A DNA stretch of 64,000 nt from NCBI RefSeq assembly GCF_002261185.1, contig NZ_NEVQ01000013.1, positions 310,001 through 374,000 on the forward strand. Direction: 5' to 3'. Of this stretch, positions 1 through 64,000 are shown one piece after another. A program made the translations under genes and the position numbers. This DNA is from Bordetella genomosp. 4. GTDB lineage: Bacteria; Pseudomonadota; Gammaproteobacteria; Burkholderiales; Burkholderiaceae_B. Each line of letters starts with the position of its first letter. Positions within the stretch are counted from its first letter, which is position 1. The notes beneath the pieces were generated by a model that was given only the letters and a program-made list of their open reading frames with translations, made no database searches and was not told the DNA's origin.

Positions 1-632
1 CCGTCTTGACCGCCTTTCGCGCAGAAGACACCGGCCTCACCTTGCGTGAGATCAGCGATCGCGTGGCATTGGTACCCAGCACGGTGCTGCGCCTCTTGGC
101 CTCGCTCATTCATGCAGGTTTTGTGCAACGTCATGCCGATGCCCGCTACACGCTAGGGCCCGCTACAGCGCAACTGCATCGCGTATACGCTGCCTCGTTC
201 AGCTTGCAGGACGTCGTACTCCCTACCCTGCGTGCGCTGGTTGATCAAACACGGGAGAGCGCATCTTTTCACGTGCGCCAGGGCGATCAACGCTTATTGC
301 TTTATCGCGTCAACTCGCCTCAACCCCTATCGGATCAAAGCCGTGCGGGCGATCTGCTGCCCTTGGACAAAGGTACGGGCGGACACGTATTGCAGGCGTT
401 TTCCGGTGCGCCCGGCGCTCACTATGAGCGTATTCGACAAGACGGGTACATGAGCCTGCCGGTCAGCGACCGCTCACGTGAACTGGCGGGGATATCCGCA
501 CCCGTCTTCTATCCAGGCGGAGAACTCGCCGGCGCATTGACGCTGACCATGCCGGCACATCGATTTCGCAAAACGCACATCCCTGTCTTGCGGCGTGCCG
601 CCAAAGCGTTGACAGAGGCACTCGGCGGATAA
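1..632 (+). CDS. IclR-family transcriptional regulator, 5' partial
   Basis: The frame is already open at the first bases (a Val codon precedes the TTG at base 6), so the true start lies outside the window. About 209 residues to a TAA stop are visible. The N-terminal part is a winged helix-turn-helix of IclR type, with the recognition helix around the motif VPSTVLRLLASL. The rest is the IclR effector-binding domain, including the typical middle segment SASFHVRQGDQRLLLYRV and a C-terminal SAPVFYPGG stretch. Members bind small aromatic or organic acids and repress or activate catabolic genes. Its target cannot be read here; the LysR gene 61 bases downstream points the same way. Family call is firm, function unknown. 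Confidence 0.85.
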   Translation, partial: VLTAFRAEDTGLTLREISDRVALVPSTVLRLLASLIHAGFVQRHADARYTLGPATAQLHRVYAASFSLQDVVLPTLRALVDQTRESASFHVRQGDQRLLLYRVNSPQPLSDQSRAGDLLPLDKGTGGHVLQAFSGAPGAHYERIRQDGYMSLPVSDRSRELAGISAPVFYPGGELAGALTLTMPAHRFRKTHIPVLRRAAKALTEALGG

Positions 633-693
633 CTCGTCCCTCGATTTGCGAGGGCACGCCCCTGTTCGTGCTGCGGGTTTCTTGGAGCAATGG

Positions 694-1587
694 ATGAATC
701 TGGCCTTCTTCGCTACCTTGAACGCTGTCATCAAGTACGGCAGTTTTGCCCGCGCGGCGCTAGAGGTAAATCTGTCGCCCAGCACGGTGAGCCTGCAGAT
801 GAAACGGCTCGAGGAATACTACGGGCAACCGTTATTTGACCGCAGCGCGTCGACCATCAAACCCACTCCCCTGGCTCATGAGGTGGCCGGCCTGATCAGC
901 GGCACGCTGGACCAAATGGAGTCATTGCGGCGTCGCGGCTCATCCGTTATCGAAGGCTGCGTTTCGCTGGGCGCTATTGAGAGCATGCAGGCCCACATCC
1001 TGCCTGAGGCCATGCGGTATCTGCGCGAACACAGCCCTCGGCTCACGGTCAGGCCCGTACGGGATACGAGCCACGGCTTGTTGAGCGGCTTGAAAGAAGG
1101 CACGATTGATGCGGCCATTGTGGCTTTTGCCGACGACGAACGTAACAAGCGCCTGGATTGGTATCCGCTCTTGCAAGAGGAAATGGTGCTGGTGGCCCCC
1201 AAGGACGTGGCAGAGGACAACGCTGCTGCCCTGTTGCGGGCTCATGATCTGATCCGCTATGGAAGGGGATCCAATATTGCTGTGGCCATCGATCGATACT
1301 TGGCAGCATCGGGCAATACGGCGCGCGGGACATTGGAAATGGATTCGACGCATGCCATCCTGGCCATGGTCTCGGCGGGGCTGGGTGTGTCCATTCTGGC
1401 CTGGCCTGATCGCCGCGCCTTTGTCGGCTATCCCGTGCGCGAGGTGCGGCTGGGCCAGCATGCGCCGCGTATGCATTTCTCGCTTGTGACGCGCCGCGGC
1501 GAGACCTCTGACCGCGTGCTGTCAGTCATCAAAGACGCAGTCGTTCGCGCCGCCAATGTCGCGGCAGGCCGCAATCGCTGGCTCTGA
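694..1587 (+). CDS. LysR-family transcriptional regulator
   Basis: The protein has 297 residues if it starts at the ATG at 694, which follows GGAG at 684-687 by six bases. The frame is open upstream to 646, but that extension precedes the normal LysR N-terminus. Residues 3-62 form the winged HTH (FARAALEVNLSPSTVSLQMKR), followed by a linker helix and a LysR substrate-binding domain (around 90-290). The Bug receptor and hydrolase genes follow on the same strand after 165 bases, so this regulator probably controls them in response to a ligand related to the transported acid. That is inference from position; the inducer is not visible. Confidence 0.85.
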   Translation: MNLAFFATLNAVIKYGSFARAALEVNLSPSTVSLQMKRLEEYYGQPLFDRSASTIKPTPLAHEVAGLISGTLDQMESLRRRGSSVIEGCVSLGAIESMQAHILPEAMRYLREHSPRLTVRPVRDTSHGLLSGLKEGTIDAAIVAFADDERNKRLDWYPLLQEEMVLVAPKDVAEDNAAALLRAHDLIRYGRGSNIAVAIDRYLAASGNTARGTLEMDSTHAILAMVSAGLGVSILAWPDRRAFVGYPVREVRLGQHAPRMHFSLVTRRGETSDRVLSVIKDAVVRAANVAAGRNRWL

Positions 1588-1613
1588 CATCCTCGCAAGC
1601 ATTCGATTTTCCT

Positions 1614-1625
1614 CATTTGCAAGTG
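1614..1625. promoter_or_regulatory. Candidate LysR operator (imperfect palindrome)
   Basis: CATTTGCAAGTG is a 12-base palindrome with one mismatched pair. It lies between the LysR stop and the Bug receptor start, where an activator site for the downstream unit would be expected. Nothing else supports it, so the call is weak. Confidence 0.25.
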
Positions 1626-1752
1626 TGAAATCCTCGCTGGAGGCTGGATCGTCTCGTCCCTAGAATGATCGGAGCAGTTTTCAAGAGCCGGACGGCGGCT
1701 GGCCGCATGCCAGCGCCGTACCGGCACGGAACAATCCGTACAAGGGGAAAAC

Positions 1753-2730
1753 ATGACTGTCATGTTCAAACGCGCGGCGCTCGCCGTGCTGAGTTTCACC
1801 ATGCTATCGACCGCATCCGCGGTCTATGCGGACACCTATCCCAGCAAGCCCATTACGTTCGTCGTCGGCTACCCGCCAGGCGGGGCCAGCGACGTCATCA
1901 CGCGCCTGATTGCCGGCCACATGCAGACGGCGCTGAAGCAACCGGTGATCGTCAAAAACCAGCCCGGCGTCAACGGCAATATCGCCACTGAAGAGGTCGC
2001 CAAAGCCCCCGCCGATGGCTACACCCTGCTGTTGGGAACGATCGCCAACGCCATTAATGCCAGTCTGCTGAAGAACATCCATCACGATGTGAACAAGGAC
2101 TTCATTCCCGTCGTGCAATTCATGTCCTCGCCGAGTGTGCTCGTCGTCACCTCCAAGCTGCCGGTGAAAACCGTGGACGAGTTGGTAGCGCTCGCGAAAC
2201 AAAAGCCAGGTGCATTGAGCTATGCCTCGACAGGGTCCGGCAGCTCTCCCCATTTGGCAGGCGAACTGTTCAAACTGCGCACTGGCACCGATCTATTGCA
2301 TGTGCCCTACAAAGGGGCTGCGCCCGCCTTGACCGACGTCATTGCCGGTCACGTCCAGACAGGTTTCAAGACCGCATTGTCTGCGTTGCCCAGCATGCAG
2401 GACGGCAGCATCCGGCCGCTGGCGGTGGCTGACAAACAACGCATGCCCGATCTGCCTGACGTGCCGACGATGGCCGAGGCCGGCTATCCCGATTTCGAGG
2501 TGCTGTCCTGGAACGGCATCTTTGTGCCGGCCGGCACGCCGCCCGAGGTTGTCCAGCGCCTGAACGCCACCGTCAACGACATTCTCAAGGATCCCGAGAT
2601 CGACAAACGTATCCGTGGCATGGCCGGCCGCCCTGGCGGAGGCACGCCGGAAGCATTCCGCGCTTTTGTGCAGTCGGAAACCGAAAAATGGGGCGAAGTC
2701 ATTCGCAAGAACAACATCACACAGCAGTGA
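1753..2730 (+). CDS. Bug-family (tripartite tricarboxylate transporter) substrate-binding receptor
   Basis: The protein has 325 residues. The start at 1753 follows a GGGGAAAAC ribosome-binding stretch. Residues 1-26 are a Sec signal peptide ending in SAVYA. The mature protein shows the TctC/Bug hallmarks: TYPSKPITFVVGYPPGG near the new N-terminus, the phosphate-loop-like GGASD, and the central HVPYKGAAPALTDVIAGHVQ segment. These periplasmic receptors bind carboxylated ligands, through which TctAB-type permeases or signalling systems act. No TctA/TctB is in the window, as is common for orphan Bug genes. It probably forms a transcription unit with the isochorismatase-like hydrolase 58 bases downstream, under the LysR protein upstream. 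Ligand unknown. Confidence 0.9.
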   Translation: MTVMFKRAALAVLSFTMLSTASAVYADTYPSKPITFVVGYPPGGASDVITRLIAGHMQTALKQPVIVKNQPGVNGNIATEEVAKAPADGYTLLLGTIANAINASLLKNIHHDVNKDFIPVVQFMSSPSVLVVTSKLPVKTVDELVALAKQKPGALSYASTGSGSSPHLAGELFKLRTGTDLLHVPYKGAAPALTDVIAGHVQTGFKTALSALPSMQDGSIRPLAVADKQRMPDLPDVPTMAEAGYPDFEVLSWNGIFVPAGTPPEVVQRLNATVNDILKDPEIDKRIRGMAGRPGGGTPEAFRAFVQSETEKWGEVIRKNNITQQ

Positions 2731-2788
2731 TGTTTCGAAGCGATCTACGCCGAGGCAATACCACAAACAACGCAGTCAGGAGCAATGG

Positions 2789-3460
2789 ATGGACAAGCTG
2801 GAAAAATGGCGCGGCTACGTGCCGGACGCAGAGTTGGAGACCTACCGCAAAGGAGGATTCGCCAATCGCCTGGGCATAGGGAAACGGCCGGCTCTCGTGA
2901 ATATCGATACCACGCATATGTTCGTGGATCCGTCGTACTCATTCTGCGGCGCGGCGATGCCCGAGCTGATGACGGCACTGGAGCGCATCACCGCCCTATT
3001 CCGGCAATTGAACCTGCCGATCTACTATACCCGTCGCGACGATCGTTCCCTGCCGTCCTATCGCGGCGCGTGGAACTGGAAATTGGCCAAGCCTGATGAT
3101 GTAGAGTTCGTAGCAGATCCCAAGGCGGACGAGTGGCCCGAGGCATATGGCCCGCGGCCGGGCGATCGCGTCGTTCTGAAAAACAAGCCATCGGGATTTT
3201 TTGGCACCATGCTGGCGGATTTTCTACGCTATGACGACGTCGATACCGTGATCATGGTCGGGATTTCCACCTCTGGCTGCGTGCGAGCATCGGCCGTGGA
3301 CGCCTTCTCGCACAATTTTCGAGTCATTTTGGTAGACGACGCGTGCGGCGATCGCAGCCCGCAGGCACACAAGGCGAATATGTTTGACCTGGACATGAAA
3401 TTCGCCGACGTTGAATCGTTGGACTACGTCCACGATGCGTTGGTGGCAAAGTTCGGTTGA
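2789..3460 (+). CDS. Isochorismatase-family cysteine hydrolase
   Basis: The protein has 223 residues. The ATG at 2789 is preceded by CAGGAG; the frame is open further upstream but overlaps the receptor gene. The Asp-Lys-Cys triad is complete: D40 in VNIDTTHMF, K131 in VVLKNKPSGFFGT and C164 in GISTSGCVRASAVDA. The family hydrolyses C-N bonds of small amides or vinyl ethers (N-carbamoylsarcosine amidohydrolase, maleamate amidohydrolase, RutB). GISTSGCVRASAVDAF resembles the carbamoylsarcosine/maleamate branch, but the substrate cannot be fixed. Its position behind a Bug receptor suggests that it acts on the imported compound in the cytoplasm. A terminator follows. Confidence 0.85.
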   Translation: MDKLEKWRGYVPDAELETYRKGGFANRLGIGKRPALVNIDTTHMFVDPSYSFCGAAMPELMTALERITALFRQLNLPIYYTRRDDRSLPSYRGAWNWKLAKPDDVEFVADPKADEWPEAYGPRPGDRVVLKNKPSGFFGTMLADFLRYDDVDTVIMVGISTSGCVRASAVDAFSHNFRVILVDDACGDRSPQAHKANMFDLDMKFADVESLDYVHDALVAKFG

Positions 3461-3494
3461 TAGGAACTCGGCCGATCAATCGCTCGCAATCATG

Positions 3495-3534
3495 AAAAAA
3501 GCGCTGGTCGATGTGTCTGACCAGCGCTTTTTTT
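3495..3534. terminator. Bidirectional intrinsic terminator
   Basis: A 15-bp perfect stem (AAAAAAGCGCTGGTC paired with GACCAGCGCTTTTTT) encloses a 9-base loop, with a T run on the plus strand and an A run on the other side. It sits between convergent genes, the hydrolase (plus) and a Bug receptor (minus), and can serve both. Confidence 0.85.
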
Positions 3535-3611
3535 GTCCGCGTTGATTACTGCTGTGGACTCGGCACGATGTTGCTCTACGTGCGGAGCGAGGCAAGCTAT
3601 CAGCCCGCTAT

Positions 3612-4592
3612 TTATTTCTCGACTTTCTTGCGTGCCGAGGCCGCCAGTTTCTCGTACAGCACCAGCTCGCGGTCAATGGTTTTTGCGAAGTCTGCCGGCG
3701 TATCCTCCAGCACGGGCATCATCCCCATTTCCAGAACTTGCTTTTTAAAATCATCGGATATCACCAGCTTGTCCAATGAAACCTTCAGGGTATCGATGAC
3801 CGCCTGCGGCGTACCGGCCGGCATCAGCAATCCCGTCCACGAGTCAAAACGGAAATCCGGCATGCCCGACTCGGCAAAGGTCGGCGTATCCGGCAATAGC
3901 GCATAGCGTTCTGGCGATGCCACCGCCAGTACACGGACCTTGCCACTCTTGATATGCGGCAGCACGGACCCCAGCGTCGCAAACGACATATCGACGTGCC
4001 CGGCAATCAAATCCACCATCGCCGCTGCTGCACCTTTGTACGGTACAGGCGTTATCTGCGTGTTGGTCAACTGCGTGAACAGCTCCACCGCGAGCAATGG
4101 TGATGCTCCCTGTGCTGCCGAATTGTATTTGTTCGGCGCCTGGCGTACTGCCTCGACAAACTCACTGAAGTTTTTAGCCGGAAAATCATTGCGCACCACC
4201 AACACCGTCGGCGCAATCGCCACGGTGCGTACCGGCATCAGGTCCTTGCGGCTGTCTACATCCAATCCCTCGGTCATCCACGGATTGATCGTCAGGTTCA
4301 GGCTGGCCACCAGTCCCGTATAACCATCAGGTTGCGCGCGCGCTGCGGCCTTGGTGCCGATATTGCCGCCCGCGCCGCCCTTGTTTTCAACGATGAATTT
4401 CTCGCCCAGATCAGACCCCAGATGCTGGGCAATCAATCGCGCGATCAGATCAGTAGGGCCGCCTGCAGGAAAACCTACGATCAAATTGACCGGTTGGCTC
4501 GGGTACGTAGCCGCCATGGCGGCAGGCGCAGCCATCATGCCTAGACACAGCGGGATCAAAGCGACACGCCGCAAAAGAGTCGAAAGCTTCAT
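3612..4592 (-). CDS. Bug-family (TctC-like) periplasmic receptor
   Basis: The protein has 326 residues from the ATG at 4592, which is preceded by a strong GAGGAGG. An upstream extension of the frame has no such site and would bury the signal peptide. Residues 1-27 are a Sec signal (ending AAMA, then ATYPSQPVNLIVGFPAGG). GGPTDLIARLIAQHLG and TPVPYKGAAAAMVDLIAGHV are the family motifs. It lies about 200 bases downstream of the small ORF and amidase on the same strand, so receptor and amidase may share control by the TetR-type regulator. It is clearly diverged from the other receptor (1753-2730), not a recent duplicate. Ligand unknown; a carboxylate or amide precursor would fit. Confidence 0.9.
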   Translation of the reverse strand: MKLSTLLRRVALIPLCLGMMAAPAAMAATYPSQPVNLIVGFPAGGPTDLIARLIAQHLGSDLGEKFIVENKGGAGGNIGTKAAARAQPDGYTGLVASLNLTINPWMTEGLDVDSRKDLMPVRTVAIAPTVLVVRNDFPAKNFSEFVEAVRQAPNKYNSAAQGASPLLAVELFTQLTNTQITPVPYKGAAAAMVDLIAGHVDMSFATLGSVLPHIKSGKVRVLAVASPERYALLPDTPTFAESGMPDFRFDSWTGLLMPAGTPQAVIDTLKVSLDKLVISDDFKKQVLEMGMMPVLEDTPADFAKTIDRELVLYEKLAASARKKVEK

Positions 4593-4796
4593 TGTTGCGG
4601 CCTCCTCAGAGAACAAACAGAGCGTTGTGACGCGCATAAGCTGACGCGTCATCGAGTGCGTGATACAGAACGTCGTAAATACACTGCATGATTTTCCTCT
4701 TGAATCGTTATCGTGCCGGGTAATACGCAAGCGTGTTCTTCCGGCAGCAGAACACGCGGTGTCGTTCACAAATGGCGAGCCGCTATTTCTCCATGT

Positions 4797-5021
4797 CTAG
4801 TCGGCGCGTGCTTGCGACTCAATGTCGTGGCGGCGGCCGGTCATCGGCTGGATGGTCTTGTCTGCCACTCTCGGGATATGGCGGCCCGCTGCCAAGGCAT
4901 GACGCAGATTTGACGCAGCGCGTGACAGTTCCTCGCCTTCGGGCGGCGTCTGACCGCATTGCTGCCAGATGATGCGCACTGCCGATTCCAATGAGGCCAA
5001 TTCGAATTCAGATGTAGACAT
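4797..5021 (-). CDS. Small hypothetical protein coupled to amidase
   Basis: A 74-residue ORF whose ATG lies two bases after the amidase stop (TGA-TT-ATG), with no clear Shine-Dalgarno, implying translational coupling. The sequence is helical and charged (EFELASLESAVRIIWQQC, then a basic-rich C-terminus) without signal peptide or membrane segment. I do not recognise a domain. Some amidase-signature enzymes (GatA, AtzE) work with a small helical subunit encoded next door (GatC, AtzG). Size, position and helicity fit that idea, but no specific residue match supports it. It could also be a spurious ORF, although the tight spacing argues for a real gene. Confidence 0.5.
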   Translation of the reverse strand: MSTSEFELASLESAVRIIWQQCGQTPPEGEELSRAASNLRHALAAGRHIPRVADKTIQPMTGRRHDIESQARAD

Positions 5022-5023
5022 AA

Positions 5024-6478
5024 TCAAACCGGGCTATGGACCGAAGAAGTGGATTGAGACACCACCTGCGCGCGCCGCGGCTGCGGGCTAAAGTGGCGTT
5101 CTACTACGCGGGCGGCACGCATCAAACGCGCCTCTTGCAGGAATCCCGTTGCCAATTGAATGGCTACAGGCAACCCGTTATGGTCAAAACCCGCAGGCAC
5201 GGATACGGCAGGATGTCCCGTCAGTGAAAATGGACTGCCCGCCGAACGCGCGGTAAAGTCGATCACGGCCTGCTCGTCGGTCAGTGCCGGCGCGACGCGA
5301 TCCGTCATGGGCAACAACAGCACATCGACATCGTCGAACAACGCATCCATACGCGCCACCAGCTCGCGCCGCTGGCGCAATGCCGCGAGATAATCTGCCG
5401 CGCGGATATACATGCCGATTTCCAGCTTTTCGCGCAAGGCTCGTCCCATCAGGGTGCGATGTTCCAGATAATCTTGCTCGTGAATCGAGAAACTTTCGCT
5501 GCGGTTGATGGGTAGCGCAATCGCCCGAAATTCCGCAGGTGCGAGCGGCAGTCGGATGTCACGTATCTGCGCACCCTCGTCTCGCAGAATGTCGCAGGTT
5601 TGATTCAAAGCCTCGTCGATGGCCGGCTCTACGCTATCCGCAGGATCCAGGCGGCGCACCACACCCACCCTCAGGCCCGCTACGCCGTCATTCAACGTAG
5701 GCAATAGCGGCTGCACGCTGCAAGCCAAACTGGCGGGGTCGGCCGCATCGTGACCCGCCATTGCCTCATACACGAGGCAGGCGTCCTCTACAGTCAGCGC
5801 CAATGGACCAGGGCCGTCAAAGCTCCAGCAATTCGGCATCACACCATGACGGCTGATACGGCCAAACGTGGGCTTCAGGCCAACGACACCACACGCGGCG
5901 GCGGGCAATCGCACCGATCCGCCCGTATCGGTACCGATCGCAAAACATGCCGTACCGGCAGCCACCGCTGCACCAGAACCACTGGACGATCCGCCTGTGA
6001 AATGACGAGGATCCCATGGGTTACGCGCTGGTGGGTTCTCCAGATCAAAGTGCACGGCGCCTGTCCCCGTGCCGTATTCCCACGTGTTCAGCTTTCCCAC
6101 CAGGATGGCGCCGGCAGCCTGCAGCCGTCCGACCAAGGTCGCGTGCAACGCCGGATCGTGACGCTGAGGCACTCGCGATGCAGCGGTCGTCGCCAGCCCT
6201 TTGGTGTAGATGTTGTCCTTGACGGCAAAAGGGATGCCGTCCAATGGGCCGAGACGCCGCCCCTGCCCCGCCCGCACCTCCGCCGCCTGGGCTGCGGCCA
6301 ATGCCGCATTCCGGTCATGACGCAGATACGAATGAATCACACCGTCCACCTGCTGAATACGGTCCAGAACCGCTTGCACAAGCTCCGAGGATCGTAACTG
6401 TCCGCCGGCCAATAAAGCGCCGGCCTGGGCAATAGACAGCGCGGCCGGGTCATCCGAGGAAAGGAAATTCAAACTCAT
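5024..6478 (-). CDS. Amidase-signature family amidohydrolase (GatA/AtzE-like)
   Basis: The 484-residue length is normal for the family. The Ser-cisSer-Lys triad is intact: K87 in GIPFAVKDN, cis-serine S164 in TGGSSSGSGAA and nucleophile S188 in GTDTGGSVRLPAAACG, with the family's 24-residue serine spacing. It hydrolyses an amide or carbamoyl group in the cytoplasm; the substrate cannot be inferred from the motifs. No gatB or gatC is present, so this is a catabolic amidase and not the tRNA amidotransferase subunit. It is transcribed away from a TetR-family regulator, with a palindrome just upstream of its start. A small coupled ORF and a Bug receptor follow. Confidence 0.88.
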   Translation of the reverse strand: MSLNFLSSDDPAALSIAQAGALLAGGQLRSSELVQAVLDRIQQVDGVIHSYLRHDRNAALAAAQAAEVRAGQGRRLGPLDGIPFAVKDNIYTKGLATTAASRVPQRHDPALHATLVGRLQAAGAILVGKLNTWEYGTGTGAVHFDLENPPARNPWDPRHFTGGSSSGSGAAVAAGTACFAIGTDTGGSVRLPAAACGVVGLKPTFGRISRHGVMPNCWSFDGPGPLALTVEDACLVYEAMAGHDAADPASLACSVQPLLPTLNDGVAGLRVGVVRRLDPADSVEPAIDEALNQTCDILRDEGAQIRDIRLPLAPAEFRAIALPINRSESFSIHEQDYLEHRTLMGRALREKLEIGMYIRAADYLAALRQRRELVARMDALFDDVDVLLLPMTDRVAPALTDEQAVIDFTARSAGSPFSLTGHPAVSVPAGFDHNGLPVAIQLATGFLQEARLMRAARVVERHFSPQPRRAQVVSQSTSSVHSPV

Positions 6479-6499
6479 ATACCTGTATAAAACAACTGT

Positions 6500-6517
6500 T
6501 TCAAATATATGTTTGAA
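6500..6517. promoter_or_regulatory. Putative TetR-type operator between amidase and regulator
   Basis: TTCAAATATATGTTTGAA is an 18-base palindrome with 6-bp perfect arms and a single mismatched inner pair. It lies 22 bases upstream of the amidase start, in the divergent intergenic space before the TetR-family gene. Size and symmetry fit a TetR dimer site. An in-frame ATG of the regulator at 6509 falls inside it, which favours the downstream start at 6602. Confidence 0.6.
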
Positions 6518-6601
6518 TTATCATGTCGAGCAATCCCATGGCGCAAGACGTTTTTCCTCGGTGAAAACCCGAGTACGCCAAATGTGGGGAACACCCCGGA
6601 C

Positions 6602-7294
6602 ATGGACACCATGCAAGAATTCGACGACACGGATAGCCGTAACAGCCCCAAACGCCAGGCCATCCTGGCCGCAGCCAAAGAGCTGGTGGCACGCAAAGGG
6701 CCCAACGGCACGACCGTGCGCGACATCACCGCCGCCTCGGGCGCCAATGGCGCCGCGGTGAACTATTACTTTCAATCGAAAGACGGGCTGGTGAACCTGG
6801 CTCACCGGGAGATCACCGGCGAAGTCAACCGCGAGCGTCTGGCCAGGCTCGATGCCTATGAATTGAATGCCGCCGGACAGGCATTGGCGCCCCGCGACAT
6901 CCTGGCTGCGCTGATCGAGCCTATCCTCACGATGTCGCGCTCAGCCGATGGCGGCAGCCTCTATGTCCGCAGCGTGTTCCAAATGCGTATTGACGCGCGC
7001 ACGGGCTACCATACCTTCGATATCAACCAGCATGTCGCGCGCCGCTTTATGGATGCGATTGCCAAGACATTTCCGCAGCTCAGCCGCGAAGCCGTTATCT
7101 GGCACTATGAATTCGCGCGCGGGTCGGCGATTCATATGCTGGCCAATCTGGATCCGGTCTCGCGCCGGTTTGAGTTGTTGGCAAAAGAGCCCGACCAGAA
7201 ACTGCCCGAGGTGCCTGCTTATGCGTTGGATCAAAAGCAGATCGATCGGGTGATTGCGATGATTCTGACGGGGTTCGGCCAGCCGTTGGAGTGA
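6602..7294 (+). CDS. TetR-family transcriptional regulator (CecR/YbiH-like)
   Basis: The protein has 230 residues from the ATG at 6602; another ATG follows at 6611. The frame is open back to 6509, but that start lies inside the probable operator. Residues about 14-62 are the TetR HTH, with GPNGTTVRDITAASGANG and the core VNYYFQSKDGLVNL. The longer C-terminal region resembles the ligand domain found in YbiH/CecR-type proteins (DUF1956). It is divergent from the amidase and probably represses that operon and itself, released by an amide or related compound. The effector is unknown. Confidence 0.82.
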   Translation: MDTMQEFDDTDSRNSPKRQAILAAAKELVARKGPNGTTVRDITAASGANGAAVNYYFQSKDGLVNLAHREITGEVNRERLARLDAYELNAAGQALAPRDILAALIEPILTMSRSADGGSLYVRSVFQMRIDARTGYHTFDINQHVARRFMDAIAKTFPQLSREAVIWHYEFARGSAIHMLANLDPVSRRFELLAKEPDQKLPEVPAYALDQKQIDRVIAMILTGFGQPLE

Positions 7295-7391
7295 GAGCCT
7301 GCGGCACTGATGTATCGCAGACGCCGGAGTTAAGCTGTTCCTGACAATGATGACGACGATGCGCGTGGCCTACGTGTCGTCTAACCCGGCG

Positions 7392-8078
7392 TTACGAACT
7401 TAAAGTTGTATCGTGCACGGTCAGCAGCTCGGCGTAGTCATCAAAAGCCAAGGCCTGAGGATACTCGTGGACTAACTCGCCACCATAGCCTGCGCGAAAC
7501 CACATAAACGGCACACCTGCGTTGTTTGCGCTCATCGCATCGACGTGCGTGTCGCCAACGTACGCGCCCTGGGCCGGGGCCACGCCCATCGCCTCAAAGG
7601 CTTTTAACAACGGTTCTCCGTCAGGCTTGGGCCGGCTGACCGAATCACTGCCCAATACAACCGAGAAATACCTCGTCAGGCCTTTTTGTTCTAGAGCCTT
7701 CAAAGCCGAAGCGTGCAGTTTATTGGTGCATACGGCCAGTTTTACCCCCCGCGATTGGCAATCTTCCAGGAAATCGATCACACCCGGATACGGCTGCGAA
7801 TTACGGTGAGCAAGATAGGCGTAATGCTTGGTATAGGCCTTTATCACCGCATCCAATTCGGACAGCGGCACGTTCCGGTCCTGCATGACGGCCACCAGCA
7901 CTGCGGGAAAAGCCCCATGCAGATTCGGCATGAGGTAATTCTCGGGCAGCTCGCCGTAGCCGCAATCGCGTAGCGCCACACTGACGGATGCGCGGATGTC
8001 GTGCATCGTGTCGAGCAAGGTGCCGTCCAGGTCGAAAGCGATGGCTTTGCAGTCAGCGAGCAAAAAAGGTGCGGTCAT
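7392..8078 (-). CDS. HAD-superfamily phosphatase, phosphoglycolate phosphatase-like
   Basis: The protein has 228 residues from the ATG at 8078. Motif I is FDLDGTLLDT with nucleophile D16 and acid/base D18. Motif II is AVCTNK, motif III the conserved KPDGEPL, and motif IV GDTHVDAMSANNAG. The helical cap between residues about 20 and 85 places it in the Gph/PGPase-like subgroup I. Such enzymes remove phosphate from phosphoglycolate or similar small phosphoesters. It stands alone, convergent with the TetR gene and upstream of nothing obvious, so the exact substrate is open. Confidence 0.8.
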   Translation of the reverse strand: MTAPFLLADCKAIAFDLDGTLLDTMHDIRASVSVALRDCGYGELPENYLMPNLHGAFPAVLVAVMQDRNVPLSELDAVIKAYTKHYAYLAHRNSQPYPGVIDFLEDCQSRGVKLAVCTNKLHASALKALEQKGLTRYFSVVLGSDSVSRPKPDGEPLLKAFEAMGVAPAQGAYVGDTHVDAMSANNAGVPFMWFRAGYGGELVHEYPQALAFDDYAELLTVHDTTLSS

Positions 8079-8215
8079 GGTGGGGTATTCAGGCGAATGA
8101 AAGTTAAACGTGTATGCCGATTGAAACACGTCTACAAGACGAGCGCATTGCACGGGTATCAGCCGCAGTGACGCGAAATGCTCGGCCCGAGCAGCCGAGG
8201 TTGGGGACAGACGCC

Positions 8216-8767
8216 CTATTTTTCGCCCAATTGCCGCGCCAGTTCTTGGACTTGGGCGGCCTCCATGGCCATGATGTCCGCCAGCAGATCGCGCGTGACG
8301 GGGTCTTTTTCGCCCAGGTAATCGACCATCTCGCGATAGCCCGCAACAGCTATCCGTTCGGTGACCAGGTTCTCGTTGAGCATGTCGGTCAGGGTAACGC
8401 CCTCTACATACTCGGATTGGCTGACGTGTACCAGGTGCTCTGTCGAGGCGAGTGATCCACCGTCCAGCTGAGCGATTCGTTGCAACAGGCGCTGAGCATG
8501 GCTATCGGCATCAGCGGCGTGACGTTCCAGTTCCTCTGCAACGGCGGGCGCCTGCAGGCCGCGGGCCAACACCGCCTGGCTCTGGCAACGCTGCGCGCAC
8601 ATGACTTCCATAGACAAGGCCTCGTTCAGCATCCGCAGCACCATCGTCCGGTCGGTCGAAGACAACGGCTCGGCGGGGACAACGGTCGCGGACACAGCGG
8701 CCTCATCGGGCGAGACCCCTGCCGTTGACGAAAAATTCGGCTGCTGAACTAGGATGGAACGTTCCAT
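8216..8767 (-). CDS. Ferritin-like (bacterioferritin-type) four-helix protein
   Basis: The protein has 183 residues; the ATG at 8767 follows AGGAGAAAAA. About 40 low-complexity residues precede a four-helix bundle. Helix A contains NEALSMEVMCAQ; helix B the ELERHAADADSHAQRL segment that aligns with the bacterioferritin E-x-x-H site; helix C NENLVTERIAV; helix D MAMEAAQVQEL. The second E-x-x-H appears as E-x-x-Q and the glutamate of the first looks replaced, so the dinuclear site may be altered. It could still bind metal or DNA as Dps-like proteins do. It is the last minus-strand gene of the glycan locus, 145 bases after the epimerase, perhaps with its own promoter. Confidence 0.65.
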   Translation of the reverse strand: MERSILVQQPNFSSTAGVSPDEAAVSATVVPAEPLSSTDRTMVLRMLNEALSMEVMCAQRCQSQAVLARGLQAPAVAEELERHAADADSHAQRLLQRIAQLDGGSLASTEHLVHVSQSEYVEGVTLTDMLNENLVTERIAVAGYREMVDYLGEKDPVTRDLLADIMAMEAAQVQELARQLGEK

Positions 8768-8892
8768 TTTTTCTCCTGAGTCAGACCGGCTGATGAGCAC
8801 CCTGCCCAACCATGGGCGCACGGTGGTGCCCTTAATCCAACTGACGCAGGCCAGTGTATCGAGGCACAAGGCCCTATTCTGTATCGAAATCC

Positions 8893-8907
8893 TGTTGCAT
8901 TGCAACA
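8893..8907. promoter_or_regulatory. Perfect 15-base palindrome upstream of ferritin-like gene
   Basis: TGTTGCA-T-TGCAACA has perfect 7-bp arms around one base. It lies 126 bases upstream of the ferritin-like start and just after the epimerase stop. There is no T run on the minus strand after it, so an operator is more likely than a terminator. Confidence 0.4.
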
Positions 8908-8912
8908 AAAAT

Positions 8913-9908
8913 TCAAGCATTGGCCATAGATTTCGCGTACGCTGGCTCCTTTTGGGCCTCCGCCGCAAAATAGGCTACGGTGCGCGCGATACCTTCGGCC
9001 GGGCTGACTTTCGGATTCCATCCCAGGCACCGTTGCGCCAGCGAAATATCGGGGCACCGATGGGCCGGATCGTCTACCGGCAGATCCTGGTGCACCAGCG
9101 GGACTTGTGCACCCGTCGATGCCAATACAAGGTCCGCGATGTCCAGCATCGATAGTTCCACGGGGTTGCCCAGGTTGACGGGTTGCGAGATATTTTCCTG
9201 GCTTTCCATCAGCCGCACGAGACCGTCGATCAAATCATCGACATAACAGAGCGACCGCGTCTGAGTGCCATCACCGTAGATGGTCAGCGGCTTGCCCGCC
9301 AATGCCTGGCTGATGAAGTTGGACACTACCCGGCCATCATTTGGCGACATCTTGGGACCATAGGTATTGAAAATCCGCGCGATCCTGATCTCTACTCCCT
9401 CTCGATGTTCATATTCCATAAACAGCGTTTCGGCGCAGCGTTTTCCTTCGTCATAACAGGCCCGCGGCCCGACCGGATTCACATGTCCCCAATAGGCCTC
9501 GCGCTGCGGGTGCTGCAAGGGATCGCCGTACACCTCGCTTGTAGAAGCTTGCAAGACCCTTGCTCCCGTACGCCGGCCGAGTTCCAGCAACTGCATAGCC
9601 CCGAGCAAGCACGTCCGCAACGTCTTTATCGGATCGGCCTGATACTGCGCCGGCGAAGCCGGACACGCCAGGTTATAAATGCGCGTCACGCCCAGATCGC
9701 CCAGGGGCTCGACCACATCGTGACGCAGTACCGTAAACCGGGGATGATCGGCCAACGCAGCCAGATTGCCGGCACGCCCGGTCTGAAAGTTGTCCACGCA
9801 GATGACCTCCCACCCATCCACCAGTAATCGCGTGCAGAGATGAGATCCCAAAAAGCCCGCACCGCCCGCCACCAAAGCTCGACCCGTTTCTGTCATATCG
9901 TTTTTCAT
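8913..9908 (-). CDS. UDP-glucuronate decarboxylase-like NAD-dependent sugar epimerase/dehydratase
   Basis: The protein has 331 residues from the ATG at 9908, which overlaps the upstream stop by four bases (ATGA). It is an extended SDR: NAD-binding G15-x-x-G18-x-x-G21 in GGAGFLGSH, D39 after the second strand, ASTSEVYGDP at 121-130 and the catalytic Y152-x3-K156 in CYDEGKR. The segments NLACPASP, HPQ-x-E-x-YWG and RIFNTYGPKM are characteristic of UDP-glucuronate decarboxylase (UXS), which makes UDP-xylose with NAD+. UDP-xylose, or a keto-pentose intermediate, would then feed the glycosyltransferases of this operon. No UDP-glucose dehydrogenase is in the window, so UDP-glucuronate must come from elsewhere. 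Confidence 0.82.
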   Translation of the reverse strand: MKNDMTETGRALVAGGAGFLGSHLCTRLLVDGWEVICVDNFQTGRAGNLAALADHPRFTVLRHDVVEPLGDLGVTRIYNLACPASPAQYQADPIKTLRTCLLGAMQLLELGRRTGARVLQASTSEVYGDPLQHPQREAYWGHVNPVGPRACYDEGKRCAETLFMEYEHREGVEIRIARIFNTYGPKMSPNDGRVVSNFISQALAGKPLTIYGDGTQTRSLCYVDDLIDGLVRLMESQENISQPVNLGNPVELSMLDIADLVLASTGAQVPLVHQDLPVDDPAHRCPDISLAQRCLGWNPKVSPAEGIARTVAYFAAEAQKEPAYAKSMANA

Positions 9909-10876
9909 CTCTGCTCCATCACTGTATCGAATACGTTGAGCCAGTCGGCGATATAGCGTTCCATGCCAAACCGTTGCAGCGCCTTTTCCCGTGCCGCCCT
10001 GCCCCATTTGCGGGCCAATTCACGGTCGGCGATCAGTTCGCGAGCGACTTCGATCAGCCGCTCCAGCCGCGTATCAACATAGCCTTCTTTTCCATTGGTA
10101 ATCACCGTGGGCAGTTCCGTCGTGGCATACCCTAAGACGGGCAGGCCGCAGAACATCGCTTCGACGAGGGACAGTCCCAGACTGGCGTAGCGGATCGGAC
10201 TGAAGAAATAACGATAGCGGGCCATGTGCGCGGCGACTTGCAGGTTGGGGATTTCACCCAGACCGCCCAATGCCTCGGCGTCCATGCCGATCAATTCCAA
10301 GGGCGTATGCAAACGCATATGCTCGAAAATATCCCGCCCAATACGCCGTCCGCGCCGGGCCAGATGGTTGACGACGACGATGCCCTGCGCCAAGCTGCCG
10401 TCGTATGAGACCTGAGGGTCAGGCACTGCATGCTCGACGATCCTGACAGGCATGCCGCCACTGTTCCACATCACTGCATTGAAAGGCGTGACATGAACCA
10501 TCAGGCCCCGCGGATGCTGAAACGGATGCTGCGTGTCCGTAGGATGCGGCTCGGGCGGATTGTGTTCGAGATAGACGCTGGGCAGCGCACGCTGTTGATC
10601 GGTCAGCAAAAGACGGGCGTCTTCGATATTCTGCCGGGCCTGATACAGGATGCAGTCGAACTGCATGTGCCGCAACTGTTCCGCCGGCACCTGGGTGAGA
10701 TTGCTGCCCCAGGGAATCCGATTGCCCAGCGCGCCGTATCCTGGCATCGCGTGGTCCAGGCCCGGCACCACGAAATCGTGAGGCACATGATGCAGTGCGT
10801 AGAGATAATTGCCATGGACATGCCATGTCAGGATACGCAGACGGCGGCCGGGCTCGCGATCAAAGGCGGTTCTCAT
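9905..10876 (-). CDS. Glycosyltransferase, GT-B fold (GT1/GT4-like)
   Basis: The protein has 323 residues from the ATG at 10876, coupled by ATGA to the upstream GT9 gene. The C-terminal half carries a Rossmann donor-binding domain with SLGLSLVEAMFCGLPVLGY, the E-x-M-x-C-G type motif of retaining GT-B enzymes, then VITNGKEGYVDT and a typical C-terminal helix. The N-terminal half (RILTWHVHGNYLYALHHV) is less conserved. It probably adds one sugar to the glycan built by this operon, in the cytoplasm; donor and acceptor are unknown. Its direct coupling to the UXS-like gene makes a pentose donor plausible but unproven. Confidence 0.75.
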   Translation of the reverse strand: MRTAFDREPGRRLRILTWHVHGNYLYALHHVPHDFVVPGLDHAMPGYGALGNRIPWGSNLTQVPAEQLRHMQFDCILYQARQNIEDARLLLTDQQRALPSVYLEHNPPEPHPTDTQHPFQHPRGLMVHVTPFNAVMWNSGGMPVRIVEHAVPDPQVSYDGSLAQGIVVVNHLARRGRRIGRDIFEHMRLHTPLELIGMDAEALGGLGEIPNLQVAAHMARYRYFFSPIRYASLGLSLVEAMFCGLPVLGYATTELPTVITNGKEGYVDTRLERLIEVARELIADRELARKWGRAAREKALQRFGMERYIADWLNVFDTVMEQR

Positions 10877-11946
10877 CCTGTCACCCTCTCGTGCGCATAG
10901 AGTTGATCCCGCGCCGCTGCCAACACCTCGGGCGCTGTCACCTGCAGCGCACAGGGGTGTCCAATCGGACACACTGGATGCGCGCAAGGACGGCACGGCA
11001 CATCTGCCGACAGCACACGGTGCCGTCTGCGGTTCAGCGGCGCCCAGCGGCGCGTGTCGCTACCGCAGGCCACCACGACACTAGGCGCCTGCATCGCGGC
11101 TGCGACATGGGATATCCCCGTATCGTTGCAAACCAGCAAGCGGCTCGCTCGCACCAGCGCCGCCAGGCTGCCCAGGTTCGTCAGGCCCGACAGATCGGTC
11201 AAAGGGACTTGAGCGAGCTGCTGCAGCTCTGTGGTCATTGCGCTTTCGCCAGTGGTCCCGGTCAATGCGATTTGCCAACCATCTTGATGCAAGCCTCGCG
11301 CGAGGTCCGCGAAACGCGCCAACGGCCACCGGCGCGAGGCCAGGCGAGCCCCCACATGGATGAGTACGAGTCTGCGAGGATCCAGGTCCCATTGACGCAT
11401 CAGTTCTATGGCGTCTCGCTCATCCGCATGAGAACACGGGAACTCCAGGTGTTCATCGTGTACATTTTCCAAGCCCGCAAAACGCAGCAGCGCCAGATAC
11501 CGCAGCACCTCTGGCAGATGGTCTGGCCATGCCAGGCGAGCACCGGGGACTTCCTCGCTGGCATCCGGCACAAAGCCAGCCCATTGCCGCGCGCCGAATT
11601 GGCGCACCACCTCGTTAGACTGACGCCCGCTGCCGTGCAGTTGCAATGCGACATCGGGTTGCCACGCCCGGATGCGATCAAAGAACTCCGGTAGTGCTGC
11701 CTCATCGGGCTTTTGTTCCGGAAAGGCAGGATCCCCGGGGAATGGTGTCAATTCATCCACATAGGCATGGAATCTATCGACGAACTCCCGTGCCCCTGGC
11801 AACCCGGCCAAGACAATCTGAGCGCGCGGAAAGGCCTGCCGCACCGCCCTGAACGCAGGCACCGCGCACAACATATCACCCAGCTGCAGCGCACGGAATA
11901 CGATGATGCGATGCGGGGGATGCTGGGGGTCAAGTACCGCAGTCAT
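10873..11946 (-). CDS. Glycosyltransferase family 9 (heptosyltransferase-like), second copy
   Basis: The protein has 357 residues; the ATG at 11946 overlaps the GT2 stop by four bases. GT9 features are the N-terminal IIVFRALQLGDMLCAVPAF, the donor site IHVGARLASRRWP and VCNDTGISHVAAAMQAP. Near the C-terminus a cysteine cluster CRPCAHPVCPIGHPC is present, as in many GT9 enzymes. Family members transfer ADP-heptose or related sugars to lipid A core or other glycans. Another GT9 lies in the same operon (14659-15774). The two are divergent, suggesting two distinct linkages and not a recent duplication. Confidence 0.83.
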   Translation of the reverse strand: MTAVLDPQHPPHRIIVFRALQLGDMLCAVPAFRAVRQAFPRAQIVLAGLPGAREFVDRFHAYVDELTPFPGDPAFPEQKPDEAALPEFFDRIRAWQPDVALQLHGSGRQSNEVVRQFGARQWAGFVPDASEEVPGARLAWPDHLPEVLRYLALLRFAGLENVHDEHLEFPCSHADERDAIELMRQWDLDPRRLVLIHVGARLASRRWPLARFADLARGLHQDGWQIALTGTTGESAMTTELQQLAQVPLTDLSGLTNLGSLAALVRASRLLVCNDTGISHVAAAMQAPSVVVACGSDTRRWAPLNRRRHRVLSADVPCRPCAHPVCPIGHPCALQVTAPEVLAAARDQLYAHERVTG

Positions 11947-12935
11947 ATTGCCGCCCTCTGGAATCGCACGAGTCCCACTACGCGCCATAGAATGGACAGC
12001 AAGGGGATGCAGACCGATGTAATCATCAAGTCGGCGACAGTCTGCACCGAGCGGCGCGTACCGCGAAGCCGGCGCACAAAGAAGATGATGGTCAGCATCA
12101 ACCAGATCCCCGCAGCCGCGCCCGCCCACAGATACTGTCCAGCGATCGCCAAGACGATCGCCGCGAGAAACGATGCAGTCACATACAAATAAAAGGTGGG
12201 CCAACGGCTGCGGATATGCTTGCGATATAAGAACGGATACTTCCGCCGCAACAACATATCGAACATTACCTTTTTCTGCATTCCCAGCCCCGCCGCAAAC
12301 GGAAAGGGCCTCACGGGATGCAGCACGCGCGCCAAGGGCGCCGCCTGAACCGAGAACCCACGATCCAGGAGCGCAAAATGCAAGTCGGAGTCTTCTCGCC
12401 ATGCCATGGTATAGCGCGTGTCAAAGCCGCCGACCGCTTCTAATGCTGAGCGGCGGACAAAGCAGTTGGCAGTGATAAAGGCCGAGCGAGTCAACCCAGC
12501 GGCATCGCGTTCATAATCGCTGGGAGGATCGGGCAACGGCATTTCCGTGACGCCTGTGACGGCCGCAACGCTTGCAGTCATCGCCTGTACCCCCTGCCCC
12601 AACCAGTCAGGCGCCGGGATCGTGTCATCGTCCGTGAATGCGATGATGCCGCCACGTGCATTGCGCCAGCCCATATTGCGTGCGCCCGCGGGGCCTTTGG
12701 TGCCCGTCACGGCAAGATAGCGCACGGCGGGCCGGTCATGCTGGGCCTGCTGCCATTTACCGACCTGCCGGCGCGTGGCGTCGCTGCGCCCGTCGTCGCA
12801 GACGATGATCTCATAGCTGTCACGAGGAAAATGCTGATTGGCCAATGCCTGCAAACACCGCTCCAGCAGATCCGGACGGTGATACGTCGGCACAATCACC
12901 GACACCAGAATGGCAGGTGCAGTCGTTGCGGTCAT
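11943..12935 (-). CDS. Glycosyltransferase family 2 with C-terminal membrane segments
   Basis: The protein has 330 residues; the start at 12935 is coupled by ATGA to the carbamoyltransferase. The GT-A core has VSVIVPTYHRPDLLERCL, EIIVCDDGRSD and the metal-binding FTDDDTIPAPDW, with a GPAGARNMGW donor-loop motif. Residues from about 240 on contain two or three hydrophobic helices (YLYVTASFLAAIVLAIAG and a further pair), so it is anchored on the inner face of the cytoplasmic membrane. It likely extends a lipid-linked acceptor. Sugar specificity cannot be read. Confidence 0.82.
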   Translation of the reverse strand: MTATTAPAILVSVIVPTYHRPDLLERCLQALANQHFPRDSYEIIVCDDGRSDATRRQVGKWQQAQHDRPAVRYLAVTGTKGPAGARNMGWRNARGGIIAFTDDDTIPAPDWLGQGVQAMTASVAAVTGVTEMPLPDPPSDYERDAAGLTRSAFITANCFVRRSALEAVGGFDTRYTMAWREDSDLHFALLDRGFSVQAAPLARVLHPVRPFPFAAGLGMQKKVMFDMLLRRKYPFLYRKHIRSRWPTFYLYVTASFLAAIVLAIAGQYLWAGAAAGIWLMLTIIFFVRRLRGTRRSVQTVADLMITSVCIPLLSILWRVVGLVRFQRAAI

Positions 12936-14671
12936 CGCGGTTTCTCAACGAGATAAGATCCAATCACCAATGCATCCAGTGGCGACGTCCAGAAAGACTC
13001 CAGTGCGTCGCGCGGGCTGCACACCACAGGCTCGCCACGCGTGTTGAATGAGGTGTTGACCAGAACAGGCACGCCGGTACGCTTTTCAAATGCGGCCAGC
13101 AGGTCGTAATAGCGCGCGTTCTGATCCCGTCTCACCGTTTGTACGCGAGCGGTTCCATCTATATGCCTCACCGCGGGAATCTGTTTCGCACGATGCGGCA
13201 ATACGTCATAGACAAACAACATGAATGGCGCGCAGATCGACGCCGCGCCGCGGCCGTCGAACCAGGCTGTGGCGCGTTCCTCCATCACCACCGGCGCGAC
13301 GGGCCTGAAGTCTTCACGGTCTTTCAGGCCGTTCAAGCGTGCCTGCATCGCGCTGTCCAACGGCGACGCCAGGATCGATCTGGCGCCCAACGCGCGCGGG
13401 CCGAACTCCATGCGCCCCTGAAACCATCCCAGTATTTTTTCTTGGGCCAGCAGCTCTGCGGCCTCCTCCGCCACATCGTCCAGCTTGCGAAATGCCAATC
13501 TCGATTGATAGAGGAACCGCTCGATTTCCTCGTCCGTATAGTCGGGGCCCAGGTAGGCATGGTCCATGACCCATTCACGGGGACCGCCACGGCGCTGATA
13601 ATCCACATATAGCGCCGCGCCCAACGCCGTCCCCGCGTCGCCCGCAGCGGGCTGCACCCAGACTTGATCGAATTCCCCGTCCCGCGCGATACGCGCGTTC
13701 ATCACGCAGTTCAGCGCCACACCACCGGCCATGCACAGCCGCGACGATCCGGTTTGCTGGCGCAGCCAATGCGTCATGTGCAATGCGGTTTCTTCCAACA
13801 CATACTGCAAGGAACTGGCGATGTCCTTGTGCCGTTCATCGAACGGTTCGCCGCGATGGCGTGGAGGACCGAATCGCTCGGCCAGCTTTGCGGGATGCAG
13901 AGCATAGCCCCCCTCGTCCTCGAGGCTCAGGATCTCGCGAAACTCCTTGCGATACGTCGGTTTCCCGAACGATGCGAGGGCCATCACTTTGTATTCGTCG
14001 GACGAATGCAGAAAGCCCAGGTACCGGGTGACTTCCTCATACAGCAGGCCGAGTGAATGCGGCAGATCGATTTGTTTGATGCGGTGATATTCGCCCTGCG
14101 AAAAATGGCCGAAACTCGTCGTCGTGCGTTCGCCTCGGCCGTCCATGGTCAACACCGCAGCCTCGTCAAAGGGCGCGGCTAGAAACGCACTCGCTTCGTG
14201 CGACAAATGATGGTCCAGATTGACCCACCGGTCTCTGATATGGTCCAGTGTCAGGCCGTCCAGCCGCGGCGACCTGAGGTGATGCGGCACGCCATCGAGC
14301 AGTTGCCGCGGGGCATTGACCAGGTACGATATGAACAACGGATCCCACGGCGATTCGCCGTTAGGTCCAAAGCCCGCCTTCGATGGTTCGAGCGGCAGCA
14401 CAACATTCGGCTCGGCATTGCCCGCCGGCATCAGCAGCTTTGGGTCGTAGGCGTACGCAATATGATCGACCTGTCCCAGATGAGCGCCGGCCTGCGCCAG
14501 ACAATAGTCGATCGCGTGATACGGCAACTGCCACGCCGTAAACGGCACGGGCCGTTTGCCATGCTTTATCCGGGTAAAGCGCTCTTCTTCCGCGGCGGCC
14601 AACACCTGGCCGTCTCGCACCAGTGCCGCGGCGCAATCGTGATAAGCGGCATTGATTCCTAGGGTAAGCAT
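12932..14671 (-). CDS. NodU/CmcH-family carbamoyltransferase
   Basis: The protein has 579 residues from the ATG at 14671, preceded by GAGGATGTCTC; it overlaps the upstream GT9 by 13 bases. The N-terminal ASKHA-fold domain begins GINAAYHDCAAAL and contains the metal-binding DHHLSHEASAFLAAPF with three conserved histidines, then LTMDGRGE. The C-terminal domain has MEFGPRALGARSILASP and VNTSFNTRGEPVV. The family transfers a carbamoyl group from carbamoyl phosphate, via carbamoyl-AMP, to a hydroxyl of a sugar or antibiotic (NodU, TobZ, CmcH). Here it probably decorates a sugar in the glycan assembled by the neighbouring glycosyltransferases. Confidence 0.9.
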   Translation of the reverse strand: MLTLGINAAYHDCAAALVRDGQVLAAAEEERFTRIKHGKRPVPFTAWQLPYHAIDYCLAQAGAHLGQVDHIAYAYDPKLLMPAGNAEPNVVLPLEPSKAGFGPNGESPWDPLFISYLVNAPRQLLDGVPHHLRSPRLDGLTLDHIRDRWVNLDHHLSHEASAFLAAPFDEAAVLTMDGRGERTTTSFGHFSQGEYHRIKQIDLPHSLGLLYEEVTRYLGFLHSSDEYKVMALASFGKPTYRKEFREILSLEDEGGYALHPAKLAERFGPPRHRGEPFDERHKDIASSLQYVLEETALHMTHWLRQQTGSSRLCMAGGVALNCVMNARIARDGEFDQVWVQPAAGDAGTALGAALYVDYQRRGGPREWVMDHAYLGPDYTDEEIERFLYQSRLAFRKLDDVAEEAAELLAQEKILGWFQGRMEFGPRALGARSILASPLDSAMQARLNGLKDREDFRPVAPVVMEERATAWFDGRGAASICAPFMLFVYDVLPHRAKQIPAVRHIDGTARVQTVRRDQNARYYDLLAAFEKRTGVPVLVNTSFNTRGEPVVCSPRDALESFWTSPLDALVIGSYLVEKPR

Positions 14672-15774
14672 GAGACATCCTCCGCGTGAAGTGAAACGAC
14701 GCTGTCGTCGCGCCCGTGCTGCAGCAACTCCCGTGCCGCGGCTGTGACACGGCGTGGATCCACGCCTGCGAGACAAGCATGATGGCCTTGTTCGCAAACA
14801 CTGCGATAGCAGTACTTGCAGGGCACATCGTGATAAAGGACGCGCGAGGCGGTTTGCCACGGCGTGTGTTGTGGATTGGTCAGGGCATAGAGATCCACAA
14901 TCGGGGTCTGCAAAGCGGCAGCAATATGCGCAGGGCCGCTGTTATTGCAGATCATCACTGCGGCCCCCTCCAGCGCGGCGCCTAATTCGCCCAAGCTCAG
15001 CTGACCGGACAGATCAATCAAACCTGGCAATAGCGCACGGTGATCGGCCAGTGCCTGGGATAATGCTAGATCCTCATGGCCGCCCAGCAGCAGTATGCGG
15101 CGCCCTTCTCCCCGCAGCCCGACCAAGGCCTGGACCATCAATGCCGCCGGATAACGGCGCGAGGCAGCGGTAGCGCCCGCATGTACGCAAATCCAACCTT
15201 CCGTTTCGCTCACGCCCAGATGCACGAGTTTGTGCTTGAGTGAAAGCCTATCGCCATCACGGACACGAAATGACAGCCGAGTCTCTGCGCTATGCGCGCC
15301 TACATGCGCGACGAGATCGAGTTGGCGTTGGACCTCGTGACGGATGCCGCTCTGAGGTTCGGTGTCACGTACCCAATCCGACAACAAGCGATAAGGGTTT
15401 TCGCGGCAATGAGCCAGTACGCTCGGTATGCCGGCCAGATGGCACATCAGCGCCGCGGGCAAGGCGCTCTGGCTGAAAGAGGTGAAGATCACCGCGGCGT
15501 CTGGGCGCAATGCGCGCAATCTGCCTATCATGTTGATATCGTCGTCTTGTCCGGACGAATTGTTTTTGACCCACGCAGGGTCATAGGCCAGCACCGTGTC
15601 GATCTCGGGAATATAGGGCGCCACGTGAGCGCCAGCGACGGAAGCCAGCAACGATATGCGCGAAGCGCCGGATTCGCGCAATGCGCGAATTGCCGGACTG
15701 CACATCAGCACATCGCCCATATTGTCCAAGCGCACGCATAAAACATGCCGTTTCGCAGCCCAATCCCACGCCAT
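14659..15774 (-). CDS. Glycosyltransferase family 9 (heptosyltransferase-like)
   Basis: The protein has 371 residues from the ATG at 15774, six bases after GAGGGAG; a TTG at 15780 is the alternative. Motifs are VLCVRLDNMGDVLMCSPAI at the N-terminus, VHAGATAASRRYP, and ICNNSGPAHIAAALQTP followed by LTNPQHTPWQ. A cysteine cluster CKYCYRSVCEQGHHAC near the C-terminus is shared with the operon's other GT9. It directly follows a GmhB-like phosphatase gene, so an ADP-heptose-type donor is plausible. No hldE or gmhA is present here, so heptose precursors would come from the core LPS pathway. Confidence 0.85.
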   Translation of the reverse strand: MAWDWAAKRHVLCVRLDNMGDVLMCSPAIRALRESGASRISLLASVAGAHVAPYIPEIDTVLAYDPAWVKNNSSGQDDDINMIGRLRALRPDAAVIFTSFSQSALPAALMCHLAGIPSVLAHCRENPYRLLSDWVRDTEPQSGIRHEVQRQLDLVAHVGAHSAETRLSFRVRDGDRLSLKHKLVHLGVSETEGWICVHAGATAASRRYPAALMVQALVGLRGEGRRILLLGGHEDLALSQALADHRALLPGLIDLSGQLSLGELGAALEGAAVMICNNSGPAHIAAALQTPIVDLYALTNPQHTPWQTASRVLYHDVPCKYCYRSVCEQGHHACLAGVDPRRVTAAARELLQHGRDDSVVSLHAEDVSCLP

Positions 15775-15776
15775 GG

Positions 15777-16367
15777 TCAACTCCCTCGTGCCGCGGCGTC
15801 ATTGGCCATGGCGTTCAGTACCAGGCGAGCTGCCTCGTATAGGTCCGCGGCGCATCGATCGGGCTCGCGTTCCGGTGTCATGCGCCATTCGGTTTCGTGG
15901 CCCACGTCCAGCAAGACACTGCGGCACCCTGCCAGATGACCGGCTTGCACATCGTCGAGAATATCGCCGATGAACCACGATGCCTGCAGATCCAGGTCCA
16001 GCTCCCGTGCAGCCCGTAAAAGCAGGCCCGGCTGAGGCTTGCGGCACTCGCATTCGACGGCGTAATCCGGCAATATGCCCGCCGGGTCATGCGGGCACCA
16101 GTAAAAACCGTCAAGCCGCGCACCCGCTGCACGAAACATCTCGGCCAATTTGTGCTCGACTCGAATCAAGGCATCCGGGGAAAAGTATCCTCGGGCGACT
16201 CCCGCCTGATTGCTGATCACAACCAAGGGGAGATCGGCAGCCGCCAGACACGAGAGCGCCTGCGCGGCGCCCGGCGCGTAACTCATGAGATCCGGATCGA
16301 CGTTATAAGGCTCGTCAACCAGCAGTGTGCCGTCTTTATCCAGGAACACTGCGGGCCTCAGGGCCAT
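15777..16367 (-). CDS. gmhB: HAD-IIIA phosphatase, heptose-1,7-bisphosphate 7-phosphatase (GmhB) type
   Basis: The protein has 196 residues; the ATG at 16367 follows AAGGAAACATC. Motif I is FLDKDGTLLVD with D10 and D12. Next come VVISNQAGVARGYF and a zinc loop with cysteines in WCPHDPAG and CECRKP, then KPQPGLLLRAARELDL and motif IV GDILDDVQAGHLAGC. This matches GmhB/HisB-N enzymes, which dephosphorylate glycero-manno-heptose 1,7-bisphosphate before ADP-heptose formation. A paralogue dedicated to this operon's sugar is likely, since the core gmhB normally sits elsewhere. A different hexose or heptose bisphosphate cannot be excluded. Confidence 0.78.
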   Translation of the reverse strand: MALRPAVFLDKDGTLLVDEPYNVDPDLMSYAPGAAQALSCLAAADLPLVVISNQAGVARGYFSPDALIRVEHKLAEMFRAAGARLDGFYWCPHDPAGILPDYAVECECRKPQPGLLLRAARELDLDLQASWFIGDILDDVQAGHLAGCRSVLLDVGHETEWRMTPEREPDRCAADLYEAARLVLNAMANDAAARGS

Positions 16368-17089
16368 GATGTTTCCTTCATCGGCAACACCATGACTTCG
16401 GGCACGACGGTTTCCGGCGGCTGGGTCAAGATAAAGCGCACGGCACGTGCGACGTTGGCGGGATCCTGCAAGGTGCCGACGTCAATGTCTGGAAATCGAT
16501 CCAGCAGAAACGGCGTGCGCATGCCGCCCGCGATGACGGCGCTGACTTTCAGGCCTGCACCTCGCAGCTCCGCATGCAAGGCATGCGACAGACCCATCAG
16601 CCCCCATTTGCTGGCATGGTAGGCGCTGGCATTCGGCCAGGCTCGCCGGGCGGCCGTGGATGCGATATTCACAATGTGTCCGCCGGGACTCAACCGGTCC
16701 TTGCCCATTTTCGCCATCAGGAATGGGCCCGTCAGATTGGTGCGCAGCACTCTTTCCCACACGTCGGTATCCAGCGTGTCGATTGGCGCCGTCACGTCCA
16801 CACCGGCGCTATTGACGATGGCGTCCAGCTTGCCGAATTGACTGACCACGGCATCGAGTCCATTGCGCACATCCACCACCACGCCGACATCCATGCCGCA
16901 GGCCATGGCCTGGGCGCCGGTCTCCTTCAACTGCCCGGCCAGTTTCATTGCGCGTTGTTCGTCGATGTCCGCCACCGCGACACGGGCCCCTTCGGCCGCC
17001 AGCATCTGGCACAATGCCGCGCCCAGCCCGCTGCCACCGCCTGTCACCAGAATTGCGCGATCTTTCAGTGTTTCGAATTCATGCATCAT
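16358..17089 (-). CDS. Short-chain dehydrogenase/reductase
   Basis: The protein has 243 residues. The start at 17089 (tandem ATG codons) follows AAAGGAGCGAA, and the gene overlaps the phosphatase by 10 bases. It is a classical SDR: cofactor site TGGGSGLG (16-23), DI at 41-42 suggesting NAD(H) preference, NSAG at 93-96, and catalytic S144, Y157 and K161 in SAYHASKWG. It probably oxidises or reduces a sugar or sugar nucleotide for the glycan pathway. The reaction cannot be predicted from the motifs. Confidence 0.8.
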   Translation of the reverse strand: MMHEFETLKDRAILVTGGGSGLGAALCQMLAAEGARVAVADIDEQRAMKLAGQLKETGAQAMACGMDVGVVVDVRNGLDAVVSQFGKLDAIVNSAGVDVTAPIDTLDTDVWERVLRTNLTGPFLMAKMGKDRLSPGGHIVNIASTAARRAWPNASAYHASKWGLMGLSHALHAELRGAGLKVSAVIAGGMRTPFLLDRFPDIDVGTLQDPANVARAVRFILTQPPETVVPEVMVLPMKETSWP

Positions 17090-17098
17090 TTCGCTCCT

Positions 17099-18370
17099 TT
17101 ACGCCGCAATTTGAACGGCATGACGAGTGCGGCCGGTCTTGCCTGCTTCGAGGCGCTCATAGACCGACAGCAGATCCTGTCCCACGCGTTGCCATGTATA
17201 AAGCCGTCTGGCGCGCAATCGGCCCGCCTCGCCCATCCGTTCGCATAGTTCGGGATTCGAGGCCAGTTGCGCCAGGCGTTCGGCCAGCTTGTCGGGATTT
17301 TTAGGGGGAACCAGAAACCCGGTTTTTCCGTTCACGACGGTTGTGCGTATGCCCCCGGTATCGGCGCCAATCACGGGCCGGCCGCACGCCATGGCTTCGA
17401 CTGGCGTAATGCCAAACGGCTCATACCATGGTGTGGTCACAAACACGTCGCTGGCGCTGTAGTACGTTGCCAGTTGGTCGCGATTGCGGCGGCCGGTAAA
17501 TTGCACCAGCGAGGAGACGCCCTCTTCTGCTGCGATGCCGCGCAATCGTCCGATTTCAGGGGTTGCGGTTTCGTTTGCGTCTTCGGAGTTTCCGCCGACG
17601 ACCAGCAATTTCGCGTCGATGCCGTAGCGGTGGCGCAATCGTCCCAACGCCCGAATCACGTTGTCGACGCCTTTGCGCGGTACCATGCGTCCCAACTGCA
17701 GCAAGGTGAAAGTCCCCTCATCCCAGCCGAGTGCGGCGCGCGCGGCGGCTTTGGGTTGCGGTTTCATTTCCCCGGCATCGTAGCCGCAGGGCACGATGTC
17801 GATATGCGTGGGATCGGCCTCGTACAGCTCCATCAGGTCGCGCCGATCTTGCGGACATTCCGCGATGATGCAGTCAGCGTGACGGACGATTTCATCTTCG
17901 ATGTCAAATCGGCTATCAGGAAAACGGTCTGCTTCCTGCTGATAGCGGCGACGTACCTTGCCCAGTGCATGAAAAGTCACCACCATCGGCACGCCAAATC
18001 GTTGCGATACGGGTAATGCCGCCAACGCCGACATGAAAAAATTGGCATGAACGACATCGTAGCCACGGCGTTGCCGTGCGAAGTACCGTTGCAAAAAGGC
18101 GCTGAATTCGTCCATATACGGCAGCATTTGTTCCTTTGGCAGATAGCTCGCCGGCCCTGCCGGAACATGCACGATATTGACGCCGTCCATCCATTCCTGT
18201 TCTGTTGTCAGCAGTGGGTCATCCTTGCGCGTGAAAACATCGACTTGAAGCCCTGCGCGCGCCAGTTGACGGGCAACCTGCGCCACATAGATGTTCTGTC
18301 CGCCGCTATCGACGCCGCCTGCCAGCGCGAGCGGTGACGCATGCTCGCTGATGAGGGCAATCTTTCTCAT
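17099..18370 (-). CDS. Glycosyltransferase family 4
   Basis: The protein has 423 residues from the ATG at 18370, after GGAGCTTCATT; the frame is open much further upstream, into the space after the ABC fusion gene. N-terminal EHASPLALAGGVDSGGQNIY is the acceptor-side glycine-rich motif shared with sucrose-phosphate-synthase- and MshA-like GT4 enzymes. The donor side has LLQLGRMVPRKGVDNVIRA and YEPFGITPVEAMACGRPVIG, the E-x7-E motif of retaining GT-B enzymes. It is cytoplasmic or peripheral to the membrane. It is preceded by a 205-base gap with a strong hairpin, the largest spacing inside this operon. Confidence 0.85.
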   Translation of the reverse strand: MRKIALISEHASPLALAGGVDSGGQNIYVAQVARQLARAGLQVDVFTRKDDPLLTTEQEWMDGVNIVHVPAGPASYLPKEQMLPYMDEFSAFLQRYFARQRRGYDVVHANFFMSALAALPVSQRFGVPMVVTFHALGKVRRRYQQEADRFPDSRFDIEDEIVRHADCIIAECPQDRRDLMELYEADPTHIDIVPCGYDAGEMKPQPKAAARAALGWDEGTFTLLQLGRMVPRKGVDNVIRALGRLRHRYGIDAKLLVVGGNSEDANETATPEIGRLRGIAAEEGVSSLVQFTGRRNRDQLATYYSASDVFVTTPWYEPFGITPVEAMACGRPVIGADTGGIRTTVVNGKTGFLVPPKNPDKLAERLAQLASNPELCERMGEAGRLRARRLYTWQRVGQDLLSVYERLEAGKTGRTRHAVQIAA

Positions 18371-18499
18371 AATGAAGCTCCGTTTTCTAGCCAGCGCTCG
18401 ACGGGTGACGCACGCCGGTATCGCGTTTGAAGCAAGTGCTGTGCCGTTAAGGGGCGCATACGGCGATGTATGCCGGTGCAACAGGAAAGCCCGCGCGAT

Positions 18500-18535
18500 G
18501 CGGCACTTCTTACCGGCAGGCGTAAGAAGTGCTGC
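18500..18535. other. Strong stem-loop inside the glycan operon
   Basis: GCGGCACTTCTTAC and GTAAGAAGTGCTGC form a 14-bp stem with one G-U pair around the 8-base loop CGGCAGGC. It lies 41 bases after the ABC-fusion stop and 130 bases before the GT4 start. No T run follows on either strand, so it is not a standard terminator. An RNA-processing or stability element, or a partial attenuator, is possible. Confidence 0.6.
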
Positions 18536-18575
18536 GGGACGATCAAGCTTTAGAAATCGTGCGATTGCGCGGCAG

Positions 18576-21308
18576 TCAGCCTTTGTCCTGGCCGCTACCG
18601 GCGTTTGCCGGCGCAGCGGGCAACAAGGCTCCCACCGTCGCCAGCAGTTCCTGGGTATTGACCGGTTTGGCCAAATGAATCTGGAACCCGGCCAGCAAGG
18701 TACGCAATCGGTATTCGGGCTCTGCAAACCCCGATAACGCAATGGCAGGCAGGCGATGCGCCAACGCCGCGCCTCGCTCGGCCTCCAGGGCTCGGATCCT
18801 GCCAATGACCTCGTAGCCATCCATCTCGCCCAGGGACAGGTCGCAGATCAGCACGTCGGGCCATTGATCCGCGGACATAGCCTTGAACGCAGCCAACGCC
18901 TGCTCGCCGTCGGCATATTCGGTCACCCGTGCGCCGTTGTCCCTCAGCACCTCGGCGATCATCTCGCGCGCCTCGTCCTGATCGTCCACCACGATTACTG
19001 ACACATTCTGCACATCGACACGTTGCGCATCCCGCCGTGTGACAGTGGGCTCAACGGCCCGAATCGGAAAATCCGCAGAGAACGTCACTCCGCCTACATC
19101 GGCTGCCGCGCTGTGAAAGACGCCGCCTTGGCGCTGGACCTGTGCAGCCAGCTGAGCCGGGTCCAGTGCCGCCGCGCGGCGCAGCGCTTCGGAACCATCC
19201 TGTCCCGTCGAGGACACGAGGTCCGAACGCCCATCGGTCACTGCCAGATGCGCCATGGGACCATTGCGTTGCAGCCGTATTTCGATGCGTCCGCCAGGTG
19301 GCGTGACCGCGATCGCATGCAGGCATAGATCCCATACCAACTGCTGCAAGGTACTGGGATCGCCACTGATCCGCGCCGCCTCGTTGCCGATGAGGGTATA
19401 CAGGTTTACGCCGCGCTCTGCCGCGACCTCCCGTATCGCATCCAATACCCCTGCCACAACTGCCACCAGATTCACGGGCTGTCGGGTCTGGCGGTCCTGG
19501 GCTTCCTCCAGCTCGGACTGCTGGCGCTGCAACGCCCACATTTGCGCGTACATGCCCTGCTGCGCCAAGAGGTCCTTATGCTGGCCCTGTTCGATGACGC
19601 GGCCTCGATCCAGCACCACGATGTTGTCCGCGTGCACTATCGTCGACAGGCGATGCGCGATGATCAGCGTGGTACGGCCGCGCGACAGGCGTTCCAGCTC
19701 GGCTTGTATCGCGCGCTCGGTGCGCGTGTCCAGCGCCGATGTCGCCTCGTCAAAGACCATGATGGAGGGATTCTTGAGGATCGCTCTGGCGATGGCGATG
19801 CGCTGACGCTCGCCGCCGGACAGTTTGATGCCGCGTTCGCCGACCGGCGTCTCGTAGCCGCCGGGCAAACTCTCGATGAACTCATGCACCCGAGCGCCAC
19901 GCGCCGCCTGGACGATCTGATCGCGTGTCGCACCGGGTTGACTGTAGGCGATGTTGTAGGCGATGGTTTCGTTAAACAACACCGTATCCTGCGGCACGAT
20001 ACCGAGAGCTTTGCGAATACTGCGTACGTTGACTGTACGCAGGTCCTGGCCATTGACGCGCACGCTGCCTTCGCTGGGATCGTAAAAACGGAACAACAAG
20101 CGTGCCAATGTGGATTTGCCCGATCCGCTGCCGCCGACCACCGCCAGCGTCGTTCCCGCGGGAACCGTCAGATCGATATCCCACAAGATCTGGCGCCCGG
20201 CCTCGTAGCCGAAATTGATTTTCTCAAATCGGATTTCTCCCATGCCGGGATCCAGATCCGGCAGCGTCGCATCGTCGCCCGTTTCCGTGGGCTTGCGCAA
20301 CAGATCGCAGACCCGCTCGGCATTCACGAAAGCCTCTTTGGCTTGGCGAAAGATCAAGCCCAGCGTATTCAAGGGCAGGCAGATCTGAATGATGTATGCG
20401 TTGACCAATACCAGATCGCCGACTGTCATCCGCGCGTCCACGACCTGCTCGCCGGCCAACAACATGACGGTCGCCACGCCGCAGGCGATGATGGCGCTCT
20501 GCCCTACATGCAGCCGCGACAGGGATGCTTGATTGCGTATCCCCACATCAACCCATGATCCCAGCACATGGCTCAATCGCCGGGATTCCAGCCCCTCGTT
20601 CGCGTTGAGTTTGACGGCCTCGTAATTCAAAAGACTATCGACAATCCGGCCGCTGGCGCGTGAGTCCAGGTCATTCATATGGCGCTGGTAGACCACCCTT
20701 TTACGCACCATGATCACGGTATAAACAAAGTAGGCCGAGAACGTGGCGGCCAGGACCAGCGCAAACCACGCGCTATAACCCATGACCAGAATCAACACCA
20801 CGGAAACCATTTCGACCAGCGTGGGCAACAGCGTAAAAAGCGCAGTACCGAGCAGAAACCCGATGCCGGCCGTGCCTCTTTCCACGTCGCGCGCCAGCTT
20901 GCCGGTCTGCCGCGTGCCGTGGAATCGCGCCCCTAAACGCTGCAGGTGATCGAACACCCTCAAAGTGAAATCGGCCACGGCCCGCTGCGCCACACGTACG
21001 AACACCACATCGCGCAATTCGGTGAACAGGCTACCGCCAAACCGGATCAACGCATAGCCCAATAGCAGAAACACAGGCAAAACCAGCAATCCGGGTTCGC
21101 TGAGCCTGTCCACGATGGACTTCAGCAGAAACGGGACCAGCACCATCAGCAATTTGGCTGCGACCAGCAGTGCGATTGCAGCCCCGGTCCTGCCCCGATG
21201 CTTCCACAACGCCTGCAAGATCGTGCGCGTGACCTCTTTGCGTGCAAAGCTGTCACCCGTGACGTCCTGATCCGATATGCCGGCGAATTCGTCTGTCTTA
21301 CCGTTCAT
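18576..21308 (-). CDS. Atm1-type ABC exporter fused to degenerate HATPase-like and receiver domains
   Basis: The protein has 910 residues from the ATG at 21308 (ATGA overlap with the GT2). Residues about 35-335 are a six-helix ABC exporter domain with Atm1/ABCB7 hallmarks (RQTGKLARDVERGTAGI, SLLNYEAVKLNANE). The nucleotide-binding domain (about 355-595) is complete: Walker A GGSGSGKST at 392-400, signature LSGGERQ at 496-502, Walker B VFDEATSALD and H552. Residues about 607-757 resemble a histidine-kinase ATPase domain (LQQLVWDLCLHAIAVTPPGG), but the N-box Asn is His and the G boxes and phospho-accepting His are missing. Residues about 768-898 form a receiver: D775/D776, phospho-acceptor D823, S859 and K881. 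It is an inner-membrane homodimer, perhaps exporting thiol compounds or flipping a lipid-linked glycan. No cognate kinase is nearby. Confidence 0.88.
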   Translation of the reverse strand: MNGKTDEFAGISDQDVTGDSFARKEVTRTILQALWKHRGRTGAAIALLVAAKLLMVLVPFLLKSIVDRLSEPGLLVLPVFLLLGYALIRFGGSLFTELRDVVFVRVAQRAVADFTLRVFDHLQRLGARFHGTRQTGKLARDVERGTAGIGFLLGTALFTLLPTLVEMVSVVLILVMGYSAWFALVLAATFSAYFVYTVIMVRKRVVYQRHMNDLDSRASGRIVDSLLNYEAVKLNANEGLESRRLSHVLGSWVDVGIRNQASLSRLHVGQSAIIACGVATVMLLAGEQVVDARMTVGDLVLVNAYIIQICLPLNTLGLIFRQAKEAFVNAERVCDLLRKPTETGDDATLPDLDPGMGEIRFEKINFGYEAGRQILWDIDLTVPAGTTLAVVGGSGSGKSTLARLLFRFYDPSEGSVRVNGQDLRTVNVRSIRKALGIVPQDTVLFNETIAYNIAYSQPGATRDQIVQAARGARVHEFIESLPGGYETPVGERGIKLSGGERQRIAIARAILKNPSIMVFDEATSALDTRTERAIQAELERLSRGRTTLIIAHRLSTIVHADNIVVLDRGRVIEQGQHKDLLAQQGMYAQMWALQRQQSELEEAQDRQTRQPVNLVAVVAGVLDAIREVAAERGVNLYTLIGNEAARISGDPSTLQQLVWDLCLHAIAVTPPGGRIEIRLQRNGPMAHLAVTDGRSDLVSSTGQDGSEALRRAAALDPAQLAAQVQRQGGVFHSAAADVGGVTFSADFPIRAVEPTVTRRDAQRVDVQNVSVIVVDDQDEAREMIAEVLRDNGARVTEYADGEQALAAFKAMSADQWPDVLICDLSLGEMDGYEVIGRIRALEAERGAALAHRLPAIALSGFAEPEYRLRTLLAGFQIHLAKPVNTQELLATVGALLPAAPANAGSGQDKG

Positions 21309-22228
21309 AGGCTGTGCACCGGTCCTTTGAGTCCAACGGTACGCGATCGCGATACCCGTTCGACCCGTGCACAAACAGAGGGATTCACGCACCGCCGGTG
21401 ACGCCATATCATGACGGTCCCTCTCAATACGTCTGTCAGCAGTTGCAGCCGGGCAGGTAGCGATGGCGTGTTCTTGAATTCCTCAATGCTGCAGCGTATG
21501 GCCATATGCACCGGCAGCCGCAGCCATGCTGTCCAGATACTGTTGCGCGTCATCAACCGGCGCCGCCGCACGTTATCCCGTAACGAAGACGGCCAATGAT
21601 GCGTCACGACGCTTGGCGCGTAGACGATGCACTGGCCCTGTTCCAGAATGTCCAACGCCAACAGGGTTTCCTCGCCGCCGATGAACAGCGGCGGCCAATA
21701 ACCGCCCGCGTCGCGGAACGCCGCGGTCCGCATGACACAGGCTCCTGCCATGAATCCGACCAGTTCCGGGCCGACATCGTCCACTTCGGCCAGCGGGCTG
21801 GCGGCCATGACCTCGCAGGCGGGATCTATCCGACCCTCGTTGCCGACCAGGATCTGCGCATTGAGTACGGCGATAAGCGGGTGCGCATCCAAAATTTCGG
21901 TGGCGGTGTCCAGCGCCGTCGGCGACCACGCGGTATCGTCGTCGCTAAACGCAACATACGGTGTACGCACGCGCTGCACCCCCAGGTTTCGGCCTGCCGC
22001 GCCCCGATTGGTCTGCGACACGACCAACTCGACATCGGGATATTCGTCGGCGATGCGCTGCGCGGTGCCGTCGGTGCTTGCGTTGTCCACCACAATAATC
22101 GGCGGCGGACCCGTTGCCGTAGACAGCTCCTTCAAGCGCGCGAGCGTTGCGCACACTTCGTTCTGGCGGTTGTAGGTCAGCAGAACGATCGACACGCGCG
22201 GCGTGACACGTTGATCGGAAGCGATCAT
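21305..22228 (-). CDS. Glycosyltransferase family 2
   Basis: The protein has 307 residues; the ATG at 22228 overlaps the PIG-L stop by four bases. The GT-A core shows VSIVLLTYNRQNEVCATL, IIVVDNASTDGTA, NRGAAGRNLGV and the metal site FSDDDTAWSP, then GACVMRTAAFRDAGGYWP and GGEETLLALDIL, a typical acceptor/base region. There are no clear transmembrane helices, unlike the operon's other GT2. It probably adds an early sugar, since it is encoded next to the deacetylase that often acts on a GlcNAc-type unit. Donor unknown. Confidence 0.83.
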   Translation of the reverse strand: MIASDQRVTPRVSIVLLTYNRQNEVCATLARLKELSTATGPPPIIVVDNASTDGTAQRIADEYPDVELVVSQTNRGAAGRNLGVQRVRTPYVAFSDDDTAWSPTALDTATEILDAHPLIAVLNAQILVGNEGRIDPACEVMAASPLAEVDDVGPELVGFMAGACVMRTAAFRDAGGYWPPLFIGGEETLLALDILEQGQCIVYAPSVVTHHWPSSLRDNVRRRRLMTRNSIWTAWLRLPVHMAIRCSIEEFKNTPSLPARLQLLTDVLRGTVMIWRHRRCVNPSVCARVERVSRSRTVGLKGPVHSL

Positions 22229-22911
22229 GGTCCGTCTCCCGATGGCGTCAATCGCCAATAGCCCTCGGGGCGCGCCAGATCGTCCGGACAGGCGCCAAAG
22301 CCTCGCAGCTGGCTGCCATACGCGCACACCGCCCGGGATTTACGGTCCGAGCGACATGGTGTGGGCACCCGCGATGTCTCTATGCCCCGCTGGCGAATCA
22401 CAGACAGCCGTTGCGGCACGGCGTCAGGGCGTGCACGATAAGGCACGTCTTCATATGCCATCCAGACGGCACCTGGAAACAGGTACAACAACGATAGCAA
22501 TATGTCCGATACGCGGATGTGATCCTCGTGAAACAACCCTAACGGCATCACAACCTGACGAGGATGCAGCCGCGCGAGCGCATTCTTCAGCGACTCGCGC
22601 AGCAAAGGAATAAAGGGCTGCCAATTGTGCACGTATTGGCTATCCGGCAGGCCCAGCTCCACGCCGTCGCTGCCCAGCAGCCTCAGCGCTTCGCGGTTTT
22701 CCTCCAGACGACCCTTCAGCGCGGCCCGGGCAGTCGGAAATCCGCAGCGCTGATCCCACGAGGTCAAGCGCGCGGGATCCTCCGGCAATCCCGTGCACAC
22801 CGTAATGACCGTACTCAGGCGACTGCGGGCCAAGAGATCTCCGCAGCTGAACACTCCATCGTCCAGATGCGGAGACACCACGACGAGTGCATTCCTTTCA
22901 CGCGTCAGCAT
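22225..22911 (-). CDS. PIG-L/LmbE-family deacetylase
   Basis: The protein has 228 residues. Zinc-binding motif SPHLDD (residues 13-18) lies at the end of the first strand, and the second histidine motif FHEDH is further on; together they give the family's His-Asp-His site. PIG-L/LmbE enzymes remove N-acetyl groups from GlcNAc-linked substrates (GPI precursor, mycothiol and bacillithiol precursors, or glycan intermediates). As the first gene of the coupled run, it may deacetylate an amino sugar of the operon's product. Together with the GT4 it recalls mycothiol-type chemistry, but no cysteine ligase (MshC/BshC) is present. Confidence 0.83.
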   Translation of the reverse strand: MLTRERNALVVVSPHLDDGVFSCGDLLARSRLSTVITVCTGLPEDPARLTSWDQRCGFPTARAALKGRLEENREALRLLGSDGVELGLPDSQYVHNWQPFIPLLRESLKNALARLHPRQVVMPLGLFHEDHIRVSDILLSLLYLFPGAVWMAYEDVPYRARPDAVPQRLSVIRQRGIETSRVPTPCRSDRKSRAVCAYGSQLRGFGACPDDLARPEGYWRLTPSGDGP

Positions 22912-22952
22912 GCTTTTCTACCACCATGAGGGAACGGCCAGAGACTTCCCGT

Positions 22953-23513
22953 CTACTGTTTTGCCGGCGCCACGGTTTGCTGCAGCTTGCGAGCCTCCTC
23001 GAGATGATGCTTCAGGCTAGGCAGCGTTTCTGTCGCGAACTGTTTGACGTCGGGGTCTTGCGCTTCGCTGGAAGCTTTCTCGAACAGCTTCACGGCGTCC
23101 TCATGAGCCGAAACACCGATCTCTTTCGCGTAGGCTTCGTCAAAGCTGTCGTCACGTACATCCAACATCTTGAGCTTGGCCTTTTGCATCATTGAAGGGT
23201 CGCTCGGGATTTCATATCCCTTGCTCTTGGCCAGCTCGGACAACTTCTGAGCGACCTTGGTATGCTCGTCGATCATCTTTTGCGCAAAGGCCTTGACGTC
23301 GGCGTGACGTCCCTTTTCCAGCGCGACTTTGCTCGCCTGAATTTCCAACGCGCCGGAGTGGGCGGCATCATTCAAAAATTCCCGATCGGTACTGTCCAAC
23401 TTGGTGACGGGTTGACTAGGCTGTGGCGTGGTGGGCGCCTGTGCGGCACTGACACCCATCATGCCCAAGGTCAATACGACGGCCAGACCACTGTTTACAA
23501 AGCGATTCATCAT
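22953..23513 (-). CDS. DUF4142 periplasmic four-helix protein
   Basis: The protein has 186 residues; tandem ATG codons at 23513 follow GGAGATAAGC. Residues 1-26 are a Sec signal ending SAAQA. The mature part shows the DUF4142 pattern: TDREFLNDAAHSGALEIQAS, a helix with VKAFAQKMIDEHTKV, AYAKEIGVSAHEDAVKLFEK and LPSLKHHLEEARKL. The histidines in DEHTK, SAHED and LKHHL resemble ferritin-like metal positions. The family is periplasmic, often linked to stress genes, and of unknown biochemical role. It lies 41 bases upstream of the PIG-L gene on the same strand and may be the first gene of the glycan operon. Confidence 0.85.
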   Translation of the reverse strand: MMNRFVNSGLAVVLTLGMMGVSAAQAPTTPQPSQPVTKLDSTDREFLNDAAHSGALEIQASKVALEKGRHADVKAFAQKMIDEHTKVAQKLSELAKSKGYEIPSDPSMMQKAKLKMLDVRDDSFDEAYAKEIGVSAHEDAVKLFEKASSEAQDPDVKQFATETLPSLKHHLEEARKLQQTVAPAKQ

Positions 23514-23707
23514 GCTTATCTCCTGATGTGCGCGGCACATATTCCGCGGCGGCGCCGCGAGGGCGTGGCGCCTGTCTGCCCATCAGCAAGTCGCATGCCG
23601 CATACGCCCCTGTCCCGCAGCGGCGATCGCGCGTTTTCAAGCCCTTTTTGAACCACTCTGGGTATTCAGTGTTGCCGCCCTCGGCGCCTTCAAAAGACGG
23701 CAATGTG

Positions 23708-23734
23708 TTGTTTTATTGAAGTTTTTGCTAATAT
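23708..23734 (+). promoter_or_regulatory. Candidate promoter of the barrel-protein gene
   Basis: TTGTTT (23708-23713) and TAATAT (23729-23734), 15 bases apart, lie in an AT-rich patch 38 bases before the ATG at 23773. The spacing is short and the -35 box imperfect, so this is tentative. It argues against the in-frame TTG start at 23716. Confidence 0.3.
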
Positions 23735-23772
23735 CGCAACACTTTTTGTTTCTTTTGGGTTGGCCTCCACCT

Positions 23773-24960
23773 ATGCCGGCACTCCGAAGATGGCAGTCCC
23801 TCTCTGGCGCAGTCATCTTTACGATGCTGGCAGGCCACGCTATCGGGCCCAGCGCGGCGCGGGCATCGCAGTCAGAGATCATTCTGGACCCGGCAGTTGA
23901 TCCGGCCATTGCTCCGCACGAAACCTATCCGCATGTCTCCGGCCAGTTCATCGGCTACATCGAAAACGCCCATTTCTATGATGTCAAAGGCCCTGAGGGC
24001 TCGGGGCTGCCGTCATCGTGGAACACGGTGGATCCCTTTATGCAGGGCGCCATCGTTGCAAAACTGACTCCCGCGCTCGCGATATCGGGATTGGCGGAAT
24101 TCCGCTCGTTTGCCACCGCGCCCGAAGATCGCGCCTTTGAACAACTGGATGGGCAGCTGCGCAATCTGTTCGTGACCTACGATGCCGGCCACACCACACT
24201 GTTTGCGGGGAAATTCGAGGTGGGCTATGGCGAGGCCTGGCAGACCGTCGACGGCATCTATAGCGGATTTTCCGGGGATTACAGTTATCCCGGCTCGTTG
24301 GGCCTGGGTGCGCGGTGGTCATGGAAAAACGCGGACTCGGCGCGCCACACCCTGACCTCTATTGTGTTCAAGCGGGACAACACGATATTCGGGCATACCT
24401 GGACAAAAGACTATCCCGCCCTGCCACAACTCGAAGACGGAGGCCCAGGCAATACTCATGGATTGCAATCCGGCGGAATCGCCTATGACATTTCGGATAT
24501 TCCCGGCCTGCCCGGTTTGCGCGGCGGTATCGCGGTAGGCCGAATGGCGCGTGGCGACGGCGAGGCGGACGAGCGCGGCGAAACCGGCATGTCGGTCACC
24601 GTCAACTACGACACGCCACTGTCCGAGACCTGGGGATTGCGATTGTTTGCCGAAGCCGTGTATCTACGCGGCTATATGGGACGCCAGGCGGCCGCCACCG
24701 ATACCGTGCTGTCAGCCAGCCTCAGCCACGGCCAGATGCTGTACACGCTCACCGCGGCGCGGCGTGATCTGAACGCCATCCAAGGGAGTTTGGCCGACCA
24801 GGGCTTTGTCGATAACAACGATTGGGGCTGGTCGGCCACGGCGGCCTATCAAACGGATTTTGGCTTGATTGTGCAAGCTGGATTTTTGCGGCAGCAGGAG
24901 CAAGGCGTGGCATTCAATCAGGCATTGCTGCGATTGATTTATCAGACGGGATGGCAATAG
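23773..24960 (+). CDS. Probable outer-membrane beta-barrel protein
   Basis: The protein has 395 residues from the ATG at 23773, giving a signal peptide of about 29 residues ending SAARA. The rest has alternating hydrophobic and polar short segments rich in Gly, Tyr and Trp (VSGQFIGYIENAHF, LFVTYDAGHTTLFAGKFEVG, SLGLGARWSWKN, TAAYQTDFGLIVQAGFLRQQ), as expected for a transmembrane barrel. The chain ends in a hydrophobic strand LLRLIYQTGWQ, although the last residue is Gln and not Phe. I recognise no named porin. It is divergent from the DUF4142 gene and 70 bases upstream of two serine hydrolases. Confidence 0.6.
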   Translation: MPALRRWQSLSGAVIFTMLAGHAIGPSAARASQSEIILDPAVDPAIAPHETYPHVSGQFIGYIENAHFYDVKGPEGSGLPSSWNTVDPFMQGAIVAKLTPALAISGLAEFRSFATAPEDRAFEQLDGQLRNLFVTYDAGHTTLFAGKFEVGYGEAWQTVDGIYSGFSGDYSYPGSLGLGARWSWKNADSARHTLTSIVFKRDNTIFGHTWTKDYPALPQLEDGGPGNTHGLQSGGIAYDISDIPGLPGLRGGIAVGRMARGDGEADERGETGMSVTVNYDTPLSETWGLRLFAEAVYLRGYMGRQAAATDTVLSASLSHGQMLYTLTAARRDLNAIQGSLADQGFVDNNDWGWSATAAYQTDFGLIVQAGFLRQQEQGVAFNQALLRLIYQTGWQ

Positions 24961-25030
24961 CGGACAAGTCGGACTGACGCTCGCATCCGGAACAGGCACT
25001 ACGTTGCAGGACAACCGAATAGGGATTCGT

Positions 25031-26605
25031 ATGAAACAGCTATTCCCGTGCTATCGGCACAGTGTGATATCCGCCGCGATTGCCGCGGTCATGGCCATCG
25101 CCAGCGTGGACCGCGCCCACGCCTATAACTTGGACACCAGCGAGGCCACGACCGCCCGGGCGTTGACCACAGAGCAAGTCTCGCGAGTCCTGCCGGCGTT
25201 TGAGGCCTACGCAAGCGATCTGCTGGCGCGCAGTGGGTTGCCGGGTATGGCGGTAGGCATCCTTGTGGACGGCAAACCCGTGCTGGCCCGCGGCTATGGC
25301 GTGCGCGATGCCCGCAACGGCAAACCGGTCGATGCCGATACGCTGTTTCCTTTGGCCTCGGTGTCCAAGGTGTTTGCCGGCGCGTCGGTCGCGGCGCTGG
25401 TAGGCGATGACGCTGTGCAATGGGATAGCAAGGTGTCGGACCTGGCCACCGGCATCCGTTTTCAGGACCCTTACGTGACCAGTGAAATGACCTTGCGCGA
25501 TTTGCTGTCGCAACGCACGGGCTACGGGTCGTTCTACGGTGATGACCTGGAGGTGGTCTTCAGCTATTCGCGCGCCGAGGTGTTCAAGCGGCTGCGATAT
25601 CTGCCGCCAGTCACGCCCTTTCGTACGCAGTATGCCTATTCCAATTGGAATCTCACGCTGGCGGGCGAAGTCGCTGCACAGGCCGCAGGCATGTCGTGGG
25701 AAGACCTGGTGCGCAGCCGGATCATCAAGCCTCTGGGGATGAACCACACCGTCGTCACACACGAGGAATTCCTGGGGGTGGAAAACCGCTCGGCAGCCCA
25801 CGAGATCATCAATGGCAAGGCGGTCGCGACCGAGATCAACTCGCACAATGCCGAGGCTCCTGCAGGAGGCGTGTATTCCACGCTGAATGACATGCTGCGC
25901 TTTATCGCGTTCGAGATGAATGCCGGTCAGTTGGACGGTAAACAGATTGTCTCCGAAGACGCCATGCATGAAACCCAGACGGCGCAAACCATCATCAACC
26001 CCGCGTTCCCCTCGCTGCATTACGGACTGGGGCTGGAGGTCCGCAACGATAACGGCCGCAAAGTGCTCGAGCATAACGGCGCGTTCGAGGAAGGCATCAA
26101 TACGCGGATCTCGTTTTTGCCGGCTCAACGCCTGGGTATCGTGATACTCACGAACACGCCGCCCATGGGCGTGCCAGATGCGCTGGAATACAAGCTCATG
26201 TCCCTGCTGTTCGGTGATCGTCCGGATCAGGATATCTGGCCCGATCTGCGTGATAAATGGCATGAGGCCTTGATCCAGTTGCTGGACCGTCCGGGCCGTC
26301 TGCATGGCGCGCCCCCCGCCAGTGCGGACAAGACGATCGACACCAAGCGTTATGCGGGTCGATATACGCATCCCTATTACGGTGACATTGTCATTCAGCC
26401 AGATGGCGCGGGCTTGCTCATGATCGCGGGCAATGCTCCACCCAGGGCGCTGCAGCACTGGCAAGGCGATACCTTTCGGATCCCCGTGCTGTCGGATGCA
26501 GCCGTCAATTTCGTGCCGGGATCGAACCAGATCAGCGACGCGTTGACCTTGTCCGAGCTCGACGATATTCCCGACGCGCTATTCGTGAGGCTAGCGCAGC
26601 CCTGA
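25031..26605 (+). CDS. Beta-lactamase-fold serine hydrolase (class C-like)
   Basis: The protein has 524 residues; the ATG at 25031 follows AGGGATTCGT. A Sec signal ends at RAHA (residues 28-31). The beta-lactamase-related domain has S110-V-S-K113, Y203-S-N205 and a third motif HNG in VLEHNGAFEEG in place of KTG. An extra C-terminal domain of about 120 residues (DTKRYAGRYTHPYYGDIVI) resembles the lipocalin-like tail of Pab87-type hydrolases. It is a periplasmic esterase, peptidase or D-aminopeptidase candidate, not a proven beta-lactamase. A second member of the fold follows at 26681. Confidence 0.85.
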   Translation: MKQLFPCYRHSVISAAIAAVMAIASVDRAHAYNLDTSEATTARALTTEQVSRVLPAFEAYASDLLARSGLPGMAVGILVDGKPVLARGYGVRDARNGKPVDADTLFPLASVSKVFAGASVAALVGDDAVQWDSKVSDLATGIRFQDPYVTSEMTLRDLLSQRTGYGSFYGDDLEVVFSYSRAEVFKRLRYLPPVTPFRTQYAYSNWNLTLAGEVAAQAAGMSWEDLVRSRIIKPLGMNHTVVTHEEFLGVENRSAAHEIINGKAVATEINSHNAEAPAGGVYSTLNDMLRFIAFEMNAGQLDGKQIVSEDAMHETQTAQTIINPAFPSLHYGLGLEVRNDNGRKVLEHNGAFEEGINTRISFLPAQRLGIVILTNTPPMGVPDALEYKLMSLLFGDRPDQDIWPDLRDKWHEALIQLLDRPGRLHGAPPASADKTIDTKRYAGRYTHPYYGDIVIQPDGAGLLMIAGNAPPRALQHWQGDTFRIPVLSDAAVNFVPGSNQISDALTLSELDDIPDALFVRLAQP

Positions 26606-26680
26606 CCGCGATGAGCAGAGTCATTGAACGGCGTCAGCTGGCGCACTAACCGCGGGCGTTCTTTCCCGCAGGAGATAGCT

Positions 26681-27868
26681 ATGCGAGTACAACATCCTTT
26701 AGCCGGCATGGTCAGCGCCGTGACGCCCCCCACGCAGAGCCGGTTGCGCGCGCTAGTCTGCACACTCGCGTTGTGCTGCCTGCCTCCCGTGGCGCATGGC
26801 GCAGACGTCGCCCTGAACGAGGCTGCCAGCTTTGCCGGCGCCGAGATCTGGCTTAATGCGAATCAGCCTGCCATGGTGATTGCGGTGGTCAAAGGAGACG
26901 ATGTCTATGTAGAGGGCTTTGGCGAAACCCGCCCTGGCAGCGGCGTCGAACCCGATGGCGATTCGATCGTACGCATAGGATCATTATCGAAAGTACTCGC
27001 CGGTGACGTCCTGGCCGCCATGGTGGTTGACAAGAAAGTATCACTCACCTCCCCCTTGGCTGATTTCGCGCCGGCGGGTATCAGCATTCCGGTGGTGGAT
27101 CAACGCCCCGTGACCTTGCTGGACCTGGCGACACATTCCGCCGGGCTGCCTCGCGAGATGCCCGACCACGCCTCTGCGCCCGATGAGAACCCCTATGCGG
27201 TGTACTCGGCCCAGGGCTACTGGAATTGGTTCAAGACCAATAAACCCGCGTATCGCCCAGGCTCTGTCGCGATGTACTCGAATTTCGGATTTGGGCTGCT
27301 GGGCGAAGCCCTGGCGAAAGCCGGCCAGGCGCCCTATGCGGACCTGCTCAAGCAGTATGTCACCGGCCCCTTGAACATGGCCGATACCGTGGGCCGACTC
27401 TCGCCGCAACAGCAATCACGCATGCTGCAGGGCATCGATCTGGATGGTACGCCCGCCAAACCCTGGGAGACTCCCTCCATCCTCGATGCCGGTGGCGGCA
27501 TGCACTCCACGGCGAACGACATGGTGCGCTGGATGAAATGGCATTTGTCCAATGCCCAATCCGGCTCCGAGGCCCGTACGCTAGCCCACGCCTTGTATCG
27601 GCCCAACGATGGGCTGAAAAGCGCGGTGGGTGTCGAGGCTGACAGCGCCGATGGGATGGGGCTGGGCTGGGTGGTCGCCTTGCCGCGCGAAAACCGGCCG
27701 TTCGTACTGGGCAAGAGCGGCGGTCTTGTGGGATTCATGAGCTATGTTGCCCTGTCTCCTCAGCGCGATATCGGTGTCTTTGTCTCGGTCGGCAAAGTGG
27801 ATTTCGCCATGTTCGAAGGCATGCAGCACAGCGTATTGAACTTGATCACCAGCCTGAGTCCACGATAG
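26681..27868 (+). CDS. AmpH-like penicillin-binding serine hydrolase
   Basis: The protein has 395 residues; the ATG at 26681 directly follows GGAGATAGCT. The N-terminal signal peptide ends near PPVAHGA (about residue 40). The triad motifs are S101-L-S-K104, Y199-S-N201 and a KSGG third motif in VLGKSGGLVGF. It resembles AmpH (D-alanyl-D-alanine carboxypeptidase/endopeptidase), including GGGMHSTANDMVRWMKW and VGKVDFAMFEGM. It probably acts on peptidoglycan peptides in the periplasm. It is 75 bases downstream of another serine hydrolase, likely in one transcript. A beta-lactamase role is less likely, because AmpC-type residues beyond the triad cannot be confirmed. Confidence 0.82.
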   Translation: MRVQHPLAGMVSAVTPPTQSRLRALVCTLALCCLPPVAHGADVALNEAASFAGAEIWLNANQPAMVIAVVKGDDVYVEGFGETRPGSGVEPDGDSIVRIGSLSKVLAGDVLAAMVVDKKVSLTSPLADFAPAGISIPVVDQRPVTLLDLATHSAGLPREMPDHASAPDENPYAVYSAQGYWNWFKTNKPAYRPGSVAMYSNFGFGLLGEALAKAGQAPYADLLKQYVTGPLNMADTVGRLSPQQQSRMLQGIDLDGTPAKPWETPSILDAGGGMHSTANDMVRWMKWHLSNAQSGSEARTLAHALYRPNDGLKSAVGVEADSADGMGLGWVVALPRENRPFVLGKSGGLVGFMSYVALSPQRDIGVFVSVGKVDFAMFEGMQHSVLNLITSLSPR

Positions 27869-27956
27869 GCCGCCCCTCTGTGCCTGCCATGGATTGACGT
27901 TGGCGGGCGACGGGGCCTAAGCTGTGCCTCGTCATAGACCACAGGGCCAGGAAATC

Positions 27957-28598
27957 GTGCCTTCGATAACGGCAACGCATCACTATGTCGGCATATTGCT
28001 AGCCGCAGGCGAGGGTCTGCGGTATCGGGCCATGGCGGATAGCCCCACGGAACACGCCGCCTCGGCATACGCGGCGCATAAGCTATTGGCACGCCTGCCC
28101 GACGGCCGCTGCGTCGGGCAAGCCAGTGCCCAGACCCTGCTGTCCGTGCTGCCCGAGACGGTGGCCGTAGTTGCCACGGACCCGCCTGAGTTGCCCCGGC
28201 TATTGAGCGAGTCGGGATGCGATATCTTGACCGTGTCCAGCGCACCGCGCGGCATGGGGATCTCGCTGGCGGCGGCAGCCCGGCGGTTGTTGGGCGGTTC
28301 ACACCCGGACGGCCACGTGCCGGGCTGCGTGGTGGCGCTGGCCGATATGCCTTGGCTACATGCCGGCACGATCAAAAACCTGCTGCGGCATGCCGGCTAC
28401 GATCGCATCGTTGTACCCGTGCACCGGGGCCAGCGCGGACACCCTGTTATATTCGGCGCGCGGTTCTTGCCAGAGCTGGCCGAACTCAACGGCGATACAG
28501 GCGCACGGGCATTACTGTCGCGTCACGGCGCGCTCGAAATCGACTGCGATGACAGCGGCATTTTGCGCGATGTCGATGTCCCGGCCGATCTGGCATAG
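27957..28598 (+). CDS. MobA-like nucleotidyltransferase (molybdenum cofactor cytidylyltransferase type)
   Basis: The protein has 213 residues from a GTG at 27957, preceded by AGGA; a GTG at 27924 in frame lacks such a site. The glycosyltransferase-like nucleotide-binding start is GILLAAGEGLRY, then HKLLARLPDG, ALADMPW and the C-terminal RGHPVIFG. This is the NTP_transf_3/MocA pattern, in which enzymes add CMP to molybdopterin for the xanthine-dehydrogenase family. The segment after the P-loop carries an unusual insert (MADSPTEHAASAYAA). The XdhC gene follows 52 bases on, which supports a role in molybdoenzyme maturation. Confidence 0.82.
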   Translation: MPSITATHHYVGILLAAGEGLRYRAMADSPTEHAASAYAAHKLLARLPDGRCVGQASAQTLLSVLPETVAVVATDPPELPRLLSESGCDILTVSSAPRGMGISLAAAARRLLGGSHPDGHVPGCVVALADMPWLHAGTIKNLLRHAGYDRIVVPVHRGQRGHPVIFGARFLPELAELNGDTGARALLSRHGALEIDCDDSGILRDVDVPADLA

Positions 28599-28650
28599 CC
28601 CCCTCCTCGCTGATCCACGTTTTAGTAACCCTCATACAAGGCTCTTTCGA

Positions 28651-29667
28651 ATGAACTCGCTGGATATGGATGTACTGCGCCAAGCGCGCGAATGGATTCG
28701 GGAAGGCCATGCCGTACATTTGGCGACGGTGGCCCAGACGTGGGGGTCTGCGCCCCGCCAGGCGGGCGCGCTGATGGCGTTGCGTGGTGATGGCCGCATG
28801 GTGGGATCAGTCTCCGGCGGCTGTGTCGAAGACGATTTGATCGCTCGCGCCCAGGCCGGCACGCTGCCGGATCGGCCCGACCGCATAACCTACGGCGTGA
28901 CCAGCGATGAGGCAGCGCGCTTCGGGCTGCCCTGTGGTGGCACGCTGCGGCTGGTCGTGGAGCCTCTGCCAACGCCCGAGTGGCTCGACGCCGTGTTGAC
29001 GGAAATCACCGAACAGCGGCTGGTTGCGCGTACGCTCGACTTGCAGACTGGTGCCTGCACGCTGGCGCCGGCCAATCCCGCCGACGGCCCGGATTTTGAT
29101 GGCCGGATTCTACGTGCAGTCTATGGGCCGCAATGGCGTTTATTGATCATCGGCGCCAATCAGACGGCACGCGCGCTGTGCCATATCGCCACGATGCTGG
29201 ACTTTCACGTTCTGGTCTGCGACCCGCGCGAGGAAATCTATGGCGGATGGGATGTGCCGCAAGCGACGCTGCTGACCGCGATGCCTGACGATGCCGTGCT
29301 GGAAGTTGGCGTCGATGCACGCACCGCCATCGTGGCGCTGACGCATGACCCAAAATTGGACGATATGGCCTTGCTGGAAGCGCTGAAATCGCCCGCCTTT
29401 TATGTAGGCGCATTGGGGTCGCGGCCAAACCAGGCCAAACGGCGCGAGCGCCTGAGCCAGTTTGACTTGACTGACGAGCACATCGCCCGCCTGCGTGGCC
29501 CGGTGGGGCTGCCTATCGGCAGCCGTACCCCAGCGGAAATTGCCGTGGCCGTCGCGGCCGAACTGGTTCAGGTCCGGAACTCGCTCAGTGCGGCGCAAGC
29601 ACCCTCTGCCGGCGCGGCACATTCTGTATCGGGTTCCACCTTGTCATTCACCAAGGATTTGCAATAA
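28651..29667 (+). CDS. xdhC: XdhC-family molybdoenzyme maturation factor
   Basis: The protein has 338 residues from the ATG at 28651. The N-terminal XdhC/CoxI domain has TWGSAPRQAGALMAL, SVSGGCVEDDLI and GLPCGGTLRLVVEP, the last with the conserved Cys. The C-terminal Rossmann-like domain contains LLIIGANQTARALCHIA, THDPKLDD and YVGALGSRPNQAKRRERL. XdhC protects and delivers the sulfurated molybdenum cofactor to xanthine dehydrogenase-like enzymes. No molybdoenzyme subunits lie in the window, so its client is encoded elsewhere. The tail after about 310 is low-complexity. Confidence 0.88.
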   Translation: MNSLDMDVLRQAREWIREGHAVHLATVAQTWGSAPRQAGALMALRGDGRMVGSVSGGCVEDDLIARAQAGTLPDRPDRITYGVTSDEAARFGLPCGGTLRLVVEPLPTPEWLDAVLTEITEQRLVARTLDLQTGACTLAPANPADGPDFDGRILRAVYGPQWRLLIIGANQTARALCHIATMLDFHVLVCDPREEIYGGWDVPQATLLTAMPDDAVLEVGVDARTAIVALTHDPKLDDMALLEALKSPAFYVGALGSRPNQAKRRERLSQFDLTDEHIARLRGPVGLPIGSRTPAEIAVAVAAELVQVRNSLSAAQAPSAGAAHSVSGSTLSFTKDLQ

Positions 29668-29754
29668 TCAGCGCATCAGCCGTTTTCAATGAATAGATTT
29701 TGCGGGCCATTTATTTATTAACGGGTGTACACCTACAAATCAAAGAGAATCCAA

Positions 29755-30159
29755 ATGATCAAATCTGATGACACCGGCAAGCTCGTTTTACGCCTCAGCC
29801 TCGGCATTCTGGTGCTGTTGCACGGCATCATGAAACTCTCCAGTGGCGTGGGAGGCATCTCCGGCATGCTGACCTCGCACGGGCTGCCGGGTTTCTTCGC
29901 CTACGCCGCCTATCTGGGCGAAGTCGTCGGCCCTCTGTTGATCATCCTCGGGTTCTATAGCCGCCTGGGTGGCCTGCTGGTCTTCGTCAACATGATTGTG
30001 GCGATCCTGCTGGCTCATACCGGACAACTCAGCAGTCTGAATGCGCAAGGCGGCTGGGCGCTGGAATTGCAAGGCATGTTCCTGTTTGGCGCATTGGCGA
30101 TCGCCTTCATGGGTGCCGGGCGCTTCAGCCTGGGCGGCTCCGGCGGCCGCTGGAACTGA
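29755..30159 (+). CDS. DoxX-family inner-membrane protein
   Basis: The protein has 134 residues from the ATG at 29755, with GAGA upstream. Four hydrophobic helices are visible: LRLSLGILVLLHGIMKL, the loop/helix at FFAYAAYLGEVVGPLLI, LVFVNMIVAILLAHTG, and the C-terminal FLFGALAIAFMGAG. These match DoxX/YphA proteins, which sit in the cytoplasmic membrane and in several bacteria act with redox or thiol-stress systems. A periplasmic peroxiredoxin gene begins 27 bases downstream, so a shared redox role is plausible. The XdhC gene ends 87 bases upstream. Confidence 0.85.
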   Translation: MIKSDDTGKLVLRLSLGILVLLHGIMKLSSGVGGISGMLTSHGLPGFFAYAAYLGEVVGPLLIILGFYSRLGGLLVFVNMIVAILLAHTGQLSSLNAQGGWALELQGMFLFGALAIAFMGAGRFSLGGSGGRWN

Positions 30160-30185
30160 ACCGAGGCTTGAGACTTGAGCGACTT

Positions 30186-30749
30186 ATGCTGAAACGCGCT
30201 TTGACTTCGCTGGCCGTGGCTGCGGCCCTGGCCACCCCATTACTGGCCCATGCCGAATTGCCGGTCGGCGCAGCAGCGCCCGATTTTTCGGCGCCGGCGT
30301 CCTTGGGCGGCGAAGTCTTCACGTTCAAATTGGCAGAGGCGCTCAAGCAAGGCCCGGTCGTGCTGTACTTTTATCCTGCGGCCTTCACGCAGGGATGCAC
30401 GATCGAGGCACGCAATTTTGCCGAGGCCATCGACGACTACAAGGCCCTCGGCGCCAGCGTGATCGGTGTCTCGGCCGACGATATCGATACGTTAAGGAAA
30501 TTCTCGGTCAGCGAATGCCGAGGCAAGTTCGCGGTCGCGGCCGATGAGAATCAAGCCATCATGAAGGCCTATGATGCCGTCCATGACCGCCGGCCTGATT
30601 ATGCGAAACGGGTGTCGTACGTGATTTTGCCGGACCATAAGGTCGGCTATGCCTATACCGACATGAGCCCGGACCGGCATGTGGCCAACACCCTGCAGGC
30701 GCTGCGGGACTGGCGCGCCAGCCATCCGCTGCAGACCCCTAAAAAATAG
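30186..30749 (+). CDS. Periplasmic peroxiredoxin (AhpC/TSA, BCP-like)
   Basis: The protein has 187 residues from the ATG at 30186. Residues 1-23 form a signal peptide (TPLLAHA). The peroxidatic site is PAAFTQGCTIEARNF with T68 and C71. C111 in SVSECRGKF is a candidate resolving cysteine, some 40 residues later as in atypical BCP-type enzymes. It reduces peroxides in the periplasm with electrons from a thiol donor. It is near-adjacent to DoxX upstream and convergent with arsC, whose stop is only two bases away. Confidence 0.85.
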   Translation: MLKRALTSLAVAAALATPLLAHAELPVGAAAPDFSAPASLGGEVFTFKLAEALKQGPVVLYFYPAAFTQGCTIEARNFAEAIDDYKALGASVIGVSADDIDTLRKFSVSECRGKFAVAADENQAIMKAYDAVHDRRPDYAKRVSYVILPDHKVGYAYTDMSPDRHVANTLQALRDWRASHPLQTPKK

Positions 30750-30751
30750 CC

Positions 30752-31102
30752 TTAGGGCAGGATTTCCTTGACCAATTCGGCGGGGCGGCAGAGACGCGCG
30801 CCCTGTTCGGTCACGACGAATGGACGATTGATCAGGATGGGATTTTCAATCATCGCATCCAGCAACTCGTCGTCCGTCACGTCGGCTGCGCTCAGGCCCA
30901 GTTCGTCATACAGGGGTTCTTTGGCGCGTACGGCCTCGCGCACGCTCAATCCCGATTGCTGAATCAACCCGGCCAGCGTCTGACGCGACGGCGGTGATTT
31001 GAGATACTCAATAATCGTGGGCTCGATACCGGCGTCACGGATCATCTGCAAAGCGTTGCGCGACGTACCGCAGCGCGGATTGTGATAAATGGTCGTAGAC
31101 AT
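30752..31102 (-). CDS. arsC: Arsenate reductase (glutaredoxin type)
   Basis: The protein has 116 residues. C11 in HNPRCGTSRNAL is the catalytic cysteine, and the arginines in IENPILINRPFVV match the arsenate-binding arginines of the E. coli plasmid ArsC family. The length is slightly below that of plasmid ArsC (141), as in chromosomal homologues. It reduces arsenate to arsenite with glutathione and glutaredoxin. No arsB, acr3 or arsR is adjacent, so this may be a general housekeeping copy. YffB/Spx-type relatives cannot be fully excluded, but the second motif favours ArsC. Confidence 0.85.
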   Translation of the reverse strand: MSTTIYHNPRCGTSRNALQMIRDAGIEPTIIEYLKSPPSRQTLAGLIQQSGLSVREAVRAKEPLYDELGLSAADVTDDELLDAMIENPILINRPFVVTEQGARLCRPAELVKEILP

Positions 31103-31135
31103 ACGGGTTCCTATGCAAAGAGCGACAACGATGCG

Positions 31136-32584
31136 TCAATTAAACGGCCAGACCGTCGGGTTCGTTCCCGGCGGAACGGAGGGCCTCGTCCACCGCGCAG
31201 GGGTCAATGAAAACTGCGCGGCATGACGCACAGCAGTCAATTGACCAAACCCTGACGGCGTCGTCTCGAGGTAGCTCTCTATCGGTGGCATCGGACACAG
31301 TAATCCATCGGCCACCCGGCCCAAGGAACGCAACCAGCGCGCGGTCTGCGCCAATGATACGCGCACATGCCAACTGCCGCCTTCGGTGGCCTGACGCGCG
31401 AGAGCCACTTGCGCCCCAAAGGCCATCAAATACCCCGACGCATGGTCGAGAATCTGCATAGGCAATGGCTTCGGACGGTCACTCCCGGCCGCCTGTGCCT
31501 CGGCGTGATTAAAGCCCGTTGCGGTCTGCACCAGCGAGTCGAATCCTCGGCGCTGCGCCCAGGGCCCGCTGTCACCGTAGGCGGACAGCGAGACATACAC
31601 GATGCCCGGCCGTATGCGCGCCACGTCTTGCGGGCCGAACCCCACCGACTCTAGCGCGCCCGGGCGATATCCCTGCACGAATATGTGAGCACTGCGCAGC
31701 AGATTGGCCAAGGCGATGCGCCCATCGGCGGTTTCTAGATCCGCATGCACCGACAGTTTGCCGCGGCTGGTTTCGGCAATCGTCTCGATATTGGGCAGAT
31801 GAGGCGAATTGACCAGCATGACATCGGCCCCATACGCAGCCAGCGCCCGACCGCACACTGGGCCGGCAATGATGCGCGTCAAGTCCAGCACGCGTATGTC
31901 CTTCAGCGGGCGCGCCTCCTGAGAATACTTGGGCAAGGGGCGCGGATCGGCCTCGCCCATGCGCGTCACCGTCAACACCGGCTGACCAGCGATTGCCAGG
32001 CCCTGCGGGTGGCGGTCCCATTCATCAAAGGTGCGCATGGCCGTCACCACCAGCCCTGCCTCAGCCGCCTGCTGCTCGAAGTCCAACGCGCTGCGTGTGG
32101 AAAGCGCCCGCTCTACCATTTCGCGGCTGGTCTCAGGGCCCGTCGGGCATCCCAGCAATGCCAACGCGCCATCCCGGTGGTGAGCGAAATTGGCGTGGAT
32201 ACGCACCCAGCCCCCATCGCCACAGCGATATACGCCAGTGATTTTGTCGTGCACATCCAGCTCGACCCCGTCGAGCGTGAAATAGCTGCGGCATTCCTGG
32301 GCCGCATGCAGCATGTTGACCGAAACGCGTTGCCGCGTGCCGCCTCGCAGATGCCAGATTTCCGCTGCAGCCAGTGCCGCAGCAGCCATACTGGCCTGCG
32401 CCGCAGTGCCTACCGCAAACGACGAGGGAAATACCGGCTCCGCGCCCGTCAGTTCGATGACGTCCATGGCCTCGTCGGGCATATTCAGACCGCGCCATAG
32501 CGATTGCAAGGCATCGCGTGCCGTTTTGCTGTGGCGATCCGGTCCATTGGCATAAGGGGATCGTAAATCTATCGGTTTGCCCAT
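31136..32584 (-). CDS. CaiB/BaiF-type CoA-transferase with duplicated-module layout
   Basis: The protein has 482 residues from the ATG at 32584; a GTG at 32605 is the alternative. The first part (about 40-200) resembles an interior CoA-transferase segment (AVGTAAQASMAAAALAAAEI, GGTRQRVSVNMLHAAQE). The normal family N-terminus, VLDLTRIIAGPVCGRALAAYGADV, appears only near residue 235, followed by VSLSAYGDSGPWAQRRGFDSL and the catalytic-Asp region MQILDHASGYLMAFGAQ. So a partial module seems to precede a fuller one. These class III enzymes swap CoA between carboxylic acids by an aspartyl-CoA thioester. Substrate unknown. Confidence 0.78.
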   Translation of the reverse strand: MGKPIDLRSPYANGPDRHSKTARDALQSLWRGLNMPDEAMDVIELTGAEPVFPSSFAVGTAAQASMAAAALAAAEIWHLRGGTRQRVSVNMLHAAQECRSYFTLDGVELDVHDKITGVYRCGDGGWVRIHANFAHHRDGALALLGCPTGPETSREMVERALSTRSALDFEQQAAEAGLVVTAMRTFDEWDRHPQGLAIAGQPVLTVTRMGEADPRPLPKYSQEARPLKDIRVLDLTRIIAGPVCGRALAAYGADVMLVNSPHLPNIETIAETSRGKLSVHADLETADGRIALANLLRSAHIFVQGYRPGALESVGFGPQDVARIRPGIVYVSLSAYGDSGPWAQRRGFDSLVQTATGFNHAEAQAAGSDRPKPLPMQILDHASGYLMAFGAQVALARQATEGGSWHVRVSLAQTARWLRSLGRVADGLLCPMPPIESYLETTPSGFGQLTAVRHAAQFSLTPARWTRPSVPPGTNPTVWPFN

Positions 32585-32700
32585 CTCAGCGTTGACCTCT
32601 ATCACTCTCGTCCATGTCTTCGATTACAGAACCGTGCCCCTACAGGCGTCAATAGCCGTGCGGGTTCTGGCCGGGGTCGGGACACATCTCCTTGTCGCTT

Positions 32701-33027
32701 TTACATTTGGCTGGCGCGATCCAGACGTTTGATAAACACCTGTAATTCCTTGATGATCTGCTGATCGCCGCGCGTTTGCGCGGCGGCGATGCCGCTTTCC
32801 CATGCCTGTCGTGCGCCTGCCAGATCGCCCTGGCCTTGCAATGCCTTGCCCAGCCATTTCCACGCGACGGAATATTGCGGATCCAGCTCCAAGGCAGCGC
32901 GCAGATGCGGTGCTGCGACATCGAACTGTTCCTGTTCGGTATAGGCCTTGCCCAACGACAAACGCAACATGGCATTGTTTTGGCCTTTGGCCAGCATGGC
33001 TTCGAGTCGTTTTACTAAATCGTCCAT
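32701..33027 (-). CDS. TPR-repeat protein
   Basis: The protein has 108 residues from the ATG at 33027. Two to three tetratricopeptide-like helical pairs are visible: NAMLRLSLGKAYTEQEQFDVA, APHLRAALELDPQYSVAWKWLGKAL and GDLAGARQAWESGIAAA. No signal peptide or membrane segment is seen, so it is probably a cytoplasmic scaffold or interaction protein. It is flanked by the CoA-transferase (same strand, about 100 bases downstream) and the divergent glutathione peroxidase. Partner unknown. Confidence 0.8.
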   Translation of the reverse strand: MDDLVKRLEAMLAKGQNNAMLRLSLGKAYTEQEQFDVAAPHLRAALELDPQYSVAWKWLGKALQGQGDLAGARQAWESGIAAAQTRGDQQIIKELQVFIKRLDRASQM

Positions 33028-33092
33028 GTGGGCTCCGTTCGAGTTCGGTGTGAATGCTATACCCTCCATCATAGGCGCGCTTGGTCGAAAAA

Positions 33093-33151
33093 CATGCCGA
33101 AACCGCGGGCGCGGCAAGGACAAATCAGCGGTGTCAGGGTATTTCGGCATG
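33093..33151. repeat. Long-spaced 10-bp inverted repeat
   Basis: CATGCCGAAA (33093-33102) and TTTCGGCATG (33142-33151) are perfect inverted arms 39 bases apart, in the divergent space between the TPR gene and glutathione peroxidase. They could be paired regulator half-sites or part of a transcript hairpin. Confidence 0.4.
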
Positions 33152-33290
33152 CAATGCTGCATGTCAACGTGAAATTGCTGTCCGTATGACTCCCGCCCAC
33201 AGCGCGCTACACTGAGCCGAGAGACCCATCACGAGGCCCTGTCACACGGTCTCACGGGACTCGTTGCAGACCGAACGACGAGAGGCCGCC

Positions 33291-33782
33291 ATGAGCACAA
33301 TCTACGATTTTTCCGCGACAGACATTCAGGGCAATGAACAAGCGCTGGAGGCATTTCGCGGCCAGGTACTGTTAGTGGTGAATGTCGCCTCGAAATGCGG
33401 TTTCACACCGCAGTATGCGGGGCTGGAAACGCTGTACCGCGATTACCACGCAGCGGGGCTGACCGTGCTGGGCTTTCCATGCGATCAGTTTGGCCATCAA
33501 GAACCCGGCGACGAAGCTGCCATTCGGAATTTTTGTTCGACGGAATACGGCGTGACCTTTCCGATGTTCGCCAAGATCGAGGTCAATGGGCCCAATGCTC
33601 ATCCGATATATCGCTGGCTGAAAGGCGAAAAGCCCGGTGTGCTGGGCACCGAGGGCATCAAATGGAATTTCACTAAATTCCTCGTGGGCCGAGACGGTCA
33701 GGTGATCAAACGCTATGCGCCCACCGACAAGCCTGCTTCGCTGAAGGAAGATATCTTGCAGGCCTGCAGTGCTGAGGCTTGA
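33291..33782 (+). CDS. Glutathione peroxidase (cysteine type)
   Basis: The protein has 163 residues from the ATG at 33291 after GAGAGG. Peroxidatic C36 is in NVASKCGFTPQY; the tetrad partners Q70 (FGHQEPG), W125 and N126 (IKWNFTKF) are all present. C64 and C82 are additional cysteines; C82 may be the resolving one, as bacterial GPx enzymes usually use thioredoxin. It detoxifies hydrogen and lipid peroxides in the cytoplasm. The gene stands alone, with an inverted repeat upstream. Confidence 0.9.
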   Translation: MSTIYDFSATDIQGNEQALEAFRGQVLLVVNVASKCGFTPQYAGLETLYRDYHAAGLTVLGFPCDQFGHQEPGDEAAIRNFCSTEYGVTFPMFAKIEVNGPNAHPIYRWLKGEKPGVLGTEGIKWNFTKFLVGRDGQVIKRYAPTDKPASLKEDILQACSAEA

Positions 33783-33831
33783 TTGACGCTGAGGCCTGAT
33801 TGAGTACGGCTGCACCATGTGTGGCGCGATG

Positions 33832-34308
33832 TCAGGACCTCGATTGCAGCGGCGGCAGGCGGCGGCGCACCGTGCTGCTTTTTACTATCGCGGTATTCGT
33901 TTCTGCGAACTCAGTGATCCTGTCCAGCACGCCGTCGAGTTGCTCGATGGATTTCAATACCAGGCGCGCGATAAAACAATCGTCCCCTGTGACCTTGTCG
34001 CACTCGATCACTTCGCCGATTTCGGCGATGAGCTTTTCAACGCGACGCAGCTGACCAGGCAAGGGGCGGATACGCGCGACCGCGGTCAGGGTATAGCCCA
34101 GCGCCACGGGATCGACATCCAGCGTATAACCACGCACCACACCTGATTCCTCAAGACGCCGCAGGCGATCAGCGACGCTGGGCGAGGACATGCCAACCTG
34201 GCGCGCCAGATCGGCGGTCGTGGTGCGCGCATTCGCCGTCAACAGCTGCACTAGACGACGGTCGATGCCGTCCAGAACGTCATTTTCGATTTTTAGGTCA
34301 TTACTCAT
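33832..34308 (-). CDS. Lrp/AsnC-family transcriptional regulator
   Basis: The protein has 158 residues from the ATG at 34308. The AsnC-type HTH spans about residues 10-60 (LDGIDRRLVQLLTANART, then ADLARQVGMSSPSVADRL), followed by the RAM/AsnC ligand domain with GYTLDVDPVALGYTL and ECDKVTGDDCFIARLV. It is divergent from an EamA-family exporter gene. Lrp proteins in such pairs commonly control a neighbouring amino-acid exporter in response to the amino acid; that role here is inference. A perfect 13-base palindrome lies between the two genes. Confidence 0.88.
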   Translation of the reverse strand: MSNDLKIENDVLDGIDRRLVQLLTANARTTTADLARQVGMSSPSVADRLRRLEESGVVRGYTLDVDPVALGYTLTAVARIRPLPGQLRRVEKLIAEIGEVIECDKVTGDDCFIARLVLKSIEQLDGVLDRITEFAETNTAIVKSSTVRRRLPPLQSRS

Positions 34309-34334
34309 AAAAAACCCTGAAAAGAAGGCAGGCG

Positions 34335-34347
34335 CAGAAATTTTCTG
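34335..34347. promoter_or_regulatory. Candidate Lrp-type operator in divergent space
   Basis: CAGAAA-T-TTTCTG is a perfect 13-base palindrome, 27 bases upstream of the Lrp-type gene. ATTATCC at 34360-34366 and GGATAAT at 34381-34387 form a second inverted pair closer to the exporter. AT-rich palindromes of this kind are typical Lrp targets. Confidence 0.5.
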
Positions 34348-34437
34348 ATTTTTGTGCATATTATCCGCTTTAACTCCCTGGGATAATTTTTCTCATCAAC
34401 GGTGCGCCGCAAGCACCTATGGAACAGGGAGCAATCG

Positions 34438-35376
34438 ATGAAAATCGCCAATCAAAATGCGGGTGTAGCCCAAATGGCCATGGCCATGACCATCTCGGGC
34501 ACGGTCGGAATATTTGTCCTGGAGTCGGGTCAGAGTGCCTGGAACGTGGTCTTCTTTCGCTGCGTGTTTGGCGCGTTGGGACTGCTGGCCTACTGCCTGG
34601 CGCGTGGCCTGCTGCGGCCTGGCATTTTTACGCGCACAACGCTGGCATGGGCCATGGCGGCGGGCGTGGCCATTGTGTTGAACTGGGTGTTGTTGTTCTC
34701 TGCCTATCGCTGGGCGTCGATTTCCCTGTCCACGGCGGTCTACAACTTTCAGCCGTTTTTTTTGATCGCGCTAGGTGCGGTGTTTCTGGGTGAACGCCCA
34801 ACGCTCGCCAAGCTGGGCTGGTCGGTACTGGCGTTTGGCGGTTTGATACTGGTATTGCGGATCGAACCCGCAGAGCTGGCGCAGGCCGGTGGCTATATCC
34901 ACGGTTTGACGTTGGCGTTGGGCGCGGGCGCCCTTTATGCGGTTACTTCCATCATCGTCAAGCGGCTCAAGCATATCGCCCCGCACGTGCTGGCGCTCGT
35001 GCAGGTCAGCCTGGGCGCCGTGCTGTTGCTGCCGATGGTGGACCTGCATGCCCTGCCCTCCGCTCCAGTGCAATGGGGCTATCTGGCCGCGATCGGCCTG
35101 CTGCATACCAGCCTGACCTATATCCTGTTGTATTCGGCCATTCAAAAACTGCCCACGACCTCGACCGCGGCCCTGGCTTTCATTTACCCCGCCGTCGCGA
35201 TCTTGCTGGACTACCTCGTCTATGGTCAGCAACTGGCCTGGTCGCAAATCGCCGGGATCAGCCTGATTTTCCTGGCTGCGGCGGCGGTCAGCCTGAATTG
35301 GAGATTTCGGCTGGTGGGTCCTCACGACATGCTGGCACGGTGGGCCGGAAAGCAAAAGAGGCAGTCGGAAGCCTGA
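34438..35376 (+). CDS. EamA-family (DMT) transporter
   Basis: The protein has 312 residues; the ATG at 34438 follows CAGGGAGC. Ten hydrophobic helices form the two EamA repeats of drug/metabolite transporters. The first repeat ends around FFLIALGAVFLGERPT, a conserved loop motif; the second includes ALYAVTSIIVKRLKHIAP and ALAFIYPAVAILLDYLVYGQ. This is an inner-membrane exporter, probably for amino acids or related metabolites. It is divergent from an Lrp/AsnC regulator, which supports an amino-acid link. The substrate is not readable. Confidence 0.87.
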   Translation: MKIANQNAGVAQMAMAMTISGTVGIFVLESGQSAWNVVFFRCVFGALGLLAYCLARGLLRPGIFTRTTLAWAMAAGVAIVLNWVLLFSAYRWASISLSTAVYNFQPFFLIALGAVFLGERPTLAKLGWSVLAFGGLILVLRIEPAELAQAGGYIHGLTLALGAGALYAVTSIIVKRLKHIAPHVLALVQVSLGAVLLLPMVDLHALPSAPVQWGYLAAIGLLHTSLTYILLYSAIQKLPTTSTAALAFIYPAVAILLDYLVYGQQLAWSQIAGISLIFLAAAAVSLNWRFRLVGPHDMLARWAGKQKRQSEA

Positions 35377-35509
35377 GTCTCAGGTCCCACTGCCCAGCCA
35401 GGAGCAATATGTCCACCCCTGGCGGCAAGCGAGTTTGGGATAACCCGATTTGATGGCTATCATCACATCTCATCTGGAAAACCGTTCGCAGCGACCGTAG
35501 GAACCGTTC

Positions 35510-35983
35510 ATGTCTCAGCCCGCTCCATTACAGTTTCGTCGCGCCGGCCGGGCCGACCTCGACGCTATCATCGCATTGCTCGCTGACGACGTGCTGGGCA
35601 GCCAGCGCGAGGATGCGTCCTTCCCCGCCGCCCCGTGCTATGTGCGGGCCTTCGAGGCTATCGACCGCGATCCGAATCAGTACCTGGCAGTGGCCGAGCG
35701 CGGCGGCGCGGTGGTAGGCTGCCTGCAATTGAGCTTTATTCCGGGCCTCTCGCGCCGCGGGCTGTGGCGCGGCCAGATCGAGAGCGTGCGCGTCGCATCA
35801 GACGAACGCGGCGCGGGTACGGGACGGGCCTTGTTTGAATGGGCTATCGAGCAATGCCGTGCGCACGGCTGCGGTATGGTTCAATTGACCACCGACAAGG
35901 CGCGCGCCGACGCCCGCCGATTCTATGAGTCGCTAGGCTTCGTCGCGACGCACGAAGGCATGAAGCTGGAACTCGCCATTTAA
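35510..35983 (+). CDS. GNAT-family N-acetyltransferase
   Basis: The protein has 157 residues. The acetyl-CoA site is IESVRVASDERGAGTGRALFEWAI, with the GAGTG pyrophosphate loop preceded by the beta-4 strand. The final motif RRFYESLGFVATHEGMKLEL is the usual C-terminal GNAT signature with a catalytic-region Tyr. The acceptor (small molecule or protein) cannot be predicted. It lies 20 bases before the lipoate ligase C-terminal-domain gene on the same strand and may be co-transcribed. Confidence 0.85.
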   Translation: MSQPAPLQFRRAGRADLDAIIALLADDVLGSQREDASFPAAPCYVRAFEAIDRDPNQYLAVAERGGAVVGCLQLSFIPGLSRRGLWRGQIESVRVASDERGAGTGRALFEWAIEQCRAHGCGMVQLTTDKARADARRFYESLGFVATHEGMKLELAI

Positions 35984-36002
35984 TTCGGAGTCCGATATCG
36001 CC

Positions 36003-36278
36003 ATGCATGGTGAATACAAAGTACCCGGCGGCAAACTCGTCGTCGTCGATCTGGAAGTCAAAGACGGCGCGCTCAGCGATGTGCGATTGAGCGGCGATTT
36101 TTTCCTGGAGCCGCCCGAGGCGCTGGATGTGATCAACGCTGCGCTCACGGGCCTGCCCGCCAATGCAGACGACGCGCGCATCGCAGCCGCTGTTCAACAA
36201 TCCCTGCCCGCGCAGGCCGAGCTGTTCGGATTTTCTCCCGAGGCCATCGCAGTCACGGTACGGAGGGCGCTAGCGTGA
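36003..36278 (+). CDS. Lipoate-protein ligase C-terminal-domain protein (separate subunit)
   Basis: The protein has 91 residues (MHGEYKVPGGKLVVVDLEVK, GDFFLEPPEALDVINAALTG). It matches the C-terminal accessory domain of LplA-type lipoate ligases, here encoded as its own gene. The stop overlaps the GTG start of the catalytic gene by four bases (GTGA), so the two are translationally coupled. In archaeal bipartite ligases (Thermoplasma LplA/LplB) both subunits are needed for lipoyl adenylation. The order here, accessory gene first, is reversed relative to the fused protein. Confidence 0.75.
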   Translation: MHGEYKVPGGKLVVVDLEVKDGALSDVRLSGDFFLEPPEALDVINAALTGLPANADDARIAAAVQQSLPAQAELFGFSPEAIAVTVRRALA

Positions 36279-37054
36279 GCGAACGTACACAGTGGGGCGA
36301 CTACCAATGGGAATTGCTGCACGATGGGCCGCAATCCCCTGAATTGCACATGGCGCTGGACGCGGTCATTACCGACGAGGTCGGCGCGGGCCTGCGCCCC
36401 CCGACACTGCGAATCTGGGAATGGTCCCAACCCGCCGTCATCATCGGGCGCTTTCAGTCGTTGAAAAACGAAGTCGACCCCGAGGGTGCGCAACGTCATG
36501 GCGTCAAAGTCGTGCGCCGCGTCAGCGGCGGCGGCGCCATGTTTGTGGAGCCCGGCAATACCATTACCTACTCGCTCAGCGTCCCCCAGGCCCTCGTACA
36601 GGGCATGAGCTTTCAGCAATCGTATGAGTTTCTCGACGCCTGGGTGATCCAGGCGCTGCACGATCTGGGCATCAAGGCCTGGTATCAACCGCTGAATGAC
36701 ATTGCCTCGGAAAGCGGCAAAATCGGCGGCGCCGCGCAGGCCCGGCGCGCGGGAGCGGTCTTGCATCACGTGACAATGTCATACGATATCGATGCGGAAA
36801 AGATGGTGCAGGTGCTGCGCATCGGCCGCGAAAAGCTCTCTGACAAAGGCACGACGAGCGCGAAAAAACGCGTCGATCCGCTACGCAGTCAGACGGGCCT
36901 GGAGCGTGACGTCATCATCGAGCGCATGCTGCAAACCTTTCGGGGACTGGCGTCACTGACGCCGATATCCCTGTCACAGACCACGCTGGAAAAAGCCCAG
37001 GCCCAAGCGCGCGATAAATTTTCCAGCCAGGAATGGACTGCTCAAGTCCCTTGA
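36275..37054 (+). CDS. Lipoate/octanoate-protein ligase A catalytic subunit
   Basis: The protein has 259 residues from the GTG at 36275. The biotin/lipoate ligase fold has WEWSQPAVIIGRFQ, VVRRVSGGGAMFVEPGNTITYSL (the RR-x-SGGG motif, with Met-Phe where LplA often has Val-Phe-His) and a lysine-rich KIGGAAQARR, where the Lys binds the lipoyl-adenylate. The usual LplA C-terminal domain is missing; it is supplied by the coupled upstream gene. It should activate lipoate with ATP and attach it to E2 and H-protein domains. The tail after about 230 is unusual. Confidence 0.82.
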   Translation: MSERTQWGDYQWELLHDGPQSPELHMALDAVITDEVGAGLRPPTLRIWEWSQPAVIIGRFQSLKNEVDPEGAQRHGVKVVRRVSGGGAMFVEPGNTITYSLSVPQALVQGMSFQQSYEFLDAWVIQALHDLGIKAWYQPLNDIASESGKIGGAAQARRAGAVLHHVTMSYDIDAEKMVQVLRIGREKLSDKGTTSAKKRVDPLRSQTGLERDVIIERMLQTFRGLASLTPISLSQTTLEKAQAQARDKFSSQEWTAQVP

Positions 37055-37059
37055 ATGCC

Positions 37060-37887
37060 ATGAGATTGAATCTATCCGCTTTTCCTCGAACTCGCCGCCT
37101 TGCTCCTGCCGGCATCTTGTCCATGCTGGTGTTGCTGGCGGGCTGCGCGAGCTCGACGCCGTCCAATATCACCCTGCCCTCCAACGTCCCTCAACCTGCC
37201 AAGACCGAAGACAAAGTCGCCGGCCTGGAGGTCGAGAAAATCCAGTGGCAAGGCACCAAGCCTGGCTGCAAAGGACAATGCCCCACCATTGAGATCGACA
37301 GCGTGGGATTCCCCGGGATCCCGAAACTGACGGCGCTGGTGGACCATGTCCTGGCCTATATGACGGGCGTCGATCCCAGCCGGCCGCGACCGTATCAAAC
37401 GCTATCGGAATACACGCAGTATTTCTGGCAGACCGCACAGTCCCGCGACAGCACCATTTTCAAGGCGAGCGTCAAGGACGTCAGTCCTCAGATCATTGCC
37501 ATTGAGTTGCACACCGGCCAATACCTGACTGGTGCAGCGCATGGGATTCCTGCGACGCAGTATCTGAACTGGCAACGAGACCGCGAGCGCGTCCTGGCGC
37601 TGGACGAAGCCCTGCTGCCGAATCAGCATCCCGCGCTCGTCGAGGCGTTGCAGCGTGCCCATCAGGCCTGGCTCACGCGTAATGAGGATGCGCAACGCGA
37701 TCGCGCTGCCTACGACCGCATGTGGCCGTTCCAGGAAAGCAATAACTTCGCGTTGACGCGCGAGGGCCTGGTCGTGAAATACGATGCGTATTCGATCGCC
37801 CCGTATTCTCATGGTGAACCGGAGTTGCTGATTCCCTATACTGAACTGCATGGCATCTTGCGACCGGAGTTCATGCCCACTGCCTGA
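37060..37887 (+). CDS. Lipoprotein with RsiV/DUF3298-like domain
   Basis: The protein has 275 residues from the ATG at 37060, five bases after the ligase stop. A signal-II lipobox LLAGC places the lipidated Cys near residue 28. The mature protein has PGCKGQCPTIEIDSVGFP, then LTALVDHVLAYMTG, and a region TGQYLTGAAHGIPATQYLNW followed by LDEALLPN, LVVKYDAYSIAPYSHGE and IPYTELHGIL. This pattern is found in RsiV/DUF3298-type extracytoplasmic proteins. It is probably an outer-membrane lipoprotein facing the periplasm. Function unknown. A strong terminator follows. Confidence 0.75.
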   Translation: MRLNLSAFPRTRRLAPAGILSMLVLLAGCASSTPSNITLPSNVPQPAKTEDKVAGLEVEKIQWQGTKPGCKGQCPTIEIDSVGFPGIPKLTALVDHVLAYMTGVDPSRPRPYQTLSEYTQYFWQTAQSRDSTIFKASVKDVSPQIIAIELHTGQYLTGAAHGIPATQYLNWQRDRERVLALDEALLPNQHPALVEALQRAHQAWLTRNEDAQRDRAAYDRMWPFQESNNFALTREGLVVKYDAYSIAPYSHGEPELLIPYTELHGILRPEFMPTA

Positions 37888-37952
37888 ATTTGGATGCGGG
37901 ATTTGCGGCTGACATTTATCCCCGGCGTGAGGCGCGACAGCGGCCCAACAAT

Positions 37953-37995
37953 AAAAAACGCCCCGCACGATTAGCAATCGTGCGGGGCGTTTTTT
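37953..37995. terminator. Bidirectional intrinsic terminator
   Basis: A 20-bp perfect stem (core AACGCCCCGCACGATT with AATCGTGCGGGGCGTT) has a 3-base loop AGC and A/T runs at both ends. It lies between the convergent lipoprotein gene and gdhA and serves both directions. Confidence 0.93.
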
Positions 37996-38033
37996 CGTCT
38001 CTCAGGTCTAGACTCGAGGGATCGCCAAACGCA

Positions 38034-39323
38034 TCACGGATACAGACCTCGCACCTGGCGGGCTTGCAGAATGCGGGTGCAAGCCACGATAAACGCGGCC
38101 GTACGCAGCGTGACGTTGTGCTCCTTGGCCATTTGAGACACGGCAGCATAGGCCTCGCGCATCAGGCGCTCGAGACGATTATTGATTTCTTCCTCGCTCC
38201 AGAAGAAGCTCGAGAAATCCTGCACCCACTCAAAATAACTGACGGTCACGCCGCCGGCGTTGGCCAGCACATCGGGCACCACGTATACGCCGTTTTCACG
38301 CAGGATGTCATCGGCGATCGGCGTCGTGGGGCCGTTTGCGCCCTCGACCACGATCTTGGCCCGCACCTTGCCGGCATTGGCCTCGTTGATCTGGCCTTCG
38401 AGAGCGGCGGGGATCAGGAATTCCGTTTCCAATTCCCAGAACTGCGCGTTGTCCAGCGCTTCGCCGGCACTGAAACCGCCGACGCCGCCTTTTTGCGACA
38501 CGTGGGACAGCAGCTTGTGCACGTCCAGGCCGGCTGGGTTGTATACCGTGCCGGTGTGATCCTGAACAGCGATCACTTTGGCGCCGGTCTCATGGAACAA
38601 GCGCGCTGCCGTGCCGCCCACATTACCAAAGCCCTGCACGATCACCCGAGCGGTGCTCACATCGATATTGCGATCGCGCGCTGCCTCGCATGCCGTTACG
38701 AACACGCCGCGACCCGTTGCCTCGACCCGGCCCAGGCTCCCGCCCAGCGCGATCGGCTTGCCGGTCACCACACCGGTTGCCGTCGCCCCCTCGTTCATGG
38801 AATACGTGTCCATCATCCACGCCATGGTTTGCGCGTTGGTGTTCACATCCGGTGCGGGGATATCCTTCGACGGCCCGATGATGACGCCGATCTCCGAGGT
38901 ATAACGCCGCGTCATGCGCTCGAGCTCGGATTGAGACAGCAAGCGGGGATCTACGCGGATCCCGCCCTTTGCGCCGCCATACGGCAAATTGACCGCAGCG
39001 TTCTTGACCGACATCCACGCGGCCAGCGCCATGACCTCGGACAGCGTCACGTCTTGGTGAAAACGTACGCCCCCCTTGCCTGGACCGCGCGACGTATTGT
39101 GCTGGACCCGATAACCCTCGAAATGCGCGATGCTGCCGTTATCCAGCTCAATGGGCACATCGACAATCAACGCCCGCTTGGGGCGTTTCAGCGTTTCCAC
39201 CCAACGTGCCAGTGGACCAAGATACGGGGTGACCCGATCGACTTGTTGCAGATAGATGCCCCAGGGACCGAGGTGCTCGGCATCCAGGTACGACGGCAAA
39301 GCATGAGTGGGTTTGTCCGACAT
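38034..39323 (-). CDS. gdhA: Glutamate dehydrogenase
   Basis: The 429-residue length is normal for hexameric bacterial GDH. K83 and K107 sit in the substrate region (GKGGVRFHQ and SVKNAA), and K119 in [15 protein letters not shown] is the catalytic lysine. The nucleotide fold begins [13 protein letters not shown], and IPAALEGQI and [10 protein letters not shown] are conserved. It interconverts glutamate and 2-oxoglutarate plus ammonium. The Rossmann region points to NAD or dual specificity, but this cannot be settled by eye. It stands between two terminator-like elements and next to an ammonia-releasing HutG-type gene on the same strand, which may be linked in glutamate catabolism. Confidence 0.95.
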
Positions 39324-39375
39324 GAGAGGATCTCCAGGCTAGGATCGGCATTATTGTAGCCACAGATTTTGTAGC

Positions 39376-39410
39376 GTCCCCAATTAATTTAAACAAAATA
39401 AATTAGGGAC
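39376..39410. other. AT-rich imperfect inverted repeat between hutG-like gene and gdhA
   Basis: GTCCC-C-AATT and AATT-A-GGGAC flank an AT-rich loop. On the minus strand this forms a weak hairpin after the ureohydrolase stop, upstream of gdhA. The loop includes TTAATTTAAACAAA, which recurs at 44631. No clear T run follows, so terminator function is uncertain. Confidence 0.35.
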
Positions 39411-39419
39411 ACATAAAAA

Positions 39420-40394
39420 TTATCTGAATTTCGGTTCTGCTTGGGTCTTGCTCGGAGCCAACAACTGCCAGGCGAGCCTGGCCGCTACCTTTGAGGTGCG
39501 ATGGTCGATATCGTAATCTGGATTGCATTCTGCCAAATCAGCCAGTCGCAATTTGCCACTTTGTTTTACCTTCAACGCGATTTCTTCGATGACGGTGAGC
39601 GGTACGCCGTACGCTGCAGGGGCGGACACGCCTGGCGCGACGGCTGCGGGTAGCACGTCGATATCGATGGTCAGATAAACATGCCCCGCACGAGCGAGCA
39701 GCGCATCCAGGTCAGCCAGACGTTGTGCGATGTGCCGTTCCTGCATGGCATGGTCTTCGATCCATAGCGCGCCGATCTCCGCCGCCCTGGAATAGAGTGC
39801 GGCCGTGTTTCCTAATCTGGACACCCCATAACAGGCGTATTGCCATGCATGACCATGTGCCTCGCAATACTCGGCAATCTGATCGAACGGCGTGCCCGAG
39901 CTGCCCGGCCGCCCCGTACGCAGGTCGAAATGCGCATCCAGGTTCAGAACCAGCACGGGTTGCGTATCGCCTATGCTATCCAGCCAGCGCCTAAGACCCT
40001 GGAAACTGCCCCAAGCAACCTCATGCCCTCCTCCCAATACCAGCGGCCGGGCTCCCGCAGATAGAACCTGGGCAATGCGAGCCGCCAATTGGTCCTGAGC
40101 AGCCTCGAGTTGATCACCGTCGCACACCACATCACCGGCATCAACCAAACGCTTGTAGTCGTGCGCTGGCAGGCCCGCCAGCATGCGCCGTATGCTCTGC
40201 GGTGCTTGAGCGGCGCCCAGGCGGCCCTGGTTTCTGGCTACGCCTGCGTCACAAGCGAAGCCGATCAACACAGGATCATCCTCCTGGATGCCAGTCTCGA
40301 TCGCTGTCGCAACATGCGCCAGCCTGCGCGTATCACCGCGTTCATGGCTGTCATCACGCGCCCGCCAAATAGCGGGGTCCAACGCAGCAGTCAT
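39420..40394 (-). CDS. hutG: Ureohydrolase, formimidoylglutamase (HutG)-like
   Basis: The protein has 324 residues; the ATG at 40394 overlaps the ABC ATPase stop by four bases. Arginase-family manganese motifs are all present: [29 protein letters not shown] and [21 protein letters not shown]. The SSGTPFDQ loop and length fit formimidoylglutamase, which yields glutamate and formamide. Agmatinase- or guanidino-acid hydrolase activity remains possible. No hutH, hutU or hutI is near. Coupling to a polar amino-acid ABC transporter suggests that the transported amino acid or a derivative is its substrate. Confidence 0.75.
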
Positions 40395-41167
40395 GCGGCC
40401 TCCCGCTGCGAGCTGCTCAGCACGGCTTGCAGAAAAGCGCGGGTTCGGGCCTCGCGGGGTTGAGTGAAGATCACCTCTGGCGGGCCGGATTCGACGATAT
40501 TGCCTCCATCCATCACGGCCACCACGTCGGCCACATCCCGGGCGAAACCCATTTCATGGGTGACGACCATCATCGTCATCCCTTCTTTGGCCAGTACTTT
40601 CATGACTTGCAGGACCTCGCCCACCAGCTCGGGGTCCAGCGCGGAAGTGGGCTCGTCGAACAGCATGACCTCAGGCTCCATGGCCAAGGCACGGGCTATC
40701 GCCACGCGCTGTTTCTGGCCCCCGGACAGACTGCCAGGCATGGCGCGCATTTTCTCGCGCAGGCCGACTTTCGAGAGCAGCTGCTCGGCCTGCGCCTCGG
40801 CGTCGGCTCGGCTGACACCGCGCAACGTACGCGGCCCGACAGTGACGTTATCCAGTACCGACAAATGCGGGAACAGATTGAACGACTGAAACACCATCCC
40901 GACACGCATACGCAGTCGATTCAAGTCCGGCTCGCTCATCGGTTTTCCATGGTCCAGCAACGACTGCCCGCAGATGTCGATGGTGCCGCCTTGTGCGACT
41001 TCCAGGCCATTGCAGCAACGCAGCAATGTGCTCTTGCCCGAACCGCTGGGCCCGATCACGACGACGACCTGCGAGCGCTGCACGTCGAAATCAATGCCGC
41101 GCAACACGTCTACCGCGCCAAAGGATTTACGCAGACCACGGATACGGATCATTTCTTGTTGGCTCAT
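40391..41167 (-). CDS. Polar amino-acid ABC transporter ATP-binding protein
   Basis: The protein has 258 residues, with ATGA overlaps on both sides. Walker A is [10 protein letters not shown], followed by the Q-loop [10 protein letters not shown], signature [15 protein letters not shown], Walker [15 protein letters not shown] and the H-loop TTHEM-like VVTHEM. Sequence features ([12 protein letters not shown] type, [16 protein letters not shown]) place it in the GlnQ/HisP/ArtP group. It is the ATPase of the importer formed with the permease and receptor upstream in the same operon. Confidence 0.93.
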
Positions 41168-41832
41168 TGGACCATCCCTCCTGCACGCAAGCGATGTTCG
41201 ATCTTGCGCAAAATCATTGTCGTTGCCGTGGTCAGCACAAAGTAGATCAAGGCGATCACCAGGTACGTCTCCAGCGAGCGGTACGACACGCTGATGATTT
41301 TCTGGCCCTCGTGCATCAAGTCGTGAATCGTCAACAGCGAGACCAGCGCCGAGTTTTTGATGAGCGCAATGAATTCATTACCCAGCGGCGGAATCATGCG
41401 CACAATGGCTTGCGGCAAGATGATGATGCGCATGGCTTGTCCGCCGGACATCCCGAGCGAACGCGCCGCTTCCGTTTGGCCGCGCTCGACCGATTGGATC
41501 GCGCCACGCACGATCTCGGAGACATAGGCGCCAGAATATGTCCCTAGCCCGAGAACACCGCAGACAAATGCCGGCAGCAAGATATCAAACTGAGGCAGGC
41601 CAAAGAACCAGATGAACAACTGGACCAGCAGCGGCGTGCCACGGAAAGCCAGCAGATACGCGCTGCAGATCCCATAGACGATGCGCCGCTGCGGATTGAG
41701 CCGGCCGATACCGACCAGCAATCCAATCGCGCAGCCTAACAGCAATGCGCACGCGGTAATTTCGACGGTGACGATAGCGCCGCGCAGCAACGCATCAAAG
41801 TCGGCGAAGACGGGAGAAAAATCCAGGTTCAT
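41164..41832 (-). CDS. Polar amino-acid ABC transporter permease
   Basis: The protein has 222 residues, with ATGA overlaps with its neighbours. It has five hydrophobic helices and the HisMQ/GlnP signature: [16 protein letters not shown] at the start, [18 protein letters not shown], and the EAA loop [22 protein letters not shown], which contacts the ATPase. A single permease gene is present, so it probably works as a homodimer. Inner membrane. Confidence 0.93.
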
Positions 41833-42572
41833 TGCGCCGGCGCCTCAAACCATTTGTTGACGATCTGCTCATAGGTGCCGTCAGCCTTGATCTTTTTGAG
41901 CGCCTCATTTAACTCAGTCTTGAGCTCAGGCAGACGTTTGGAGACTGCAATCCCATACTCTTCGGTAGTGATCTGATCGGCCAACACCGTCAAGTCAGGC
42001 GTGCTCTGCGCAAATAGTTTGGCGGCCGGCTTGCCCGTGACAGCGGCGTCGGCGCGGCCGATCTGCACCAGATTGAACATTTCCTGGTTCTTCTCAACCT
42101 CTACGCGTTGCACCGAGGGATAGTGCTCTTTCAGATAAGACACGGATTTGGTGCCGACCTGCACCGAGACTTTGCGCCCATCGAGATCCTTCAGCGTCTT
42201 GATGGGACCGTCTTTGCGAGTCAGGACAACCAGTCCGCCGGCATAGTACGGGTCAGTGAAATCCACCACTTGTTTGCGTGCGTCGGTGATGTAGATGGCC
42301 GAGACCGCCATCTCCGCCCTGCCTGCTTGTAGTGCGGGGATCAGCCCCTTGAAATCGATGTCGATCCATTCGATTTTCTTGCCCATCGCCTTACCGAGCG
42401 CTTCGATCAACTCGATATCGAAGCCGGTGCGTTTGCCGTCTTTGACGAACTCCATGGGAGGAAAGGTCGCGTCGGTCACCACGCGCAACGTTTCCTGGGC
42501 CTGGGCGGACGTTGCGCCCCAGGTCAAACCGAGAGCCACGACAGCGGTCAATAGTTGGCGGCGAGTATTCAT
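41829..42572 (-). CDS. Amino-acid ABC transporter substrate-binding protein
   Basis: The protein has 247 residues; the ATG at 42572 follows AAGGAAACATC. Signal peptide residues 1-25 end SAQAQ. The family-3 receptor fold shows TLRVVTDATFPPMEFV, TGFDIELIEALGKAMG, the DFTDPYYAGG ligand loop and KVSVQVGTKSVSYL. The ligand-facing residues (D in GFDIEL, R in DARKQV) fit an alpha-amino acid. A histidine- or glutamine-like ligand would fit the coupled ureohydrolase, but specificity is inference. The 3' end overlaps the permease start. Confidence 0.92.
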   Translation of the reverse strand: MNTRRQLLTAVVALGLTWGATSAQAQETLRVVTDATFPPMEFVKDGKRTGFDIELIEALGKAMGKKIEWIDIDFKGLIPALQAGRAEMAVSAIYITDARKQVVDFTDPYYAGGLVVLTRKDGPIKTLKDLDGRKVSVQVGTKSVSYLKEHYPSVQRVEVEKNQEMFNLVQIGRADAAVTGKPAAKLFAQSTPDLTVLADQITTEEYGIAVSKRLPELKTELNEALKKIKADGTYEQIVNKWFEAPAQ

Positions 42573-42657
42573 GATGTTTCCTTGGAGAATGAATGAATAA
42601 AACGGCAGGTGAGGAACAACACAGATCGACGGGACGGCAAGTCCGCGCCCAAACACA

Positions 42658-43395
42658 TCAGCGGCTTTGCAATCGATGCGAGATCCGCTTGGCAGCGGCA
42701 ACCGTCATATCGGTCAGCAAGCTCGCGCGCTGCGCGGCCCGTGTGGATGGCGCCATCAACGTGATCGACGCCACAGCCAGATGAGGACGCTGGAATATTG
42801 GCGCACTGACGCCCCAGACGCCGGCGTCGACTTCGCTATCGGTGACGACATAGCCGGCGTTGCGAATGGGTTCCAGGCTCGCGGCCAATGCCGCGACGTC
42901 AGTGCCTGCGGCCTGCAAGTCGCTCAAGAGCGCCTGAAGGCGCGCCGGGGGCATAAAGGCCATGAGCGAACGGGCTGATGCGCCACGCACCAGCGGCAGA
43001 CCGCGGCCTTTAACGAAGGAACAACGCAAGGGGTGCTGGCTCTCAACCATATCCAGGCACACGGCCTGGTCTTTCATGGCGACGAGCAGTCCGACCGTTT
43101 CGCCCGAGTCAGCCGCCAGGCGAGCCATGTCCGGCTGGGACTCTTGCACCAGAAACGAGGATTGATCAAAGCCCCATGCCAGTTGTACGCAGAGCGGGCC
43201 AGGGCCATATTCGCCGCCCTGCTCCGACACGAATCCCCAGCGTTTGAGCAACGCGATTTGCCGGTACAGCGTGCTTTGCGCCAGACCCGTTTGCTCGGTC
43301 AGCGCGGCGATTGAGAGCGGACCGTCGTGACGCGCGAGCGTAGCCAGCACGTATAGCACCCGGTCGGCGCCTCCGGCTATGGCTTGATCTGACAT
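42658..43395 (-). CDS. IclR-family transcriptional regulator
   Basis: The protein has 245 residues. The winged HTH spans about residues 8-65 (LATLARHDGPLSIAALTEQTGLAQSTLYRQ kept in pieces: SIAALTEQTGLAQSTLY). The IclR effector domain follows (ETVGLLVAMKDQAVCLDMVESQ, then ASARSLMAFMPPARLQ). It lies 85 bases upstream of the transporter genes on the same strand and most likely regulates that operon. Its upstream region (43396-43506) holds AT-rich repeats including the palindrome GAAATTTC, a possible autoregulatory site. Confidence 0.88.
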   Translation of the reverse strand: MSDQAIAGGADRVLYVLATLARHDGPLSIAALTEQTGLAQSTLYRQIALLKRWGFVSEQGGEYGPGPLCVQLAWGFDQSSFLVQESQPDMARLAADSGETVGLLVAMKDQAVCLDMVESQHPLRCSFVKGRGLPLVRGASARSLMAFMPPARLQALLSDLQAAGTDVAALAASLEPIRNAGYVVTDSEVDAGVWGVSAPIFQRPHLAVASITLMAPSTRAAQRASLLTDMTVAAAKRISHRLQSR

Positions 43396-43506
43396 GCGTA
43401 CGCTCCCTGCGGCTGATTAGAAGGCCGCAGGTTAGCGATTCTTTCTCAAATTTCTATCTGAAATTTCCCAAATTATGAGAATCACTAGGGAAATCCAGGA
43501 CGTAAA

Positions 43507-44403
43507 TCAGTCGTAATTATTCAACCGCACGCCAGACACGCCGCCAACAGAGGAGCCTTCGCCTTCTGATTGGGCTGGTGCCGAGATTTTGGCGGGCTGA
43601 GAGGTGTGCGCATCAGGCTGCACGGCCTGTGGAACTTGTTCCGGCTCGACGGGGGCCGCTGGCGTGCCCGTGACGGGAATCGCTGTCGTACGTCCCTGTT
43701 GCGCCCGCTGGGCAGCGCGTTGCTGCTCGGCTTTTGCAATCATCTTGGCCAGTTCTGCGCCGAGCTCGTTACGCTTGGCGGCATAGGCCCAATCGGACGC
43801 ATTTTGTCCTTTGAGATTGCGGGTGGTGATGTCGGCGCCGGCATCCAGCAGTAGTTGCACCATGTACATACGCCCGGAAAAGCCGGCCATCATGATCGGC
43901 GTCGTCCCCTCGGGAGACGGCGCATTCACCATGGCTTTGTTGGCCAGCAGCAGCTTGGCCGTGTCCATCTGGGCTTTGGACGCGGCATAGTGCAGCGGGG
44001 TCCAGCCCAGGCGGTTGACCTGGGCGCCCCGGGCAATGAGCTTGCGCGCTCGTTCTGTTTCCCCTGCCACGGCCAGATACATCAAGGCAGTCTCATTGGC
44101 GGGATTGACGGCGTTGACGTCGGTACGGGGATCGGCGGCAAGCACATCAAAGACGTTCCATGCTCCGTCGACCACTGCACGCATCAAAGCCGGTTGTCCA
44201 TTGGTGTAGCGCACATTGGGGTCTGCCCCCTTGGCGAGCAGTGCTTTGAGATCCGAAGCTTTGTCGTTATGGACATACACCCACCAATTTGCCGGTGCGG
44301 TATCGGCGTGAGCGGCGGGCGGCACAGCTGCCGCCGCCGTCGCTACCGCAAATGCTGCTAGGAGGCCGCGGGCTTTCATAGGAAAGGATGCATAACGTTT
44401 CAT
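43507..44403 (-). CDS. Exported ankyrin-repeat protein
   Basis: The protein has 298 residues from the ATG at 44403. A signal peptide of about 34 residues (AVPPAAHADTA) precedes four to five ankyrin repeats, for example LKALLAKGADPNVRYTNGQ, KLIARGAQVNRLGWTPLH, TAKLLLANKAMVNAPSPEG and VQLLLDAGADITTRNLKG. The C-terminal 90 residues are low-complexity, rich in Ala, Gln and Pro. It is probably a periplasmic interaction protein. Ankyrin proteins in bacteria often pair with catalases or toxins, but no such neighbour is here. It has an AT-rich upstream region. Confidence 0.85.
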   Translation of the reverse strand: MKRYASFPMKARGLLAAFAVATAAAAVPPAAHADTAPANWWVYVHNDKASDLKALLAKGADPNVRYTNGQPALMRAVVDGAWNVFDVLAADPRTDVNAVNPANETALMYLAVAGETERARKLIARGAQVNRLGWTPLHYAASKAQMDTAKLLLANKAMVNAPSPEGTTPIMMAGFSGRMYMVQLLLDAGADITTRNLKGQNASDWAYAAKRNELGAELAKMIAKAEQQRAAQRAQQGRTTAIPVTGTPAAPVEPEQVPQAVQPDAHTSQPAKISAPAQSEGEGSSVGGVSGVRLNNYD

Positions 44404-44654
44404 AGCATTCTCGGCATAAGCCCGTCTCTCGCGACAGCTACCGTCCTCGTACGAGGCAAGTGCAGTCAAAACCCGGGACTTCGTATTGTAGAAATTACTT
44501 TAAGAAAGAGCTTGGCACCAGACCTAGATTTCACTTCATAAAAATCACACAAATAATTGATTTTTAATTAGAAAAATCCAAATCCTTTCAGTGCGTATGG
44601 CATTGATATCAAGAAATTAGTTTAAATAATTTAATTTAAACAAATCAGTTTAAG
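44404..44654. other. AT-rich intergenic region with inverted repeat
   Basis: This 251-base stretch between the ankyrin gene and tatD is much more AT-rich than the surroundings from about 44480 on. It contains GTTTAAAT (44620-44627) and ATTTAAAC (44634-44641) as a perfect inverted pair, and TTAATTTAAACAAA (44631-44644), also present near 39384. It probably holds the ankyrin promoter. No ORF or RNA gene is seen. Confidence 0.5.
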
Positions 44655-45425
44655 TTAACGATCTATCTTATTGAATAATTTGAAGAAATTCTCTGTCGAA
44701 GCGCGTGCCACCTCAGCCACTGGAATGCCCTTCAGATCCGCGATCTTTTCGGCCACATGAATGACCTTGGACGGATCGTTGCGTTTGCCGCGGTAAGGCA
44801 CCGGCGCCAAATAAGGCGAATCGGTCTCGATCAACAGGCGATCCAAGGGGACTTTAGTCGCGACCTCATGCACGATGCCGGCGTTCTTGAACGTAACGAT
44901 GCCCGAAATGGAAATATAAAAATTCAGGTCGATGGCAGCCTGCGCCATTTCCCAAGACTCGGTAAAGCAGTGCATTACTCCCCCGACCTCGGCGGCATTC
45001 TCCTCGCGCAGAATACGCAGGGTGTCCTCGACTGACTGGCGGGTATGGATGATCAGCGGCAAGTTCGCTTGCCGCGCCACGCGAATATGGCGGCGGAATC
45101 GCTCGCGCTGCCAGTCCAGCGGCTCGCTCAGCCGGTAATAATCCAGCCCGGTTTCGCCTATGGCTACGACCTTTGGATGCCTCGACAATTCCAGCAGCTC
45201 TGCCTCGGTCGGATCCGAGGTCGCCTCATAGTCGGGATGCACGCCAACCGACGCCCACAAATGGCGATGCGGCTCGACCAATTCGATCAAACCCGGCCAA
45301 TCGGGCATATCGACGCTGACAACCAAGGCGTGAGTGACCCGGTTCGTCTCCATGCGTTGCAGGATACCGGGCAAATCTTGCGCGAGATCGGGGAAATTCA
45401 GGTGGCAATGAGAATCTACGTACAT
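44655..45425 (-). CDS. tatD: TatD-family metal-dependent hydrolase (DNase)
   Basis: The 256-residue length is normal. Metal ligands are in DSHCHLNF at the N-terminus, with the Glu in AIGETGLDYYR, His in LIIHTRQSVED, and MHCFTESWE and IETDSPYLAPVPYRGKRN further on. TatD proteins are 3'-5' exonucleases and D-amino-acyl or DNA-repair-linked hydrolases in the cytoplasm. It follows holB by nine bases in the conserved mltG-tmk-holB-tatD run, which supports the call. Confidence 0.93.
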   Translation of the reverse strand: MYVDSHCHLNFPDLAQDLPGILQRMETNRVTHALVVSVDMPDWPGLIELVEPHRHLWASVGVHPDYEATSDPTEAELLELSRHPKVVAIGETGLDYYRLSEPLDWQRERFRRHIRVARQANLPLIIHTRQSVEDTLRILREENAAEVGGVMHCFTESWEMAQAAIDLNFYISISGIVTFKNAGIVHEVATKVPLDRLLIETDSPYLAPVPYRGKRNDPSKVIHVAEKIADLKGIPVAEVARASTENFFKLFNKIDR

Positions 45426-45434
45426 ACGGAATCG

Positions 45435-46493
45435 TCAAGCTTGGCAAGATGCTGCCACGCGCTGCAGGGTGGCATGCGCAAACAATTTAGGGCTGAGCGG
45501 ATGGGTGGCCAGGCGGCGCTGTTGGGTAAGCCAGCGCGCACCCTCTGCCAGCCGCACGGCATCGGCACGCGAGGCGGTCTGCTGGACCGGCCGAGCCAGT
45601 GAGGGAAAATACCGCACCGGGGCTCCGACACCTGCCAGCATCAGATCCGCATATAGCCGCTGCAAGGTGTCAATCCAATCTGCAGGCGCATTTTTTTCCA
45701 GGCTCTCGGCCAAGGTGCCTATGTCGGGCGACTGGCCTTTGGCCAGCGGCTCGATCAATTTCGACAGCCATTCGGGGCAAGCCTGCTCGCCGCTTTGAGA
45801 CAAACGCAACGCCGCCAAAGGAGCCCCGCCCGCCGCAGCCAGCCAGTCCTGAGCCGAGGCTACCCCCTGCTCTGTCAGCCATTGTAGAGCGACATCGCTG
45901 CCCGGCGCCGGCAGCGGCAGACGGCGGCAACGCGATACCAGCGTCGGCAACAGCCTGTCGGGCGCGTCGGCGACCAGCAGGAATACGGTATGAGGGGGAG
46001 GCTCCTCCAAGACCTTGAGCAAGGCGTTGGCGGAGATCACGTTCAGGGCCTGAGCGGGATACAGCAAGGCGACACGCCAGCCGCCCCGATGGGTCGCCGT
46101 ATTGAACCAGGATTCCAACGCACGGATCTGGTCGATGCGAATCTCTTTGGAGGGCGCCCGTTTGGCCGCGCCGGTTTCGCTCGCAGGCGCCGCCGCATCG
46201 TCAGGATTCTCAGCCGTGGCCGCTCCCTCTTGCAATGCCACTGCCTCGGGCCGAATGCGCCGCAAATCAGGGTGGTTGCCGCTGGCGACCCAGGTACAGG
46301 CCGGGCAATGGCCGCAAGCCAAGTTGTCAATGGGCGACTCGCACAATAGACTGGCCGCCGCCGCGGCGGCGAATTCGACTTTGCCGATGCCCGCCACCCC
46401 GTGGATCAGCCAGGCGTGCGCGAAACGATCACGCCCAGCCAACCAGCTCTGCGCAATCTCGCGTTGCCACGGCAAAAACTGGGCGACGCTCAT
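45435..46493 (-). CDS. holB: DNA polymerase III subunit delta'
   Basis: The protein has 352 residues, overlapping tmk by four bases (ATGA). The AAA+ clamp-loader domain has [20 protein letters not shown] (a degenerate P-loop, as usual for delta'), zinc cysteines in [16 protein letters not shown], and [20 protein letters not shown] with the SRC motif [15 protein letters not shown] short acidic, Ala-rich insert between about 95 and 115 is less conserved. It is part of the gamma complex that loads the sliding clamp at the replication fork. Confidence 0.93.
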
Positions 46494-47122
46494 AGGGCTC
46501 GCGAGGCCTGTATCAGGGCCTTCAGTTCGGATTCCAACTGGGCGCGCACCTGGGGCATAGGCTGACTGGAATCCACGATACGAAAGCGTTCGGGTTGCGC
46601 CTGGGCTCGGGCATGGTAGGCCGACCGCGTGCGCTCGAAAAAGGCGGCTTCTTCGCGCTCGAAGCGGTCTGGCTCACGGGCATCTGCGAGGCGTGCGCGG
46701 GCCAATTCCAACGGCACATCGAACAACCAGGTCCGGTCGGGCTGCAACGAGGGCTGCATCCATTGTTCGAGCACGGCGACCCGTTGGGCACCCAACTGGC
46801 GTCCGCCGCCTTGATAGGCGTAGGTGGCGTCGGTATAGCGATCGCAAACCACCCAATCGCCTCGGGCCAACGCCGGCTCGATGACCTGCGCCACGTGTTC
46901 GCAACGTGCGGCAAACATGAGCAGAGTTTCCGTATCTAAGGTCATGGACTCGGACAACACCAGACCGCGCAGTATCTCGCCCAGCGGCGTGCCTCCAGGC
47001 TCTCGAGTCGTGATGACGCTGAGCCCCGCCGCACGCAGCGTATCCGCGATCCACGCGGCATGAGTGCTTTTCCCTGCCCCATCTACGCCCTCAAGGGTGA
47101 TAAAACGTCCACGTGCTGTCAT
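46490..47122 (-). CDS. tmk: Thymidylate kinase
   Basis: The protein has 210 residues. The P-loop is [15 protein letters not shown], then [13 protein letters not shown], and the dTMP-binding [21 protein letters not shown]; the lid region contains [22 protein letters not shown]. It phosphorylates dTMP to dTDP for DNA synthesis. It is translationally coupled to mltG upstream and holB downstream, the standard order in Proteobacteria. Confidence 0.95.
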
Positions 47123-48129
47123 TGCGTCCTGCCCAGGATGTAGCGCGCCACGTTGCGGTTGTGCTCGGAAAGATTAGCCGAAAACTCGCTGGTGCCGTTG
47201 CCGCGCGAAACAAAGTACAAATATTTATGGCGCTCCGGCTGGACCGCAGCCAACAGCGCGGCACGCCCAGAGGCGGCAATCGGTGTCGGCGGCAGGCCGG
47301 CGCGCGTGTAGGTGTTCCACGGCGTATCGGCCTGCAGGTCTGCGCGCCGGATGCGGCCTTGGTAGCGTTCCCCCATGCCGTAGATGACTGTGGGATCGGT
47401 CTGCAACATCATGCCTATACGCAAGCGATTCACGAATACACCTGACACTCGGTTGCGGTCAGGGCCATGGCCGGTTTCTTTCTCGATGATCGAGGCCAGA
47501 ATCAAGGCCTCGTACGGGGTCTTCAGCGGCAGATCATCCTGGCGTTGCGCCCAGATCGTGTTCAGCACCTGCTGTCCCTGTTGATAGGCTCGGCGCAGCA
47601 GGTCGAAATCTGTCGTCCCGGGGGTAAAAACGTAGGTGTCCGGGAAAAACATGCCCTCTGGCGCCTTGATGGAAGAGCCCAGTTTCTCCATCAGGGCCTC
47701 GTCGCTGATGTCGCCGAGCGTTTGTTTCACGTCGGGATTGGTGCGCAGTGCCTCGCGCATTTGCTGGTACGTCCACCCCTCCAGCAGGGTGACCTGCCGC
47801 TGCACCATTTCGCCTCGAGCGAGACGATCCAGCAATGTCCACGGAGAGTCGCCGCGGCGAGCCTCGTAGCCCCCCGCCTTGATCAATTTGTCACGTTCGG
47901 ACAGCCGGGCCATCCAGGCAAAGCCGTCTTCCCAGATAGGAATCCCGGCCTCGTTCATGGCGCGTGCCATCGCGCGCGGGGTGCTGCCCGGCGTAACGAT
48001 GAATTCGACCTTGTCGGCCGGCAAGGCAATCGCGCGGTTCATCCAATACCAGGCGCCACCGGCAGCTGCGCCTGCCAATACGAGTACTGTCAGACAGAGC
48101 AGCAGAAAATAGAGGAAAAGCTTTTTCAT
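47119..48129 (-). CDS. mltG: Endolytic murein transglycosylase
   Basis: The protein has 336 residues from the ATG at 48129; the open frame runs 87 codons further up without a recognisable N-terminus. One transmembrane helix ([20 protein letters not shown]) precedes the YceG domain. A LysM-like subdomain is followed by [12 protein letters not shown] and [17 protein letters not shown], and the catalytic Glu is in [22 protein letters not shown] and [17 protein letters not shown] complete the family pattern. It cleaves nascent glycan strands at the cytoplasmic membrane. Confidence 0.93.
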
Positions 48130-48462
48130 CCAGCTGAGTGCATGAGCGATGACGTGCAACGGCTCGGTTCGGGGAAATGGAAATTCCTTTCCTTTAGGGA
48201 AGGGATCGGTCAAAGATGTACGCAGTTTAATGGATCGCGCGCATTTGATCTGGCGCTGGCTGTGTCTCGTTGTGTCCGCAAGGGTATGGCTGGTCATCGA
48301 TAGACCCCGCTTACGGCGCCTCTCCCATAGGCAAGGGGCGTCCCCGAGAGATCCGTTTTTTCCTGGAACAGACCAGGGTTTAAACCTCACCGCAGGCGAC
48401 GTCCGGGTATCATCACGGCATCGGGCGCTCTAGCGCGCCCCACTCCATTGCCGGGCTACGAC
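48130..48462. other. Divergent intergenic region between mltG and ygfZ
   Basis: This 333-base stretch carries no convincing gene. It must hold the promoters of the mltG operon (minus) and ygfZ (plus). I see no clear -35/-10 pair or strong hairpin. An in-frame TTG at 48448 could extend ygfZ by five codons. Confidence 0.5.
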
Positions 48463-49476
48463 ATGTCTGCTTTTTTTGACTCACTATCACCGAACACGGC
48501 AGGGACGGCCTATGCCGCCCCGCTGTCCGACTACACGGTCATTTACGCCTCGGGGGCGGATGCCTTGTCCTTTTTACACGGACAACTGACGCAGGACGTG
48601 ACGGGACTGACGCCCGAAACCGCCCGACTGGGCGGGTACTGTACGGCCAAGGGACGCCTGCTGGCGACGCTGGTGCTGTGGCGGACGCAACAGAACGGCG
48701 AGGCATCGGAAAACGCGGACGGCCCCCAACTCTATGCATTGGTCCGCCGTGATCTGACCGAGGCGCTGGTCAAACGGCTATCAATGTTTGTGCTGCGCGC
48801 CAAAGCCAAGCTGGCGCCGGCGGCGCTGCACGTGACCGGTGTCTGGGCCGAACCTGCCGATATGGCGAAATTGGAGACTGCAGTTGGCGGAACCTTGCCC
48901 GCCACGCCCTGGCAACGGGCCGAGCTGCCCAGCGGAACATGGATTGCCGCGCCCTCTGTCAGCGGCGGCCTGCGTTGGTGGTGGATCGCCAGTGAGGCGC
49001 AGCAAACCAGCGCCGCGGCGCTGGCGGCGCTGGTGCAACGCGGCGACGCTGATCAATGGCACGCGGCCGACTTGGCCGCTGGCCTGCCCTGGGTGGGTGC
49101 CGCGACGCAAGACTTGTTCATTCCGCAAACCCTGAATCTGGACCTGATAGGCGGCGTGAGCTTTACCAAGGGCTGCTACCCAGGACAGGAAATCGTCGCC
49201 CGCAGCCACTATCGTGGCACGGTAAAACGCCGCACCGCGTATGGTCAGTGGGACACGATGGATGAGCCGCCGGCCCCCGGTACCGACATTTACGATGCCA
49301 GACAACCCGATGAGCCGTGCGGACGCATCGTCGATGCCTCGCGTGGCGGCGCGTTGTTCGAGATCGCTCTGGCCTCGCTGGACGATGGCGATCTGCGCGT
49401 AGGCACGCCTGACGGTGCAAAGATCACCGTAACGCCATTGCCGTACGATTTGGCCGACGGTGGGTTCAAACGATAA
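48463..49476 (+). CDS. ygfZ: YgfZ folate-binding, Fe-S maturation protein
   Basis: The protein has 337 residues from the ATG at 48463. The family signature K-G-C-Y-x-G-Q-E is in SFTKGCYPGQEIVARSHYRG, with its conserved Cys. The N-terminal half (DALSFLHGQLTQDVTGLTP, YCTAKGRLLATLVLW) is the aminomethyltransferase-like folate domain. YgfZ supports assembly or repair of certain Fe-S enzymes such as MiaB. It is divergent from mltG, as often in Burkholderiales. Confidence 0.93.
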   Translation: MSAFFDSLSPNTAGTAYAAPLSDYTVIYASGADALSFLHGQLTQDVTGLTPETARLGGYCTAKGRLLATLVLWRTQQNGEASENADGPQLYALVRRDLTEALVKRLSMFVLRAKAKLAPAALHVTGVWAEPADMAKLETAVGGTLPATPWQRAELPSGTWIAAPSVSGGLRWWWIASEAQQTSAAALAALVQRGDADQWHAADLAAGLPWVGAATQDLFIPQTLNLDLIGGVSFTKGCYPGQEIVARSHYRGTVKRRTAYGQWDTMDEPPAPGTDIYDARQPDEPCGRIVDASRGGALFEIALASLDDGDLRVGTPDGAKITVTPLPYDLADGGFKR

Positions 49477-49499
49477 GGCTGGGATTTACCTTCGCGCCC

Positions 49500-49937
49500 C
49501 TATCGCGGCTTCACACGGACAGCCGTCATCAGCCCCACCACACATAGCGTGGATTGATCGCCGCGATAAGCATGGACCTCAACCTGGCAGATAGATAACC
49601 TCCGTCCGGGCTTGAGCACCCGCCCTGTCGCCACAAAACGCTCGCCGTCAGCCGGCGACAGGAAATTCATCTTGAATTCAGAGGTCAGGACGTCTTCGCC
49701 GGGCTCGAACAGCGACAGCGCCGCATAACCGCCTGCGCTGTCCGCGATGGTCGTGGATATCCCGGCGTGCAGATAGCCGTTCTGTTGGCACAGATCCGCA
49801 CGAAACGGCAGTTCGATATGGACCAGCCCGGGCTCGACGCGCGATAAACGCGCATCAAACAAGGTCATGATGGTTTGCCGGGCAAAGCTGTCACGCACGC
49901 ACTGGATAGCGGCGGTTTGTGTGGGCTCGGACGACAC
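49500..49937 (-). CDS. PaaI-type hotdog thioesterase
   Basis: The protein has 145 residues from a GTG at 49937. The hotdog fold and acyl-CoA thioesterase motif QQNGYLHAGISTTIADSAGG are visible, with the His-Ala-Gly core, followed by TSEFKMNFLSPADGERF and CVVGLMTAV. It hydrolyses acyl- or aryl-CoA thioesters in the cytoplasm. It is the downstream neighbour of a valine-degradation set on the same strand (126 bases away). Substrate unknown. Confidence 0.85.
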   Translation of the reverse strand: MSSEPTQTAAIQCVRDSFARQTIMTLFDARLSRVEPGLVHIELPFRADLCQQNGYLHAGISTTIADSAGGYAALSLFEPGEDVLTSEFKMNFLSPADGERFVATGRVLKPGRRLSICQVEVHAYRGDQSTLCVVGLMTAVRVKPR

Positions 49938-50063
49938 GGTTGTTCCCGTTATGAAAACTCATGGCCCCGCAAACACCGGGCTAGGAAAAATCCGCGTACG
50001 CAAACGCGGCTCAACGCGAGAGCTCATTGCGTAATGCGTACGCCTGCAGACCAACGCCTGCTC

Positions 50064-50954
50064 TTACTGCGTCTTGTGCGTGTACAGATTGACGATGCTG
50101 GAAAAATCCAGCTTGCCACTGCCGTCACCACTATGCAGCGAATACAGATTGCGTGCGAGCTCGCCTAAGGGAATCGACGATCGCGAGGACAACGCCGCCT
50201 CTGCGGCCAGGCCCAGATCTTTTAGCATCAGGTCGACGCCAAAGCCGCCGGCGTAGCCCTTTGATGCGGGCGTGTTTTCCATGACGCCGGGCCAGGGGTT
50301 GTACAACTCGGTTGCCCAGTTGCGGCCAGAGCTCTTTGCGATGATGTCCGACAGGACTTTGGGATCCAGGCCATTAGCCACGCCCAGGGCCAAAGCCTCT
50401 GAGGTTCCGGCCATCAAGATACCCAACAGCATGTTGTTGCAGATCTTGGCCACTTGGCCCGCGCCAGCCGGGCCGGCGTGGAAAATATTCTTGCCCATCG
50501 CTTGCAGAACCGGCATGGCACGCGCCAGATTGTCGGCCTCGCCGCCGACGATGAATGTCAACGTCCCTGCGGCCGCGCCTGCAGTGCCGCCGGACACCGG
50601 CGCGTCGATCATTGCCAGACCGCGCTGCTGAGCCGCTGTGGCGACTTTGCGCGCCGAATCCGGGGCGATGGTGCTGCACTCAATCACCAGTGCGCTGGGA
50701 TCGATCGCGCCCAGCAGGTCCTGGCCCAGATACAGGGCCTCGACATGTTTGCTGGCAGGCAGCATGGTGACCACGACTTCGGCGCCTCGCACCGCATCGG
50801 CGGCAGACGTCGCCGCACGCGCGCCTGCATCGGCCAAGCTGTTGACCGCGCCAGGCACCAGATCGAACACCGCCAACTGGTGGCCGGCCTTGATCAGATT
50901 GTTTGCCATGGGCGCACCCATATTGCCCAGACCGATAAACGCAATACTGCTCAT
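50064..50954 (-). CDS. mmsB: 3-hydroxyisobutyrate dehydrogenase
   Basis: The protein has 296 residues; the ATG at 50954 follows GAGGAG. NAD site IAFIGLGNMGAPMANNLIK, substrate loop IDAPVSGGTAGAAAGTLTF, and catalytic lysine in GAGQVAKICNNMLLG. These match the beta-hydroxyacid dehydrogenase branch MmsB, which oxidises 3-hydroxyisobutyrate to methylmalonate semialdehyde in valine degradation. The two genes upstream, a HIBYL-CoA hydrolase and an acyl-CoA dehydrogenase, supply earlier steps. Confidence 0.93.
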   Translation of the reverse strand: MSSIAFIGLGNMGAPMANNLIKAGHQLAVFDLVPGAVNSLADAGARAATSAADAVRGAEVVVTMLPASKHVEALYLGQDLLGAIDPSALVIECSTIAPDSARKVATAAQQRGLAMIDAPVSGGTAGAAAGTLTFIVGGEADNLARAMPVLQAMGKNIFHAGPAGAGQVAKICNNMLLGILMAGTSEALALGVANGLDPKVLSDIIAKSSGRNWATELYNPWPGVMENTPASKGYAGGFGVDLMLKDLGLAAEAALSSRSSIPLGELARNLYSLHSGDGSGKLDFSSIVNLYTHKTQ

Positions 50955-51012
50955 GTGGGGGTCTCCTCGTGTTTGTCTGTATGCGCTGTCTGAAATCAGA
51001 TTACTACCGAAT

Positions 51013-52176
51013 TTAAGCCTCGGCGCCCAAGTCCGCCAGCGGATGAGGCTGCCCTGCCGGCCAAGGCGCCTCGAAAAAGCGCTGCACCCACACCTCGGAT
51101 GCCTGCTCCAAGGTCGCCGGATTCCATTTGGGTTGCTTGTCTTTGTCTATCAGCAAGGCTCGGATACCCTCGGCGAAATCCCCCTCGGCCGTGCATGCCA
51201 GGGCCGCAATGTATTCGATGCGGAACACCTCGGCCAATGAGCTGAGCCGCGTGCGGCGCAACAGGGTAAAAGCCAGGCGTGCCGAACCCGGCGAGCCCGC
51301 CAGCATCGTCGCTGCGGCGCGGGCCAGCCAAGGGTCTTCGTGGGTTTTCAGCTCGGCGATCGCGCCATAGATCGCGCTCAGGTTCTCGCCGCCGCACAGG
51401 CCATTGATCAATGCCGCATGCTGACGCAATGGCCCAGGGGAAAGCTCTGTCTCGGGCTCATGAGCCAGCAGGACATCACGCAACAGGTCGTCGTTCATCG
51501 AGCGCGCTGAGCGTCCATCCTCGGCACCCGACGCCGCCCAAGGCGTTTGCAGCAATGCTTGGACAAACTGGGGCCAGCCCGACGAGTCCAGACGATAATC
51601 CGCAACGCCGGCATACAAGGCATCCGAGGTCGTCAGATGCGCACCCGTCAGCGCCAAGAACAGCCCGATGCGCCCCTGCATATGGTTCAGCATCCAACTG
51701 CCGCCCACATCGGGAAACAGGGCAATCGAAATTTCCGGCATGGCCAGGCGCGTTGTTTCGCTGACTACCCGATGGCTGGCCCCCATCATGAGGCCGACGC
51801 CGCCGCCCATCACGATGCCATGCCCCCAGCACAGGATAGGCTTGGGATAGGTGTGAATCTGATAATCGAGACGATACTCGCGCTCAAAGAAATCACGGGC
51901 CAGCGGATTGGCCCAAGCACCCTGCCCCTGGTATTCCTGCATGCTGTGATACAGACCATGCAGATCTCCGCCCGCGCTGAAGGCTTTGCCGCCTGCGCCC
52001 TGCAGCACCACCATCGCCACCTTGTCGTCCTGCGACCAGGCCGTCAAGCGTTCGGCCAGCATATCGACCATCTCCAGCGACAGGCCGTTGAGCGTCTGCG
52101 GCGCGTTCAGCGTGGCAAACGCCACACGCATCCCATTGGCGGCGGTTTTTTCTTCGAACAGCACGGGGGCGGTCAT
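51013..52176 (-). CDS. 3-hydroxyisobutyryl-CoA hydrolase (crotonase superfamily)
   Basis: The protein has 387 residues from the ATG at 52176, coupled by ATGA to the acyl-CoA dehydrogenase. The crotonase fold has AFSAGGDLHGLYH, GIVMGGGVGLMMGASHRV and the hydrolase signature MPEISIALFPDVGGSW, with LALTGAHL. Length and the FPDVGG motif fit HIBYL-CoA hydrolase better than the shorter enoyl-CoA hydratase. It releases 3-hydroxyisobutyrate from its CoA ester for MmsB downstream. Confidence 0.85.
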   Translation of the reverse strand: MTAPVLFEEKTAANGMRVAFATLNAPQTLNGLSLEMVDMLAERLTAWSQDDKVAMVVLQGAGGKAFSAGGDLHGLYHSMQEYQGQGAWANPLARDFFEREYRLDYQIHTYPKPILCWGHGIVMGGGVGLMMGASHRVVSETTRLAMPEISIALFPDVGGSWMLNHMQGRIGLFLALTGAHLTTSDALYAGVADYRLDSSGWPQFVQALLQTPWAASGAEDGRSARSMNDDLLRDVLLAHEPETELSPGPLRQHAALINGLCGGENLSAIYGAIAELKTHEDPWLARAAATMLAGSPGSARLAFTLLRRTRLSSLAEVFRIEYIAALACTAEGDFAEGIRALLIDKDKQPKWNPATLEQASEVWVQRFFEAPWPAGQPHPLADLGAEA

Positions 52177-53327
52177 CTGATATCTGCTCCTTTTTCCAGC
52201 AATTGGCGGGCAACGATCACACGCATGATCTCGTTGGTGCCCTCGAGAATCTGATGGACACGAGTATCGCGCACCAGGCGCTCCAAGGGATAGTCCCGCA
52301 AGTAGCCATAACCCCCATGAATCTGCTGTGCGTCCAGGCAGATCTGGAAACCCATATCGGTCGCAAAGCGCTTGGCCATGGCGCAATATGTGCCGGCATC
52401 GGGCGAGCCGGCGTCCAGCTTGCACGCTGCCAATCGCACCATCTGCCGGGCGGCAACCAAATGCGTAGCCATGTCCGCGAGTTTGAACTGCAAGGCCTGA
52501 AACTCAGCCAGGCGGCGGCCGAACTGTTTGCGCTCGTCCATGTAGCGCCGTGCGGCGTCCAATGCGCCCTGGGCAGCGCCCACGGAGCAGGTACCGATAT
52601 TGATGCGTCCGCCGTCCAGGCCTTTCATGGCGATCTTGAAACCCTCGCCTTCCTTGCCCAGCATATTGGCGGCCGGCACTCGCACGTTTTCAAAGGTGAT
52701 GGGACGCGTGGACTGGCTGTTCCATCCCATTTTTTCCTCTTTGCGGCCATAGCTGATACCAGCGCTGTCGGCCGGGACGGCAAAAGCGCTGACACCGCCA
52801 GGCCCCTCGCCGCCGGTGCGCGCCATGACGACCAGCAGATCCGTATCGCCGCCGCCCGAGATGAACGCCTTGGCGCCGTTGAGCACAAAATCGTCACCGT
52901 CGCGTTTCGCGCTGGTGCGCAACGAACCGGCATCCGACCCTGCGCCAGGCTCAGTCAAACAATACGAAGCGAGTTTTTCTCCGGTGGCCAGCAACGGCCC
53001 CCAGGCCTCACGCAGCGCCGGTTGGCCCCATTGGCCAACCATCCAGGTCGCCATGTTGTGAATCGTCAGGAACGCTGTCGTCGATGGATCGACCGCGGCC
53101 ATTTCCTCGAACACCAGCGTGGCGTCCAACCGAGGCAGCCCCAGGCCGCCGATATCCTCGGACGCATAAATCGCGCAGAAACCCAATTCGCCCGCTCGCG
53201 CAAAGGCCTCACGGGGAAAAATGCCCTCGGCATCCCAACGAGCGGCGTTGGGGGCGAGCTCGCCCTGTGCATAGTCGCGCGCAGCCTGCGCAAAAGCCTG
53301 CTGCTCGTCAGTCAATTCCAGATCCAC
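52173..53327 (-). CDS. Acyl-CoA dehydrogenase, isobutyryl-CoA type
   Basis: The protein has 384 residues from a GTG at 53327 after AGGAGAC. FAD-dependent family motifs are YCLTEPGAGSDAGSLRTSA and FENVRVPAANMLG, and the catalytic Glu lies in the C-terminal region near QILEGTNEIMRVIVARQL. DAQQIHGGYGYLRDYPLERLVRD is also conserved. As the first gene of a set with HIBYL-CoA hydrolase and MmsB, it probably oxidises isobutyryl-CoA from valine. Short-branched or straight-chain specificity is inferred from context. Confidence 0.88.
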   Translation of the reverse strand: MDLELTDEQQAFAQAARDYAQGELAPNAARWDAEGIFPREAFARAGELGFCAIYASEDIGGLGLPRLDATLVFEEMAAVDPSTTAFLTIHNMATWMVGQWGQPALREAWGPLLATGEKLASYCLTEPGAGSDAGSLRTSAKRDGDDFVLNGAKAFISGGGDTDLLVVMARTGGEGPGGVSAFAVPADSAGISYGRKEEKMGWNSQSTRPITFENVRVPAANMLGKEGEGFKIAMKGLDGGRINIGTCSVGAAQGALDAARRYMDERKQFGRRLAEFQALQFKLADMATHLVAARQMVRLAACKLDAGSPDAGTYCAMAKRFATDMGFQICLDAQQIHGGYGYLRDYPLERLVRDTRVHQILEGTNEIMRVIVARQLLEKGADIR

Positions 53328-53524
53328 AGCGTTGTCTCCTGTTGGTTGGTCTAGCTGGCGTCATGGCTGTCTCGTGAACGGCCACATCCGCCATCCGTCC
53401 ATTTTGCATGACGTTAACGTAAACGTAAATCTGTAGCCGGTATCTTACGCCGGAATCCAGGGACTATTTTGTCCTGCCGATGACTTTTTCCGCGACAGGC
53501 GGCGGGTTCGCTGCGAAACGGGGT

Positions 53525-53869
53525 CTACAACAATCCAGCTGGGCGCTCGCGGCCGTTGCGTGCCGCCGTGGCCTTGGCGCGGCGGTGATCAGCCCGTCGG
53601 CGGCGCGAGACCATGGGATCGAACGTCAGCGGACGATAGATCTCGATCCGATCACCGTCGGCCAATGGCGTCTCGGCCTGGCATTGTTTGCCAAACACGC
53701 CCACGCCCTGCCCCCACGGATCCAGCCCGGGAAACCCAGCCTCAAAACCGCTCTCGCGCAGCGCGTCTGCGGCCGTGGCGCCGGCCGGCAATGTCAATTC
53801 GCGCAGCCATGTGGCCGTAGGCGTGGGATAACACACGCTGACTCGCAGCACGGCAGGCTTATTCCCCAT
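53525..53869 (-). CDS. rnfH: RnfH/UPF0125-family protein (RatB)
   Basis: The protein has 114 residues from the ATG at 53869; the start lies 10 bases inside the end of ratA. It has a ubiquitin-like beta-grasp pattern: VSVCYPTPTATWLRELTLPAG, then GVGVFGKQCQAETPLADGDRIEIYRPL, the family's signature end. The basic tail (RRRRADHRRAKATAARNGR) is typical of UPF0125. Function in the cell is unclear despite the name; it occurs with ratA and smpB in many Proteobacteria, as here. Confidence 0.92.
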   Translation of the reverse strand: MGNKPAVLRVSVCYPTPTATWLRELTLPAGATAADALRESGFEAGFPGLDPWGQGVGVFGKQCQAETPLADGDRIEIYRPLTFDPMVSRRRRADHRRAKATAARNGRERPAGLL

Positions 53870-54293
53870 AGATCGCCTGCGCCCGTTTGGTAAAGGAATC
53901 GATAAAACTGGTCGCAATCCGGTTAAAGACCGGGCCCACCACCATTTCCAGGGCGCGGTTGGAAAACGCGTATTCCAGTGTGAACAGGACCTTGCACGCG
54001 TCCTCGGCCAGGGCCTGGAATTCCCAGTTGCCCACCAGCATCGAGAACGGGCCATCCACCAGCTCGAGCTGAATCCGGTTGGGGTACTCGTGGGTATTGC
54101 GGGTGGTGAAGCGCTGCTTCATCCCCGCAAAACTGATCATCACAGAGGCCTGCATCCCGTGTTCGTCCCGTGACTGGACCTCCGTTCCGCCGCACCACGG
54201 CATGAATTCGGGATACTTTTCCACGTCGGCAACGAGGTCGAACATCTGCGCGGCACTATAGGGAACCAGGACAGATCGCTGTACTTTATGCAT
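53859..54293 (-). CDS. ratA: RatA/COQ10-type START-domain protein
   Basis: The protein has 144 residues. The START-like fold shows VPYSAAQMFDLVADVEKYPEF, WCGGTEVQSRD and FRTLEYAFSNRALEMVV-type strands (LFTLEYAFSNRALEM). RatA was described as a ribosome-association inhibitor in E. coli; the family also includes the coenzyme-Q-binding COQ10 proteins, so its role is disputed. It is divergent from smpB with 90 bases between, the conserved arrangement. Confidence 0.92.
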   Translation of the reverse strand: MHKVQRSVLVPYSAAQMFDLVADVEKYPEFMPWCGGTEVQSRDEHGMQASVMISFAGMKQRFTTRNTHEYPNRIQLELVDGPFSMLVGNWEFQALAEDACKVLFTLEYAFSNRALEMVVGPVFNRIATSFIDSFTKRAQAIYGE

Positions 54294-54330
54294 CGGCTAT
54301 CGCAAATCGCTAGAATGGTTGGATTTTACC

Positions 54331-54345
54331 GGTAGCGCAGCTACC
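54331..54345. other. Short hairpin in the smpB leader
   Basis: GGTAGC-GCA-GCTACC forms a 6-bp perfect stem (7 bp with the flanking C-G), followed by CGCCGCATTTTT. It lies 39 bases before the smpB ATG, in the space shared with ratA. It could be a weak leader attenuator or chance symmetry. Confidence 0.35.
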
Positions 54346-54383
54346 GCCGCATTTTTCGCCGGATTACTGCCTGATCAGCCTTT

Positions 54384-54851
54384 ATGAGCATTATCGACAA
54401 CCGCAAGGCCACCCACGATTATTTCATCGAAGACCGCTACGAGGCCGGCCTGGTCCTGCAAGGCTGGGAGGTCAAGGCGATTCGCGAGGGCCGCGTCCAG
54501 CTCAAAGAAAGCTACGTCATCGTGCGCGATGGCGAGCTGTTTTTGCTGGGCATGCATGTCAGCCCCTTGCCTACTGCCTCCACGCACATCCATCCCGACG
54601 CCATGCGCACGCGCAAACTGCTGCTCAAAGGCGAGGAAATCAGCAAGCTGATCGGCAAGGTCGAGCAACGTGGCTACACCCTCGTCCCGCTGAATCTGCA
54701 CTACAAAAATGGACGGATCAAGCTCGATTTCGCGCTGGGCCGCGGCAAGAAGCTTTACGACAAACGCGACAGCTCTCGTGAAAAAGACTGGCAGCGCGAG
54801 AAAGAACGCATCATGAAGCACGACACCCGCAGTTCGCGGCGCGACGATTGA
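54384..54851 (+). CDS. smpB: SsrA-binding protein SmpB
   Basis: The 155-residue length is normal. Hallmarks are the N-terminal [40 protein letters not shown] and [21 protein letters not shown], then the basic tail [20 protein letters not shown] that is needed for tmRNA accommodation. It binds tmRNA and rescues stalled ribosomes. Divergent from ratA. The ssrA gene itself is not seen in the window. Confidence 0.96.
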
Positions 54852-55069
54852 ACGACGGCTGGCCATCCTGCAGCCTCGCCAAGCCAGATGAGGCTAGACA
54901 CATCTGTCAGTCGCCACCTTGACCTCGGCGAGACCCTTCTACAGAGGCCTTTGCCGAAACGCGCTCGAGGCTCGTTGAAACTGGCCGTCTGCTGGATACG
55001 CAGCGTTCTGACCAAGGCAGGCTGCCACGTCTGAACCAGGCAGTCTGGCGCATCCGGCACAAACCTGTA

Positions 55070-55999
55070 TTACACCGGCTTGCTCGTCTTGACGATCGCC
55101 ATCGCCGACGCAATCAGGCCGCCGACATCCGACAAATTGGACGGCAGGATCAGGGTGTTGCCTTCCTTGGCGACATTGCCGAAGGCATCGACATAACGCT
55201 CGGCGACCTTCAGGTTGACGGCTTCCATGCCGCCTGGCTGACGCACTGCCTCGCCCACTTGTGTGATCGCCTTCGCAGTTGCTTCGGCAATGGCCAGCAC
55301 AGCAGCAGCCTCGCCCTGGGCCTGGTTGATCTGCGCCTGCTTTTCACCCTCCGAGCGCGCGATGGCGGCTTCCCGTTCGCCGGTCGCGATGTTGATCTGC
55401 TCCTGACGGCGGCCTTCGGAGGCTGCGATCAGCGCACGCTTTTCCCGCTCGGCGGTAATCTGAGCTTGCATCGCGCGCAGGATTTCGTTGGGCGGCGTCA
55501 AATCCTTGATTTCATAACGCAATACCTTCACCCCCCAGTTCAGCGCGGCCTCATCGAGTGAGGCCACAATCGTGGCGTTGATGAATTCGCGTTCCTCGAA
55601 AGTGCGATCCAATTCCAGTTTCCCGATCACCGAACGCAGCGTGGTCTGCGCCAGCTGAGTAATTGCCGAGATGTAGTTGGACGAACCGTACGACGCGCGC
55701 ATCGGATCCGTTACCTGGAAATAGAGGACACCATCGACCTGCAATTGCGTGTTATCGCGCGTAATGCAGACCTGGCTCGGCACGTCCAGCGGGATTTCCT
55801 TGAGCGAATGTTTGTAGGAAACGCGCTCAATAAACGGGATCACAAACCCCGCGCCTGGCGAAAGCACCCGGTCGAACTTGCCCAGCCGTTCGACGACCCA
55901 GGCGTGCTGCTGCGGCACGATGGCAATGGCCTTGATGATGATCAACAACGCCAGAACGACCAAGACGATCAGGGCGATAGTGGAAGGTTCGAGCATCAT
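55070..55999 (-). CDS. Stomatin/SPFH (Band 7) membrane protein, QmcA-like
   Basis: The protein has 309 residues from tandem ATG codons at 55999 after AGGACC. One N-terminal helix (IALIVLVVLALLIIIKAIAI) precedes the SPFH domain (VVERLGKFDRVLSPGAGFVIPF, then VITRDNTQLQVDGVLYFQVTDP as VCITRDNTQLQVDG). A coiled coil rich in Ala, Glu and Gln follows (EREAAIARSEGEKQAQINQA), then a C-terminal assembly motif. These proteins oligomerise at the membrane and modulate proteases such as FtsH. The NfeD partner is 100 bases upstream. Confidence 0.9.
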   Translation of the reverse strand: MMLEPSTIALIVLVVLALLIIIKAIAIVPQQHAWVVERLGKFDRVLSPGAGFVIPFIERVSYKHSLKEIPLDVPSQVCITRDNTQLQVDGVLYFQVTDPMRASYGSSNYISAITQLAQTTLRSVIGKLELDRTFEEREFINATIVASLDEAALNWGVKVLRYEIKDLTPPNEILRAMQAQITAEREKRALIAASEGRRQEQINIATGEREAAIARSEGEKQAQINQAQGEAAAVLAIAEATAKAITQVGEAVRQPGGMEAVNLKVAERYVDAFGNVAKEGNTLILPSNLSDVGGLIASAMAIVKTSKPV

Positions 56000-56099
56000 G
56001 GAAATGGTCCTGCGTGGGATGAGAGACGACCGCACCCATCGAGGGCGGCCACGAAATCAGACAGACAAGCCTAGACTGTAACGTACTCGGCTATGCGAT

Positions 56100-56522
56100 T
56101 CACACCTTGCGCTTCAGCACCAGCCGCGGACCACGGACCTCGCTGATCATGTACAGACCCGGCTCACGCGGTTGACCGGCTGCGAGCTCTGCTTGCCAAT
56201 GCGCGCCACGATACCAGACGCGTGCAATGCCGGCGTCGGTCCAGCTTTCGACTTCGACAGTCTGGCCGATGTCCAGATGCACATCCGCATTACTCTTCGC
56301 ATCGACCTCGCGTTTTTTCAGGACGCCGGTACGGCGCAATACAAATAATCCCACCAAAGCCACCACAGCGCATGCCACGAGTTGCCACTCGAAGCCGGCG
56401 TCGAACCACGCTACTGCGCCGCCCGCGGCCAGCCCCAGTGCGACCAGCAACAGGTAAAACGTGCCGCTAGCCACCTCACCGATGAGTGCGGCCGCTGCCA
56501 GTCCGAACCATATCCACATCAT
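56100..56522 (-). CDS. NfeD-family membrane protein
   Basis: The protein has 140 residues from the first of two ATGs at 56522, preceded by AAGG. Two or three helices are visible (MWIWFGLAAAALIGEV, FYLLLVALGLAAGGAV, LVACAVVALVGLFVL) before a C-terminal OB-fold beta domain (DIGQTVEVESWTDAGIARVWYRG). NfeD proteins act together with stomatin-like SPFH proteins, and the stomatin gene follows directly, which supports the assignment. Confidence 0.9.
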   Translation of the reverse strand: MMWIWFGLAAAALIGEVASGTFYLLLVALGLAAGGAVAWFDAGFEWQLVACAVVALVGLFVLRRTGVLKKREVDAKSNADVHLDIGQTVEVESWTDAGIARVWYRGAHWQAELAAGQPREPGLYMISEVRGPRLVLKRKV

Positions 56523-56720
56523 GTGATGCCTTATTTGATAAACCCTGGGTTGGACTCTACCGGCCCATATGCCCTCGGAAGCCAAGGAAGCAAGGGGCAT
56601 CCCCGCGTCCCCTCTGCAACAGAATATGGCTCGATTGTACGGATTTCTGCGTCATGACGATTTATCATCATGCTGTGTTGACTGCGTTTTGCGCCCAATG
56701 GCAAGCCTCTGGATTTCCCA

Positions 56721-57509
56721 ATGAATACTGCTGCCCCCCATTCCGACGGCCTACTGCCCGTCCTGATTCTGCATACCGGTGACCCTGATGAAGTCCTGCG
56801 CCAATCGCATGGCGGCTATGCCGACATGATGCGCCATGCTGCCGGACTGTCGCCCGATGCGGTGCACATCGTACGGGTGTATCTGGACGAGGAGCCTCTG
56901 GCGCCCTCGGCCTATCGCGCGGCACTGATCACGGGGTCACCTGCCATGGTGACGGACCTCGAGGCCTGGAGCGAGCGCACGGCCGCGTGGATACGGCAGG
57001 CAGCAGCCGAGAGCCTGCCTATGTTCGGCGTATGCTACGGCCATCAATTGCTGGCGCATGCGCTCGGGGGCGTAGTGGACTACAACATCAAGGGCCGCGA
57101 ACTTGGAACGCAAACCATAGAGTGCTTGCCAGATGCGACAGGCGATGCCTTGATGACGGGTTTGCCCACCCGCTTTCCTGCCCAATTGCTGCACGCACAA
57201 AGCGTCACGCAGTTACCCCCCGGTGCCGTCGCGCTGGCCCGCTCAGATATGGATCCTCATCAATTGATCCGCCTGGCGCCCGCGATCTATTCCACGCAAT
57301 TCCATCCAGAATTCGGGCCTGAGTTCATGCGCGATCATCTGCAGCAGTATCAGACCGCATATGGCCGCGAAGGGCTCGATACCGCCGCCCTCAGCGCTGC
57401 CTTGGGGCCGACACCCACGGCGGCTAGCCTGGTGCGACGATTTCTAGGACTGTGCCAGCGTACGTCCATGCGATCGCCTCAAAACACCGGCCATATCCAA
57501 GCAAAGTAA
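56721..57509 (+). CDS. Class I glutamine amidotransferase-like protein
   Basis: The protein has 262 residues. The glutaminase site is PMFGVCYGHQLLAHALGG with nucleophile Cys, and the His/Glu partners in TQFHPEFGPEFM. LITGSPAMVTD is the oxyanion strand region. Proteins of this stand-alone type resemble GMP-synthase glutaminase relatives such as YfeJ or gamma-glutamyl-transfer enzymes, so the amine acceptor is unknown. The last 35 residues (LGLCQRTSMRSPQNTGHIQ) look unconserved. A terminator follows. Confidence 0.85.
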   Translation: MNTAAPHSDGLLPVLILHTGDPDEVLRQSHGGYADMMRHAAGLSPDAVHIVRVYLDEEPLAPSAYRAALITGSPAMVTDLEAWSERTAAWIRQAAAESLPMFGVCYGHQLLAHALGGVVDYNIKGRELGTQTIECLPDATGDALMTGLPTRFPAQLLHAQSVTQLPPGAVALARSDMDPHQLIRLAPAIYSTQFHPEFGPEFMRDHLQQYQTAYGREGLDTAALSAALGPTPTAASLVRRFLGLCQRTSMRSPQNTGHIQAK

Positions 57510-57523
57510 CGCCCAAGGCGAAA

Positions 57524-57556
57524 AAAAGCCCTGCATTCTTTGAATGCAGGGCTTTT
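57524..57556. terminator. Bidirectional intrinsic terminator
   Basis: A 15-bp perfect stem (AAAAGCCCTGCATTC with GAATGCAGGGCTTTT) surrounds a 3-base loop, with A/T runs on both sides. It lies between the amidotransferase gene (plus) and the ppsA stop (minus). Confidence 0.92.
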
Positions 57557-57581
57557 GCTATGACGAGCTGTTCCAGCCAGA

Positions 57582-59945
57582 TTACTTAGCCAGACGCTGC
57601 CACGTATCGACCACCGTGTCCGGATTCAACGACATGGACAGAATGCCTTCGTCCTTGAGCCACTGAGCGAAATCGGGATGGTCGCTGGGGCCTTGGCCGC
57701 AGATACCGACGTACTTGTTGGCGGCCAGGCAAGCCTTGATCGCACGGCTCAGCATGAACTTCACCGCATCATCACGCTCGTCGAAGTCGGCGGCCAACAG
57801 CTCCATACCGGAGTCGCGATCCAGGCCCAGCGTCAACTGCGTCATGTCGTTCGAACCGATCGAGAAGCCGTCGAAATGTTCCAGGAACTGGTCGGCCAAC
57901 AAGGCATTGGACGGGACTTCGCACATCATGATGAGCTTCAGGCCGTTTTCGCCGCGAGCCAAGCCATGGGCGGCCAGCAGGTCCACCACGCGCTTGGCCT
58001 GGCTGACCGTACGCACGAACGGCACCATGATCTCGACGTTGGTCAGGCCCATTTCGTCGCGCACTTTCTTGAGCGCCTCGCATTCCATGCGGAAGCACTC
58101 GGCAAAGTCGGCAGCGATATAGCGCGACGCGCCGCGGAAACCCAGCATGGGGTTTTCTTCCTCAGGCTCGTAACGCGAACCGCCCACCAGCTTGCGATAT
58201 TCGTTGGACTTGAAGTCCGACATACGCACGATGACCGACTTGGGCCAGAACGCGGCGGCGATGGTGGCGATGCCTTCAGCGAGCTTTTCGACAAAGAAAG
58301 CGCGCGGGCTGGCATAGCCGCGGGCAGCCGATTCGACCGCCTTTTTCAGCTCGGCATCGACATTCGGGTAATCCAGCACGGCCTTCGGGTGAATGCCGAT
58401 GTTGTTGTTGATGATGAACTCCAGGCGAGCCAGGCCCACACCCGAGTTGGGGATTTGCGCGAAATCGAAAGCCAGCTGAGGATTACCGACGTTCATCATG
58501 ATCTTGACGTCGATCGGCGGCATTTCGCCGCGGCGGACCTCTTCGACTTCGGTTTCGATCAGACCGTCGTAAATGCGGCCCTCGTCACCCTCGGCGCACG
58601 ACACGGTCACGGCCTGGCCTTCTTTCAGGACATCGGTCGCTTCTCCGCAGCCCACCACAGCCGGGATACCCAGTTCACGCGCAATAATGGCCGCGTGGCA
58701 GGTACGGCCGCCACGGTTGGTCACGATGGCCGAGGCGCGTTTCATGACCGGTTCCCAGTTAGGGTCGGTCATGTCGGTCACCAGCACATCGCCGGGCTGC
58801 ACACGATCCATTTCAGAAATGTCGGCCACGACGCGCACGGGGCCGGAGCCGATTTTCTGGCCGATAGCACGGCCGGTGATCAGGACCTGGCCGGTAGCTT
58901 TCAGGCGATAGCGCTGCTGGACGTCGTTGCCGGTTTGCTGCGATTTCACCGTTTCGGGGCGAGCTTGCAGAATGTAGATTTTGCCATCCACGCCGTCACG
59001 GCCCCACTCGATATCCATCGGGCGCTTGTAGTGCTTTTCGATGATGACCGCGTAGCGCGCCAATTCAGAGACCTCATCATCGGTCAACGAATAACGGTTG
59101 CGCTCGGATACCGGCACATCCACTGTGCGTACGGCACGGCCTTCGGGGCGCTCGGGATCGAATTCCATCTTGATCAGCTTGGAGCCGATACGGCGGCTGA
59201 CGATGGGATAGTGACCCTTTTCCAGCGTAGGCTTGAACACGTAGAACTCGTCGGGGTTCACGGCGCCCTGCACCACGGTTTCGCCCAGGCCATAGGAAGA
59301 GGTGATAAACACCACGTCTTGGAAGCCCGATTCGGTGTCGATGGTGAACATCACGCCGGCGCTGCCCTTGTCAGAGCGCACCATGCGTTGCACGCCCGCC
59401 GACAACGCGACTTCGGCGTGAGCATAGCCTTTGTGCACGCGATAGGAGATCGCACGGTCGTTGTACAACGACGCGAACACGTGGCGAATCTTGTCCAGCA
59501 CGTCGTCAATACCGACGACATTCAGGAAGGTTTCCTGTTGGCCCGCGAACGAGGCATCAGGCAAATCCTCGGCCGTTGCGGACGAACGCACAGCGAACGA
59601 ACCCTTGCCGTCAGCATCCAGCGCGGCAAAGGCCGTGCGGATCTGCTGCTCGAATTCGGGCGAGAACGGAGCATCGACGATCCATTGGCGGATCTCGGCG
59701 CCAGCCGTCGCCAGCTCGCGAACGTCTTCGGGGTTCAGCGTGCTGAGTCGCGTGGCAATGCGCGCATCCAGACCAGAGGCTTTGAGGAAATCACGGAAGG
59801 CTTCAGCAGTCGTAGCAAAACCGCCCGGTACGCGGACACCCGCGCCGGACAGCTGACTGATCATTTCACCTAGTGATGCGTTCTTACCTCCTACCGAGTC
59901 CACATCCGTCATGCGGAGCTGCTCGAACGAAACGACGTACGACAT
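57582..59945 (-). CDS. ppsA: Phosphoenolpyruvate synthase
   Basis: The 787-residue length matches the family. The N-terminal ATP-grasp domain has [14 protein letters not shown] and [22 protein letters not shown]. The phosphohistidine domain has H417 in [15 protein letters not shown], with T415 as the likely phosphorylation site for regulator PpsR. The C-terminal PEP-binding barrel includes [22 protein letters not shown] and [17 protein letters not shown]. The ATG follows AAGGTGAC by seven bases. It converts pyruvate and ATP to PEP in gluconeogenesis. It is divergent from its regulator ppsR, with an inverted repeat between them. Confidence 0.97.
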
Positions 59946-59975
59946 TTAAGTCACCTTTTACAATAGAGAAAGCGA

Positions 59976-60009
59976 GTTTGGTCAAAACATCACGATGCGC
60001 TGACCAAAC
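59976..60009. promoter_or_regulatory. Inverted repeat between ppsA and ppsR
   Basis: GTTTGGTCA (59976-59984) and TGACCAAAC (60001-60009) are perfect 9-bp inverted arms with a 16-base spacer, in the divergent ppsA/ppsR space. The near arm is 31 bases upstream of the ppsA start. Two half-sites at about one and a half to two helical turns, or a leader hairpin of the ppsA transcript, are both possible. Confidence 0.55.
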
Positions 60010-60101
60010 CAGCCTGAGACCGCTCTTGGGGTGACTGATTGGGGTCGAATTGTACCCGGTCGGGCACTCCAGCCCTCCACTTTGGTTGGAATATTTTACA
60101 T

Positions 60102-60932
60102 ATGGCTTCGTCCCCTATCGAACGTACTGTCTACATCGTCTCGGACAGCACCGGCATCACCGCAGAAACATTCAGTCACTCTGTGTTGTCCCAATTTGAG
60201 CAAGTACGCTTCAAGCCGATCCGCCTGCCCTTTATCGACACACTGGAAAAAGCCCGGGAAGTCGCCGAGCGCATCGACCGCAACGCCAATGAAACCGGCC
60301 TGCCGCCTATTGTCTTCAGCACGCTGGTCGACCCCCACAGCATGGAATGCGTCCGCCGCGCCAATGGAATTTTTCTGGACCTTTTTGGCACCTTCGTCGG
60401 ACATATCGAGCAGGCTTTGGGGATGAAATCCAATCATTCCGTCGGCCGTTCCCATATGGCGGCCAACTCTGAGCAGTACCGGAACCGGATTGATGCCATC
60501 AATTTCAGCCTGGCACATGACGACGGGCAGTTCATCAACCAATTGGACCAGGCCGATGTCATCCTAGTCGGCGTGTCCCGCTGTGGCAAGACGCCGACCA
60601 GCCTGTATCTGGCCATGCAGTACGCCATCAAAGCCGCCAATTTCCCGCTGACGCCCGACGATTTCGAGCGGGGCACGCTGCCCTCGACGGTGGCGCCGCA
60701 TCGATCCAAGCTGTTTGGCCTCTCGATTCAGCCTGAACGCCTGTCCGAGGTCCGCAACGAACGCCGTCCCAACAGCCAGTACGCGACGTTGGAACAATGC
60801 CGCTACGAAGTGGCCGAGGCCGAGCGCATGATGCGCCGCGAAGGGATTTCCTGGTTATCCACGACGACAAAGTCCATCGAGGAAATCGCCACGACGGTCA
60901 TGCAAGAGGTGGGCCTGGATAGATCGAATTAG
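60102..60932 (+). CDS. ppsR: PEP synthase regulatory protein (kinase/pyrophosphorylase)
   Basis: The protein has 276 residues from the ATG at 60102. It is a DUF299-family enzyme: VYIVSDSTGITAETFSHSVLSQF at the N-terminus (split SDSTGITAETF), P-loop G157VSRCGKT164, and a C-terminal CRYEVAEAERMMRREGI. It uses ADP to phosphorylate the Thr next to the catalytic His of PpsA and uses Pi to reverse it. Adjacency to ppsA fits exactly. No membrane or signal segments are visible. Confidence 0.95.
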   Translation: MASSPIERTVYIVSDSTGITAETFSHSVLSQFEQVRFKPIRLPFIDTLEKAREVAERIDRNANETGLPPIVFSTLVDPHSMECVRRANGIFLDLFGTFVGHIEQALGMKSNHSVGRSHMAANSEQYRNRIDAINFSLAHDDGQFINQLDQADVILVGVSRCGKTPTSLYLAMQYAIKAANFPLTPDDFERGTLPSTVAPHRSKLFGLSIQPERLSEVRNERRPNSQYATLEQCRYEVAEAERMMRREGISWLSTTTKSIEEIATTVMQEVGLDRSN

Positions 60933-61051
60933 ACCGTCGTATGGAGGGCCGGCCATTCATGCAAGGACGCGAGCGCGGCATACGAGGCCTGTTTAGATAG
61001 CCCACATCACTCAGGCACTCCGTTCAAACCGTCGCAGGGAATCGCATCTGG

Positions 61052-61852
61052 TCAGCTCCGGCCGCGTGGAGCCGTTCCCTGGCGGCGCTGTTCAAACAGA
61101 CACAGCGCCGTTGCCACGCCTACGTTCAAAGACTCCACCAAGGGGGCGTGGTCAATGCGTACCCGTAGCGTGGCGACAGACTGCAAGTCGGACGAAACGC
61201 CCTGCCCCTCGTGGCCGAATACCCAGGCGCATGCCTTTGGCAACGCAGTTGCATAGAGCTCCTGGGCGTTTTCCAACGTCGTCACCGCCAATGGCACATC
61301 CAGACGATCCACGCAGGCCATCAGATCCACCTGTTCGTGTATGGACAGCGCAAAATGCGCACCTTGGCCGCCACGCAGCACTTTGGGCGACCAGGCCGCC
61401 GCGCAGCCCGGCGACAGCAACACGCGAGACACGCCTGCGGCCGCGCATATCCGCAAAATCGTGCCGACGTTGCCCGGGTCCTGCACCCGGTCTAGCCATA
61501 CCATGGACTCGTCCAAGCGCACAGGCAGCGTTGGCGACGGCGGATCGACAATGAACAGCACGCCCTGACCGGTTTCAACGGTCTCCAGATGCTTCAAAAG
61601 CTGCGGCGTCAACGCCAAAATTTGCCGCTCGGGCAGGACCGCCTGTACGGCAGCCAGCAACGCCGACAGTTCCGGACGGTCCAGCCGGTCCGCATCGAAT
61701 ACCGCCAAGGCCGGCGTCGTTGACGACGCCAACCAGGCCTGACACAAATGCACGCCCTCCAGGATCGCGTTTTCGCCACGACGCCCGGCATGCTGGGCCA
61801 GACGCTGCAATTGCTTGAATTGAGGATTGTCGCGGGACGCGATGTGTTTCAT
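61052..61852 (-). CDS. TrmH/SpoU-family RNA 2'-O-methyltransferase
   Basis: The protein has 266 residues. The N-terminal substrate-binding region (RDNPQFKQLQRLAQHAGRRG) is followed by a SPOUT domain with knot motifs VWLDRVQDPGNVGTILRICAAAG, WVFGHEGQGVS and IDHAPLVESLNVGVATALCLFEQ. This family methylates ribose 2'-OH groups in rRNA or tRNA. The target nucleotide cannot be told by sight. It is downstream of rnhB in the lpx-rnhB run, an order commonly seen in Bordetella-like genomes. Confidence 0.9.
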   Translation of the reverse strand: MKHIASRDNPQFKQLQRLAQHAGRRGENAILEGVHLCQAWLASSTTPALAVFDADRLDRPELSALLAAVQAVLPERQILALTPQLLKHLETVETGQGVLFIVDPPSPTLPVRLDESMVWLDRVQDPGNVGTILRICAAAGVSRVLLSPGCAAAWSPKVLRGGQGAHFALSIHEQVDLMACVDRLDVPLAVTTLENAQELYATALPKACAWVFGHEGQGVSSDLQSVATLRVRIDHAPLVESLNVGVATALCLFEQRRQGTAPRGRS

Positions 61853-61973
61853 GGCAGAGATAGAGGGTGCAATACGCGGTGCACGATACCCGTGCGAAGA
61901 ACGCCATTAAATCGAATTAAATGCAATTCAGCCTGCACCGCACGAGCGGGAAATCCTCGAGGTAAACAGTATC

Positions 61974-62600
61974 TTACGGTGCCGGCATCAACAGCTCGCG
62001 CACGGGCGCAAAACTGCGCCGGTGTTCCGCGCAGGGCCCATGTTCGCGCAGCCGCGTCAAGTGCAACGCAGTGCCGTAGCCCTTGTGCTGATCAAAACCG
62101 TACTGTGGATACTGTGCATGCAAGCGCAACAAATCAGCGTCACGAGCTGTTTTCGCCAGAATGGAGGCTGCCGAGATGGCCGGCACCAGCGCATCCCCCT
62201 TGATCACGGTTTGCACCGTACAGCGGAGCTTTGGCGCCTGGTTGCCATCGACCATGGCCACCTGCGGCGCATGAGCCAGCCCTTCGACGGCGCGCTGCAT
62301 GGCCAAAAGTGTCGCCCGCAAAATGTTCAAGTTGTCGATTTCATCGACACTGGCACTGGCAACGCACCAACTCAATGCGTATTCCTGGATCTCTATGGCC
62401 AGCGCCTCGCGGCGGACTGCGGTGAGCACCTTGGAGTCGGCCAAGCCGTCGATGGGCCTGGCGGGATCCAGAATCACGGCAGCTGCGTATACAGCCCCTG
62501 CGAGCGGCCCGCGGCCGGCCTCGTCGACGCCGGCCATCGTCACGCCCGAAAAATCCGGCGTGGTGCAGGCAAAAAGGCTATGTTGATCCATGGGCCACAT
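61974..62600 (-). CDS. rnhB: Ribonuclease HII
   Basis: The protein has 208 residues from the ATG at 62600, overlapping lpxB by 23 bases; a second ATG at 62591 is possible. The active-site motif is [12 protein letters not shown], with Asp and Glu metal ligands; further conserved parts are [27 protein letters not shown] (third Asp) and [36 protein letters not shown]. It removes ribonucleotides from RNA-DNA hybrids. The tail after about 185 is normal in length. Confidence 0.95.
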
Positions 62601-63765
62601 CGAGAATTGCGCGCGCCGCCAAGCTCGCCGTATCGCGCGTCAGATCGTGATGCATGGCGGTAAAACGCGAGTATATGCGTGCGGCATGGGCCTCGTCCGT
62701 CAGGGCAGCCCAGGTCGTCTCAGCCAGCTTATCCGGCGTAGCATCGTCCTGCAATAGCTCCGGCACGGCGAAATCCCGCAGCAGCACGTTAGGCAGCCCC
62801 ACCCAGGGCAGATACGGCCGTTGCTGGCCGGATTTCCAAGCCATGATGCGGCGCATCCAGGGGGACAAATAATACGAAATAACCATGGGGCGCTTGAATA
62901 GCGCTGCCTCCAGGGTGGCCGTGCCACTGGCCACCAGCACCGCATCGCTGGCCTCAAGCGCTGTCCAGGCCACCGGTGCACTGCCTGCTGCTGTCAGATC
63001 ATCGGCAGTCACACAGCGCAGCCCCGGGACCGGATATTGCGCCAAAATGGCGTCGAATTCCTGACGGCGCTGGGCATTGACCATGGGCACGATGCATATC
63101 AGACTGGGATCCCGCCGGCGCAGTTGTTGCGCCGCCTGCAGAAAACGCGGTGCGAGAATGCGGATCTCCGACGAGCGGCTGCCTGGCAAGATTGCCAAGA
63201 CACGCGCATTGTCATCCAGGCCCAGACGGAGGCGTGCCGCCGCACGGTCGGGTTGCATCGGAATGGCGTCAGCCAAGGGATGCCCGACATAGGTTACCGG
63301 GATGCCTTCTTTGCGGTACAGGTCTTCCTCGAAAGGAAACAGCACCAGCATGTGCGACACCGCCTCGCGGATCTTGTGTATACGCTCGTAACGCCACGCC
63401 CAGATCGACGGGCCGACGAAATGCACGGTAGGCGTCCCCGCCTGGCGCAGCTGCAATTCGAGCTTCAGATTGAAATCCGGCGCGTCCACCCCAACGAACA
63501 CTGAGGGCGGTTTGGACAGCCAGCGACGCTTGACGTCACCGTAGGTTCGTAACAACCCAGGCAGGCGTTTGAGGGCGTCCACATAGCCAAATACCGTCAG
63601 CGCATGCATGGGATGCCAGGCCTCGAAGCCGGCCGCATCCATGGCGGGCCCGCCTATGCCTTGGCAATGTAAATCGGACGATGCCTGATGCAGGCCGGTA
63701 ATGACACGGCTGGCCAGCAGGTCACCCGAAGGCTCACCTGCCACCATGCCGACAGTAGTGGTCAT
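62578..63765 (-). CDS. lpxB: Lipid-A-disaccharide synthase
   Basis: The protein has 395 residues; the ATG at 63765 overlaps the lpxA stop by four bases. The GT19 fold shows [47 protein letters not shown] and [19 protein letters not shown], with [18 protein letters not shown] on the donor side. It joins UDP-2,3-diacylglucosamine and lipid X to form the lipid A disaccharide. It lies in the conserved lpxA-lpxB-rnhB order. Confidence 0.96.
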
Positions 63766-64000
63766 GGCCGGATGATGCCCCGGTTCGAGGCATCAAAGAA
63801 ATCCAGCAAGACCTGCAACGCCTCGGTCGCATCAGGATGCGACTGCTGGCGAGCGCGCAGCTCTGCGCGCGCCTCGTCCAACGACAACCCACGGCGGAAA
63901 ACGATCTTGTATGCCTCTCGCAGGCTGGAAATCACCGACGCGCTGAAACCGCGACGGCGCAAGCCCTCGACATTAACGCCCACGGGTCGGCAAGGATTGC
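63762..64000 (-). CDS. lpxA: UDP-N-acetylglucosamine acyltransferase, 5' part missing at window edge
   Basis: Only the C-terminal 79 or so residues are visible, read as NPCRP then VGVNVEGLRRRGFSASVI, SLREAYKIVFRRGLSLDEAR. The NVEGL-x-RRGF motif and the helical tail are the LpxA C-terminus after the left-handed beta-helix. The frame continues past base 64000. It adds the first 3-hydroxyacyl chain in lipid A synthesis. Coupled to lpxB. Confidence 0.92.
   Translation of the reverse strand, partial: NPCRPVGVNVEGLRRRGFSASVISSLREAYKIVFRRGLSLDEARAELRARQQSHPDATEALQVLLDFFDASNRGIIRP

Follow-up and report, generated by a model that had tools for sequence, protein, structure and literature searches.

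An ABC exporter fused to a two-component receiver accompanies a glycan operon in Bordetella and may be gated by phosphorylation

In the window, a 64,000-nucleotide stretch of the Bordetella genomosp. 4 genome, we identified an Atm1-type ABC exporter joined in one reading frame to a kinase-like CA domain and a two-component receiver (the ABC-CA-REC exporter, hereafter ABC-REC; residue numbers are those of the window protein unless AtAtm3 is stated). The operon that accompanies the exporter encodes glycosyltransferases along with a GmhB-like phosphatase, a carbamoyltransferase of NodU/WapO type and a PIG-L deacetylase. Phosphorylation-gated glycan export is our best reading of these data: taken as a whole, the sequences tip the balance slightly towards ABC-REC exporting the carbamoylated glycan of the operon, with a phosphate on its receiver residue D823 gating that export. 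The features of the locus are as follows, where counts out of 20 loci are matches of each window gene among the 20 loci compared.

23585..23600, minus strand: weak sigma-54-like site upstream of DUF4142 (2 mismatches; alone not significant)
22953..23540, minus strand: DUF4142 protein (Pfam 2e-42; 3/20 loci)
22225..22911, minus strand: PIG-L family de-N-acetylase (Pfam PF02585 2.5e-9; 9/20 loci)
21305..22225, minus strand: GT2 glycosyltransferase b (Pfam Glycos_transf_2 1.6e-18; best matches 8/20 loci; start uncertain, listed ORF to 22327)
18576..21308, minus strand: ABC-CA-REC exporter, 910 aa (single frame, Pfam, alignment, profile comparison)
18431..18446, minus strand: sigma-54-like -24/-12 site (1 mismatch), ~60 bases upstream of the start of GT4 a
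17099..18370, minus strand: GT4 glycosyltransferase a, first gene of the glycan operon, MshA/sucrose-phosphate-synthase-like (Pfam; NCBIfam MshA under cut-off; 8/20 loci; start by homology)
16358..17089, minus strand: SDR oxidoreductase (Pfam; 12/20 loci)
15777..16367, minus strand: GmhB-like HAD phosphatase of the heptose bisphosphate phosphatase type (HAD Pfam above, GmhB models under cut-off; 14/20 loci)
14659..15780, minus strand: GT9 heptosyltransferase-type glycosyltransferase a (Pfam PF01075 8e-21; 14/20 loci)
12932..14671, minus strand: NodU/WapO-type carbamoyltransferase (Pfam PF16861 1.2e-69, PF02543 6.4e-62; 16/20 loci; genome census)
11943..12935, minus strand: GT2 glycosyltransferase a (Pfam 1.5e-28; 13/20 loci)
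10873..12000, minus strand: GT9 heptosyltransferase-type glycosyltransferase b (Pfam PF01075 1.7e-28; 14/20 loci; start uncertain, listed ORF to 12402)
9905..10996, minus strand: GT4 glycosyltransferase b (Pfam PF00534 7.4e-12; 13/20 loci)
8913..10007, minus strand: NAD-dependent epimerase/decarboxylase (Pfam PF01370; 7/20 loci; relatives annotated UDP-glucuronic acid decarboxylase)

GT2 b and the exporter gene share 4 bases where the former ends and the latter begins, and the two probably belong to one operon, of which DUF4142, judging by spacing, is possibly the first gene. At locus L017, the matches to GT9 a and GT9 b form one ORF. A connection with the lxa low-oxygen locus of Burkholderia, prompted by BON, alcohol dehydrogenase and stress neighbours, was discarded, as the available part of PMC6127331 names no such gene.

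The exporter is read without interruption from 21308 to 18576 on the minus strand and comprises a TMD (residues ~40-340), an NBD (~357-595), a degenerate HATPase/CA domain (~606-755) and a receiver (~770-893). Pfam matched ABC_membrane at residues 43-310 (9e-29), ABC_tran at 377-524 (9.9e-34) and Response_reg at 771-892 (1.8e-19); HATPase_c at 649-692 was a weak match under the cut-off (0.0072). The Walker A, Q-loop, signature, Walker B and H-loop motifs are intact, and all seven residues examined in them occur in 27/27 family sequences, in agreement with the earlier note, which had described a complete ATPase within an intact ABC, kinase-like and receiver fusion. Counts on these 27 sequences leave out L021 (ends at a contig edge) and L168 (internal gap), and set A1 leaves out L021 together with the near-duplicates L025 and L026. 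A frameshift or assembly join between the ABC part and the receiver is ruled out because the fusion recurs in 41 of the 268 family genomes, reaching through the receiver in 40 of them and stopping at a contig end in G024.

At the order level, the fusion was found through the receiver in 7/399 genomes, and in a class-level sample only the window's own genome (1/274) was matched at E <= 1e-285; a broad spread was thus rejected. So was a phage or mobile origin, since a scan of viral contigs revealed no relative of the exporter. A scan of genome contigs with generic ABC patterns yielded 80 loci, among which L033 is a full-length relative and the other 79 match essentially the ABC part.

Is the fused receiver likely to be functional? 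All five canonical residues named in the earlier note (D775, D776, D823, S859 and K881) are present in the window protein, and across the family the phospho-Asp D823 and S/T859 are invariant (27/27 each), with D775 in 26/27, D776 in 25/27 and K881 in 26/27. Judging from these residues, the receiver is apparently working. Its dN/dS was 0.11-0.43 in 6/6 pairs. One member, L136 (G514), carries A, R and R at the positions of D775, D776 and K881, and L017 carries D776G; thus, phosphorylation is not essential in every family member.

The kinase-like domain is real: when the CA region of the family (27 sequences) was compared by profile with that of eight hybrid kinases, the probability was 99.8% over 152 columns. 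None of the 27 family members has a G1 (DxGxG) or a G2 (GxGLG) box, and 8/8 hybrid kinases have both (one further row with the label HK, L132_9538, is an ABC-REC protein itself and was left out of this count). No Pfam match to HisKA was found in the window exporter, and no phospho-acceptor His is conserved: the sole invariant His of residues 575-769 in the 27 sequences is H577, which lies within the NBD. The pseudo-kinase assignment and the loss of the phosphorylatable His put forward earlier are thereby borne out, while the proposed loss of the N-box Asn applies to the window protein (H664 there) and not to the family, in which 10/27 members keep the Asn. With neither ATP-binding boxes nor an acceptor His, ABC-REC would not phosphorylate itself, and phosphate would arrive in trans at D823. 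The CA plus REC part matches hybrid kinases at ~25-32% identity; in a quick tree, the ABC-REC modules group together and apart from the eight kinases, and no particular kinase stands out as their source.

Alternatively, the receiver might not gate transport and might serve as a scaffold, localisation tag or phosphate sink, directing the exporter to the kinase, to the pole or to the machinery for the glycan. Such a role would fit a receiver dN above NBD dN in 6/6 pairs compared, the member that lacks the acidic pair and the Lys, and the existence of same-clade exporters that have no receiver at all; however, the invariant D823 and S/T859 point to phosphoryl chemistry, which a pure tag would not need, and we regard this explanation as unlikely.

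Another important question is where the phosphate would come from. Kinases and regulators were searched for in 48 sequences, namely the window and 47 loci, a few of them overlapping. Hybrid kinases were found close to ABC-REC or to the operon in seven (L009, L011, L012, L131, L132, L134 and L136) and were not found in the other 41, many of which are just 4-20 kb long. NtrC-type regulators occur in 16/48 (L011, L023-L027, L121, L126-L130, L132, L139, L140 and L142; L144 overlaps L132 in this count). No kinase was found within the window, so the cognate kinase that the earlier note had suggested seeking elsewhere has candidates at other loci and none beside the window exporter. In G000, a GAF-PAS hybrid kinase, RpoN and NtrC form a unit ~172 kb away, which we consider a candidate partner of the exporter; the kinase beside NtrC lies at G000:C16:151357-153459.

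With at most one mismatch, a sigma-54 site precedes GT4 a in 8/26 loci vs 13/294 control ORFs (p 6e-5, or ~8e-4 after correction for the 13 genes tested, of which GT4 a was the strongest), and the next counts were 4/37 for the carbamoyltransferase and 4/24 for GT2 b. At this threshold, no site was found upstream of the decarboxylase (Uxs), GT9 a, GT9 b, GmhB, ABC-REC or DUF4142; before ABC-REC, sites are not enriched (0/28 with <=1 mismatch; 5/28 vs 42/294 controls with <=2). Nor are they enriched over the window as a whole (46 vs 42 expected). Over 55 sequences, overlaps included, 109 sites were counted vs 22-38 in five crude shuffles.

Since some loci have kinases and NtrC-type regulators close to the gene or the operon, the signal might also run the other way, with the exporter sensing flux or substrate and informing the kinase/NtrC system via its CA-REC part. 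Links from transporter to signalling are known, as in the sensor-transporters BceAB and CbrA. Against this, neither G1 and G2 boxes nor an acceptor His are left in the kinase-like part, and receivers normally serve for input, which makes this direction of flow quite improbable.

What, then, is exported? In trees built without MsbA or other ABCB families, the ABC part forms a clade of its own on a long branch off the proteobacterial Atm1-type rows (support 100/100; the last tree leaves out the long branches L066 and L059), and its identity to 18 Atm1-like rows is 42-55%. The Atm1/ABCB7 ancestry named in the earlier note therefore holds within that sampling. The glutathione pocket of AtAtm3 is made up of eight residues, T317, R324, R328, N387, Q390, L433, G437 and R441, according to the available part of PMC9000953, six of which are kept in the ABC-REC family. 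The other two are replaced, AtAtm3 R328 by Q208 in 27/27 and AtAtm3 N387 by H267 in 25/27 sequences. At residues 208/267/329, QHN was found in 19/23 ABC-REC rows and in 3/3 receiver-less sisters, vs RND in 26/26 other Atm1-type rows. Because two of the eight pocket residues are replaced, glutathione is disfavoured, and judging from the pocket the substrate is probably not glutathione. The best NCBIfam score of the exporter is for MsbA, 393.3 bits, far under the 602-bit cut-off.

The three sister exporters that lack a receiver (duplicate L154 and partial L160 left out of this comparison) have the same pocket as ABC-REC and similar glycan genes around them; a carbamoyltransferase at E <= 1e-200 was found in only one of the three genomes, G174. 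Since pocket and gene setting are shared, the receiver was probably added later, after the exporter arose, although it may instead have been lost in the sisters. A similar operon beside receiver-less exporters also indicates that export as such does not depend on the receiver.

Co-occurrence ties the exporter to the glycan. The carbamoyltransferase is present in 41/41 family genomes with ABC-REC vs 6/227 others (Fisher 2.5e-42), and one of these six, G596, carries ABC-REC as well, interrupted by an internal gap. By genus the counts are 15/15 with and 4/28 without ABC-REC (2.6e-8), and at the order level 7/7 carriers vs 3/392 others. The two genes lie within 10 kb of each other in 32/41 carriers. 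Of nine plasmid records carrying the carbamoyltransferase, seven match ABC-REC across 80% or more of the query, and one, from B. cenocepacia, matches only over residues 23-707. A carbamoyltransferase with no ABC-REC found occurs in family genomes G472, G537, G574, G613 and G622 and in order-level genomes G093 and G257, and the glycan can thus evidently be made without this exporter; the Atm1-type gene read in G472, G574, G093 and G257 has the ordinary RND pocket. Of the two substrates offered in the earlier note, the operon and co-occurrence favour the glycan, and the two pocket changes speak against the glutathione-type compound.

It is very unlikely that ABC-REC is still an Atm1-type exporter of glutathione or a thiol compound, merely located beside a glycan operon. 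This would agree with the six retained pocket residues, with the fact that no ordinary Atm1 gene is shown in G000, G005 and G007, and with the operons that occur without ABC-REC; but all members of the clade carry R328Q and nearly all N387H, with neither in the 26 other Atm1-type rows, the carbamoyltransferase accompanies all 41 carriers even when it is not a neighbour, and the receiver-less sisters sit amid similar glycan genes. That the C-terminal module is a functionless passenger of gene fusion, as the universal lack of G1 and G2 boxes might suggest, is hardly credible given that window-family and Burkholderiaceae genomes have retained the fusion, that dN/dS is <0.5 wherever computable in exporter family pairs and that the phospho-Asp is invariant.

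Returning to phosphorylation-gated export, ABC-REC would be an exporter or inner-membrane flippase for a carbamoylated oligosaccharide or glycolipid, probably one with heptose, produced by the adjacent operon. An Atm1-type half-transporter, its substrate pocket remodelled, would be the ancestor; CA and receiver domains would later have been gained, probably once, from a hybrid histidine kinase, and the CA domain would then have lost its ATP-binding boxes. This domain may act as a coupler attached to the C-terminal NBD helix, so that a phosphorylated receiver would shift how the two CA-REC arms of the homodimer pair and thereby free or clamp the NBDs, like the C-terminal regulatory domains of MetNI and ModABC. 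The phosphate would likely be donated by a hybrid kinase belonging to the NtrC/sigma-54 system that accompanies the glycan operon, in which case one signal would set synthesis and export together; of the two directions, we favour activation of export by phosphate. We give about an even chance to the more specific proposal that the exporter is the output of a two-component system, whose hybrid kinase phosphorylates the receiver and so acts directly as a switch on export of a carbamoylated heptose glycan, while sigma-54/NtrC controls its synthesis in parallel, the dead CA domain being the coupler.

Known outputs of two-component systems include transcription, second messengers and chemotaxis, and we know of no regulated ABC transporter with a two-component receiver. 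Like response regulators with non-DNA outputs, ABC-REC has a canonical phosphorylatable receiver, but its output would be an ABC exporter. Its CA domain aligns along its whole length by profile with hybrid histidine kinases (HisKA-HATPase-REC), from which ABC-REC differs in lacking HisKA/DHp and the G1/G2 boxes and in having an ABC transporter in place of the sensor and DHp. With the Atm1/ABCB7-type exporters NaAtm1, AtAtm3 and ABCB7 it shares the half-transporter TMD+NBD and six of the eight glutathione-pocket residues, and it differs from them in R328Q, N387H, the CA-REC module and the glycan operon setting. ABC-REC resembles MsbA and other ABCB lipid-linked glycan flippases in its best NCBIfam score, which is far under the cut-off, and in the kind of gene cluster described below for Pseudomonas; it groups with the Atm1 rows in a tree that contains no MsbA row. 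A regulatory domain on, or phospho-regulation of, an ABC transporter is likewise seen in the R-domains of Ycf1 and CFTR and in Rv1747-FHA, as far as the available text describes them, and a regulatory domain is carried by MetNI, ModABC and OpuA (PMC10710835, available part). In the main text of that 2023 review, receiver, response regulator and histidine kinase have 0 occurrences, and the output-domain table of an Azospirillum survey (PMC4618731), in the part available, names no transporter, with some domains unclassified. A literature search of open-licence papers, as far as their accessible text extends, revealed no published family with the ABC-CA-REC architecture, in keeping with the earlier note, which was aware of no described transporter regulated by its own receiver. 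In the accessible part of PMC8005017, the LPS-core cluster of Pseudomonas combines heptosyltransferases, the WapO carbamoyltransferase and a PIG-L protein with a lipid A-core transporter. For the Burkholderiales glycan pathway of the present operon, a limited literature search found no description.

The findings point to a glycan pathway in Burkholderiales, in which sister exporters with and without a receiver beside similar operons constitute a natural experiment. If true, direct control of a membrane exporter by a receiver would be a new output class of two-component systems and would provide a fast post-translational switch for envelope glycans.

The earlier note had read the exporter gene as one frame joining an ABC exporter, a kinase-like region and a receiver (ABC-REC):

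18576-21308, minus strand: ABC-REC exporter gene, single frame, 910 residues

This architecture is confirmed over 910 uninterrupted residues, in which Pfam recognised the exporter transmembrane and nucleotide-binding (NBD) domains and the receiver, while the segment between NBD and receiver gave a weak HATPase_c score (0.0072). When a profile of 27 family sequences was compared with the CA regions of eight hybrid kinases, the match reached 99.8% probability over 152 columns; the segment is therefore a diverged CA domain. All seven NBD residues scored (Walker A Lys, Q-loop, signature S and G, Walker B D and E, H-loop) were kept in 27/27 sequences. The canonical receiver residues noticed previously are each retained in 25-27 of the 27 (D775 in 26, D776 in 25, D823 in 27, S/T859 in 27 and K881 in 26); locus L017 carries D776G. 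A natural receiver variant occurs at L136 (genome G514), with A, R and R replacing D775, D776 and K881 and D823 retained. The G1 and G2 boxes, both present in 8/8 hybrid kinases, are missing from all 27 sequences, and residues 575-769 contain no conserved His beyond the NBD. The proposed losses of the kinase G boxes and of the phosphorylatable His are thus borne out, so that ABC-REC seems to be a phosphate acceptor unable to autophosphorylate.

These data raise the question of whether the fusion could result from a frameshift or an assembly join, and how many genomes share it, a count the earlier note had proposed. A profile from an 18-row family alignment (A1; E <= 1e-290) matched 41 of 268 genomes from the window's family; 40 of these matches extend into the receiver, and that in G024 stops at a contig end. 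Such recurrence (40/268) rules out a frameshift or assembly join, and the fusion is no artefact. The receiver was reached in 7/399 genomes of an order-level sample, and the single match at E <= 1e-285 in a class-level sample (1/274) was the window's own genome. Seven plasmid records from Burkholderia, Paraburkholderia, Caballeronia and Cupriavidus have at least 80% query coverage; an eighth (H8, NZ_CP091014.1, Burkholderia cenocepacia) covers only residues 23-707, in two pieces. In six pairs of relatives dN/dS was <0.5 for each domain, except for two window-pair values that were not computable because synonymous change was saturated. In G596, an 895-aa ABC-REC frame (L168:6811-9498) is missing ~40 NBD positions of the model (415-455) and is possibly an inactive exporter.

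A 50-row tree placed the ABC parts in a single clade (support 100/100) branching off Atm1-type rows, in agreement with the original Atm1/ABCB7-type assignment. The clade comprises 23 ABC-REC rows and three receiver-less sister exporters (G174, G269, G383). The branch joining the ABC-REC rows has support of just 81/61; thus, a single fusion after the split from the sisters is likely, and receiver loss in the three sisters may be the alternative.

The exporter's neighbours encode two GT9, two GT4 and two GT2 glycosyltransferases, a GmhB-like phosphatase, a carbamoyltransferase, an SDR, a PIG-L deacetylase and a sugar-nucleotide epimerase/decarboxylase, as assigned by Pfam domains above cut-off, with specific NCBIfam models below cut-off. 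Annotated records of Paraburkholderia, Caballeronia and Burkholderia multivorans contain the same gene set. The carbamoyltransferase was found in 16 of 20 compared relatives' loci, most of which hold most of the other glycan genes; no glycan genes were found in L014, L016, L018 and L021 (11-20 kb). Among the 268 family genomes, all 41 with ABC-REC fall within the 47 with carbamoyltransferase (Fisher 2.5e-42 by genome; 15/15 vs 4/28 by genus, p 2.6e-8, the safer figure because related genomes are not independent). The two genes lie <=10 kb apart in 32/41 carriers, 0.17-2.1 Mb apart on the same contig in G025, G010, G588 and G589, and on separate contigs in G024, G028, G595, G598 and G621. The six carbamoyltransferase genomes outside the 41 include G596, which does have ABC-REC, with the NBD gap; ABC-REC was not found in G472, G574 and G613 (>=94% complete), nor in G537 (86%) and G622 (70%). 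At the order level, all seven carriers are among ten carbamoyltransferase genomes; of the non-carriers, G174 possesses a sister exporter, and in G093 and G257 the best exporter matches read show an ordinary Atm1 pocket. The three sisters sit among similar glycan genes, although the surrounding 18 kb showed no carbamoyltransferase in any of them; G174 has its copy on a different contig, and at E <= 1e-200 there is none in G269 or G383.

The ends of the cluster and two genes beyond it are as follows:

8216-8968: ferritin-like gene, cluster end
22953-23540: DUF4142 gene, cluster end
25004-26605: Beta-lactamase family gene (PF00144, Pfam), first of a tandem pair
26624-27868: Beta-lactamase family gene (PF00144, Pfam), second of the pair

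BON, DUF883, DUF421 or hemerythrin genes lie nearby in relatives and, with the ferritin-like and DUF4142 genes, suggest a stress island. PF00144 also includes esterases and peptidases.

Another important question is what the exporter carries. Using phmmer, PDB chain 7n58_A (ABCB25), taken here as AtAtm3, whose numbering it fits, was aligned to the window protein without gaps in the pocket region (offset 120). Six of the eight conserved glutathione-pocket residues named for AtAtm3 in PMC9000953 are kept, with R328 replaced by Q208 and N387 by H267. At positions 208/267/329, 19/23 ABC-REC rows have QHN (the others being QNN in 2, QHS in 1 and QHA in 1), as do 3/3 sisters, whereas 26/26 other Atm1-type rows read RND; in these alignments, the pocket change thus accompanies the glycan partnership rather than the receiver. 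According to PMC8005017, Pseudomonas WapO is the putative carbamoyltransferase acting on LPS-core heptose, and heptosyltransferases are encoded in the core cluster together with a PIG-L protein and a transporter of lipid A-core. By analogy, we infer that the cargo could be a carbamoylated heptose oligosaccharide or glycolipid. Of the two substrates initially suggested, a glutathione-type compound is thus disfavoured by the altered pocket (2/8), and a glycan is favoured by the operon and by co-occurrence (41/41 carriers with carbamoyltransferase). No ordinary Atm1 gene (~50% identity) was among the matches listed for the ABC-REC genomes G000, G005 and G007; G002, G003, G006 and G008 have both genes.

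A cognate kinase, which the earlier note proposed to seek elsewhere, has candidates outside the window. Among 48 sequences (the window plus 47 loci, a few of which overlap), seven have a CA-REC-ended hybrid kinase close to ABC-REC or the operon (L009, L011, L012, L131, L132, L134, L136; domains checked for three) and 16 have an NtrC-type regulator there; within the window, neither the locus search nor a genome-wide HATPase search lists a kinase. In G000, a single gene matches NtrC at E <= 1e-90 (66% identity); together with genes for a GAF-PAS-HisKA-HATPase-REC kinase and RpoN (sigma-54) it forms a unit ~172 kb from the exporter (G000:C16:151357-156659; L148:5357-10659). Near ABC-REC, L009:20826-24908 encodes a 1360-aa CheB-CheR-PAS-HisKA-HATPase-REC fusion (Pfam), 67% identical to the protein at L012:11206-15309; the ends of both are among the better non-self matches to the exporter C-terminus. 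Sigma-54-like sites lie <=200 bases before GT4a, the first glycan gene and the strongest of 13 tested, in 8/26 loci vs 13/294 control ORFs (p 6e-5); before ABC-REC itself they are not above control ORFs, and their total across the window is at chance level.

The CA domain directly follows the C-terminal NBD helix, with no DHp domain between. In MetNI, as described in the main text of a 2023 transporter-regulation review (PMC10710835), paired C-terminal domains hold the NBDs apart, and ModABC is similarly arranged; that text contains no occurrence of receiver, response regulator or histidine kinase. By analogy with MetNI, two CA-REC arms would pair and keep the NBDs apart, and phosphorylation of the receiver would make the arms let them go. 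A search of open-licence papers found no transporter carrying its own receiver, in line with the earlier claim that none had been described. What we rate as new is the receiver as a putative regulator on an Atm1-derived ABC exporter, the exporter type itself being known.
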